Shown one piece after another: positions 1-37,366 of a stretch of 37,366 nt of DNA. The notes under the pieces are model-generated. The model did not search any database, was not told the DNA's origin, and worked only from the letters and a program-made list of their open reading frames with translations. Source of the DNA: Alphaproteobacteria bacterium (GTDB lineage: Bacteria > Pseudomonadota > Alphaproteobacteria > Bin95). The DNA lies in assembly GCA_022821735.1 (NCBI GenBank), contig JAJECZ010000193.1, forward strand, positions 1-37,366, given 5' to 3'. The position numbers and the translations under genes were made by a program. Positions within the stretch are counted from its first letter, which is position 1, and each line of letters opens with the position of its first letter.

Positions 1-207
1 GGTCCAGGCTTCGCGGTCGTAACCGAGCCTTCGGTTCAGTTTGTCGCAGATGCTGAGCGCATCCTCCAGATTGAGTGAGATGAGCGCGGTCGGGACGTGG
101 CCGGCGAGGCCTTCGATGACGATGCGAATCTGCTGCACCTCGGTCTCGACGTCGTATGCCGGCGCGAAACAGAAATTGGGTTCGTCCGGCAGGGTCTGCG
201 CGGTCAT
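1..207 (-). CDS. Small orphan protein, 3' end cut by window edge
   Basis: A minus-strand reading frame begins with ATG at 207-205 and is still open at base 1, giving 69 residues (MTAQTLPDEPNFCFAPAYDV... to ...RLGYDREAWT). An AGGAGAG ribosome-binding site sits about 6 bases before the ATG. The middle of the peptide looks like an amphipathic helix followed by a strand (EVQQIRIVIEGL, ALISLNLEDALSICDKL). I do not recognise the family and give no function. It is the last visible gene of the leftward run and lies just downstream of the methylase-helicase, separated from it by a perfect hairpin. Natural-looking composition and a good RBS support a real gene; its C-terminus cannot be seen. Confidence 0.6.
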   Translation of the reverse strand, partial: MTAQTLPDEPNFCFAPAYDVETEVQQIRIVIEGLAGHVPTALISLNLEDALSICDKLNRRLGYDREAWT

Positions 208-243
208 GGGGGCTCTCCTTCGGTTGCGGCGGCAGCGGCCGCC

Positions 244-274
244 GCCCGGCCGGCAATACGTATGCCGGCCGGGC
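244..274 (-). terminator. 12-bp perfect hairpin between two minus-strand genes
   Basis: The arms at 244-255 and 263-274 are perfect reverse complements of 12 bases (GCCCGGCCGGCA), with a 7-base loop that contains TACGTA. It lies 26 bases past the stop codon of the methylase-helicase and 37 bases before the start of the next gene. No U-tract follows on the minus strand, so it may be a weak or Rho-assisted terminator, an mRNA-stabilising stem or a protein-binding palindrome. Confidence 0.5.
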
Positions 275-299
275 ATTGAACGGGTGGATTCTCCGGGAG

Positions 300-3200
300 T
301 CACGCAGCGAGCGGCCAGCGGTCGAGGATGCGCTCCACCGCGCCGGCATTGGGGGCGAATATCCGCGCCCGGAACGAGACGATCTCGACCGTGCAGCCCA
401 TGCGCCGGAGTGCTGGCAGGTCGGTGTCCGCCGGTCCCTCGACCTCGACCCGGTTGCCACCCATCAGGCGGCGGCGCGCCAGCCGCCAGCCGTTGGCGAG
501 GGAAAGCGCGTTGCCCCGGTCCATGACCGCCGCGAAGGCTTCCGCGCCGGTCATGGCCGGTCCGCCGTCGAGGCCGAAGCCGGCGCGTACCGAGCGAACC
601 TGCTCGGCGTCGAGCACGCGCCCGATGAGCGCGATGCCGTCATCGCTGGTGAGCCGCCTGACCCGCATGTTCTCGGCCGGCAGGAGGTCCCAGACCGGCA
701 GCAGCAGGCCGGAGGCGAGCCAGAAGCGGGACTCGCGGTGGGACGGCAGGCCGGCGACCTCGGAGTCCCAGACGCGGCGCCACTGCGCTTCGTCGGCGCG
801 GCGCCAGTTGGAGGCGGTGAACTCGGCCTGGGCCATGCGGTCCCGGGTGGCGGGGCGGATCAGCTGCACCCGTTCCTGCACACCGCCATTGTCCAGCATG
901 CGCGACGGCGCCGGCAGCAGGACGGCGGCGCGCTTCGAGCGCGTGTTGACGACGAGACGGGGCTTGCCGTCCGGAGCCGGATCGCGGGCGCCCATGGCGA
1001 GAGCGGCGTCGGCGGAAAGCGGCACGAGCCGGTCGCGGCGGACGATCTCGACCAGCTCGGTCGCCACACCGGTGCCGGGATGTTCATAGAGCGTCTCCCG
1101 TCCGCCGACAAGGAGGGAGTCGGCGACGACCGTCTCGACGCCGACCTCGTAGATGCCGGCCTCCATCGCCTGCTCGATATTGCTGGCGATACGGTCCTCC
1201 AGATCGGCGAAGAGCTGGTTCTGCTCGGCAATGGGGAGCGCCAGCAGCCGGTTCAGGAACTTCGGCATCGGCGGCAGGTCGTCCTTGAGCCCGCCCTCAT
1301 GGACGATCTTGAGGCCGGTCGACTCCTGGAACCGCTCCGCGTTCCAGCCCTCGATACGCCCGCGCCAGAGCGCGCTGTAGAACTGCCTGAGCGCCGCCTT
1401 CGCATAGTCGGATTCGAGATTGTCGCTCTCGCGGAAGAGCGCGGCGTCGCTGCCGCCCATCGCGGTCTGGCTGTCGCGCTGGCCCCGGGTGATGGCGCCC
1501 AGGCTGTCCAGCCGCCGGGCAATGGTGGCGATGAACCGGCGCTCGCCCTTCACGTCGGTGGTGACGGGCCGGAACAGCGGCGCCGAGGCCTGGTGGGTGC
1601 GGTGGGTGCGTCCGAGCCCCTGGATCGCCTGGTCGGCCCTCCAGCCGGGCTCCAGCAGGTAGTGAATGCGCCGCTCGATGTTGGCGCAGGACAGGTCGGC
1701 GTGGTAGCTGCGCCCGGTGCCTCCCGCCATGGAGAACACGAGGATGCGCTTCTCGGCGTCCATGAACGCGGCGGTCTCGGCGAGGTTGGCGGACGCGGGC
1801 CGCGAGCGCAGCGAGAGCCGTTCGCCCTTCCCGTCCGCCATGCGCAGGATCCGCCGCGACCGCCCGGTGACCTCCGCAACGGCTTCGTGCCCGAAATGCT
1901 GCACGACCTGGTCGAGCGCGGTCGGCACCGGCGGCAGCGCGGCGAGCTTCTCGATCAGGGCGTCGCGCCGTTCCTCAGCTTCCTTGCAGACGACGGGGTT
2001 GCCGTCCCCGTCGGTTGCGGGCCGGCTCATCAGGTTGCCGCCGTCGTCGGTAAACGGCTCCTGCAACTGCACCGGGAAGGCGTGCATCAGGAACGACAGG
2101 ATGCCGTCCCGGGGCGTGAGGTCGATATTGAGGTCGTCCCACTCGGAGGCCGGGATCTCCGCGATCCTGCGCTCCATCAGTGCCTCGCCGGTGGAGACCA
2201 GCTGGACCACGGCCGAGCGCCCGGCATCGAGGTCGGCCTCGACGGCCCGGATCAGGCTCGGGCATTTCATGCCGGTCAGCAGATGGCCGAAGAAGCGCTG
2301 CTTCATGCCCTCGAAGGCGCTGTATGCGGCCGACTTGGCGTTCCTGTTCAGCGTCTCCTCGCCCTGGACGATGCCGGTGGCCTTCAGGGCCTCCTCGATA
2401 TTGTGGTGGATGACCTTGAAGGCGCCGGCATAGGCGTCGTAGATGCGCCGCTGCTCGGGCGAAAGCGGATGTTCGAGGATGTCGACCTCGACCCCGTCAT
2501 AGGCGAGCGCGCGGGCCTGGTAGAGGCCGAGGGCCTTCAGGTCCCGCGCCACGACCTCCATCGCGGCGACGCCGCCGGCTTCCATGGCGGCGACGAAGTC
2601 CGTGCGTTTCTCGAACGGCGTCTCGCCGGCGGCCCACAATCCGAGCCTGGCGGCATAGGCAAGGCCGGGGACGGTGGTGGCGCCGGTGGCGGAGACGTAG
2701 GCGATGCGCGCGTCCGGCAGCGCGTTCTGCAACCGCAGCCCGGCCCTTCCCTGCTGGGAGGGCTTCGTCTCGCCGCGCTCGGACTTCGAGCCTGCCGCAT
2801 TCGCCATGGCGTGGGCCTCGTCGAACACGATGACCCCGTCGAAGGCGTGGCGGTCCTCCTCGTCGAGCGAGCCGGCCAGCCACTCGACGATCTGCTCCAG
2901 CCGCGAGGGCTTGCCCTGGCGTGACGGCGAGCGCAGCGTGGCATAGGTCGCGAACAGGATGCCCTCGTCGAGGGGGATCTCCATTCCCTGGCGGAAACTG
3001 CCGAGCGGGATGACGTCGCTCTCAAGCCCGCCCAGCGCCGTCCAGTCGCGCTGTGCGTCTTCCAGCAGCTTGTCGGACTGCGAGAGCCAGAGGGCGCGTT
3101 TGCGGCCCCTCAGCCTGTTGTCGAGGATGATCGCGGCGACCTGGCGGCCCTTGCCGCAGCCGGTGCCGTCTCCCAGCATCCAGCCCCGGCGGAACCTCAC

Positions 3201-4787
3201 CGGCTCGGACAGGGTTTCGCCGTCCGCCGTTACGAACGACGTGTCGATCTCTTCGGCGTTGCCATCCTCGTCTTCCGGGCAGCGGTGGACGGTCTCCCAA
3301 TGGGAGCCGATGCGGTAATCCGCGTCCAGATGCCGGGAATGGGCCTCGCCGGCGAGCACGACGCTCTCCAGCTGGGCGTCCGACAGCAGGCCGTCCGTCA
3401 CGACGCATTCCGGCAGAATGGGTCGCCAGGCCGGCGCCGGATGGGGCACGGCGGCCATGGCGGCGGACTGCACCAGCGGCGTCGGATGCTCGACGGCGCC
3501 CGGCACCCGTACCGCGCCCGGCCGCCAGGAGGCGTAGGGACCGGTCGTGTTCGCGCCCACAGCGGTCGTCGGTTCGACAGGGCCGGTCTCGACCGCAAGC
3601 TTCGATACGGGCCCCCAGTCATGGGTCGCCCGCGTCTCGGGCGTCGATGCTTGTTTGGGCCCCCGCCGCTTTGCAGGCGTTGGCGCGACCGCCTTGCCGA
3701 ACAGGTCGCGCGCGGGGCCGGCCGGGGCGGGCGCGATCGGCTGGCGGGGCGGCACCTGGGCGATGACGGCATCGAGAAGCTCGGCTGCATCGGCAGCGCA
3801 TGCCGTTCCGTCCAGCTCAATATCGGCCCCGGCGCCGCGTTCCAGCACGGTGAGGCGGGTGTCGAAGCCGGTGCCGCGCCTTGCATAGGCGCGGCCGTCG
3901 ATCGCCATGGTGAAGATGCAGCGGGCCGGCGGGTCGAGACGGCTGACGGTGTCGCCGGGCGCGCAATGGGCCGAGGTGATCGTCACCAGCCGCCCGCCGG
4001 GTGGCAGCATGGAGGCGGCCGAGCGGACATGGCGCAGGTCGGCGTCGCGCCGGATGCGGTCGACCCCCGGCGTGACGGAGAACGGCGGGTTCATCAGCAC
4101 CACGGTCGGCCGGACGTCGCGCAGCCGGTCCGCAATCGCCTCCGCGTCGAACGCGGTGACGACGGCCTCGGGGAAGAGTCTGGTGAGGAGGCGCGCCCGC
4201 GTGTGGGCGTATTCGTTAAGGTAGAGCGCGCCCGGCACCCGGTCGCCGAGCGCGCACTGCGCCATCGCCGCCAGCATGCCGGTGCCGGCCGAGGGCTCCA
4301 GCACGGTATCGCCGGGACGGACTCCCGCCGCCTGGAGGACCGCCCAGGCCAGCGTCAGCGGGGTCGAGAACTGCTGGAGCCGGACCTGCTCCTCGGAGCG
4401 CCTGGTATGCGAGGGCTCCAGCGCCGCGCCGGCTTCCAGCATCGCCAGCATGCGGCGGGTCCCGTCCGGCCCGGCGCCGGCATTGCCGTGCATGGGATTG
4501 CCATAGCGCTGCATGAACAGGACGGTGGCGGCCTCGGCAGCCTCGTAGGCGTCCTTCCAGACCCAGGCGCCCGCAGCGTCCGATCCGCCGAAGGCATCCG
4601 TCATGGTCTCCCGGAGGGTCGCGGCATCGAGAGACTTGCCCGCCTCCAGCACCGGCAGCAGGGCTCGGGCTGCGGCGAACAGGGCGTCGCCGGCCACCGG
4701 GCGGGCCGTTTCGGCGATCGGGTCGATGGCGGTGTGGGAAAGAGGGGGACGCGCGAGGGCGTCCGGTGCCGGGCGGGCGTCGAGCAT
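300..4787 (-). CDS. Strawberry-notch-type methylase-helicase fusion
   Basis: A 1495-residue two-module protein. The N-terminal module is an adenine-type methyltransferase fold: SAM motif EPSAGTGM at about residues 164-171 and catalytic NPPF at about 233-236. A Pro/Ala-rich linker (about 345-450) follows. The C-terminal module is an SF2 helicase of the strawberry-notch type: Walker A GDGTGCGKG (about 539-547), DEAH (about 656-659), and an arginine-finger region GLGRTHRTH further on. I chose ATG 4787 because CACGGAGACC lies immediately upstream; an in-frame TTG at 4808 lacks this. Such proteins are frequent on alphaproteobacterial plasmids and ICEs and share architecture with phage P1 DarB, an anti-restriction protein that acts on incoming DNA. 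An anti-restriction or DNA-protection role during transfer is therefore an inference. Family assignment is firm; the role is not. Confidence 0.9.
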   Translation of the reverse strand: MLDARPAPDALARPPLSHTAIDPIAETARPVAGDALFAAARALLPVLEAGKSLDAATLRETMTDAFGGSDAAGAWVWKDAYEAAEAATVLFMQRYGNPMHGNAGAGPDGTRRMLAMLEAGAALEPSHTRRSEEQVRLQQFSTPLTLAWAVLQAAGVRPGDTVLEPSAGTGMLAAMAQCALGDRVPGALYLNEYAHTRARLLTRLFPEAVVTAFDAEAIADRLRDVRPTVVLMNPPFSVTPGVDRIRRDADLRHVRSAASMLPPGGRLVTITSAHCAPGDTVSRLDPPARCIFTMAIDGRAYARRGTGFDTRLTVLERGAGADIELDGTACAADAAELLDAVIAQVPPRQPIAPAPAGPARDLFGKAVAPTPAKRRGPKQASTPETRATHDWGPVSKLAVETGPVEPTTAVGANTTGPYASWRPGAVRVPGAVEHPTPLVQSAAMAAVPHPAPAWRPILPECVVTDGLLSDAQLESVVLAGEAHSRHLDADYRIGSHWETVHRCPEDEDGNAEEIDTSFVTADGETLSEPVRFRRGWMLGDGTGCGKGRQVAAIILDNRLRGRKRALWLSQSDKLLEDAQRDWTALGGLESDVIPLGSFRQGMEIPLDEGILFATYATLRSPSRQGKPSRLEQIVEWLAGSLDEEDRHAFDGVIVFDEAHAMANAAGSKSERGETKPSQQGRAGLRLQNALPDARIAYVSATGATTVPGLAYAARLGLWAAGETPFEKRTDFVAAMEAGGVAAMEVVARDLKALGLYQARALAYDGVEVDILEHPLSPEQRRIYDAYAGAFKVIHHNIEEALKATGIVQGEETLNRNAKSAAYSAFEGMKQRFFGHLLTGMKCPSLIRAVEADLDAGRSAVVQLVSTGEALMERRIAEIPASEWDDLNIDLTPRDGILSFLMHAFPVQLQEPFTDDGGNLMSRPATDGDGNPVVCKEAEERRDALIEKLAALPPVPTALDQVVQHFGHEAVAEVTGRSRRILRMADGKGERLSLRSRPASANLAETAAFMDAEKRILVFSMAGGTGRSYHADLSCANIERRIHYLLEPGWRADQAIQGLGRTHRTHQASAPLFRPVTTDVKGERRFIATIARRLDSLGAITRGQRDSQTAMGGSDAALFRESDNLESDYAKAALRQFYSALWRGRIEGWNAERFQESTGLKIVHEGGLKDDLPPMPKFLNRLLALPIAEQNQLFADLEDRIASNIEQAMEAGIYEVGVETVVADSLLVGGRETLYEHPGTGVATELVEIVRRDRLVPLSADAALAMGARDPAPDGKPRLVVNTRSKRAAVLLPAPSRMLDNGGVQERVQLIRPATRDRMAQAEFTASNWRRADEAQWRRVWDSEVAGLPSHRESRFWLASGLLLPVWDLLPAENMRVRRLTSDDGIALIGRVLDAEQVRSVRAGFGLDGGPAMTGAEAFAAVMDRGNALSLANGWRLARRRLMGGNRVEVEGPADTDLPALRRMGCTVEIVSFRARIFAPNAGAVERILDRWPLAA

Positions 4788-5025
4788 GGGGCGGTCTCCG
4801 TGCTGCAAGGGACGGGAGACCGGCGGGATGCGCTGAGGGGGAGAACTCGGAACCGCTCCCGCCCGGCCCCGCCGGCCCGCCCCCGACGTGCCCGACTGCC
4901 TCCTGCCGGCGCAGGGCGCGCCGGGGAAACCCGGCGCGGCCGCGGCCGGTAGATGCGTTCGGGAAGGTGCGGGAATGCCTGCGGAGCCTGCGCCGCTCCG
5001 GGCCGGCGCGGGATGTGCGGCGGGA

Positions 5026-5670
5026 TCAGCCGAAGAATTCGCCCGCGGACGTAAACGACCACTCGTTTACGGCGAGGGTCTCGTCGATCGCGGTGTCGGA
5101 GGTCAGGTGCTCGTATTCCTGCCGGAGCTGGCGGTAGAGCCAGCGCGCGAGATCGCGCATGGCCCCGGTCACCGTGTCTTCGGCATCGTCCGTCGGCGGC
5201 TGCCAGGTCGGACTGTCGCGTTCGACCACGATGGTCATCGTGTGTTCGTGGCAGTAGCGCCCGCGCTGGCTGATCGTGGCATGCAGCTGGTGGAAATTGC
5301 GCCTCTGGACGGCCTGCAATGTGTCGGCGATGCGGTGCAGCTCGTCATCCTTGGGCGCATGGGCGCGGATCGCCTTGGCGGCGCCCCTGGCATGGCTGTA
5401 CGAGCCCTCGAAGCTCGCGCCGTCGCCCTGGTTCCAGAAGCCGGTCCAGTACAGATGCGGCTTGTCGCGGGTTCCGCCGCCATAGAGGCCGACAGGGCTG
5501 GTGCGAAGCGTCACGCCGAGGATGCCGCAGATCGTCTCGAAATCCTCGTAGACGAAGTCGTACCACTCATAGTCGAGGCAGGACTGGCGATACCAGGAAC
5601 GGGCCGCCTCCTTCGCCGCGTCCGAAAGCTCGTCGATCGTGTAGACCGTGATCTCGATGACCCGCGGCAT
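5026..5670 (-). CDS. Protein of the family annotated 'antitoxin of toxin-antitoxin stability system'
   Basis: A 214-residue protein starting MPRVIEITVYTIDELSDAAK, with many Trp/Tyr/Asp residues (AARSWYRQ, YEWYDFVYEDF, YWTGFWNQGDGASFEG). Start ATG 5670 has AGGAG 8 bases upstream; a GTG three codons earlier overlaps the preceding stop and is less likely. From memory this matches a family widely labelled an antitoxin of a toxin-antitoxin stability system in phage and plasmid genomes. No toxin partner is visible beside it, so the label should not be taken as function. It follows the 265-aa gene by only 2 bases, so the two are probably co-transcribed and coupled. The GGGTRDKP and GFWNQGDGASF segments look like the conserved core. 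Confidence 0.75.
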   Translation of the reverse strand: MPRVIEITVYTIDELSDAAKEAARSWYRQSCLDYEWYDFVYEDFETICGILGVTLRTSPVGLYGGGTRDKPHLYWTGFWNQGDGASFEGSYSHARGAAKAIRAHAPKDDELHRIADTLQAVQRRNFHQLHATISQRGRYCHEHTMTIVVERDSPTWQPPTDDAEDTVTGAMRDLARWLYRQLRQEYEHLTSDTAIDETLAVNEWSFTSAGEFFG

Positions 5671-5672
5671 GG

Positions 5673-6470
5673 TCAGCACTCCTGCGGGCCGGGCCCGGCG
5701 CCGTCCTCGCGGATGTCATAGCGGCTGCCCGGGAAATGCTTCATCGCCCGGTCGACATAGGCTTCCGCCTCCTCGCGGCTGTCGAAACGGCTGTCCATGG
5801 CGGCGCCGATGCCGAGAGTGAACATCCGGGACCTGACCAGAAACCTGCCGGTCACGGGCGCTTCCTCGCCGTCGGGGACGGGCCGTGGCGAAGGCGGGCG
5901 GGATACTCCGGCGCTGGCCTGAGCCCGGCGATCCGGGGCTTGCCCGCTTTCCGGCGCCGGGTTGCGGCGGGCATCGCCGGGGGCGGCGCGCACGAACCGG
6001 ACGGCTTCGCGGATGCGCCGCCTTGCAACGCGGTCGTGGTCCAGGTTGGCGCGGAACCAGAGGGCCGGCTTGCGGGAAAACCACGCAGAATCGGCAACAT
6101 ACCCGTCGGCATAGGCCACGAAATGGTTGCTCGCCGAGATCGCCCAGGTTCCGGCCGGCGCGGGGTCCAGGAACGTGCCGAGCGTCATGGCGCGCTCGTC
6201 GAAGGGAACGCCGGCGAAGATCCGCTCCCAGGCCTCCTCGCTGCGCGCGAACCGGCGCTTGCGGAGCTTCGGATGGCGGATGGCGTAATCCGGCGTCCAG
6301 CCGAACTCGGCAAGCGCGGCGGCGAGCTCGTCCATGAAGACGCCGTTGACCGAGCGCCGGTCGAACAGGCGGCGGATGGTGGCGGCGGCCTCATGTGTCG
6401 GCACGCCGGCGATCGCGGAAATGGCGGAGGGGCCGCACTTGGTGGCGCGGCCGGTAATCCTGTGAAGCAT
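5673..6470 (-). CDS. Papain-like-fold candidate (Cys/His protein), unknown role
   Basis: A 265-residue protein starting MLHRITGRATKCGPSAISAI at ATG 6470, with AGGAACC just upstream. Residues 12-20 (CGPSAISAI) followed by HEAAATIRRL resemble the catalytic-Cys helix of C39/papain-like peptidases. ASNHFVAYADGYVADSAW, roughly 115 residues later, supplies a His on a strand followed by an Asp, in the order expected for a Cys-His-Asp triad. The second half is Pro/Arg-rich, then a compact C-terminal tail (SRFDSREEAEAYVDRAMKHFPGSRYDIREDG) like those of small nucleic-acid-associated proteins. Peptidase, deubiquitinase-like or transglutaminase-like activity are all possible; no catalytic claim is certain. 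It lies in the leftward run, directly before the 214-aa gene. Confidence 0.6.
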   Translation of the reverse strand: MLHRITGRATKCGPSAISAIAGVPTHEAAATIRRLFDRRSVNGVFMDELAAALAEFGWTPDYAIRHPKLRKRRFARSEEAWERIFAGVPFDERAMTLGTFLDPAPAGTWAISASNHFVAYADGYVADSAWFSRKPALWFRANLDHDRVARRRIREAVRFVRAAPGDARRNPAPESGQAPDRRAQASAGVSRPPSPRPVPDGEEAPVTGRFLVRSRMFTLGIGAAMDSRFDSREEAEAYVDRAMKHFPGSRYDIREDGAGPGPQEC

Positions 6471-6534
6471 GGCGGTTCCTTCAGGTGTCGGGAGACGGGG
6501 ATGGACGGTCGGGGCGGAAGGCTCCGGCGGCGCG

Positions 6535-7344
6535 TCATGTCCCCGGGGAAGAGGGGCCGGCCGGCGGGGCGGGGTCGAGCGGGGTTCCGAGGATGCGGAG
6601 GACCTCGCGCCAGACGCCGGGCGAGCGGTCGGCGGCGAGCAACCGGGCGATGCGCCGGCGCTTTTCGATCCGGTATTTCCGGGTCTTCTCGGCCTCGGCG
6701 AAGGCGAAAATCTTGCAATAGCGCCCGACCCCCGAAAGGGTTTCGGCGGCATGGCAGCGCCCGGCCTCGCCGAAGCCGTGGATGCGCCAATAGCGCCCGT
6801 CGCGCTGCAGGATGGCCGCCTCCTCGCCCTCGACCAGGAAGGCATGGACGCCCGGGCGCCTGCGCCTGGTTGCGGTCCGGGGCCGGAGGCCCGGATATTC
6901 CGGGAGGAAGGCGCGGGCCGAGTGAAGAACCGCCACTGCGATCTCCCGGCTGTCGCAGACCTTGTCGAACACGAGGAGCTCCGGCGAACCGGCCGGCAGG
7001 GCCTTGCGCAGCATGGCGTGGAGATGGCCGGCCAAGGCGCGCAGCGCATCGCCCGCGCTATCGCCGGGGTCGAGCCGGTCGCGGTAATGCCGTCCCCCGA
7101 GGTCGTAGGCGGCGCGGCGGATGGCGGCGTCGAGGGAGAAGCGCCGGGCGCGCGGCGACAGCGCGTTGCAGGACCGACCTTCGGCGTCGAGCGCGCCCTC
7201 CCGGGTCCAGCCGGCTTCCAGCAGCGCGATCGCATCGTCGCAGATCTCCGCCGGCGTCACGATCGGCGGCCGTTCGCCAAGGGGCGCCGCCGGGGCCGTC
7301 CGGCAATCGGCGCCCTGGAGGGAGGGGTCGGGAAACTGTGTCAT
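6535..7344 (-). CDS. Orphan 269-aa accessory protein
   Basis: The minus-strand frame from ATG 7344 (MTQFPDPSLQGADC...) to TGA 6535 encodes 269 residues. The frame stays open further upstream, but that part is Pro/Arg-rich and looks non-coding. No clear Shine-Dalgarno sequence precedes ATG 7344, so the start is moderately sure. Two segments look folded. One is a helical N-terminal part (AEICDDAIALLEAGWTREGA, HLHAMLRKALPAGSPELL). The other is a beta-rich core (GVHAFLVEGEEAAILQRDGR YWRIHGFG) followed by a basic helix (KTRKYRIEKRRRIARLL). I do not recognise the family. Its position between SRAP and the papain-like candidate, all on the same strand, suggests it belongs to the mobile-element backbone. 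Confidence 0.6.
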   Translation of the reverse strand: MTQFPDPSLQGADCRTAPAAPLGERPPIVTPAEICDDAIALLEAGWTREGALDAEGRSCNALSPRARRFSLDAAIRRAAYDLGGRHYRDRLDPGDSAGDALRALAGHLHAMLRKALPAGSPELLVFDKVCDSREIAVAVLHSARAFLPEYPGLRPRTATRRRRPGVHAFLVEGEEAAILQRDGRYWRIHGFGEAGRCHAAETLSGVGRYCKIFAFAEAEKTRKYRIEKRRRIARLLAADRSPGVWREVLRILGTPLDPAPPAGPSSPGT

Positions 7345-7556
7345 GACAGGGTGTCCATGGTGATGTGTGACGGGGAGCGGTCTTGGCGGCGATGCGGCGC
7401 GGCGCAGGGCCTCCCGCGCCGCCCTGCCGGCCTGCCCGGCGCCGGCTGGCCGGACTCCGGGTGGCGGAAGGCGCGGCGGAGCGGGACGGAACAACGGGGC
7501 CGGTCCGGAACGGGGTTGTCGGGAAGGAGAGGCTCAGGCCGCCGGGCGGCGGGAGC

Positions 7557-8249
7557 TCAGAGCAGCGAGACCGGCTCGACGCACCGCGGATCGTCGTTGG
7601 CGGGCCGGTTGACGTGCGTGCTCACCGGCCAGGCCGTCATGGCGTCCGCGGGACACGGATCGAGAGGAACCTCCCCACCCGCGAGCCAGGCGTCCCAGGC
7701 GTCCGGCGGCAGGATGACCGGCATGCGGCCGTGGACCGGCGCGACCGTCCCGTTGGCGGCGGTGGTGAGGATGGTGCAGGTCTCGACCGCATCGCCGGGG
7801 CTGCGCTCGGCGAGCGATCCGGTGAGCGCCGCGCCCTCCGGGACCGTCCAGCGTTCCCACAGGCCGGCGAAGGCGAAGGGCGCGCCGTCCCGCAACCCGA
7901 ACAGCCAGGGCTGGCGGGTCCCGCCGTTGCGCCGCCACTCGTAGAAGCCGTCGGCCGGGATCAGGCAGCGCCGGTGCCGGAAGGCCGATCGGAAGGAAGG
8001 CTTCTCCGCCGCCGTCTCGGACCGCGCGTTGATGAGCTTGTGGCCGATCACGTGGTCCCTGGCCCAGGCGGGTATCAACCCCCACCGGAGCATGGCGAGC
8101 GTGCGGCCATGCGGTGCGGCGCGCACGACCGCGACGTCCTGGCTGGGCGCGATGTTGTAGCGGGGCCGCAGGTTGAGCGGCGCGCCGATGAGGTCCATCA
8201 GCTCATGCAGCTCCCTCCACGAGAGCCTCTGGGTGAACCGGCCGCACAT
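7557..8249 (-). CDS. SOS response-associated peptidase (SRAP, YedK/HMCES family)
   Basis: A 230-residue SRAP protein. Members crosslink covalently to abasic sites in single-stranded DNA through the N-terminal cysteine and shield them from breakage. All key residues are present: Cys2 (exposed after Met removal, MCGRF), Asn74 in INARSET, Glu104 in GFYEW, and His173 in HGRMPVIL. The RPRYNIAPSQ and LRWGLIPAWA motifs are also intact, and the length is normal for the family. The start is fixed by the obligatory MCGR. A perfect GTTC-N7-GTTC LexA box lies 42 bases upstream, so SOS control is very likely. Protection of single-stranded DNA during conjugative transfer is a reasonable role for a copy on a mobile element (inference). 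Confidence 0.97.
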   Translation of the reverse strand: MCGRFTQRLSWRELHELMDLIGAPLNLRPRYNIAPSQDVAVVRAAPHGRTLAMLRWGLIPAWARDHVIGHKLINARSETAAEKPSFRSAFRHRRCLIPADGFYEWRRNGGTRQPWLFGLRDGAPFAFAGLWERWTVPEGAALTGSLAERSPGDAVETCTILTTAANGTVAPVHGRMPVILPPDAWDAWLAGGEVPLDPCPADAMTAWPVSTHVNRPANDDPRCVEPVSLL

Positions 8250-8290
8250 GCCAGCGACATTAGCCGCATCGGCGTCGGTTTGTCATTATT

Positions 8291-8305
8291 GTTCTTCTAT
8301 TGTTC
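8291..8305. promoter_or_regulatory. LexA box (alphaproteobacterial GTTC-N7-GTTC)
   Basis: GTTC at 8291-8294 and GTTC at 8302-8305 are separated by exactly seven bases (TTCTATT). This direct-repeat arrangement is the known LexA operator of alphaproteobacteria. It sits between the divergent SRAP gene (start 8249) and a small plus-strand gene (start 8316 or later), in an AT-rich patch that stands out from the GC-rich surroundings. Regulation of SRAP fits its SOS role; control of the plus-strand gene is possible. Confidence 0.85.
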
Positions 8306-8315
8306 TTATGCCACC

Positions 8316-8582
8316 ATGCAAGCCATGGAGAGAAAACACACCATTCCGGTCTCGCGGGAGGACCTGGTGTTCTCGGTCGACATGGCGCTGCGCAAGGCGG
8401 AGCGCTTCTGGCCGAAGAAGCGCGGCCCCGGCGACCACGACCGTCTCAGGCCCTTTGCCGAGATGATCGTGGACCATCTCGAGCTGTGCGGCATGCGCTG
8501 CTTCAGGAGGCCCCGCGGACCCGGCCACAGCACGCCCGATCCCTGGGCCACGCCGCGAACGGACGGCGGCGGGGACGGCTGA
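8316..8582 (+). CDS. Small orphan protein divergent from SRAP
   Basis: A plus-strand frame of 88 residues from ATG 8316 (MQAMERKHTIPVSREDLVFS...) to TGA 8580-8582. A second in-frame ATG at 8325 is equally possible. A GTG near 8367 with GGGAGGA ahead of it has the best ribosome-binding site but would remove the charged N-terminus. The core (VDMALRKAERFWPKKRGPGDHDRLRPFAEMIVDHLELCGMRCFRRP) looks like two amphipathic helices, and the tail is Pro/Gly-rich. The LexA box ends only 10 bases before the first ATG, so either the transcript has a very short leader or translation starts further in. Family not recognised. It converges with radC, 16 bases away. Confidence 0.55.
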   Translation: MQAMERKHTIPVSREDLVFSVDMALRKAERFWPKKRGPGDHDRLRPFAEMIVDHLELCGMRCFRRPRGPGHSTPDPWATPRTDGGGDG

Positions 8583-8598
8583 CCGAGGCGCAGGCAGG

Positions 8599-9348
8599 CT
8601 ATAGCAGGCCGCGCGACTGGAAGCTGACCGTGCCGGTCGGCGTGACGATGAGATGGTCGAGCAGCGTGACCCCGATCGTCTTCAGCGCGTCGCGGACGCG
8701 GCCGGTCATGTCGATATCGGCCCTGGACGGTATGGGATCGCCCGACGGGTGATTGTGTACGGCTATCACCCCGCTGGCCTGAAGTTCGAGGCAGCGCACG
8801 CAGATCTCGCGCGGATAGGCTGGTGTGTGGCAGACCGTGCCCTGCTGGTGCAGGCGGTCGGCGATGAGCCTGTTCTTCCGGTCCAGATACAGCACGTGGA
8901 ATTGCTCGACCTCGCGATGGCCGGCGATGGTGCGGCAATAGTCGATGACCTCGGAATAGTTGCAGAGGGACGGGCGCACGGCGGCGGGAACGGCCTGCCG
9001 CGCCATGCGGATGCCGAGCGCCTCGGCGGTCTTGAGGGCGGCGAGCGCGTCCTCGGAGACGCCGGGCACGGTGCGCAGCCGGTCCGGACGGGCCGCCAGA
9101 GCTCGGGGCGCAGTGCCGAAGGTGTCCAACAACGCGCCGGCCAGCGCCCTGGCGTCGTCCACGCCCTGACGCCCGGCGAGCAGCAGCTCCAGCAGGTCGC
9201 GGTCGTCGACGGCGTCGCGCCCGGCGCGCAGGAACCGGGCCCGGAGCCGGCGGCGGCTTACGGCCTCCCGGACCGAGGCCGGGCCCGCCGGCATGTCCAA
9301 CAGCGGCATCTCGTCGAAACCCGGTCCGGGCCTGTCCTGCGGGCTCAT
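8599..9348 (-). CDS. radC: RadC-family JAB/MPN-domain protein
   Basis: A 249-residue RadC protein. The N-terminal part carries a helix-hairpin-helix-like region (LLELLLAGRQGVDDARALAGALLDTFG, then LRTVPGVSEDALAALKTAEAL). The C-terminal part is the JAB/MPN metal-binding domain with HNHPSGDP at residues 198-205, which gives the two His and the Asp of a JAMM-type site. Despite the name, a repair function for RadC is doubtful. Copies are very common on plasmids, phages and genomic islands, often near anti-restriction genes, as here. The start overlaps the stop of the 100-aa upstream gene (ATGA, 9345-9348), so it is translationally coupled as the last member of a three-gene set. Confidence 0.95.
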   Translation of the reverse strand: MSPQDRPGPGFDEMPLLDMPAGPASVREAVSRRRLRARFLRAGRDAVDDRDLLELLLAGRQGVDDARALAGALLDTFGTAPRALAARPDRLRTVPGVSEDALAALKTAEALGIRMARQAVPAAVRPSLCNYSEVIDYCRTIAGHREVEQFHVLYLDRKNRLIADRLHQQGTVCHTPAYPREICVRCLELQASGVIAVHNHPSGDPIPSRADIDMTGRVRDALKTIGVTLLDHLIVTPTGTVSFQSRGLL

Positions 9349-9647
9349 GCGGCAATCTCCCGGTTGGCGGCGTGCTTGCGCTCCGCGGCGCGGGCGCGGC
9401 AGTGCTCGATCAGCCGGCCGTATTCGTCGCCGTCGAGGATGCGGTCGACATGGAGCAGCGAGGCGAGCTGGAGGCCGATCAGGCGGATGGCGGGGTCGTC
9501 GCGCTGGGAGACCCCCTCCGCGATGGCCTGCCGGCAGGCGGTGTGCAGCGCGAGCGCGACGCCGGAGGGGTTGCAGGCCCCCGGATCGACGATGTCGAGC
9601 GCTGCGCGGTGGCGGTCGTACCGGGCGGGAAGGTCCGGGAAGCTCAT
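9345..9647 (-). CDS. Orphan 100-aa protein coupled to radC
   Basis: The 100-residue frame (MSFPDLPARYDRHRAALDIV...) overlaps its upstream neighbour by ATGA at 9644-9647 and radC by ATGA at 9345-9348. The double coupling is strong evidence that it is translated. It is mostly helical by appearance (GVALALHTACRQAIAEG, AIRLIGLQLASLLHVDRILDGDEYGRLIEHCRARAAERKH) and may bind a nucleic acid or partner protein, but no known motif was seen. It belongs to the small-protein complement that accompanies DUF2958 and strawberry-notch genes on alphaproteobacterial elements. Confidence 0.75.
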   Translation of the reverse strand: MSFPDLPARYDRHRAALDIVDPGACNPSGVALALHTACRQAIAEGVSQRDDPAIRLIGLQLASLLHVDRILDGDEYGRLIEHCRARAAERKHAANREIAA

Positions 9648-9976
9648 CGCCCGGCCCTCCTCATACTGTCGACGAGGCCGTCAACGACCGCCGCGTCGGC
9701 GCCGCAGGCCTCGCCCCAGCCGCGCAGGTTGCGCTCGAAGTCCTCGACGCAGCCGAGATGGGCGTTGAAGAACGGGTCCTCGGTAGTGGCGGCCAGCACC
9801 GACTCGCCGGCAACGGATATCCCGGTGATGGCCGGGAGGGTCATGGGTTCGAGGCCGAGCAGCCAGCAGAGGAAGGCGCCGAACATGGGCGAGAGGCTCT
9901 CGCCCCGGCGCGGGTCCATCGGGTGCATCGGCGGCGGCGCGCCGGCGGGCGCGGCGGCAATCGCGGGATCGGGCAT
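9644..9976 (-). CDS. Orphan 110-aa protein, first gene of the radC set
   Basis: A 110-residue frame from ATG 9976, with the shared leader CACGGAGACCGCCC right before the start. The N-terminal 25 residues are Pro/Ala-rich and probably flexible. The rest (LSPMFGAFLCWLLGLEPMTLPAITGISVAGESVLAATTEDPFFNAHLGCVEDFERNLRGWGEACG) is compact with an acidic helix. The short hydrophobic stretch GAFLCWLLGL is too short to call a membrane segment. It overlaps the next gene by ATGA. Family not recognised. Confidence 0.7.
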   Translation of the reverse strand: MPDPAIAAAPAGAPPPMHPMDPRRGESLSPMFGAFLCWLLGLEPMTLPAITGISVAGESVLAATTEDPFFNAHLGCVEDFERNLRGWGEACGADAAVVDGLVDSMRRAGR

Positions 9977-10004
9977 GGGCGGTCTCCGTGATCGGGAAAG
10001 GAAA
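9974..10004 (-). promoter_or_regulatory. Repeated leader: TTTC-TTTCC tract plus ACGGAGACC ribosome-binding site
   Basis: Read on the minus strand, GCGCTTTCCTTTCCC is followed by ATCACGGAGACCGCCC and the ATG of the 110-aa gene. Nearly the same order (hairpin, GCGCTTTCTTTCC, TCACGGAGG, ATG) precedes the GHKL ATPase start at 13056. The ACGGAGACCGC part recurs before the methylase-helicase (4787) and the 73-aa gene (10847), and GGGAGACCGCC recurs before the 79-aa gene (17361). The GGAGA element is the ribosome-binding site; the wider likeness suggests duplicated or co-regulated leaders. Confidence 0.5.
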
Positions 10005-10037
10005 GCGCCCCCGCCCGCGTGCCGGGGGACGGGGCGC
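10005..10037 (-). terminator. GC-rich hairpin between DUF2958 gene and the 110-aa gene
   Basis: GCGCCCC at 10005-10011 pairs with GGGGCGC at 10031-10037. After two mismatches, CCC at 10014-10016 pairs with GGG at 10026-10028. On the minus strand the stem is followed by TTTCCTTTCC, a pyrimidine tract resembling an imperfect U-run. It lies between the stop of the DUF2958 gene (10060) and the start at 9976, where an intrinsic or partial terminator would be placed. Confidence 0.5.
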
Positions 10038-10059
10038 AAAACCGGGCTGCGCAAAGGGA

Positions 10060-10446
10060 TCAGGCGCCGGCGGGACTTGTGCGGCTGCGGGCGGCCGCGT
10101 CGAGTTCCGGACCCAACTCCACGATGCGCCCGGCACGGCGCGCGGCTTCGGCGTAGACGCCGATCGGGTGGACCGGCTGGAACCAGAGGTCCCGCTCGAT
10201 GCCGAGGCCGAACGGACCCTCGAAGGCCTCCAGTTCGCTGAGGCGCACGCTGCCGAGCTCCGGGGTGCCGAACCCGAGATCCATGAGCCCGAAATGGATA
10301 TCGGGGTCCTCCGGATCGGCATCCACGATCAGCCAGGTGCCGGCGCCGGCGGGGTTGAACCACTTGACCAGCGGAACCCTGTCGCTGTCGGGGTTCCTGC
10401 CGTTGGCGATCAGCTGCTCGCGAAGTTCGGGGGTAAGCAGTTCCAT
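10060..10446 (-). CDS. DUF2958 family protein
   Basis: A 128-residue protein starting MELLTPELREQLIANGRNPD, the typical opening of DUF2958 proteins. The family core follows: PLVKWFNPAGAGTWLIVDAD, a DIHFGLMDLGFGTPELGSVRLSEL segment, and a FGLGIERDLWFQP segment. Length is normal. DUF2958 is a small single-domain family found mostly on plasmids and ICEs of proteobacteria; its function is not known to me. Start ATG 10446 is supported by the conserved N-terminus. The downstream gap contains a hairpin with a pyrimidine tract. No catalytic motif is apparent; conserved Trp, Phe and Asp residues suggest a binding rather than an enzymatic role. Confidence 0.9.
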   Translation of the reverse strand: MELLTPELREQLIANGRNPDSDRVPLVKWFNPAGAGTWLIVDADPEDPDIHFGLMDLGFGTPELGSVRLSELEAFEGPFGLGIERDLWFQPVHPIGVYAEAARRAGRIVELGPELDAAARSRTSPAGA

Positions 10447-10535
10447 GGGTTGTCTCCCGGCGGGGTGAACGGGTGTGCGGCGGGCCGGAACGCTCCCGCG
10501 CCCCGCCCGCCCGGCGCCCCCCGGGAGGCCGGCCA

Positions 10536-10552
10536 CCGCTCCGGGGGAGCGG
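10536..10552 (-). terminator. Short perfect hairpin upstream of the DUF2958 gene
   Basis: CCGCTCC at 10536-10542 and GGAGCGG at 10546-10552 flank a GGG loop, within the gap between the 73-aa gene (stop 10626) and the DUF2958 start (10446). No U-tract follows on the minus strand. Very GC-rich DNA makes chance hairpins common, so this is a weak call. Confidence 0.3.
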
Positions 10553-10625
10553 AACCGGCAGCGGGCCCGATGGCAGGGAGGCGGCGCCAACCCCCGGATG
10601 GAGGTCCGGACCGGGTTCCGGCGGC

Positions 10626-10847
10626 TCAGTGGGGCGCTATCTCCGGTATCGAACCGGGCGGGCCGAGATCGACCGCGACATTGCCGTCGCGGACGGTGAC
10701 CGTGACGGTGCGGCCGGGCGGCATCAGCCAGAGCAGGTCGGTCCAGACGGCATCGGCGATGGCGCGCTTCTGCGCTTCGTCACCGGGCTCCTCCGGAGCG
10801 GGCGCGATGAATGCCGTGCTCGCGGCGGGCATGGCGTCGAGCTTCAT
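10626..10847 (-). CDS. Orphan 73-aa protein related to the tail of the GHKL ATPase
   Basis: Reading from ATG 10847 gives 73 residues (MKLDAMPAASTAFIAPAPEE...). GGAGACC lies 9 bases before this ATG; an in-frame ATG six codons earlier (10865) has no ribosome-binding site. The C-terminal half (AIADAVWTDLLWLMPPGRTVTVTVRDGNVAVDLGPP) closely resembles the last 40 residues of the adjacent ATPase, where VEAVRRELIWLAPRERTVDI is followed by RIRRPDVTVTLGAAAE. Helix, W-L-x-P-x-x-R-T-V, then two strands appear in the same order. This suggests a duplicated domain used as a stand-alone protein, perhaps for oligomerisation or binding (inference). Confidence 0.7.
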   Translation of the reverse strand: MKLDAMPAASTAFIAPAPEEPGDEAQKRAIADAVWTDLLWLMPPGRTVTVTVRDGNVAVDLGPPGSIPEIAPH

Positions 10848-10939
10848 GGTTGCGGTCTCCGTCATGGCGAACCGCCCCGGCGCGGGACGGCGGCGGGGCG
10901 GCTTCGGGTTGGATGGAAGGTCGGCGGCCCGGCGGCCAG

Positions 10940-11281
10940 TCAGCCGTCCAGGATGCGGACCCGGGCCCTGCCGTCCTCGACGCGGGCGGCGGGCCGGCCG
11001 TCCGGGCCGAGCCACACGGTCACCAGCGGCGGCTCGCCGCCTTCCGCGAAGCGGTCGGGGACAGGGAGTGACCCTTCGCCCCAGGGATCGCGGCCGGCGC
11101 CCTCGCAGACCGCATCCACATGGGTGTAGGTGACATGATCCGTGCTGCGCCAGCCGGCGGCGTCTTCGTTGGCGGTGCCGATGGCCTTTCCGAGGGCTTC
11201 CTCCAGGCTCCCGGCCTCGACCGTGACGGTATTGGCGTGGTGCGCATAATACCCGCACTGCACGGTCCAGGCCCGGGTCAC
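10940..11281 (-). CDS. Orphan 113-aa protein overlapping the GHKL ATPase gene
   Basis: A 113-residue frame that must start at GTG 11281, because the GTGA overlap with the ATPase stop (11278-11281) is a classic coupled start; no ATG is available near it. The sequence (VTRAWTVQCGYYAHHANTVTVEAGSLEEALGKAIGTANED...) reads as a beta strand, a second strand and a helix, the pattern of a small alpha/beta domain. The C-terminal half contains PLVTVWLGPDGRPA. Short proteins with an 'EA.SLEEALEKA' segment are frequent on plasmids, but I cannot name the family. Coupling implies stoichiometric expression with the ATPase. Confidence 0.75.
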   Translation of the reverse strand: MTRAWTVQCGYYAHHANTVTVEAGSLEEALGKAIGTANEDAAGWRSTDHVTYTHVDAVCEGAGRDPWGEGSLPVPDRFAEGGEPPLVTVWLGPDGRPAARVEDGRARVRILDG

Positions 11282-13056
11282 GACGCGGCCTCCGCGGCGG
11301 CGCCGAGGGTCACGGTCACGTCGGGCCGGCGGATGCGGATGTCGACGGTGCGCTCCCGCGGCGCGAGCCATATCAGCTCGCGGCGGACGGCCTCCACGAT
11401 GGAGGTGCGGCAGGCCTCGTCGTCGGACAGCAGCAGGCGGGTCGCCAGATGCAGCGCCTGCTCGTCGAACCGGTCGCGCTGGGTCTCCCAGCTGTCCGAG
11501 TCGGCCTCGTCCGACGGCGAGAAGAACCCGGCCCTGAGAAGTTCGGCAAGCTCGTGCGGCTGGAGGGCGCTGTCCACCGCCACCAGCGGCATGGCGTCGT
11601 CGATCCAGCCCCAGGCCTCCCCGGCGAAGACAAGATCGGCCGGCAGGTCGAGGGTGCGCGCCGGACCCGATGCCGGACGGACGGCGAGCTCGAACCGGAT
11701 GGCGGCAGGCCGGGAGGGCAGCGGCGCGGCCGGTGAACGCGACGTCTCGGGCAGCGGGTACTCGTCGAGCGCCATCCACTCGCCCCCGGCGGCGACCTCG
11801 ACATGGATCGCGGTCACCCGGTCGAGCCCGTCATACCAGTCGTAGCCCTCCAGCCTGCGGTCGGTCTCGAACAGGTGCCGAGCGATGCCGTCGCGTTCGG
11901 CGGCGCGCCAGAGCGCCTGCGCCTCGGGCGGCTCCGGATCGCAGGCCATGACAAGGGCGTCGTGGCCGGCGGCGGCGAGCTTCGGCGGATCGCGCCAGTC
12001 GTTGACATCGGCGACGGAGGGCCGCCAGGGCCGCAGCAGGGCCGGCGGCGGTGCGATGCCGATGCCGGCCTCGCGCGCCCGCGTCCAGTCCCGGAAGACG
12101 GGGCGCGGGTCGGGGTCGGCGGCCATGGCGCGGTAGGCGGCGAGGCGTGCGGCTTCGCGCATCTCGTCCAGGAAGGCGTTCCCGACCGCCTCCTTGCGGG
12201 CCGGCAGGACCAGCTCCAGCTCTGGGCAGTCCTGGATGTCGGCACATACGCTCCAGACGGGCCCGTGGACGGTCTCGACCGCGGGAAGCCCGACCGGCAG
12301 GGTGAGGCCGAAGAAGTTGAGGTCGGGGTCGTTGTAGCCGCGGTGGCGGCTCCGGAAGACGCCGAAGGCAAGGCCGCGCCACCGCTCGGCATGGACGGCC
12401 CCATCGAGAAACGCACGGCGGGGCAGCTCCTCCGGGCCGGCGCCGCCTTCCGTACCGTCCTCGAAGAGGACCGGAAGCGGGTAATGGCGGGCGGCGTTCT
12501 CGGCCGCGTTGCGGATCGCGCCGGCGGACTCGCCCGCCCGAAACGAAATCGACGTCCCATAGGGAAACGGCGCGCTGTCGTCGGCATGAACCTCGGCCTC
12601 GGCCTCCCCGAGAAAATGCGCCGGGGCCAGTTCGACCGTCCAGCCCGGCGGGGTCTCGCCGTCCGGTGAACGCGGGCGCGAGGTGACGGTGCAGCCACGG
12701 CGGGCCAGGCTGGCGAAGCCGAAGCCGGCGGCGTCCTCGCGCCGGACCAGCTCGTCGGACCAGCCGTTCTGGCCGAAGCTCAGCAGCAGGGCGGGATCGG
12801 CGATGCCCTGGCCGTCGTCGGCGACTGTGACGGTGAAACCGTTCTCGCCGCCATCCGGCGACTGCCCTGCCGGCCCGGGGACCGGCGCAGAGACAGAGAT
12901 ATGAACTTGGGTGGCGCCGGCCCGCCGGCTGTTCTGCAGGGTCTCGGCGAAGATGTCGGCAAGGGTTGCGGCATAGATGCGGGTGACCCGCCTGACGGCG
13001 CTCTCGTGGATGCGCGCGCGTATGGTCGGCGGGAGAGGTACGGCGGTGGGGCTCAT
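11278..13056 (-). CDS. GHKL (HSP90-like) ATPase
   Basis: A 592-residue protein with an N-terminal HSP90-type ATP-binding fold. The N-box helix is DIFAETLQNSRRAGAT (Asn42), the G1 box is DDGQGIAD (80-87) and the G2 box is GFGFAS (111-116). This is the Bergerat fold shared by HSP90, MutL, GyrB and Morc-like ATPases. The rest is several hundred residues with no motif I recognise, containing Trp-rich segments, and ends in a small domain resembling the 73-aa protein at 10626-10847. Start ATG 13056 has GGAGGG 6 bases upstream. GHKL ATPases of this kind are regular members of these mobile-element backbones. An ATP-driven clamp on DNA or protein is possible, but no function is known to me. Confidence 0.9.
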   Translation of the reverse strand: MSPTAVPLPPTIRARIHESAVRRVTRIYAATLADIFAETLQNSRRAGATQVHISVSAPVPGPAGQSPDGGENGFTVTVADDGQGIADPALLLSFGQNGWSDELVRREDAAGFGFASLARRGCTVTSRPRSPDGETPPGWTVELAPAHFLGEAEAEVHADDSAPFPYGTSISFRAGESAGAIRNAAENAARHYPLPVLFEDGTEGGAGPEELPRRAFLDGAVHAERWRGLAFGVFRSRHRGYNDPDLNFFGLTLPVGLPAVETVHGPVWSVCADIQDCPELELVLPARKEAVGNAFLDEMREAARLAAYRAMAADPDPRPVFRDWTRAREAGIGIAPPPALLRPWRPSVADVNDWRDPPKLAAAGHDALVMACDPEPPEAQALWRAAERDGIARHLFETDRRLEGYDWYDGLDRVTAIHVEVAAGGEWMALDEYPLPETSRSPAAPLPSRPAAIRFELAVRPASGPARTLDLPADLVFAGEAWGWIDDAMPLVAVDSALQPHELAELLRAGFFSPSDEADSDSWETQRDRFDEQALHLATRLLLSDDEACRTSIVEAVRRELIWLAPRERTVDIRIRRPDVTVTLGAAAEAAS

Positions 13057-13088
13057 GCGGGACCCTCCGTGACATGCGGAAAGAAAGC

Positions 13089-13117
13089 GCCCCGCCGGGC
13101 GGTGAACCCGGCGGGGC
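13089..13117 (-). terminator. Strong hairpin with pyrimidine tract between parB-like and ATPase genes
   Basis: GCCCCGCCGGG at 13089-13099 is a perfect reverse complement of 13107-13117, with a 7-base loop; one more C-G pair (13088/13118) extends it to 12 bp. On the minus strand CTTTCTTTCC follows. It lies 22 bases past the stop of the ParB-like gene and just before the ATPase leader, so it is a good intrinsic terminator or attenuator candidate. Confidence 0.65.
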
Positions 13118-13139
13118 GTCTCGATGGCCGCCGTGGCGG

Positions 13140-15542
13140 TCAGTGGACGCGGCGGAGGAACTCGGGGATCTCCGCCGGGTCCGCGGGCGGGGCGTGGCCG
13201 TTGACCGGACCGGTGTGGATACCGGCGTCGTCCTCCTCGCTGGCCGTGGATGGACCGGTGTCGACCGCTTCGGCAGTGATGCCGTCGCCGGTCTCGTCCG
13301 CAGCGTCATCGCCCGACGGTTCGGCCGACGCGGCATGGCCATTGCCGTCAACCGCAGCCGGAGCGTCCCCAGTTGCGGTGTCGGAGCCGGCGGCCCCTTC
13401 CACGGGTTCCGCTTCGGCGGAGGCCTCGACGGCGTCCGGCGCGGGCTGCGCCTCCGCCGCCGCGTGGTCCACCACGTCGCCGATGCGCCCGGTATCGAAC
13501 GCCCTGAAGCCGGGCGGTGTCCAGGCGAGCGCCGCCGCGTGCATCCCGGCGCTCAACCCCGGCGGGGTGGCGCCGGCCGCGAACGCGGTCTCCATCGCCT
13601 CCGCCAGCACCGGCTTCCTGGTCTTCGCGCGCGCCGACGCCCAGGCGATGCCGAACACCGTGCGGGCGATGTCGAGGATGCGCGCCTTGGCGATCCGCGA
13701 CCACAGCATCGCCGCCGTCGGGCGGACATGCTTCGCGAACTCGATGTCGAGGCGGGCCACCGTGGCTTCGAGCTCGGGACGCGCCTCGGGCTCGAAGGCG
13801 AGTTGCGGCTTTACCGTGCGCGCGACGCAGGCGGCGAACAGCGCCTGCTTCTCGGCCACGGGCAAGGCCCGGAGCGCCGCGAAGGACTCGCCGTCGTCCT
13901 CGATCTCCAGCCAGTCCAACGACAGGCCGGAGCGGTCCTCAAGCATCGCCTCGCCCGGCGACCAGTCGGCGAAACCGGCGTCGTTCATCCGGGTGGTCGG
14001 CCGGTCGGCGGTCTCGCGCACTGCGATGTCGAGCGCATGCGGCGTGTAGCCGCGGGTGAACACGGAGCGCCCCATCTGGAACACCGTGAGGTCGAAGGCC
14101 GCCTCGAAGTCGCCGGCGAGATGCGCCTTGACCAGCGCGGTCCGGATATGCCGCAGGTCGTCGGCCAGCCCGATGCCGACGCCCGCCTCCTTGCGCGCCT
14201 CGGCCTCGCGGTCGCGCGGCGGCGCCATCGGGGTCGAGACCGGCGAACCGGCGTTGTGGACAGCAGGACCGCCGGTGTGGACGCCGTGGGTCGCGGCATT
14301 CGGGTCGTGACCGTTGGCGGCCGGGGAGGCGGCGCCGCCGGCCTCTTCCGGCTTCGGCATGTCCTCGGGCTTCACCAGCCCCTGGATGACCTGCATCGCG
14401 CCGTCATGGCCGACGGTGACGATGCAGCCCGCCATGGCGAGATCCTCTCGCCGGAACACCGCGCGGGCGTCGACGGCGCCCGCGATCTCGTCGAGGCGGG
14501 TCTCGATGGCCTCGGCTTCCGAGACCAGCTCCCCGGTCCACTCCTCATCGTCGATCTCGGCGAGTTCCGCCTGCCGGGCTTCCAGCCTGGCGATCTCGGC
14601 CAGCTCCTCCTCGGTCGGTGTGCCGGGCTCGGGCTCGATGCGGCCGCAACTGGCAGTGTCGCTCCAGTCGACCTCGACCATGGCCATGGCCCACTTCCAG
14701 CGGGTCGCCAGCTCGTCGGCCGCAGCCTGGAGCTTCTGCGTCGCGAGCTTCTCCAGCAGCACCGGGTCCTCGAACCAGACGCCGCTCTCGTCGTCCCGCG
14801 CGAACAGGTCGCGCATGACGGCGCCGCCGGCGGCCTCATAGGCCTCGACGCCGACGAAGCGGGCGATCGCGGTGGCGCCTGGCACCCGCTCCTCGGTCAG
14901 CAGGCGCTTCACCTGCCAGGCCGACGGGCGGTATCCCTGGCCCGCGACCTGCTCCCAGACCGCCATCTGGCGCTCGCGGTCGGCGGTGACGGCGAAGGCC
15001 TTCAGCACTTCGAGGTCGATCTCGTCCGCGCGGTAGGCGTCCAGCAGTTCCGGCGCCGCGTTGCCGAGGCGGAGGCGCTGCTCGACGATGCGCTCGGAGG
15101 CCCCGAAACGCACCGCGATGGCGGAAACCGATTGGCCGGCGTCGGCCAGCTTCGTGAACGCGACCACCTGGTCGGCGGGGTGCATCGCGATGCGGATGAC
15201 GTTCTCGGCGAGCGAGAGTTCGGCGGGGTCGGCGTCGCCGGACCTGACCTGGCAGGGCACCGGATGGTCGGCATCGAACACCTTGTCCTCGACCAGCGCC
15301 TGCATGGCCCTGAAGCGGCGCCCGCCGGCGACCACCGCGTAGCGCTCGGCGCCATCTTCGGCGGAGTCATCGGTGCGGACGACGAGGTTCTCCAGCAGGC
15401 CGAGGGCGGCGATGGAGGCCTTGAGCTCGGCGTCGGCCCGGGGATCGGGCGGGGTCTTGCGGACGTTCTCGGGCGCGAGCGCGAGCCGGCTCAGCGGGAT
15501 CTCCCGGATGAGCGGCCCGGCCCCGGGGGCGATGAAGTTCAT
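13140..15542 (-). CDS. Large ParB/RepB-like nuclease-domain protein
   Basis: An 800-residue protein. Residues 10-130 are a ParB N-terminal domain: PLSRLALAPENVR, IAALGLLENLVV, GGRRFRAM (73-80, the nucleotide-binding ParB box) and AENVIRIAMHPADQ (112-125). Residues 135-160 (SVSAIAVRFGASERIVEQRL) form the helix-turn-helix. The remaining 600 residues are acidic, with coiled-coil-like stretches and Gly/Ala/Pro-rich linkers, and much longer than a partition ParB. Start ATG 15542 has GGAGG 6 bases upstream. No ParA lies nearby, so this is probably not a classical partition protein. Large stand-alone ParB-domain proteins are usual on ICEs and plasmids, where roles in plasmid DNA binding, transcription control or nuclease action have been proposed. 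Confidence 0.93.
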   Translation of the reverse strand: MNFIAPGAGPLIREIPLSRLALAPENVRKTPPDPRADAELKASIAALGLLENLVVRTDDSAEDGAERYAVVAGGRRFRAMQALVEDKVFDADHPVPCQVRSGDADPAELSLAENVIRIAMHPADQVVAFTKLADAGQSVSAIAVRFGASERIVEQRLRLGNAAPELLDAYRADEIDLEVLKAFAVTADRERQMAVWEQVAGQGYRPSAWQVKRLLTEERVPGATAIARFVGVEAYEAAGGAVMRDLFARDDESGVWFEDPVLLEKLATQKLQAAADELATRWKWAMAMVEVDWSDTASCGRIEPEPGTPTEEELAEIARLEARQAELAEIDDEEWTGELVSEAEAIETRLDEIAGAVDARAVFRREDLAMAGCIVTVGHDGAMQVIQGLVKPEDMPKPEEAGGAASPAANGHDPNAATHGVHTGGPAVHNAGSPVSTPMAPPRDREAEARKEAGVGIGLADDLRHIRTALVKAHLAGDFEAAFDLTVFQMGRSVFTRGYTPHALDIAVRETADRPTTRMNDAGFADWSPGEAMLEDRSGLSLDWLEIEDDGESFAALRALPVAEKQALFAACVARTVKPQLAFEPEARPELEATVARLDIEFAKHVRPTAAMLWSRIAKARILDIARTVFGIAWASARAKTRKPVLAEAMETAFAAGATPPGLSAGMHAAALAWTPPGFRAFDTGRIGDVVDHAAAEAQPAPDAVEASAEAEPVEGAAGSDTATGDAPAAVDGNGHAASAEPSGDDAADETGDGITAEAVDTGPSTASEEDDAGIHTGPVNGHAPPADPAEIPEFLRRVH

Positions 15543-15752
15543 GCGAACCTCCGTCAATGGTGTGTGGAAATGCACGGAAGCGGGGTTCGGCGAGCGACTC
15601 CCGCCGGCCCGCGTCCGCGCCGCCCGGAACCGCGCCATGCTCCCCTCCGGACGGAGCAGGCGGCAGGGCGGGCAGCGAAAGCACGGCGGCGGCGCGCGCC
15701 GGGGAGGGGGCCGGAAGCGGCGTCCGGGGCCGCAGGTCCGGGAGGACCGCCG

Positions 15753-16412
15753 TCAGCCGTGCAGGGAGGGAAGGTTCATCGGATATGGCCGGCGAACCAA
15801 CCGCCAGCCGTCCAGGCAGGGTTCGACCGCAATGGCGTCCCGCGCCGCGGCATCGTGGCGGCCGAGCGCGGCGAGCGCCTCCGCCCGGTCGCGATGCACC
15901 GGGATCGCCGCGTCCAGCCGGTCCGCCACCGCGAGCCACCAGTCCACGATCTCGCACACCCCGACCGGGGTATGGGGTGCCCTGTCGAAGGCCACGGCCC
16001 CGTCGCCGGCGAACATCCGCTTGCCGCCGCGGCAGCCCCAGATCTCCGGGTGGCGCTCCGCCCACCCCTTCAGCGCAGGCGCGTTCATGAACCCCAGGTC
16101 GCGGGCGAGCGCATGGCCGCCCTCGAAATACATGAGCGGCGTCACCGTCCCGTCGGACCTGGCGGCCATCAGGGTCTCGCCGGCATCGTCCGGGGGGAAA
16201 TCCGCATCGCGCCGCCAGCTCACCGCCGCATGGTCCATCAGGCGGCCGAGCGCATACCAGCCGCCATGGCAGGCGAGCGTGCGGCAGCCGTCGCGGCGCA
16301 CGATGCCCCAGTCCATGGGAGCCTCCCGGTCGCCGCCATGGGCGTCGACGGCGCGCCGGATGCGCGCCATGGCGAGGCGGACTGCCCCGGGCGAGGGATG
16401 GACGGTCTGCAT
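15753..16412 (-). CDS. Orphan 219-aa accessory protein
   Basis: From ATG 16412 (MQTVHPSPGAVRLAMARIRRAV...) the frame encodes 219 residues. GGGAG lies 9 bases upstream; the in-frame ATG at 16421 sits directly on that element and is less likely. The protein is rich in Trp, Gly and His with several Cys (DWGIVRRDGCRTLACHGGWYALGRLMDH; WGCRGGKRMFAGDGAVAFDR; PVGVCEIVDWWLAVADRL), suggesting a compact, possibly metal-binding fold, but no known motif fits. It directly precedes the ParB-like gene with a 210-base GC-rich gap. Family not recognised; regular co-occurrence with strawberry-notch elements is my recollection, not checked. Confidence 0.7.
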   Translation of the reverse strand: MQTVHPSPGAVRLAMARIRRAVDAHGGDREAPMDWGIVRRDGCRTLACHGGWYALGRLMDHAAVSWRRDADFPPDDAGETLMAARSDGTVTPLMYFEGGHALARDLGFMNAPALKGWAERHPEIWGCRGGKRMFAGDGAVAFDRAPHTPVGVCEIVDWWLAVADRLDAAIPVHRDRAEALAALGRHDAAARDAIAVEPCLDGWRLVRRPYPMNLPSLHG

Positions 16413-16498
16413 GTCTGTCATCTCCCGGTCGGTGAGGTTGCCGTTCGGTCGGACCCGCTGACTGCCGTGTCGCGCCTGCGCAGCTTGGACGGCCTTCG

Positions 16499-16988
16499 TC
16501 ACGTCCCGTCTCCGGCGCCGGGCTCGACAAGGTGGACATAGGCGAGCTCGGCAATGCGGCGTTCGGCGTCGGCGAGGGGGCGCAGCGGCTCCGCGCTCAT
16601 CTCCCGGTATGAAAGGCCCAGCACAATCGGCAGCGCGCCGAGGCTCCATATGGCGTCCGTCCGCCGGCCGCGCTCGCGGGTCGATATCCAGTCGAGCAGG
16701 CGCCCGCCGAGCCAGACCGCCACCTCGCGGGTGCGGTCCGGGCGGTAATACCGCACGGCGCCGAAGCTTGGCGGGCGCGCTTGCCGGGCCAGGACCTTGC
16801 CGGTCTCCTCCTCATAGCGGCGGACGGCCTCGGCGAAGTCCGCGCCGGGGCTGTCCCATTGGGGCCCCTGCATGCGCCAGAGGTACTCCTGGCCGGTCAG
16901 CATCATGAAGGCGTCGAGCCGGTCCTCGGGGCCGCGCTCGGCGGAGAATGCGGGCGGCGCGTTCGGTGGGGTCGGGGCGCTGAGCCAT
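16499..16988 (-). CDS. Orphan accessory protein with probable frameshift near its 5' end
   Basis: The well-conserved-looking part (EDRLDAFMMLTGQEYLWRMQ... to ...AELAYVHLVEPGAGDGT) runs in one frame to TGA at 16499. In that frame the first ATG is 16906 and no start with a ribosome-binding site exists. The only good start, ATG 16988 preceded by AAGGAGG, is in another frame and reads MAQRPDPTERAARIL, a natural-looking N-terminus, before turning into Arg/Pro-rich shadow sequence. A one-base change of frame around 16925-16960 would join the two into about 160 residues. Either the gene is recently damaged, or the sequence has an error, or a shorter product starts at 16906. Features such as PDRTREVAVWLGGRLLDWIS are folded-looking; the family is unknown to me. 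Confidence 0.55.
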
Positions 16989-17121
16989 GCCGGCCTCCTT
17001 CTTGCGGAACCTGCCCGCCCGGCGCTGGCCCTTGCCTCCCGATGGCTGGACGCGGGCTCGCGGGCCGGGCCGGTCAGCCGGTGCAGATGCGGTCGAGGGC
17101 ATCGGCCTCGAAATGCAGGCC

Positions 17122-17361
17122 TCACGCCTGCCGCCCGTCGTGATCGACCAGGGTCATGCCCGGCGTCACGGAGACGAACAGGGGCGTAATCAGGTAGTCC
17201 GGTTCGCCGCCTTCCTGCTGTGGCGGACACCGGCTGACGGCGGCGATGGCGGCGGCCGGCTCCCCCGAGACGAAACAGGAGAACAGGCAGAAACTCCCGG
17301 CCTCGCCTCCGGTCAGCGCCTCGAACGCGCGGCGGTGCTCCTCAGTGATGTTGGTCGACAT
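17122..17361 (-). CDS. Orphan 79-aa protein
   Basis: A 79-residue frame from ATG 17361 (MSTNITEEHRRAFEALTGGE...) to TGA 17122. The leader GGGGAGACCGCCGCC precedes the ATG, matching that of other genes in the run. The middle is GSFCLFSCFVSGEPAAAIAAVSRCPPQ, followed by YLITPLFVSVTPGMTLVDHDG: strand-helix-strand with three Cys, like a small sandwich domain rather than a membrane protein. This is the rightmost gene of the leftward block. Family not recognised. Confidence 0.65.
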   Translation of the reverse strand: MSTNITEEHRRAFEALTGGEAGSFCLFSCFVSGEPAAAIAAVSRCPPQQEGGEPDYLITPLFVSVTPGMTLVDHDGRQA

Positions 17362-17802
17362 GGCGGCGGTCTCCCCGGCGGCGGCGCGGGGGACCGCCTC
17401 TCGGGCCCCCGGTCCGCCCGGGAAACGCCATCCACGACCTCCAGGCGCCGTGCAGCCTATTGGCGGCCGGAGAGCGCGGAGGCGCAGGAAGGCGGGCTGC
17501 GATCGGCCCCGGTCGCGAGGCCGCTTGCCGGACGGCAGGGAAACCGGGCGCATTGCCGGAGATACCGGCGGGCCTGCCGGCCGGTTCCGGCCGCCGGAAC
17601 TTCAACCGGAATGCACCTTGGCCCGGCCGTCGAACTGACCGGTCAGGCGAGGTCGCCGTGTAGGCGTCCGAACTCCTGCATCGGTTGCTCCGGCGACGAC
17701 AACGCCAGGCGCAGCCGCAATGTCGCATCACGAACGGCCGCAAATCATGCAACTGTGAACCGGTCCACACGGAAAACCGGACATGCCGGGAGGAAACAGC
17801 GC
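17362..17802. other. Intergenic junction, no gene seen
   Basis: This stretch separates the leftward block from the plus-strand outer-membrane gene. I see no reading frame with protein-like composition. A short perfect hairpin (CGGCCGG, TT, CCGGCCG) lies at 17578-17593. The last 100 bases become less GC-rich and end in GGGAGGAAAC, the ribosome-binding site of the next gene; the promoter for that gene should lie there, but no clear -35/-10 pair can be named. Confidence 0.5.
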
Positions 17803-18618
17803 ATGACAGGCCGTCGCCTTGTTGAAAGACCTGCCTTTCGGATAACCGCGATTGCAGCCTTTGCGTTCCTTGCCCCGTTCGCTTCCCTGCCACAGACGCA
17901 GGCGGCGGACTCGCCCTGGTATCTGGGCTTTCAGGTTCCGGTCATGTTTATCGACGACACGGAGTCGAGGACGACAGGCAGCAACACGATCCAGGGCCAT
18001 GCGCTGCCTTACAGCGCGAGGGCCACCTCCGAATACAAGGCCGGTTTCAAGCTCGCCGGCATAGTGGGCTATGAGTTCGGCGGGAACCTGCGCGTCGAGG
18101 GCGAACTGTTCTATGCGCGGGCCAGGGTGGACAGGCAGATTTACGGCAGCATCGTCTCGGCGGGAAATCCGGTTCCCGTCAGGGTGAATGTTCCGATCTC
18201 CGGCAGCGCCAGCCAGACGGGCGCCATGGCGAATATCTGGTTCGACATTCCGACGGACACCGACTGGACCCCTTATGTCGGCGGCGGCGTCGGCCTCATC
18301 CGGGTGGACCAAGGCGATCTGGAATACGACGCCAACACGCTGGCGAACAGGCTCGCAAAACTGCAGAACCCGAATGCGCCCGATTTTCCGCCCGGCTTTG
18401 TCCCGGAGATTTCATCGACCGATACCGCGTTCGGCTATCATTTTGGCGCCGGCGTCGGCTACCGGCTCAACGACAGGACGGTCTTGCAGTTCGGCTACCG
18501 CCTGCAGGCTGCGAATGACCTGGAGTTCGACGGCCGGAACGCCTTCGGCAACAGCATCGATGTAAAGACGGAACTGCGGGCGCACCTGTTCGAAATCGGG
18601 GTGCGGATGCGGTTTTGA
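17803..18618 (+). CDS. Outer-membrane beta-barrel protein
   Basis: A 271-residue exported protein. Residues 1-34 form a signal peptide: basic start MTGRRLVERPAFR, hydrophobic core ITAIAAFAFLAPFASL, and likely cleavage after QTQA. The mature part has the alternating strands of an OmpA-like/Omp25-type barrel: WYLGFQVPVMFI, FKLAGIVGYEF, LRVEGELFYARA, WTPYVGGGVGLI, YHFGAGVGYRL, TVLQFGYRLQ and LRAHLFEIGVRMRF. The C-terminal Phe is the normal BAM-recognition end. GGGAGGAAAC lies about 6 bases before ATG 17803. It probably sits in the outer membrane as a small porin-like or structural protein. It stands alone on the plus strand and marks the edge between backbone and cargo. Confidence 0.9.
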   Translation: MTGRRLVERPAFRITAIAAFAFLAPFASLPQTQAADSPWYLGFQVPVMFIDDTESRTTGSNTIQGHALPYSARATSEYKAGFKLAGIVGYEFGGNLRVEGELFYARARVDRQIYGSIVSAGNPVPVRVNVPISGSASQTGAMANIWFDIPTDTDWTPYVGGGVGLIRVDQGDLEYDANTLANRLAKLQNPNAPDFPPGFVPEISSTDTAFGYHFGAGVGYRLNDRTVLQFGYRLQAANDLEFDGRNAFGNSIDVKTELRAHLFEIGVRMRF

Positions 18619-18828
18619 CAGGCGTTGGTTGCCGACAGCCGCAGCCATGCACCGGTCCCTCCAATGATCCCGGGGCGCGAACGCCACGGACGCCCGCCCG
18701 GAAGAAAAAGAACAGGAAGACGCCCACGAAATTGCCGATATGCAGTACGTTGAGCCGATGTTGCATGTTGGGCGGGACTCGCCCATGAATTGTCGTTCGA
18801 TGCGAGCCGAAGACAGGAGACCGTCTGC

Positions 18829-19092
18829 ATGATCGAGGAAACCGCCCTGACGAAAGGTCAAGTCCGGAAGCTCACTGCCCTTCGCAAATCCCTCGGGCCT
18901 GCCATTGCCGACGAGGCATTTGCCAAATGGCTCGGCCAGCGGGTCGAGGCGCCAGAGGCCGACAGGGACGCGGAGGTCATCTCGGATGCGCTGTGGACTC
19001 TGGTCCAGGCAGGCAGGCTTTCGATCCGGCGGGGCGGCTACATCGTGCGGCGAGGCCGTAGGCGCGTCATCGTCGAACCGGGCGAAGCCTGA
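18829..19092 (+). CDS. Orphan 87-aa protein
   Basis: An 87-residue frame from ATG 18829 (MIEETALTKGQVRKLTALRK...) to TGA 19090-19092, with AGGAGACC 6 bases before the ATG. The first two thirds are helical (GQVRKLTALRKSLGPAIADEAFAKWLGQRV, DAEVISDALWTLVQAGRL) and the end is a strand pair with many Arg (SIRRGGYIVRRGRRRVIVEPGEA), the look of a small winged-helix or DNA-binding protein. I cannot name the family. The preceding 210 bases contain no other supported gene. Confidence 0.7.
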   Translation: MIEETALTKGQVRKLTALRKSLGPAIADEAFAKWLGQRVEAPEADRDAEVISDALWTLVQAGRLSIRRGGYIVRRGRRRVIVEPGEA

Positions 19093-19524
19093 CCGCCGGC
19101 GACAAACCCGTCGGCTCCGCGTGCGGGACGCAGCAAGGAATGGCACGAAGGTGGAAACAGCACAGGGACAGACAAAGAGCGCCTCCACGTCGAATCCGTG
19201 CGCTTGCGACACGATGACGGATGTCACCGCCCACTCGTCCATCCGGTACAGGGAATGCAAGCAGAGCGCCAACTTGGGCTCCCTGAGCGCTCCCCAGCCG
19301 CCCCGGCGTGACAGAACCGGCAGAAATGTGCCTTCACGGGTCTAGAGGGAAACGGCATGTCCTCAGGTAGTCCAGCCATTCATGCCAACAGTAAACCACC
19401 GAAGGGTCACCCCGACCGTCACCTTACATTGCCAAGGTGGACACGAACCGTCAGAAATGCGATCAAGGTGGTCGATGACGTTGAAGTATTCCACTGACGC
19501 GCAGCTCTTGCCAGGAACCGACAA
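19093..19524. other. Composition boundary between backbone and defence cargo, no gene seen
   Basis: No frame here has convincing protein-like composition. GC content falls across the stretch: the left part resembles the GC-rich backbone, and from about 19370 the sequence resembles the AT-richer kinase cassette. No integrase remnant, tRNA or obvious direct repeat that could mark an attachment site was found by eye. A promoter for the kinase operon should lie near the right end, but I cannot place it. Confidence 0.45.
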
Positions 19525-20907
19525 TTGGATGCAGCTAGGGCGCAGCGAATCTTCAGCGACCTCCAAGGCGTATCCGTCGGCGGATGGATTGTAAGCCGGT
19601 ACATCGGCCATGGTGGATCAGCAGTCGTCTTGGAAGGTCGCCGAGGAGGTGTTGTCTCTGCATTAAAGTTGATCGACCCCGAACTTGTTGAACGATTTGG
19701 GAAAGAACGACAAATAGCTCGCATTCGCCGAGAAGGTGAGCTAATTGCACACGACAATCCATATTTGGTTAAAATATACGATGCCAACGTGTGTTTAGAG
19801 ACCGACTACCTTTATGTGGCCATGGAATTGCTAGAAACCCCAACCCTGACAGACTTGATTCCTGATTTCCCTCGTGACAAAATTCTCCCTATACTTGAAC
19901 AAGTAGCTCATGCCGCCAAATACCTGGAAGCGAAAAATTTTGCTCATAGAGACATTAAACCGGATAACGTTTCAATCACCGCAGATTACAAGACAGCTAA
20001 ACTTCTTGATCTTGGCATTATTCGTCCCGTGCTAATCGAGAACACCGGCAACGTTACTGAAGATGCCTTTATTGGTACCACTCGGTACAGCTCTCCAGAA
20101 TACTTAACTCGTGAAGGAGATGGGGACAGCCCATGCCGCTGGCGCTCCTTAACCTTCTATCAACTAGGAGCGCTTCTACACGACATGATAATGAGGCGAC
20201 CGCTTTTTCATGACATTGATCACCCCCGAACCCGGCTCACTGACGCGGTCCGCTACACTACACCCGCAATCGAGTGTGCCGAGGTACACCCTAGGCTTGT
20301 GTCTCTAGCGAAGTGTTGTTTGCACAAGAACTGGCGTCTTCGATTAAATCTAGTAACTTGGGACGCCTTTTCAACGAATCCCAGGGCAATTGATGCTCGT
20401 TCGGCGAAACAGAGGGTACTCGACCGCGTTGAGGCGGGACGAGGCTCTGCCGCTGAGCCGGAAACGCCGGTAGCAGTGCGTTCTCAAAGGAGTGTAGTGG
20501 CGGGCATTCGTGCTCATATGGCCAATACCATTCATCAATCTTGTACAGAGTCTGGGGCTTTTCCGCCCATCGCGATCAATGATCTGGGAGACCCTGATCA
20601 ACCATGGCTCATCATGCGCGCTGGCCCTTCCCAACAACACGCATTGGCGGATGTTCTGATTGTCGGGTTTCTTCTAGAAGTCCTCGATGAGACTGGCGTG
20701 TACGTTCGGATTAGCGCAGTATCAGCTCTCGGAGAGTCTCAGTTTCATGCTGAAATGCCGGAGCTTTTGCAGGTCTACTCGGGTGAAGTGACGTCGCCGC
20801 AACTACGATCCGAAGTTGACAGCTATATGTTTCTGGCTTTCGATCATGCCCAGAGAAGTATTACTCATCGTGAGTCGAATGTGCTGTCACTAGAGGTGCC
20901 GCAATGA
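19525..20907 (+). CDS. Serine/threonine protein kinase with unknown C-terminal domain
   Basis: A 460-residue protein with a complete eukaryote-like kinase domain: glycine loop GHGGSAVV (29-36), catalytic lysine Lys48 (ALKLI), catalytic loop HRDIKPDN (141-148), DLG at 162-164 in place of DFG, and activation-segment end GTTRYSSPEY. All residues needed for phosphotransfer are present, so it should be active. No transmembrane segment or PASTA repeats follow. Instead there are about 150 C-terminal residues (from about 310) of a domain I do not recognise. The first codon appears to be TTG 19525 with AGGAACC upstream; ATG is not available. The gene overlaps the helicase gene by ATGA. Codon use is much less GC-rich than in the left block, which indicates a separate origin. 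A regulatory or toxic role in phage defence is an inference. Confidence 0.9.
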   Translation: MDAARAQRIFSDLQGVSVGGWIVSRYIGHGGSAVVLEGRRGGVVSALKLIDPELVERFGKERQIARIRREGELIAHDNPYLVKIYDANVCLETDYLYVAMELLETPTLTDLIPDFPRDKILPILEQVAHAAKYLEAKNFAHRDIKPDNVSITADYKTAKLLDLGIIRPVLIENTGNVTEDAFIGTTRYSSPEYLTREGDGDSPCRWRSLTFYQLGALLHDMIMRRPLFHDIDHPRTRLTDAVRYTTPAIECAEVHPRLVSLAKCCLHKNWRLRLNLVTWDAFSTNPRAIDARSAKQRVLDRVEAGRGSAAEPETPVAVRSQRSVVAGIRAHMANTIHQSCTESGAFPPIAINDLGDPDQPWLIMRAGPSQQHALADVLIVGFLLEVLDETGVYVRISAVSALGESQFHAEMPELLQVYSGEVTSPQLRSEVDSYMFLAFDHAQRSITHRESNVLSLEVPQ

Positions 20908-22073
20908 CAAATGTATTCGAAACCTGGTGGCGTGAGCCTTCGGAACTAGACCACGAGCAGGGGAATGTTATTTCTCTACCACCGGATGGCAGTTATCTTG
21001 TGAAGGGCCCACCGGGCAGCGGGAAGACAAACCTCCTGCTTCTTCGGGCCAATTACGTCACACTCAGGGAACATTCTAATCTTGTGGTTGTAACGTTCAA
21101 CCGGACGTTGAGGGAGTTTATTCAATCTGGTGCCCAAAGGTACTCTTTTGAGCCAAACCGCATTGTGACAGTAAGGCAGTTTTTCAACGAGCTGCTAAAG
21201 GAGGCAAACCACAGCTATGAAGAGGCTGGAGATTTCGGAGAGATGCGGCGGGCTAGGTTGGAAGCTGTTCAGGAGATCGTAGCTAATAGAGGTGGCGCAA
21301 TTTTTGATGTAATCTTGCTGGATGAGGCACAAGACTATGTGTCTGGCGAGATAGAGGTGTTTCGGTCACTTTGCCATGATCTGTTTATGGTAGCGGATTC
21401 TCGGCAACAAATATATCCAGGTGATACGGATATGGGGTTTCTTGAAGATAAGGTTGATGAGCAAATCGAGTTGACGCGTCATTATCGGAACGGTTTGCCT
21501 ATATGTCAAGTCGCGGACGGAATTGGAGGCACGTTCAGTCGCCCCTATACAGCGATTTCACCAACATGCAATTACAATTCTCCGGACCTTCAACCATCAG
21601 TGGAGATTTTTCGCGGAAACTTTGATACACAATGCGAAGAGATAGCTCGCCGGCTACAGAACCAACGAAGAGCGTACCCGGAGGCCGTTCTCGGAGTAAT
21701 TTGCCCGCGACTTAGCGAGGTGAGCCGTATCAGTGAGTTCCTGTCGCGGACGGAGTTGGCGGATCTGGTGTGTGTCCAAACAAGGGAGGATGGGTATCAA
21801 CCGGTGGATCCGAGCAAGCCAATCTGGGTGTCCACGGTGCATAGCGCGAAGGGCTTGGAATTTCGAGCATTGCACTTCGCATCTGCTGAAATCGTCACCC
21901 ATTTTGGCGCGGAACAGAAACGCTTGACCTACACCGCTGTGACTAGGGCGAAGACGGCGCTGAATGTCTATCATGACAGAGCGTTGCCGGGGTACTTTGA
22001 CGCAGCGTTGAATGCTGTTCGACCAGTTGCGAGGCCGAACGCGGATATCGGGGTCGCTTTTGGCACGAAGTGA
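20904..22073 (+). CDS. Compact UvrD/Rep-like SF1 helicase
   Basis: A 389-residue SF1 ATPase. Motifs in order: GPPGSGKT (35-42, Walker A), VVVTFNRTL (Ia), DVILLDEAQD (135-144, Walker B), FMVADSRQQIYPG (161-173, motif III), LTRHYRNG (190-197, motif IV), VSTVHSAKGLEF (309-320, motif V) and LTYTAVTRAK (341-350, motif VI). Full-length UvrD has about 700 residues; this protein keeps the two RecA cores but has almost no 1B/2B insertions. It may act as an ATP-dependent DNA sensor or remodeller rather than a processive helicase (inference). No nuclease domain is fused. Its start overlaps the kinase stop by 4 bases, so the two are made together. Confidence 0.93.
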   Translation: MTNVFETWWREPSELDHEQGNVISLPPDGSYLVKGPPGSGKTNLLLLRANYVTLREHSNLVVVTFNRTLREFIQSGAQRYSFEPNRIVTVRQFFNELLKEANHSYEEAGDFGEMRRARLEAVQEIVANRGGAIFDVILLDEAQDYVSGEIEVFRSLCHDLFMVADSRQQIYPGDTDMGFLEDKVDEQIELTRHYRNGLPICQVADGIGGTFSRPYTAISPTCNYNSPDLQPSVEIFRGNFDTQCEEIARRLQNQRRAYPEAVLGVICPRLSEVSRISEFLSRTELADLVCVQTREDGYQPVDPSKPIWVSTVHSAKGLEFRALHFASAEIVTHFGAEQKRLTYTAVTRAKTALNVYHDRALPGYFDAALNAVRPVARPNADIGVAFGTK

Positions 22074-23409
22074 AACATACTGGGTGGCGGACTTAAGCCG
22101 CGAAGACATCGTTGAGGTTGCTAGGGGAGGCCCTGCGAACCCGGTGCGAGTGCCTGCCTCGCAGATCCCTAGAATGGATGCGGGACCAGACGGGGCATTG
22201 GCGGTATGGCGTGCAGTATCCAAAGGTGAGCTCGGTTGCCTGCCCCAAGTCATTATTGCAGACCAAGGAGTTCTTGAGGACTTCACCGCGTGGGCAGCGA
22301 CCTATTTCCCAAGCTTGGGTCCCCTAAGTGCCCAAACCCGGTTGCTGACGCCAACGGTCTTGCGAGAGGCGCGTAGGAGAGAGAGCGCGACCAACTGGAG
22401 AAGGCTAGCGGCGTGCGCGGTGGCGCTCTGCTTTGGGGAGGTACTAAGTTATACAGATCAGTCCAGACGAGCGACGGATATTACCTTTATCATGTGCCGG
22501 AGTACACTTTCCTTTACCTTGATACGCAGTGCAATACTGGGTTTTCAACCAAGTAGAATAAAGGAAATAGCGCAATCATGGAGAAGTGTTAGGAGTAGGC
22601 TAGGTCAGTCCACTAACGTGGAGTCTTCACAGCTCGTTCAAGAAATTATATTTGACTTGGCCAAGAAGGCCGAGGTGGGCACAACAGCAAAAGGAAGGGC
22701 ACTGCTGGGTTACGATCTCGATGTGCCTTCAATTCTTGGTAGATATGGCGTATATGGCGTTGGTAATGAAGGGCCTTTATTTTCTAGCCGGCAAAAGCAT
22801 GAACGAAGCCTGACTGCGGAGGAAAGGGTCGAAATATTTGATCGTGTGAGCACGGCGCTGGTGCATGAAGGAGGGCGGGGAGATCTAGAGAAAGGGTTGA
22901 TCTTGGCGACTCTGGCATACTGGTGCAGAGCAGGCTTTCCCCAGCAGTTAGCGATTATGGCGCCCTATCAGGAGGTGTTTCCGCAAAGCACCATATGGTT
23001 AGCCGCGCTACAGCAAGAAAGCGCAAAATCGGATGCGCTAGCGATTGGAGAAGGGATTGGCTGGCGTTTGGCTAGGGAGTTATTTCGCGCCGGGGATGTA
23101 TTTGCCACGCCAAGTTGCGATATATCGGAATTGGAGCTCGAGGTGTTGATGAGAGGAAGCAACTTCAAAGGCTTGACGACTGCCTCGGATAGAGCCCGAC
23201 TGGAAGTGGAATTGTTTCCAGGGGTTACAACGGTTGTGAGAACCGAACACTACTCGGTTCAAAGTCCGGGTGAGGTGCCGATAACTGGCAACACTCTTCA
23301 TAGTGCTTTCGAAGAAAAAGAAAGAGAGAGGGCATTGAAGTCAGTGGAGAGTTCGTTACAGAGAGCCGTTAGGGATATTCAAAGGTTGCGGAGACAAAAA
23401 AGAAGGTAG
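22012..23409 (+). CDS. Unknown protein, third member of the kinase-helicase cassette
   Basis: An open frame overlaps the end of the helicase gene; ATG 22012 gives 465 residues. A TTG at 22060 (LARSETYWVADLSRED) or a GTG near 22081 are other starts that reduce the overlap, and I cannot decide. No known motif was found. The central part has hydrophobic helices (WRRLAACAVALCFGEVLSY, TLIRSAILGF), then a mixed region with a conserved-looking GRYGVYGVGNEGPLF. The C-terminal 35 residues are a charged coiled coil with a basic end (EEKERERALKSVESSLQRAVRDIQRLRRQKRR). It is AT-richer than the backbone, like its two partners. It is the best candidate for the effector or specificity factor of the cassette. 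Confidence 0.8.
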   Translation: MLFDQLRGRTRISGSLLARSETYWVADLSREDIVEVARGGPANPVRVPASQIPRMDAGPDGALAVWRAVSKGELGCLPQVIIADQGVLEDFTAWAATYFPSLGPLSAQTRLLTPTVLREARRRESATNWRRLAACAVALCFGEVLSYTDQSRRATDITFIMCRSTLSFTLIRSAILGFQPSRIKEIAQSWRSVRSRLGQSTNVESSQLVQEIIFDLAKKAEVGTTAKGRALLGYDLDVPSILGRYGVYGVGNEGPLFSSRQKHERSLTAEERVEIFDRVSTALVHEGGRGDLEKGLILATLAYWCRAGFPQQLAIMAPYQEVFPQSTIWLAALQQESAKSDALAIGEGIGWRLARELFRAGDVFATPSCDISELELEVLMRGSNFKGLTTASDRARLEVELFPGVTTVVRTEHYSVQSPGEVPITGNTLHSAFEEKERERALKSVESSLQRAVRDIQRLRRQKRR

Positions 23410-23537
23410 AGCGGTGTGGGTGTCACCCGGCTCATGGCCTTGACCCCTCAGAATCCATTGGGAGCGATTGCTTGTGGATGCTGATCGGCGTCGAAATAGC
23501 GCGCCGAACAACAAGGGCTGCATTATGCGGTCAAGTA

Positions 23538-24458
23538 TCAACTTTTACCCAGAACATCGGTCAGCTTTTGCGCCTTCTGCAGGCTTGCGAACGACGTGTA
23601 GCGAGGGCTCTGCATGGCACCCTGCGGAGCGTTTCCGTAGGGAATAGGCCCGATAGGCTTGGCGCTCTCCGAAAACACAACCTTGTACTTTCCGCCTTCG
23701 CCATAGGGCTCGATACGGGAGACAGGGGCGTAGTGCGTGATGGCGGAAACAGGCTGCGTGCGATATGCGGCGATGTATTTGATCTTGTCGAGCATGCCGC
23801 CGGAGATGCGAATCGCATACCAACAGTGTTGGCCGAGGAACGTCTCCTCGAACCCGTCCTTCTGGGCCGGAACGATGATCGTGTCGCGCTTCCGGCTTGT
23901 CGGCTGTGCGCTGGACAGAGGATCGGTGGCGAACGGAGCCGCGACCGCCTTCGGGAACTCGAAGGCCCGCAGACCGACCAGAGGAAGAATCTGCAGAATC
24001 TCCTTCATGAATCCTTGGGTGTCTGCCTTCTCGGCTTCAGTCAGCGATGGCTCCTGGGGCGCGTTGCCGTTGTCGAGAAGGGAGCGCCCTGTCTCCACAC
24101 CTCGCTTGACGAGGGCATATTCGAGCCAGGTGACGTGCGCCCGGTTCAGTCCGCCGGAGGTCGAAACGAACACCGCGGCCCAATCCCAGAAGTCCTTGTC
24201 CTTGTGGTGCGAATCGATGCGCCCCTTCACGCCGTCGGCCTGCCCGATATAGAGGGTGGGCAGATCGTCATCCTCGTTGCGGTAGCCGACGAGAACGTAG
24301 ATGCCGGTGCGCTGCATTTCGCTGCGCTGGCGAACCTCGGACCAGTCGGACCTGCGAAAAACCAGCCCAAGGCCGGTCCAGTTCATGCGGTCGATCAGGC
24401 GGACCCCTTCCGGATCGCCATCAGGGACAAATATGCGGATGGTGAACGGATCAGCCAT
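23538..24458 (-). CDS. GIY-YIG nuclease-domain protein, last gene of the restriction-like operon
   Basis: A 306-residue protein. The GIY-YIG fold is intact: GIYVLVG (52-58), LYIGQADGVKGRI (69-81, with Arg80), and WLEYALVKRG with Glu113 as the metal-binding residue. The C-terminal third (MLDKIKYIAAYRTQPVSAIT followed by HYAPVSRIEPYGEGGKYKVVF) is a second domain that recurs in restriction-type proteins and may bind DNA. ATG 24458 overlaps the previous stop by one base (TAATG), so it is co-translated with the gene before it. GIY-YIG enzymes cut DNA. As the only canonical nuclease in the operon, it is the likely cleaving subunit. Confidence 0.88.
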   Translation of the reverse strand: MADPFTIRIFVPDGDPEGVRLIDRMNWTGLGLVFRRSDWSEVRQRSEMQRTGIYVLVGYRNEDDDLPTLYIGQADGVKGRIDSHHKDKDFWDWAAVFVSTSGGLNRAHVTWLEYALVKRGVETGRSLLDNGNAPQEPSLTEAEKADTQGFMKEILQILPLVGLRAFEFPKAVAAPFATDPLSSAQPTSRKRDTIIVPAQKDGFEETFLGQHCWYAIRISGGMLDKIKYIAAYRTQPVSAITHYAPVSRIEPYGEGGKYKVVFSESAKPIGPIPYGNAPQGAMQSPRYTSFASLQKAQKLTDVLGKS

Positions 24459-25648
24459 TATTGTCTCGCGACGAGAGACGCGGAACTTGCTTCGTATCGA
24501 TATTGGGTAATGGTTCCATCCCGGATCTTTTGAACTGCGTCGTCGATGACGTCGAGAGGCACCAGGAACCACTCGCGCGGCACAACCGGATTGCCGAAGC
24601 GGTCTTCGATCTCGATGTCAAGACGCGCCGGCGCGAAGATGCGGTGGATCAACTGCTCCAGCTTCGCGCGGTCGATGTTGTAGAGACTATAGGTGGCGAC
24701 GATCTGGACCTCGGCCATCAGGAACGTCGGGTCGAGCCGGGCGCCGGCGATGCGCGTTTCCACCTTCGCGGTGGTGACGCCGATTTTATGCACGAGGTCA
24801 CGGTTTTCAGCGACGAACGGAATATCCGCCTTGCTCCGCAGCACGTAGATGGTGCCGCTGGCCTCGTCGCCGTCCGCGGTCATGTCAGCAAACAGCGGAC
24901 CCGCCGACGTCTCCAGTATCCGTCTGCCCTTCTCGTCCTTGTGCAAGGCCCGCTGGAGCGAACGCCTGAGCATGTTGCTCTCGGTGCCGTTATCAAAGAT
25001 CACGCGCAGCCGCGCGTCGCGGTCGCCGTAACGCTGCGTGAACTCCTCGCCCATCTCAGCGACATAGGCTTTCTGCCCGCCAATGATGAAGAACCGGCCG
25101 GGCTCGATGTCGGCCTGGATGCCAAGGGGACGGGTTTCCCGGAGACCGGCGTCCAGTTCCTTCTGGACTTGCTCGAAGAGCGGACGGAACGTCTCGAAGT
25201 CCTCGCATTTGCTGCGGGTCGCGATCTCCTCAGCGGCGCGTTTCTCTGCGCTCGATCGCACGTGGCGGAGTTCGCCAATGTCCGGCGCGGCAGACTCGAC
25301 GCCGAGCTCCGCCAGCAAGGCGTCGTCGTCCATACCGTCCGGGGACGGGGAGGCGGTTTCGGCTGGATGGCTCAGGAGATCCTGATGGTCGAGAGAGGAT
25401 AGCAATTCCCGACATTTATCCTGCTCGCGGATACGGTCCAAACGCACCGCATAGAGACGTTCGAAGATGTCGCCGTCCTCGCTGTGGCGCGGAGCGTGGC
25501 CATGCGCCTCGACGAAACGCTGGATTTCTTCGAAGCCCGCGATGATCCTCTCTTCTTTCGGCGTGCGGCTTGCCGCCTTCTCCGGCTCGACGACGACGCC
25601 GAGGTCCGCGAGCAGGGCGTCGTCCTCGTCGGTGAACTTCCTATCCAT
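24458..25648 (-). CDS. GIY-YIG-like (T5orf172/MUG113-type) protein with duplicated acidic motif
   Basis: A 396-residue protein. The C-terminal domain (about 264-375) is the MUG113/T5orf172 branch of GIY-YIG: GTIYVLRS (265-272) replaces GIY, HKIGVT (287-292) replaces YIG, Arg299 and Glu331 (KLEQLIHRIF) are in place, and NPVVPREWFLVPLDVIDDAV closes the domain. The central domain (about 150-260) has IEPGRFFIIGGQKAYVAEMG and RDARLRVIFDNGTESNMLRR, a usual partner of this family. The N-terminal part is flexible and carries the segment DDALLADLGV at 9-18 again as DDALLAELGV at 108-117. The start overlaps the helicase stop by 8 bases. It may be a nuclease or a DNA-binding subunit. Confidence 0.85.
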   Translation of the reverse strand: MDRKFTDEDDALLADLGVVVEPEKAASRTPKEERIIAGFEEIQRFVEAHGHAPRHSEDGDIFERLYAVRLDRIREQDKCRELLSSLDHQDLLSHPAETASPSPDGMDDDALLAELGVESAAPDIGELRHVRSSAEKRAAEEIATRSKCEDFETFRPLFEQVQKELDAGLRETRPLGIQADIEPGRFFIIGGQKAYVAEMGEEFTQRYGDRDARLRVIFDNGTESNMLRRSLQRALHKDEKGRRILETSAGPLFADMTADGDEASGTIYVLRSKADIPFVAENRDLVHKIGVTTAKVETRIAGARLDPTFLMAEVQIVATYSLYNIDRAKLEQLIHRIFAPARLDIEIEDRFGNPVVPREWFLVPLDVIDDAVQKIRDGTITQYRYEASSASLVARQ

Positions 25649-27686
25649 CGGCGGCCGCAGCCTTCATGCGGGCGAGGAACGCCACGCCCTCTGCCATGCG
25701 CTTCTCCCATGGATCCGCTGACGTGATCGACGGCAGGCGGCCGCGCTCCTGCTTGAACCGGAGGGCTCGCCGCGCGAGGTCGCGCGCCTCCTCCGGAGTG
25801 AGTTGGATTTTCTTCGCCGTGATGATGGCGGCGACCTGTTTCAGGCTCTCCTCGCTCATCGCTTTGGCCAGGATCGCGTAGGCCTCGCCGAAGGGGTTGA
25901 TCCTGTCGATCAGGTCGATTTCGAGGTCGCGCACGTCCATGGCGAATTTCCGGACACCGTCGATCAGCGCGGTGCCGCCGTTCGACTGTGCCTGCGGCTC
26001 ATCGAGCACGGCCTCCTTCGCCTTCTGGGTCAGGTTCAGCGCGGCGATGGCGTGCTGGCGAACCGCCTCCCGGTCTTCTTCGGAGAGTTCGGGATATCGA
26101 TCCGTGACGATCTTGCCCATACGGACCTGGGTCAGTTCCTCAGGCACGAGTTCCTCGTCGAACAGCCCGCGCTCTACGGAAGTCCTGTCCTGCGCGAACG
26201 CAGCGATCACCTCGTTCAGATCCTCCCGGCAGATGCGCTCAGCCTCCTTGCCCTTCGGTGCCACCAGTCCCTTGATCTCGATGTGGAACTGGCCGGTATC
26301 GTGATTGAAACCGACATTGCACTTCTCCGGGTCGTAACCTTCGTCGCCGTAGTCGGCGCCCTCGACCGGACCGCTTTCCGGTCTCTTCGGCGTGAAGTTG
26401 AAACGGGGCGCGAGCACCTGCTCCATCAACAGGCTCGCCGCGATAGCCTTGAGCGTATCGTTCACGGCCTCGGTGACCGCCTCTTCCGAGGCGTCGGGCT
26501 CGGCGATCAGGTTGGTGAAGCGGGCGCGGGCCTTACCAGGCGCATCGCGGGTCGCGCGGCCGATGATCTGCACGATCTCGGTCAGGCTGGAGCGGTAGCC
26601 CACCGTCAGCGCGTGATTGCACCAGATCCAGTCGAAGCCCTCCTTGGCCATGCCGAGGGCGACGATGATGTCGACATGGTCGCGGTCGCTCATCCGGTCC
26701 GTGTCCCGGAGCGCGGCAGCGACCGGCTCCCGCCTCACAGGGTCATCGTCGACCAAGTCAGCGATCCGCAGAATGCGGCCTCCGGGCATCCTGACCAGCT
26801 GAAATCCGGTCGTCGCGTCCGTGCCTTCCCACTCGCCCAGCTCCTCGATGATGTGCTCCACCTCACGAATCTTGTCCTTGGTGCTCTCGCGCGAATTGAC
26901 GCTGGGGATGTGGATGATCGTCTTCTCGCCCGGATCGAGCACCCGCAGGATGTCGTCGGCATAGTTCCCTGTGTAGAAGAAATAACCGATGTCGAGCCGC
27001 TTCAGATACTCATAGCCGTTGAGCTGCTCGTAGTAGGTATATGTGACGGTCTCGAACCGCGCCTCGTCGTGGGGCATAAGCACGGGCTGGGCATCGCCCC
27101 GAAAGTACGATCCCGTCATGGCCACGATATGTGTCCGGTCGCGGGCAATGAGCTGTCCGACATGCTCGCCCAGCCGATTGTCGGGATTGGCCGAGACGTG
27201 GTGGAACTCGTCGACCGCGATCAGTCGGCCGTCGAAAGCATCCGCGCCGAACCGTTCCATGGCGAAGCGGAAGGTGGCGTGGGTGCATACCAGGACGCGG
27301 TCATCGCTCTTGAGAAAGGTCTTGACGGAATTGACCTTGCCGCCGTCCGTGCCCGGAGCGTTGCAGAGGTTCCATTTCGGGGCAACGGTCCAGTCGGCCC
27401 AGAAACCGAACTCGCGCAACGGCGCGTCAGCGAAGCTCGCCCCTATGGTCCTCTCGGGCACGACAATGATTGCCTGACGAAGGCCCTGGTTGTGCAGTTT
27501 GTCGAGCGCGATGAACATCAGCGCCCGGCTCTTGCCCGATGCCGGTGGCGACTTGATCAGGAGGTACTGCTCGCCGCGCTTCTCCCACGCCCTCTCCTGC
27601 ATCGGGCGCATGCCGAGTTCGTTGGATCGGGTGGAACTGCCGCTGCAGGCGTACGTGACGGAAACGGAGGGGGCGCTTTCGTTCAT
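25641..27686 (-). CDS. SF2 DEAD/DEAH-type helicase of the restriction-like operon
   Basis: A 681-residue helicase. SPPASGKS (46-53) is Walker A, VVPERTIG is motif Ia, VDEFHH (158-163) is a DEAH-like motif II, MTGSYFRGD is motif III, ALGMAKEGFDW is motif V, and QIIGRATRDAPGKAR is motif VI with the arginine finger. This resembles the helicase of type I/III restriction complexes, without a fused nuclease. About 250 C-terminal residues are helical and probably bind partners. The start at ATG 27686 is set by the ATGA overlap with the preceding gene; upstream in-frame ATGs lie inside that gene. Its tight coupling to a methyltransferase and GIY-YIG genes indicates a translocating subunit of a multi-protein restriction system. 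Confidence 0.92.
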   Translation of the reverse strand: MNESAPSVSVTYACSGSSTRSNELGMRPMQERAWEKRGEQYLLIKSPPASGKSRALMFIALDKLHNQGLRQAIIVVPERTIGASFADAPLREFGFWADWTVAPKWNLCNAPGTDGGKVNSVKTFLKSDDRVLVCTHATFRFAMERFGADAFDGRLIAVDEFHHVSANPDNRLGEHVGQLIARDRTHIVAMTGSYFRGDAQPVLMPHDEARFETVTYTYYEQLNGYEYLKRLDIGYFFYTGNYADDILRVLDPGEKTIIHIPSVNSRESTKDKIREVEHIIEELGEWEGTDATTGFQLVRMPGGRILRIADLVDDDPVRREPVAAALRDTDRMSDRDHVDIIVALGMAKEGFDWIWCNHALTVGYRSSLTEIVQIIGRATRDAPGKARARFTNLIAEPDASEEAVTEAVNDTLKAIAASLLMEQVLAPRFNFTPKRPESGPVEGADYGDEGYDPEKCNVGFNHDTGQFHIEIKGLVAPKGKEAERICREDLNEVIAAFAQDRTSVERGLFDEELVPEELTQVRMGKIVTDRYPELSEEDREAVRQHAIAALNLTQKAKEAVLDEPQAQSNGGTALIDGVRKFAMDVRDLEIDLIDRINPFGEAYAILAKAMSEESLKQVAAIITAKKIQLTPEEARDLARRALRFKQERGRLPSITSADPWEKRMAEGVAFLARMKAAAADG

Positions 27687-28543
27687 GCGGGCCTGACCCT
27701 CCGGTCGAAGCGGCGAAGGAACAGGCGTGCCGTCACGAGCGAAATCTGAAGCCTGAAGGTTGCATCTTCTTCCTCGGACAGGCCCGGATGTCCGCCATGG
27801 GGATGCATTCTGCTCATCAACCCCTGAACGTATTGTGGCTTTTGGTTGTTGGGATTCCACTCGTTGTAGTCGATGAGCAGGAACGGTGGCTGAAGGCGGC
27901 CGAGATAGTCCCGTTTAGCCTTGCCGTCACCGCTACCAGCATAACCCAACCCGGTGGCGATTTCGTTGAGGTAACTTTCATGGAAGTTTCGCAACTCTCC
28001 GTTGGCCGATGACCACTCCCCACGTCCGAATGCTGAGAGTGCCTGAGTCAAATGCCCCTTCGCAACGGTAAGGCCGTGTCGGTTCAATAGCAGTGCAATT
28101 TCGGTTTCAGCTTCCCGGAAATCGAGTTCGGGAACGTCTGAAGGCAGCATCCGCACAAGCTGAACGGTCGTTTCCGTTTGCTCGCTTGGCCAATAGGCTT
28201 CGGAGTCGACCTCTTCCTCCGTCGTGCGAACTTCGAACCCGTCAAATCGCAAGCCTGCAACGAGCTTCCTCCAGGCAGCCGAATGTTGCATGTACTCGGC
28301 CGCCGAAATCGCGATTTCGACTACTGCGCGGCTCAAGTGTACCCGTCCACCTTCTGTCAGGACCTCAATTTCCTCCTCGCAGGCGATACGCGCCCAGTCC
28401 GCAACCCGCGCCGGTTTGCTCGACGCTCTGCACCTTCCTGCTATACCCCACTCGACCTCCAGCACCTCCATGGCGCCGTGTGACTGGAAACTCGAAACGA
28501 CCTCGGCAGCAGCGACGACGGTCATGCGACTGAACTCGCTCAT
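27683..28543 (-). CDS. Unknown 286-aa protein coupled to methyltransferase and helicase
   Basis: 286 residues, coupled by ATGA to the methyltransferase upstream and to the helicase downstream. The N-terminal half is acidic (EEEIEVLTEGGRVHLSRAVVEIAI). The C-terminal half reads as a helical bundle: GELRNFHESYLNEIATGLGY, LIDYNEWNPNNQKPQYVQGLMSR, HPHGGHPGLSEEEDATFRL and ISLVTARLFLRRFDRR. The GGHPGLSEEEDATFRL segment recalls the C-terminal region of Abi_C-like and HEPN-like proteins, but similarity was judged by eye only. No Rx4-6H HEPN site can be assigned with confidence. It could be a scaffold or regulatory subunit; its presence in the middle of the operon means it is probably required. Confidence 0.75.
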   Translation of the reverse strand: MSEFSRMTVVAAAEVVSSFQSHGAMEVLEVEWGIAGRCRASSKPARVADWARIACEEEIEVLTEGGRVHLSRAVVEIAISAAEYMQHSAAWRKLVAGLRFDGFEVRTTEEEVDSEAYWPSEQTETTVQLVRMLPSDVPELDFREAETEIALLLNRHGLTVAKGHLTQALSAFGRGEWSSANGELRNFHESYLNEIATGLGYAGSGDGKAKRDYLGRLQPPFLLIDYNEWNPNNQKPQYVQGLMSRMHPHGGHPGLSEEEDATFRLQISLVTARLFLRRFDRRVRPA

Positions 28544-31293
28544 GCCGTTCCCTTCGCTTGGCTGCTCATGTCGATGTAGAGTTGGAAGAGCTTCTCCAGG
28601 CGTTCCGTGTCGTTTCGGAAGCGGCGCCCGATATAGATGCGCTCGAGAATCTCGTCGTTGCGTTCATGCGCCGCGCGCAGATCGTTCGGCATCTTCGAGG
28701 GATCGTAGAGGTCGGCGATGGTTGCCGGGAAGTGTGCCTCCCGGGTGAGCAGAATATTCTCAGCGCTGTCCGTGAGGTCGGCCTTGTTTTTCTTCGTTAG
28801 CGAGGGCACCGGAAATGTATTCCATCCGAGGACACTGGAATAGGAAAACCGCATTTCCAAACGCCCACACACTGCGCCAATCCATGCGATATGCAGTTTG
28901 GAAACAACAAGCGCCATATTCCAGAGTGGAGCATCATAAAGGGCGTAGCATTTGATAGTAGCGACCGCCCGTTCATTCATTAGGTCGCAAGGAAGATATT
29001 CTCTGTTCTCCGACGTGGTTTGAGGTACTATCATAAAATTGCTGCCAGCCGCCGTAACGTCACGAAAGCGATGAGGGGTGCCCGCCAGCAATTGCGCTGT
29101 TGTGTCAGTTAACTTTTTGCTTCTCACTTTGCGGACTGCCTGGACACGTCGCCTTATGCCTTCGATGGCGTTCGCCTCATTTAATGATTCATCATCGATC
29201 CAAAGACATACCCGCGGGATGCCACTGACCACTTCCTTCGCCCCATAAATGGGTCGAAAAAATTTCACTGCTCGGGCGTCTTCGGCGATCAAGCTACGTG
29301 CGTCGGCAGGAGACATAATTAAATCGATGGCAAAATACGGATGATTACCATTGCTCATGGGTGAAATTTCGGAAATAGGTGTCGTCTCCTTTCTTACATA
29401 GAGTTCTGGGCCCGGAATAAGGTACCCGTTGATTTCAGGGACATGTCGAATGGAGGTCTTATTATCTTCAACATCGAAGAGCCTTACAGCTTTAGCATGG
29501 CTCGCGGAAAGTCCAATAACTATGACAGTAATGCCAGCATTATTGGCAGCCAAGTTTTTCCACTTGAATGAACGATACGCGAAATGGATAGAGGCACCCA
29601 ATTGGCTCAGAAGAGGCCATAACACAGCAACTTGGCTGCCTTGGCAGATTGAATTCGTGGCGACAAGTGCTGCTGCGCCGTGAGTTTCCTTGAGGAAGAC
29701 CGCGGCCTTTAGGAACCAAGCAGTTACGTAATCGAGGTTTCCCCAGCGCTTTATAGTCCCCTTGAAGATGTGCTCAAGATCTTGTTTCTGTTCTTTCGAT
29801 TGCTTGTTGTAGCCCGAGTAAGGAGGATTTCCGCAAACATAGGTCTCGCCGCCTTCGTTCTCGAAGTCGATCTCGGCCTGATCGAGCGGTGTTTCGAACA
29901 GGTCATCGGCGGTATGCTTGACGGCGGTACCGGTAGGCGGGCAGATGTTTAGCCAGTCGAGCCGCAGCGCGTTCCCACAGGTGATCCAGTTCATGGCGTC
30001 AAGCGGAAGGAATTCCGTCAGCGCTTCCCGCTGGCCACGATGCAGCACGTCGCACTGATATTCTGCAATGACCAAGGCGAGGCGGGCAATCTCGGCCGGG
30101 AAGTCCCGCAACTCGATGCCCCGGAAGTTGGTCAGGGGAATATCCGATCGGCGCCCGCTCTCGCGCCTTCTCCTGTTGACCTCCGCCTCGATCTCGCGCA
30201 TCTCTTTGTAGGCGATGACCAGAAAGTTGCCAGAACCGCACGCTGGATCGAACACGCGGATACGAGCCATGCGGTTGCGCAGGTTTAGAAGCTTGCGAGA
30301 ATTGGTCCCGGCGTCTTCCAGTTTCTCGCGAAGATCGTCGAGGAACAGCGGATTGAGCACCTTCAGGATGTTCGGCACGCTGGTGTAGTGCATGCCGAGC
30401 GCGCCGCGCTCCTTGTCGTCGGCGACAGCCTGGATCATCGATCCGAAGATGTCCGGGTTGATCTTCTTCCAGTCGAGGTTCCCGATGTGAAGAAGATAGG
30501 ATCGCGCAATCCGGCTGAACCGAGGCACCTCCGTCGACTCCGAGAAGAGTCCTCCGTTCACATAGGGAAACGAGGCGGCCCAGCGCGGGATGTCAGCACC
30601 CTTCCGTGCCTGAGCATCCGTATTCATGGCGCGGAATATCTCGCCGATCACCTCGTGGGTGTTCGAACTGTCGGCCGCGCTCATCCACTCGATCGTATCA
30701 GTGAAGAGCCCCGATACGTTGAAGATATCGGTGTCCTCCGCGAAGAAGCAGAAGATGAGTCGCGCCATGAAGTGATTCATTTCGGGACGGCGCTCGGCAG
30801 CGCCCCATTTCGGATTCTCCTTCAGCAGTTCGACATAAAGCCGGTTCAGGCGTCCGGTCGCCTTGATGTCGAAGGCGCTCTCTCGGATCTGCTTGACGGT
30901 CGTGATGCCGGCGAGAGGCAGGAAGAAGCCGAAATATTCGGGGAAGTCCGGATAGTCGCAGACGATGACGTCGCCGCTGCTCAGCTCCTCGGCGTGGAAA
31001 TCCTCCCCGTCGGTGGCAAGGACGAACTTGGCCCTGGCGCGCGTCGTCGCCGGGCTGGCCTTGAGCTCCGCCAGAGTCGCCGCCGCCCCGCCTTTGGGAC
31101 ACACCTTGATGTGGATGTTGCTGCGCTGCAGCACGCCGCCAAGGTCGGAATTGTTCAAAGCACCGGAACGAAGCCGCTTGACCGTCGTCGTCTTGTTGCC
31201 GAAAGCCTCCAGGAACGCATAGGGAAACTCACCGCCCTCGAAGGGCCGTTCGGCGAGCGCGGATACCGCTTCTTCGATCTCAACGGCATTCAT
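28540..31293 (-). CDS. MmeI-related DNA adenine methyltransferase with a mosaic specificity region
   Basis: A 917-residue protein. SAM-binding motif I is VFDPACGSGNF (347-357), the catalytic motif is NPPYSG (489-494), and the ELRDFPAEIARLAL helix lies between. MNHFMARLIFCFFAEDTDIF (172-191) and the C-terminal LRAAHERNDEILERIY are typical of the MmeI family. The first 160 residues, where MmeI carries its D-E-x-K nuclease, hold no such site that I can find. Cleavage must then come from another subunit. Codons from about 495 to 830 (28800-29810) are clearly AT-richer than the flanks and cover the target-recognition part. Start ATG 31293 has AGGACAGGA upstream. Likely N6-adenine methylation of the host; the target is unknown. 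Confidence 0.92.
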   Translation of the reverse strand: MNAVEIEEAVSALAERPFEGGEFPYAFLEAFGNKTTTVKRLRSGALNNSDLGGVLQRSNIHIKVCPKGGAAATLAELKASPATTRARAKFVLATDGEDFHAEELSSGDVIVCDYPDFPEYFGFFLPLAGITTVKQIRESAFDIKATGRLNRLYVELLKENPKWGAAERRPEMNHFMARLIFCFFAEDTDIFNVSGLFTDTIEWMSAADSSNTHEVIGEIFRAMNTDAQARKGADIPRWAASFPYVNGGLFSESTEVPRFSRIARSYLLHIGNLDWKKINPDIFGSMIQAVADDKERGALGMHYTSVPNILKVLNPLFLDDLREKLEDAGTNSRKLLNLRNRMARIRVFDPACGSGNFLVIAYKEMREIEAEVNRRRRESGRRSDIPLTNFRGIELRDFPAEIARLALVIAEYQCDVLHRGQREALTEFLPLDAMNWITCGNALRLDWLNICPPTGTAVKHTADDLFETPLDQAEIDFENEGGETYVCGNPPYSGYNKQSKEQKQDLEHIFKGTIKRWGNLDYVTAWFLKAAVFLKETHGAAALVATNSICQGSQVAVLWPLLSQLGASIHFAYRSFKWKNLAANNAGITVIVIGLSASHAKAVRLFDVEDNKTSIRHVPEINGYLIPGPELYVRKETTPISEISPMSNGNHPYFAIDLIMSPADARSLIAEDARAVKFFRPIYGAKEVVSGIPRVCLWIDDESLNEANAIEGIRRRVQAVRKVRSKKLTDTTAQLLAGTPHRFRDVTAAGSNFMIVPQTTSENREYLPCDLMNERAVATIKCYALYDAPLWNMALVVSKLHIAWIGAVCGRLEMRFSYSSVLGWNTFPVPSLTKKNKADLTDSAENILLTREAHFPATIADLYDPSKMPNDLRAAHERNDEILERIYIGRRFRNDTERLEKLFQLYIDMSSQAKGTA

Positions 31294-31328
31294 CGATCAA
31301 ATCCTGTCCTAATCAAGGATAGGCGATT

Positions 31329-31343
31329 GGGCTTGGCAAGCCC
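31329..31343 (-). terminator. Small hairpin between fic and methyltransferase genes
   Basis: GGGCTT at 31329-31334 and AAGCCC at 31338-31343 flank a three-base loop, 80 bases past the Fic stop and 36 bases before the methyltransferase start. No U-run follows on the minus strand. It may be a weak terminator or an mRNA element. The gap of 130 bases would also have to hold the promoter of the five-gene operon if that is separate from fic. Confidence 0.35.
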
Positions 31344-31423
31344 ACTACCGGGAAGAGACTCAGGTGCCGGTGGTGTAAGAACTTGGTGTCTTTAGCAGCG
31401 CGCGGCGGGAAGGGTGGAGTCGC

Positions 31424-32509
31424 TCAGGCCCGCTCGGAAAGGAGCGCCAAGAGCGGCGGGTTGATGTAGAGGTTTTCGCGCCCCGCTTTGATCTCCTCGA
31501 GGAGGCCTTCGGCCGTGAGGGCTTTCAGGTAAATGGCGGCCGTCTGGCGCTTGGCTATATCCGCCTTGACCACGTCGCCGATCCGGCAGTAGGGATGCAC
31601 GAAGATCAGTTCCGCGAGTTCCCGGGAATAGATCCTCGGCATCCTCTGTCGAATTGCGGCGCCCGTCTCGTCGAGAAGCTCACGGATCGCACGGATTTTG
31701 GCCGTAGTCCATTCGGCTGTCGATCTGATAGCCTCGAGAATGAACAGTATCCACGTTTCCCAGGCCTGTCGGGTAGTGACCTCGAGCAGATACCGGTAGT
31801 AGAGCGCCTTGTTCCGGATGATGTGTCGGCTGAGATAGAGCACGGGTATGTCCAGCAGGCCCTTGTCGACGAGATAGAGTAGGTTCAGCACGCGTCCGGT
31901 TCGTCCGTTTCCGTCGACGAACGGGTGGATCGCCTCGAACTGATAATGCATGACGGCAAGGCGGATCAGCGGGTCGATCTCCCCATCCTCGTGAATGTAG
32001 CGCTCCCAGTTGGCCAGCTTGCTACGGAGAACGTCCTCTCCTTCCGGCGGCGTGTAGATGACCTCGTCGGTCGCATCGTTCACCAACGCCGTTCCCGGCG
32101 TGGTGCGAATGTCGAGTTCCACCCCCTTGATCGTTCGACAGACCTCGACAGCCATGGTGGTCGCAACCGGCCGCTGCCCCAGCATCTCGAAACCTCGGTG
32201 CAACGCGGTGCGGTAGCGCAGAGCTTCCTTGGTGGCAGGGTCGGCTCGACCCGCCGCGTCGTTGGCATAGCGGAACAGCCGGTCAGCCGTCGTGACGATG
32301 TTTTCGATCTCGGAACTCGCCTGCGCTTCGAGCAGGGGGATCGAGTTGATCAACATCGCTTGGTTCGGGATGAGATTCCCGGAGACGCGGAGCTCGGCCA
32401 GTGCCGCGCGCGCGGCAATGCAACTGCGGAGAATGGCCTTGGTTTCCGTTTCCGATGCCGGCGGCAGGTCCGGAAGGTCGTTGAAGGGACAGCCGGGGTC
32501 GAAGGTCAT
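31424..32509 (-). CDS. Fic-family adenylyltransferase with C-terminal winged helix
   Basis: A 361-residue Fic protein. The catalytic motif HPFVDGNGRTGR (195-206) is fully intact, so transfer of AMP to a target protein is expected. The inhibitory helix motif SSEIEN (65-70) is at the N-terminal side, as in class II Fic proteins, so it holds itself inactive. About 75 C-terminal residues (YCRIGDVVKADIAKRQTAAI, then LKALTAEGLLEEI) are a winged helix that can bind DNA. I chose ATG 32509, which has AGGA 9 bases upstream, over a TTG at 32536. Proteins of this build are common in mobile and defence regions. Whether it belongs to the restriction operon or is a stand-alone toxin-like regulator is unclear. 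Confidence 0.92.
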   Translation of the reverse strand: MTFDPGCPFNDLPDLPPASETETKAILRSCIAARAALAELRVSGNLIPNQAMLINSIPLLEAQASSEIENIVTTADRLFRYANDAAGRADPATKEALRYRTALHRGFEMLGQRPVATTMAVEVCRTIKGVELDIRTTPGTALVNDATDEVIYTPPEGEDVLRSKLANWERYIHEDGEIDPLIRLAVMHYQFEAIHPFVDGNGRTGRVLNLLYLVDKGLLDIPVLYLSRHIIRNKALYYRYLLEVTTRQAWETWILFILEAIRSTAEWTTAKIRAIRELLDETGAAIRQRMPRIYSRELAELIFVHPYCRIGDVVKADIAKRQTAAIYLKALTAEGLLEEIKAGRENLYINPPLLALLSERA

Positions 32510-32529
32510 GTTGATGTATCCTGCTTCTC

Positions 32530-32604
32530 TCGACAAATTTTCCGAACATGTCGATCCTGTCGACTTGTCGCTTCAACGTGTCGATGAAATGAGAATACAT
32601 CGAC
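32530..32604. promoter_or_regulatory. Cluster of TGTCGA half-sites upstream of fic
   Basis: TGTCGA or its complement occurs at 32530-32535 (TCGACA), 32549-32554, 32558-32563, and 32579-32584; TGTCG occurs at 32566-32570 and ATCGAC at 32599-32604. Six related copies lie within 75 bases, in the region where the fic promoter must be. This density looks like an operator array, perhaps for the Fic protein itself, which has a winged helix. Base composition here is moderate, so the clustering is unlikely to be a GC artefact. Confidence 0.5.
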
Positions 32605-32778
32605 CCAATGTCCCGTAGCAAGAAGATGGGCTGGTAATGTCGCCCACAGTTCATCGGGCTGTCCAAACTCTCTACTACGGCTGAAGAGACCGCCGAGATG
32701 CAAGCGCTGATACGACGGATGGGTTGCGCGTACCGCCGCCGCGTTGGAGCGCGAACCTGACGAAAGAGGCATCAACGT

Positions 32779-35550
32779 CTACCTGCGTGCTGCCGCAGCG
32801 AGCCTCCGGAAGGCTGGATCGGATGTAGAAGAGGGGGCTTTGGATTCTATTCGACCCAGCGCGGCGCCGAGGTCATCGGGAATTGCTGCGTATTGCGTGT
32901 CGCCGACCGTCAGGTCGAGCAGCCGCAGGAACGCGAGAGCCTTCGGCGCATCATCAATCGCTTCCGACAGTTGCGGCATCCGCAGCTGTTCCGACATACC
33001 GCCTTCAAGGAAGCCGTAGCCGAGCATCGACGAGCAGTCGAAAGGAACGAGGAAACGCTCGATTTCGTCGACCGCTTCCGAAAATGCCTCGCCCGAGACT
33101 GCCGGGAGACAGGCAAGTTGATGACTGACGCCTGCGGTGGCGAGGGATCGTTCCTGCGGCCAGACTTGTTCCAGAAAGGGCTTGACGGCCGACAAGAACG
33201 ATATGCGCGCCGTGTGTGGCCCGTGGTCGACCTTGTATTCGTAGTCCTGAAACTGCCGGATCGCCAAGGCGGCCCATTCCCGTATGTCATCGTCGGCAGC
33301 GCGCAGCGCCTGGGAAATACGGGCCGGGGAGACGGCCGGCTCGCGCTGGTCCTTGAATGCGGTCAGTCCTTCGTGGACCAGACAGGACACAAGGTCCTTC
33401 CGGGCTTCCTTGTCGAGTCGATCATCGAGAACCCTTTTCGATACCTCGTCGCCGATAATTTTCAGGACTTCCGAATCAATCCAGATCGATGCGACTGCAC
33501 GCCAAAGCAGGACCGATTTGTCGTCGTCCGCCAGCAGCGGCTCGACGAGCTGCCGCCTCGCCCATGCAGGGTCGGCCCGAAGAAGTTCCGGTAGCTTCCG
33601 GGTAAGCTGACAATGTGCGATGAGACCGCTGTAGCCCGGCGCGGCAATGGTGCAATCGCGCATCTGCGCGAACAGGCTTCCATCGTCGATTGGATGGCGA
33701 CTTTCGTCGGTGACCCGAACCAACTCCAGAAATACCCGGAGAAGCTTCCCGACAGGCCGGGGAAACGCATCGATTTCCTCCGGTGCGCGCCCTTCGCCGG
33801 CTGTCCGAACAGGTATGTCTGCGAGGTCCCTGTCGTTTCCGGCCGTGGTTGCATTCTCGGCCTCGACGGCAACCGGCCATGCGCGCAGCCAGGCCCGTTG
33901 TCCCTGCTTGCTCTCGATTACGTGCTCGGACCACATGTAGAGCCAGTGGCAAATTCCGCCGACCGCCGCCTCGACGGTCGCGTCGGAAAGCCGGTTCAAC
34001 AGGCCCAGGACCCGAACGGCTTCAGACCGGGTGTCGCGCGGCGTCTCGCTCTCTGGCTGCGACCCAAAGTGCGTGTGCGTATATCCGAACCGATCCCAGA
34101 GGCGAGGGAAGCGATCGACCAGAGAAGCCGCACTCTCGAGATCGCGCAGAACATGAACGGCCCGACCGGACTGTTGGAGCCAGTCCGAGGCCTGGTCGGC
34201 GGAAGTCTCGCCTGACAGGGCAACCTCAAGCGCCTGAAGCCGGGCTTCCCCTTCCAGATCATCGAAACGGGATCCCGGAGCAATGCCCGGTGGAAAGCGG
34301 GGTCGGACCCACGGATCGCGAAAACCACCGTCGATAGTCATTTTTCCGAGACCTGGAAATTCGTTGGCCGCTTCAACCAGCCAGTCCCGGTCCGGGATCG
34401 GCAGGATGCCGCCGCCAGTCTCGATCCGCCTGAGTTCCATTGCCGAGAATCCGCGTCTCGCAGCACGAACCTGTTCGGCATCCATAGTTCCGGGGAAAAA
34501 CCTGCGGGGCAGTCCCCTGCGCAAACGCCTGACGATCAGCGCTTGTGTTTCGGTCTCGAAGTCAGCGAAACGTACCGCGCGTAGTTCGGCGAATTCCGGA
34601 AAGCGCGGAAAATTCCAGAAATCGTTGTCGTCGAGGGCCGTCAGGAACTTGCCTGCTTCGACGGCAGAAACTGCGTCGGCGTTGCGAGCGGCAGCTGCCC
34701 ACAGACGCCGGTAGATCGCCATATCGGAATAACGCCAACGCCAAAGGAACGATCTCGCTGTCCCGACGTCGAGTTCGGCGAGGCGCCGGACCACCGCATG
34801 AAGCAATTTGACGGCAGGTCCCATACCGGGGGTAACGGCATCGGGTTCGAAGACCCGACCGCCCGGTCCGTCCCAGTCGTTGACGCCAATTTCCGGAGGC
34901 ACGAAATACACCCGAAGAGGAGAAGCGTCGGCATACCAGTCGTCCTCGTTGTCGCCGTAGATGCGCCGGGCGATGTAGAGGCCGCGGTCGATTGCGGACA
35001 TCAGGGCGCTTGCCAAGGCATGGAGAAAGACGGCATCGGCTATCTCGTCCAGGCCGAAGTCCATGCGGTGGTTCTGGAAGCCGATTAGAAAGCTGGTGCT
35101 GCTCAGGCTGGCCGATAGCAGGTCACTGAACTTCTTCGGACGTCGGGGCTTTCGACCGGGTAACCCGGGGCGGCGGGCTTGCAACGGTTTCAATTCGAGC
35201 CGTGGAGCCAACAGGTTGGTGATGTCGTCGATGAGCGCGCCGGAACGGTCTCCCTTCTGCAGCCGCCTGCGGATCTGCTGAAGCGCCGCTGCCGGAGTGG
35301 CTCCGGTCGTCGGACAGGACCAGCTTTCCAGGGTAAGAGACCATGCGGTTGCATAGGGCTCCCGAAGTCGCGTCGCACCAGGGCCGGTCAAGAGTTCGAG
35401 AATTGCGGAGCGTTCGACCTGCCTGTCGGGTCTCAGCCTGAGTGCCCAGTTCAAGATTTCCGGTTCCGCGAGACGGCCCTCGAGAAACGCCGCCGCAGTC
35501 CGGAAACGCGCCCGGTCCTGCACATTGAGGTCTGACGGCGAGGAGATCAC
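32779..35550 (-). CDS. 923-aa helical protein coupled to SIR2, putative sensor
   Basis: 923 residues, beginning at GTG 35550, which overlaps the SIR2 stop (GTGA). It has no ATPase, nuclease or other catalytic motif that I can find. It is rich in helices of about 20 residues separated by loops over its whole length (for example AVKLLHAVVRRLAELDVGTA, RAVHVLRDLESAASLVDRF, SKRVLDDRLDKEARKDLVSC). This suggests a solenoid-like scaffold, as in the sensor parts of DSR-type or other SIR2 defence proteins. A Trp-rich N-terminal section (AWSLTLESWS; SFLWRWRYSDMAIYRRLW) stands out. As a partner of a SIR2 effector, recognition of a phage component and relief of inhibition is the likely task (inference). 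Family not recognised. Confidence 0.8.
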   Translation of the reverse strand: MISSPSDLNVQDRARFRTAAAFLEGRLAEPEILNWALRLRPDRQVERSAILELLTGPGATRLREPYATAWSLTLESWSCPTTGATPAAALQQIRRRLQKGDRSGALIDDITNLLAPRLELKPLQARRPGLPGRKPRRPKKFSDLLSASLSSTSFLIGFQNHRMDFGLDEIADAVFLHALASALMSAIDRGLYIARRIYGDNEDDWYADASPLRVYFVPPEIGVNDWDGPGGRVFEPDAVTPGMGPAVKLLHAVVRRLAELDVGTARSFLWRWRYSDMAIYRRLWAAAARNADAVSAVEAGKFLTALDDNDFWNFPRFPEFAELRAVRFADFETETQALIVRRLRRGLPRRFFPGTMDAEQVRAARRGFSAMELRRIETGGGILPIPDRDWLVEAANEFPGLGKMTIDGGFRDPWVRPRFPPGIAPGSRFDDLEGEARLQALEVALSGETSADQASDWLQQSGRAVHVLRDLESAASLVDRFPRLWDRFGYTHTHFGSQPESETPRDTRSEAVRVLGLLNRLSDATVEAAVGGICHWLYMWSEHVIESKQGQRAWLRAWPVAVEAENATTAGNDRDLADIPVRTAGEGRAPEEIDAFPRPVGKLLRVFLELVRVTDESRHPIDDGSLFAQMRDCTIAAPGYSGLIAHCQLTRKLPELLRADPAWARRQLVEPLLADDDKSVLLWRAVASIWIDSEVLKIIGDEVSKRVLDDRLDKEARKDLVSCLVHEGLTAFKDQREPAVSPARISQALRAADDDIREWAALAIRQFQDYEYKVDHGPHTARISFLSAVKPFLEQVWPQERSLATAGVSHQLACLPAVSGEAFSEAVDEIERFLVPFDCSSMLGYGFLEGGMSEQLRMPQLSEAIDDAPKALAFLRLLDLTVGDTQYAAIPDDLGAALGRIESKAPSSTSDPAFRRLAAAARR

Positions 35551-36848
35551 GGTTTTCGTTGCCGCTCTCTTTCGGCGCCGACCGCCAGAATCGCATCGAG
35601 CCAGGCAGGTTCGGCGCCGGCTGCGGACGCCACTTTCGCAAGGTGAACGCGTTCGTCGGGGCTAACCCGCCTGAACAGATGATCGAACAGCCCTCGATCA
35701 GAGTCCGATGCGTCAGTCCTTCCTGACTTTACGATGCGCCGAATTTCCCGGTCGACCAGCTGCTGTTTCCCATTGATTGCCGAAAGAGCGGCCCAACGTT
35801 GGAGCGTGTGAAGCAGGACCGTATGGTCTCGGTCCGAAGCGTCGTAGTGAATCGGCACGATGCCCCTTGCGCGCCAGTCCTCAAGCGCGACGGTATCGGG
35901 ATCGTCGGAACCTACGAAAATGAACCGCTCCTTGAGGTCGTCGAAGCGGCTTTCGTCCGCGGCAACTGCATTCAGGAGGTAGCGCATCGGCGGGTCGTTG
36001 GCGCTGTAGCCGACGAGAACGAGATGAAACAGTCGGGCGGCGTCGTAGATGAGGTCGGGAACGATGCGCCGCCGCAAATAGAGTTCCCCGAAATCCTGGT
36101 CGGTAAGGACCAGGTCTGAGTGGCGGGAGGGATTACGGGTCAACGCTCCGTGAATGTGGAAGACGCCGGCGAATTCCGTTCGCTTTGTCGGTCGGAGGAT
36201 CGATCCGAGCGCGTAGCTCTGCGCGGGCACCCGAAGATTGCTTGCGGCTCGCTCAAGCAAAAGGTCGAAATTGGTAGTCATGATGGTCGTCGCACCACCG
36301 CGGTCCGCTAGCCGGATGAGCGCGCGGTGGATTGGCGCCGGGCGTCCGGCGCGGGGCGCATCGGCATCGTCTGAACGCGCCGCGGTTCCTTCGAACCTCG
36401 ATGTCGCCGGCTTCGGTTTGGCCCGCGGCGGGTGAAGAATCTCGACTACCCTGCTCCTGACCTTGCTGTCTTCGCGCGTACGGCTGTCGAAACGGCGTTC
36501 CAGCATGCCGAGGACAACATCGTACTCACGAGCGAGGAAGCGTTCGACTTCCGCCGCCTGGCGATCGGTCAGAGCCGAGCAATCCGGTTTTCGCGGGCCG
36601 CTCGAATTGAGGGAGGCATTGGTCAATATCTCGCAGACGCCCGGATCGAGAGTCCGATAAACATCGAGAACGAGTTGCCGGAAATCCGGCAGCCCCGCCT
36701 GCCTGGAGATGCCGGCTCCGCATAGGAAAAGCACGTCTCCCCGCGCATGGGCCAGCAACAATCGCTCGGGGATTGCCGGCAGGTCGGGTGCCAGCGAGAT
36801 TGTCCGCTCGGCACTGTCGGGAGGCTTGTAAGGGTTTCGATCATACAT
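35547..36848 (-). CDS. SIR2-domain protein, probable NADase effector
   Basis: A 433-residue SIR2-like protein. GAGISRQAGLPDF (44-56) is the NAD-binding loop, TTNFD (191-195) carries the catalytic Asn, HIHG (231-234) the catalytic His, and VGYSANDPPMRYLL (279-292) the distal NAD-binding strand. The cysteine zinc site of true sirtuin deacetylases is absent, as in defence SIR2 proteins that hydrolyse NAD+. A Pro/Lys/Arg-rich insertion (about 138-171) is probably flexible. It is translated together with the 923-residue protein through a GTGA overlap. No ribosome-binding site precedes ATG 36848, but no better start exists. NAD+ depletion and growth arrest on infection is the expected effect. Confidence 0.9.
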   Translation of the reverse strand: MYDRNPYKPPDSAERTISLAPDLPAIPERLLLAHARGDVLFLCGAGISRQAGLPDFRQLVLDVYRTLDPGVCEILTNASLNSSGPRKPDCSALTDRQAAEVERFLAREYDVVLGMLERRFDSRTREDSKVRSRVVEILHPPRAKPKPATSRFEGTAARSDDADAPRAGRPAPIHRALIRLADRGGATTIMTTNFDLLLERAASNLRVPAQSYALGSILRPTKRTEFAGVFHIHGALTRNPSRHSDLVLTDQDFGELYLRRRIVPDLIYDAARLFHLVLVGYSANDPPMRYLLNAVAADESRFDDLKERFIFVGSDDPDTVALEDWRARGIVPIHYDASDRDHTVLLHTLQRWAALSAINGKQQLVDREIRRIVKSGRTDASDSDRGLFDHLFRRVSPDERVHLAKVASAAGAEPAWLDAILAVGAERERQRKP

Positions 36849-37027
36849 CGGCAGGGCTTAATTTTGCGCGGTGCCACTATAGTGTCGTTCGGCGTGGCTG
36901 TTGAACGCCGAAACGCATTTGAAGTGGCTACAACCAGCTCAAACAATGGGATCATCGGATGGTGTGGAACTACATCCAAGCGACAAGCGTGGATTGATGA
37001 GCAGCGACAGGAGCAGGATGGAAGTAG

Positions 37028-37297
37028 GCCGAGTCCGCCGGCAGTCGAGGCGGAGGACCCCCACGTGGTTGTGCGAACCCGAAGTCCCGCTGCGTCTATT
37101 GTGGCCTGTCGATGACGTCGTCCGACGCACTGTCGCCATTTGGTCGACGGAATGGGAAGGTGCAGAAGTTCGGTCGGTGCGCGGGATGTCGCGCCAAGCG
37201 TGAGGGCTACCGCCGTAGACTGCCAATTGGCGGCCTTGCACGAATGCTGGCGACAGCTGGTCACGCCAGCTGTCGCGGGCTGACGGAATTGACCTGA
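37028..37297 (+). pseudogene. Zinc-ribbon-like reading frame without a start codon
   Basis: After a TAG at 37025-37027 the plus-strand frame is open to TGA 37295-37297. It contains CVYCG and, 27 residues after its second Cys, CAGCRAKREGYRRR: two CxxC pairs plus a basic tail, the pattern of a small zinc ribbon. No ATG, GTG or TTG precedes the first pair in this frame; the first ATG (37112) would cut it off. This points to a fragment of a damaged gene, or chance. The inverted repeat at 37250-37276 overlaps its end. Confidence 0.25.
37250..37276. repeat. Perfect 11-bp inverted repeat with 5-base loop
   Basis: GCGACAGCTGG at 37250-37260 and CCAGCTGTCGC at 37266-37276 are exact reverse complements around TCACG. 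No U-tract follows on either strand, so it is not a standard intrinsic terminator. A protein-binding site, an IS-end remnant or a recombination site are possible. Confidence 0.5.
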
Positions 37298-37366
37298 CAT
37301 GGGGCGACCGGAGTTCGATCGAATCCGCTTGCGTTATGAAGACGAGTTTAGCTGAAGAACTCATAA

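Follow-up and report, generated by a model that had tools for sequence, protein, structure and literature searches.

Between an SRAP gene and a divergently oriented small gene, the stretch of DNA analysed here (37,366 nucleotides; hereafter the window) carries an exact LexA-type box. The box recurs at a nearly fixed distance before homologues of the small gene, an orphan, which is therefore very probably, on this comparative evidence, a newly recognised component of the SOS response to DNA damage and a strong candidate for an undescribed gene family under putative LexA control. The features of the locus are:

8291..8305, + strand: LexA box GTTC-TTCTATT-GTTC (GTTCTTCTATTGTTC), exact match; exact in 25/30 orphan homologues, 31–34 nt before the start codon.
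8325..8582, + strand: orphan small gene, 85 aa plus stop, N-terminus MERKHTIPVSRED...; defined by tblastn/HMM homologues, dN/dS against three orthologues and a conserved start.
8289..8294, + strand: predicted −35 element for the orphan, TTGTTC, in overlap with the LexA box; the TT before the first GTTC is conserved, and a conserved −10 follows 17 bp on.
8309..8317, + strand: predicted extended −10, TG-C-CACCAT, a weak match here to a family-conserved hexamer; transcript start predicted at about 8324–8325.
7557..8249, − strand: SRAP (YedK/HMCES family) gene, 230 aa; PF02586, E 8.6e-71, profile positions 1–213 of 214.
8281..8286, − strand: predicted SRAP −35, ATGACA, separated from the LexA box by 4 bp; TGACA occupies this position in 6/7 divergent SRAP–orphan loci.
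8259..8264, − strand: predicted SRAP −10, GCTAAT, with a 16-bp spacer; nnTA(A/G) there in 7/7 loci; the transcript is predicted to begin about 3 nt upstream of the SRAP ATG.

Conservation of the box before orphan homologues

The box has no mismatch and is the sole GTTC-N7-GTTC found by a pattern scan of the whole window. A first-pass annotation of the sequence had reported this exact site between SRAP and the divergent orphan and had placed it in the only AT-rich patch for several kilobases. Both statements held: between 1 and 19.6 kb, 60-base windows of at most 45% GC occur only within 8251–8350. Taken alone, the pattern match is not significant and proves nothing, because a dinucleotide shuffle yields an expectation of 1.38 matches per window. 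Within the 75-bp intergenic patch, such a match arises in 0.3% of composition shuffles. The source genome holds 90 matches, the majority with GC-rich spacers and some of them repeated copies of one sequence, and the notion that each of them is an operator was rejected on these grounds. As far as sequence can tell, it is the comparative evidence, not the pattern, that decides whether the box is real.

An exact GTTC-N7-GTTC lies 31–34 nt before the conserved ATG in 25 of 30 members of the orphan family, all picked by protein similarity alone; same-genus homologues within this count are not independent, and the members of about 30% identity are far apart. Among the 21 members found first, 16 have the exact box 32–34 nt before the conserved ATG. 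Three of the other five have a box with one mismatch at that position (one of these is the second copy in the source genome, on contig C382), one has a spacer that is one base longer, and the last, on G075 C27, is the one homologue of the 30 without a box. All nine members fetched later (L116–L124), after the rule had been seen, have an exact box 31–34 nt before the ATG. The chance of finding a box, calculated from the genome-wide pattern frequency, is about 5e-4 per 60-bp upstream region. Distant members in G197, G310 and G056, with about 30–36% protein identity, retain the box.

Weak protein matches with E of 1e-7 to 1e-2 (L028–L031, L098–L102, L126–L127) were excluded from the box counts, as were the fragments L017, L034 and L049 and the locus L043, a near copy of L014. 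Among the excluded weak matches, L031 has an exact box that precedes an ATG by 43 nt, and L028 has no box with a 7-base spacer. L050 turned out to be a false match and was rejected as an orphan relative.

The expectation of 1.38 matches for a window of this size and the 90 genomic matches, with their mostly GC-rich spacers and repeated copies, would be compatible with a chance match in an AT-rich promoter, neither gene being controlled by LexA. Since 25 of 30 homologues, among them all nine fetched later, keep the box at a fixed distance, this reading is extremely improbable.

Two members of the family show departures from a single box. At L117 (G402 C179, near 1469–1495), two overlapping LexA-type boxes have one half-site in common, forming a triple GTTC repeat (GTTCTGGTAATGTTCCTGTAGTGTTC). 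Genome G075 contains four orphan copies or fragments (L010, L014, L016, L017) whose boxes are imperfect or missing, which suggests repeated gain and loss of control.

The orphan family

Comparison of the orphan with three orthologues gave dN values of 0.04–0.06 against dS values of 0.35–0.45, indicating purifying selection on the encoded protein. Orthologues from the same genus are 81–82% identical, and tblastn and HMM searches identified members in several other alphaproteobacterial families, with identity down to about 30%. A protein-similarity search also revealed the second copy in the source genome, which on contig C382 is likewise divergent from an SRAP gene. Across 385 genomes sampled from the class, 11 were positive with the first profile (E up to 0.001), and only weak matches came from a phylum-wide sample; the orphan is an accessory gene. 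Sampling for relatives at order level comprised 14, 9, 27 and 7 genomes.

Searches of Pfam, NCBIfam, PHROGs and PDB sequences gave no significant match for the orphan, and collections of plasmids, phages and viruses yielded neither it nor distant relatives. The AlphaFold model (pLDDT 74, pTM 0.56) has two helices and short strands, and a Foldseek search with it against the PDB and viral models returned a best E of about 1, which is meaningless. The sequence shows no apparent membrane segment. In other families, the orphan homologues are flanked by unrelated genes, and inspection by eye of the neighbourhoods of distant members revealed no common partner gene. The only hint at a partner is SRAP, the link to which, seen in ten loci, does not extend to the family as a whole.

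Several effectors of the SOS response, including SidA, SulA, DinI, YneA and SosA, are small, single-gene, damage-inducible proteins. The orphan resembles them in kind only: a predicted two-helix protein, it differs in that no solved structure was found to match its sequence or fold. Most likely, its product plays an accessory part in DNA-damage tolerance as a small soluble protein.

Start codon and promoter

The 88-aa open reading frame initially described begins with the ATG at 8316, and the box does end 10 bases before it. In a same-genus orthologue this codon is replaced by TTG, and the ATG at 8325 is kept. Because only the latter is conserved, we assign the start of the orphan to 8325, which gives a protein of 85 aa. 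According to the first-pass annotation, the leader might be very short or the start codon might lie later. The alignment supports the later start; that the leader is absent is probable, given a conserved −10 element and no Shine-Dalgarno sequence.

When the upstream regions were aligned on the box, TTGTTC emerged at the first half-site, and a second peak of the form TGnTAnnnT was found at +18 to +26. The hexamer.A...T at +21 from the box start is present in 14 of 18 members, compared to 0–3 at other offsets. Among the nine held-out members, seven have.A...(T/C) at the −10 place and seven have TG three bases upstream of the hexamer. TTGTTC, taken as a −35 with a 17-bp spacer, fits the conserved extended −10. 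The corresponding hexamer of the window (CACCAT) is a poor match, and the promoter proposed here is modelled on the family. No Shine-Dalgarno match of more than 4 bases was found in any of the 18 homologues checked. With a −35 in the box and a −10 placed 17 bp on, transcription is predicted to start at or next to the ATG, and the orphan mRNA is probably leaderless. The overlap of promoter and box also suggests a reason for the fixed spacing between box and ATG.

In Caulobacter, 375 genes have leaderless mRNAs, and 75% of starts are without a Shine-Dalgarno sequence (PMC4117421). Leaders that do not contain this element are thus common in Alphaproteobacteria, and the orphan might be under LexA control and still have an ordinary leader, the fixed box-to-ATG distance then reflecting a compact promoter with initiation elsewhere. 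However, the sole position-conserved −10 predicts a start at the ATG, and we regard an ordinary leader as unlikely, if still a serious contender. The leaderless message that we favour would resemble those of Caulobacter dnaX and hemE in its predicted start at the AUG and in lacking a Shine-Dalgarno sequence. It would differ from them in that the position of the start codon is tied to a LexA operator.

SRAP and the assignment of the box

The gene on the other side of the box is a clear member of the SRAP/YedK/HMCES family (PF02586). Its translation starts with MCGR and contains the NARSET, GFYEW and VHGRMP motifs, Cys2 and the catalytic motifs being present. YedK, a relative of SRAP, acts on abasic sites (PMC9436759), and SRAP families have been tied to SOS genes through their genomic neighbourhoods (PMC3765255). 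In ten loci, this one included, the orphan and a divergent SRAP gene have the upstream region in common. The search for such pairs elsewhere, proposed in the first-pass annotation, uncovered a recurrent arrangement that is not family-wide.

Both the published link to SOS genes and the ten shared loci would be expected if the box were chiefly an SRAP operator and the orphan a chance passenger beside it. A conserved pair of elements also suggests an SRAP promoter abutting the box: among seven aligned divergent loci, six have TGACA at 4–5 bases from the box, and all seven have nnTA(A/G) at a constant distance from it, with a 16-bp spacer. However, orphans that have no SRAP start nearby (L041, L042, L044, L045 and those of G310, G197 and G056) keep the box at an unchanged distance from their own start. 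Conversely, for six SRAP genes from relatives without an adjoining orphan, a search within 200 bp that tolerated one mismatch revealed no box. The second divergent pair of the source genome (G000 C382:6305–7353; L015, L068) has a longer gap, and its one-mismatch box (GTTGCTGGTATGTTC) has stayed beside the orphan, which puts it about 120 bp away from the start of SRAP. An operator serving mainly SRAP is therefore improbable.

Because SRAP-less orphans keep the box and the six orphan-less SRAP genes are without it, we assign the box to the orphan, not to SRAP. This reverses the emphasis of the first-pass annotation, which had taken SRAP as the main target and listed the orphan with a 'perhaps'; its suggestion that SRAP is controlled at this locus remains plausible, with less support than control of the orphan. 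LexA bound to the box would overlap the upstream edge of the polymerase at the predicted SRAP promoter, and partial co-control of SRAP is likely for this reason. From the loci compared, SRAP would fall under the same box only in some lineages and does not appear to be a general LexA target.

Host LexA and other boxed genes

The source genome encodes LexA (contig C150; PF01726 DNA-binding and PF00717 S24 domains), and GTTCTACATTGGTTC is located 53 bp before the start of this gene. A box is also found at the start of an MmcB-like repair gene. The motif of Caulobacter LexA is GTTCN7GTTC (PMC12700426). Together with the conservation before orphan homologues, a host lexA gene with its own box upholds the original designation of the site as an alphaproteobacterial LexA box. 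The locus matches the alphaproteobacterial LexA regulon, as represented by the SOS genes of Caulobacter crescentus, in operator sequence and spacing, in the AT-rich spacer, in the single box close to the gene start and in the presence of a boxed lexA in the same genome. In contrast to that regulon, the orphan target belongs to no named family, and its box-to-start distance is nearly invariant across families.

A DUF5131 gene of the source genome (G000 C274; L058, box at 1514) is preceded by an exact box, which reads GTTCCTTACATGTTC on the other strand. This box ends 18 nt before the ATG, a short distance that is close to that of the orphan family.

Given that the window resembles a mobile or defence island (ParB, RadC, MmeI, SIR2, Fic), another regulator, such as an element-borne repressor, might read the same GTTC direct repeat. 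Such a regulator would have to be reconciled with the identical motif before the lexA, MmcB-like and DUF5131 genes of the source genome, and with the unrelated neighbours of homologues in other families, which renders it very improbable. Host LexA is the regulator that we consider to act on the box.

Proposed mechanism

We consider it highly probable that the following account, taken as a whole, is correct. The box, its conservation and fixed spacing, coding selection on the orphan and a boxed lexA in the same genome are observed; occupancy by LexA, use of the promoter, leaderless transcription, co-control of SRAP and the role of the protein are inferred from them. In the undamaged cell, host LexA bound at 8291–8305 would cover the −35 element TTGTTC of a sigma-70-type promoter and keep the 85-aa orphan switched off. 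Upon DNA damage, self-cleavage of LexA on RecA filaments would free the site, and RNA polymerase could then use TTGTTC and the extended −10 located 17 bp downstream, with initiation at the A of ATG 8325 or directly beside it. The resulting mRNA would be leaderless or nearly so and would be translated without a Shine-Dalgarno sequence. At this and nine other loci, where a divergent SRAP gene occupies the same region (the predicted SRAP −35 lying 3–4 bp from the box in the aligned seven), LexA on the box should hinder SRAP as well, probably less tightly. The orphan product would assist damage tolerance as a small soluble accessory.

More tentatively, the orphan may represent a widely scattered, undescribed family in Alphaproteobacteria whose small SOS proteins are translated from leaderless mRNAs gated by LexA, and one branch of this family might work with SRAP on abasic or single-stranded DNA damage. 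The analysis would add a conserved, unnamed gene family to the alphaproteobacterial SOS response, in the form of a gene that is directly testable, and it revises the earlier attribution of the box to the SRAP gene. With its rigid geometry of operator, promoter and start codon, the arrangement is compact and would place a leaderless message under LexA gating.

Defence genes and transposases

Downstream of the orphan locus, positions 20904–36848 of the window resemble a defence island, with a UvrD-like helicase, a T5orf172/MUG113 protein, a DEAD/ResIII helicase, an MmeI-type restriction-modification protein, a SoFic-like Fic protein and a SIR2-like protein. Elsewhere in the same genome, IS630-like transposase genes lie 3' of exact GTTC-N7-GTTC sites with AT spacers (GTTCTATATAAGTTC, GTTCTATATTGGTTC, GTTCTATATATGTTC, GTTCTTTTATTGTTC) at several loci; those examined were L053, L054, L055, L056, L059 and L061 (contigs C150, C232, C251, C252, C321 and C451). 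In some of them, a TTGAC-like −35 is found about 17 bp before a TATA-like core inside the GTTC-N7-GTTC site. The box may thus overlap the −10 element at these loci, and SOS-controlled transposition of the IS630-like elements is possible.
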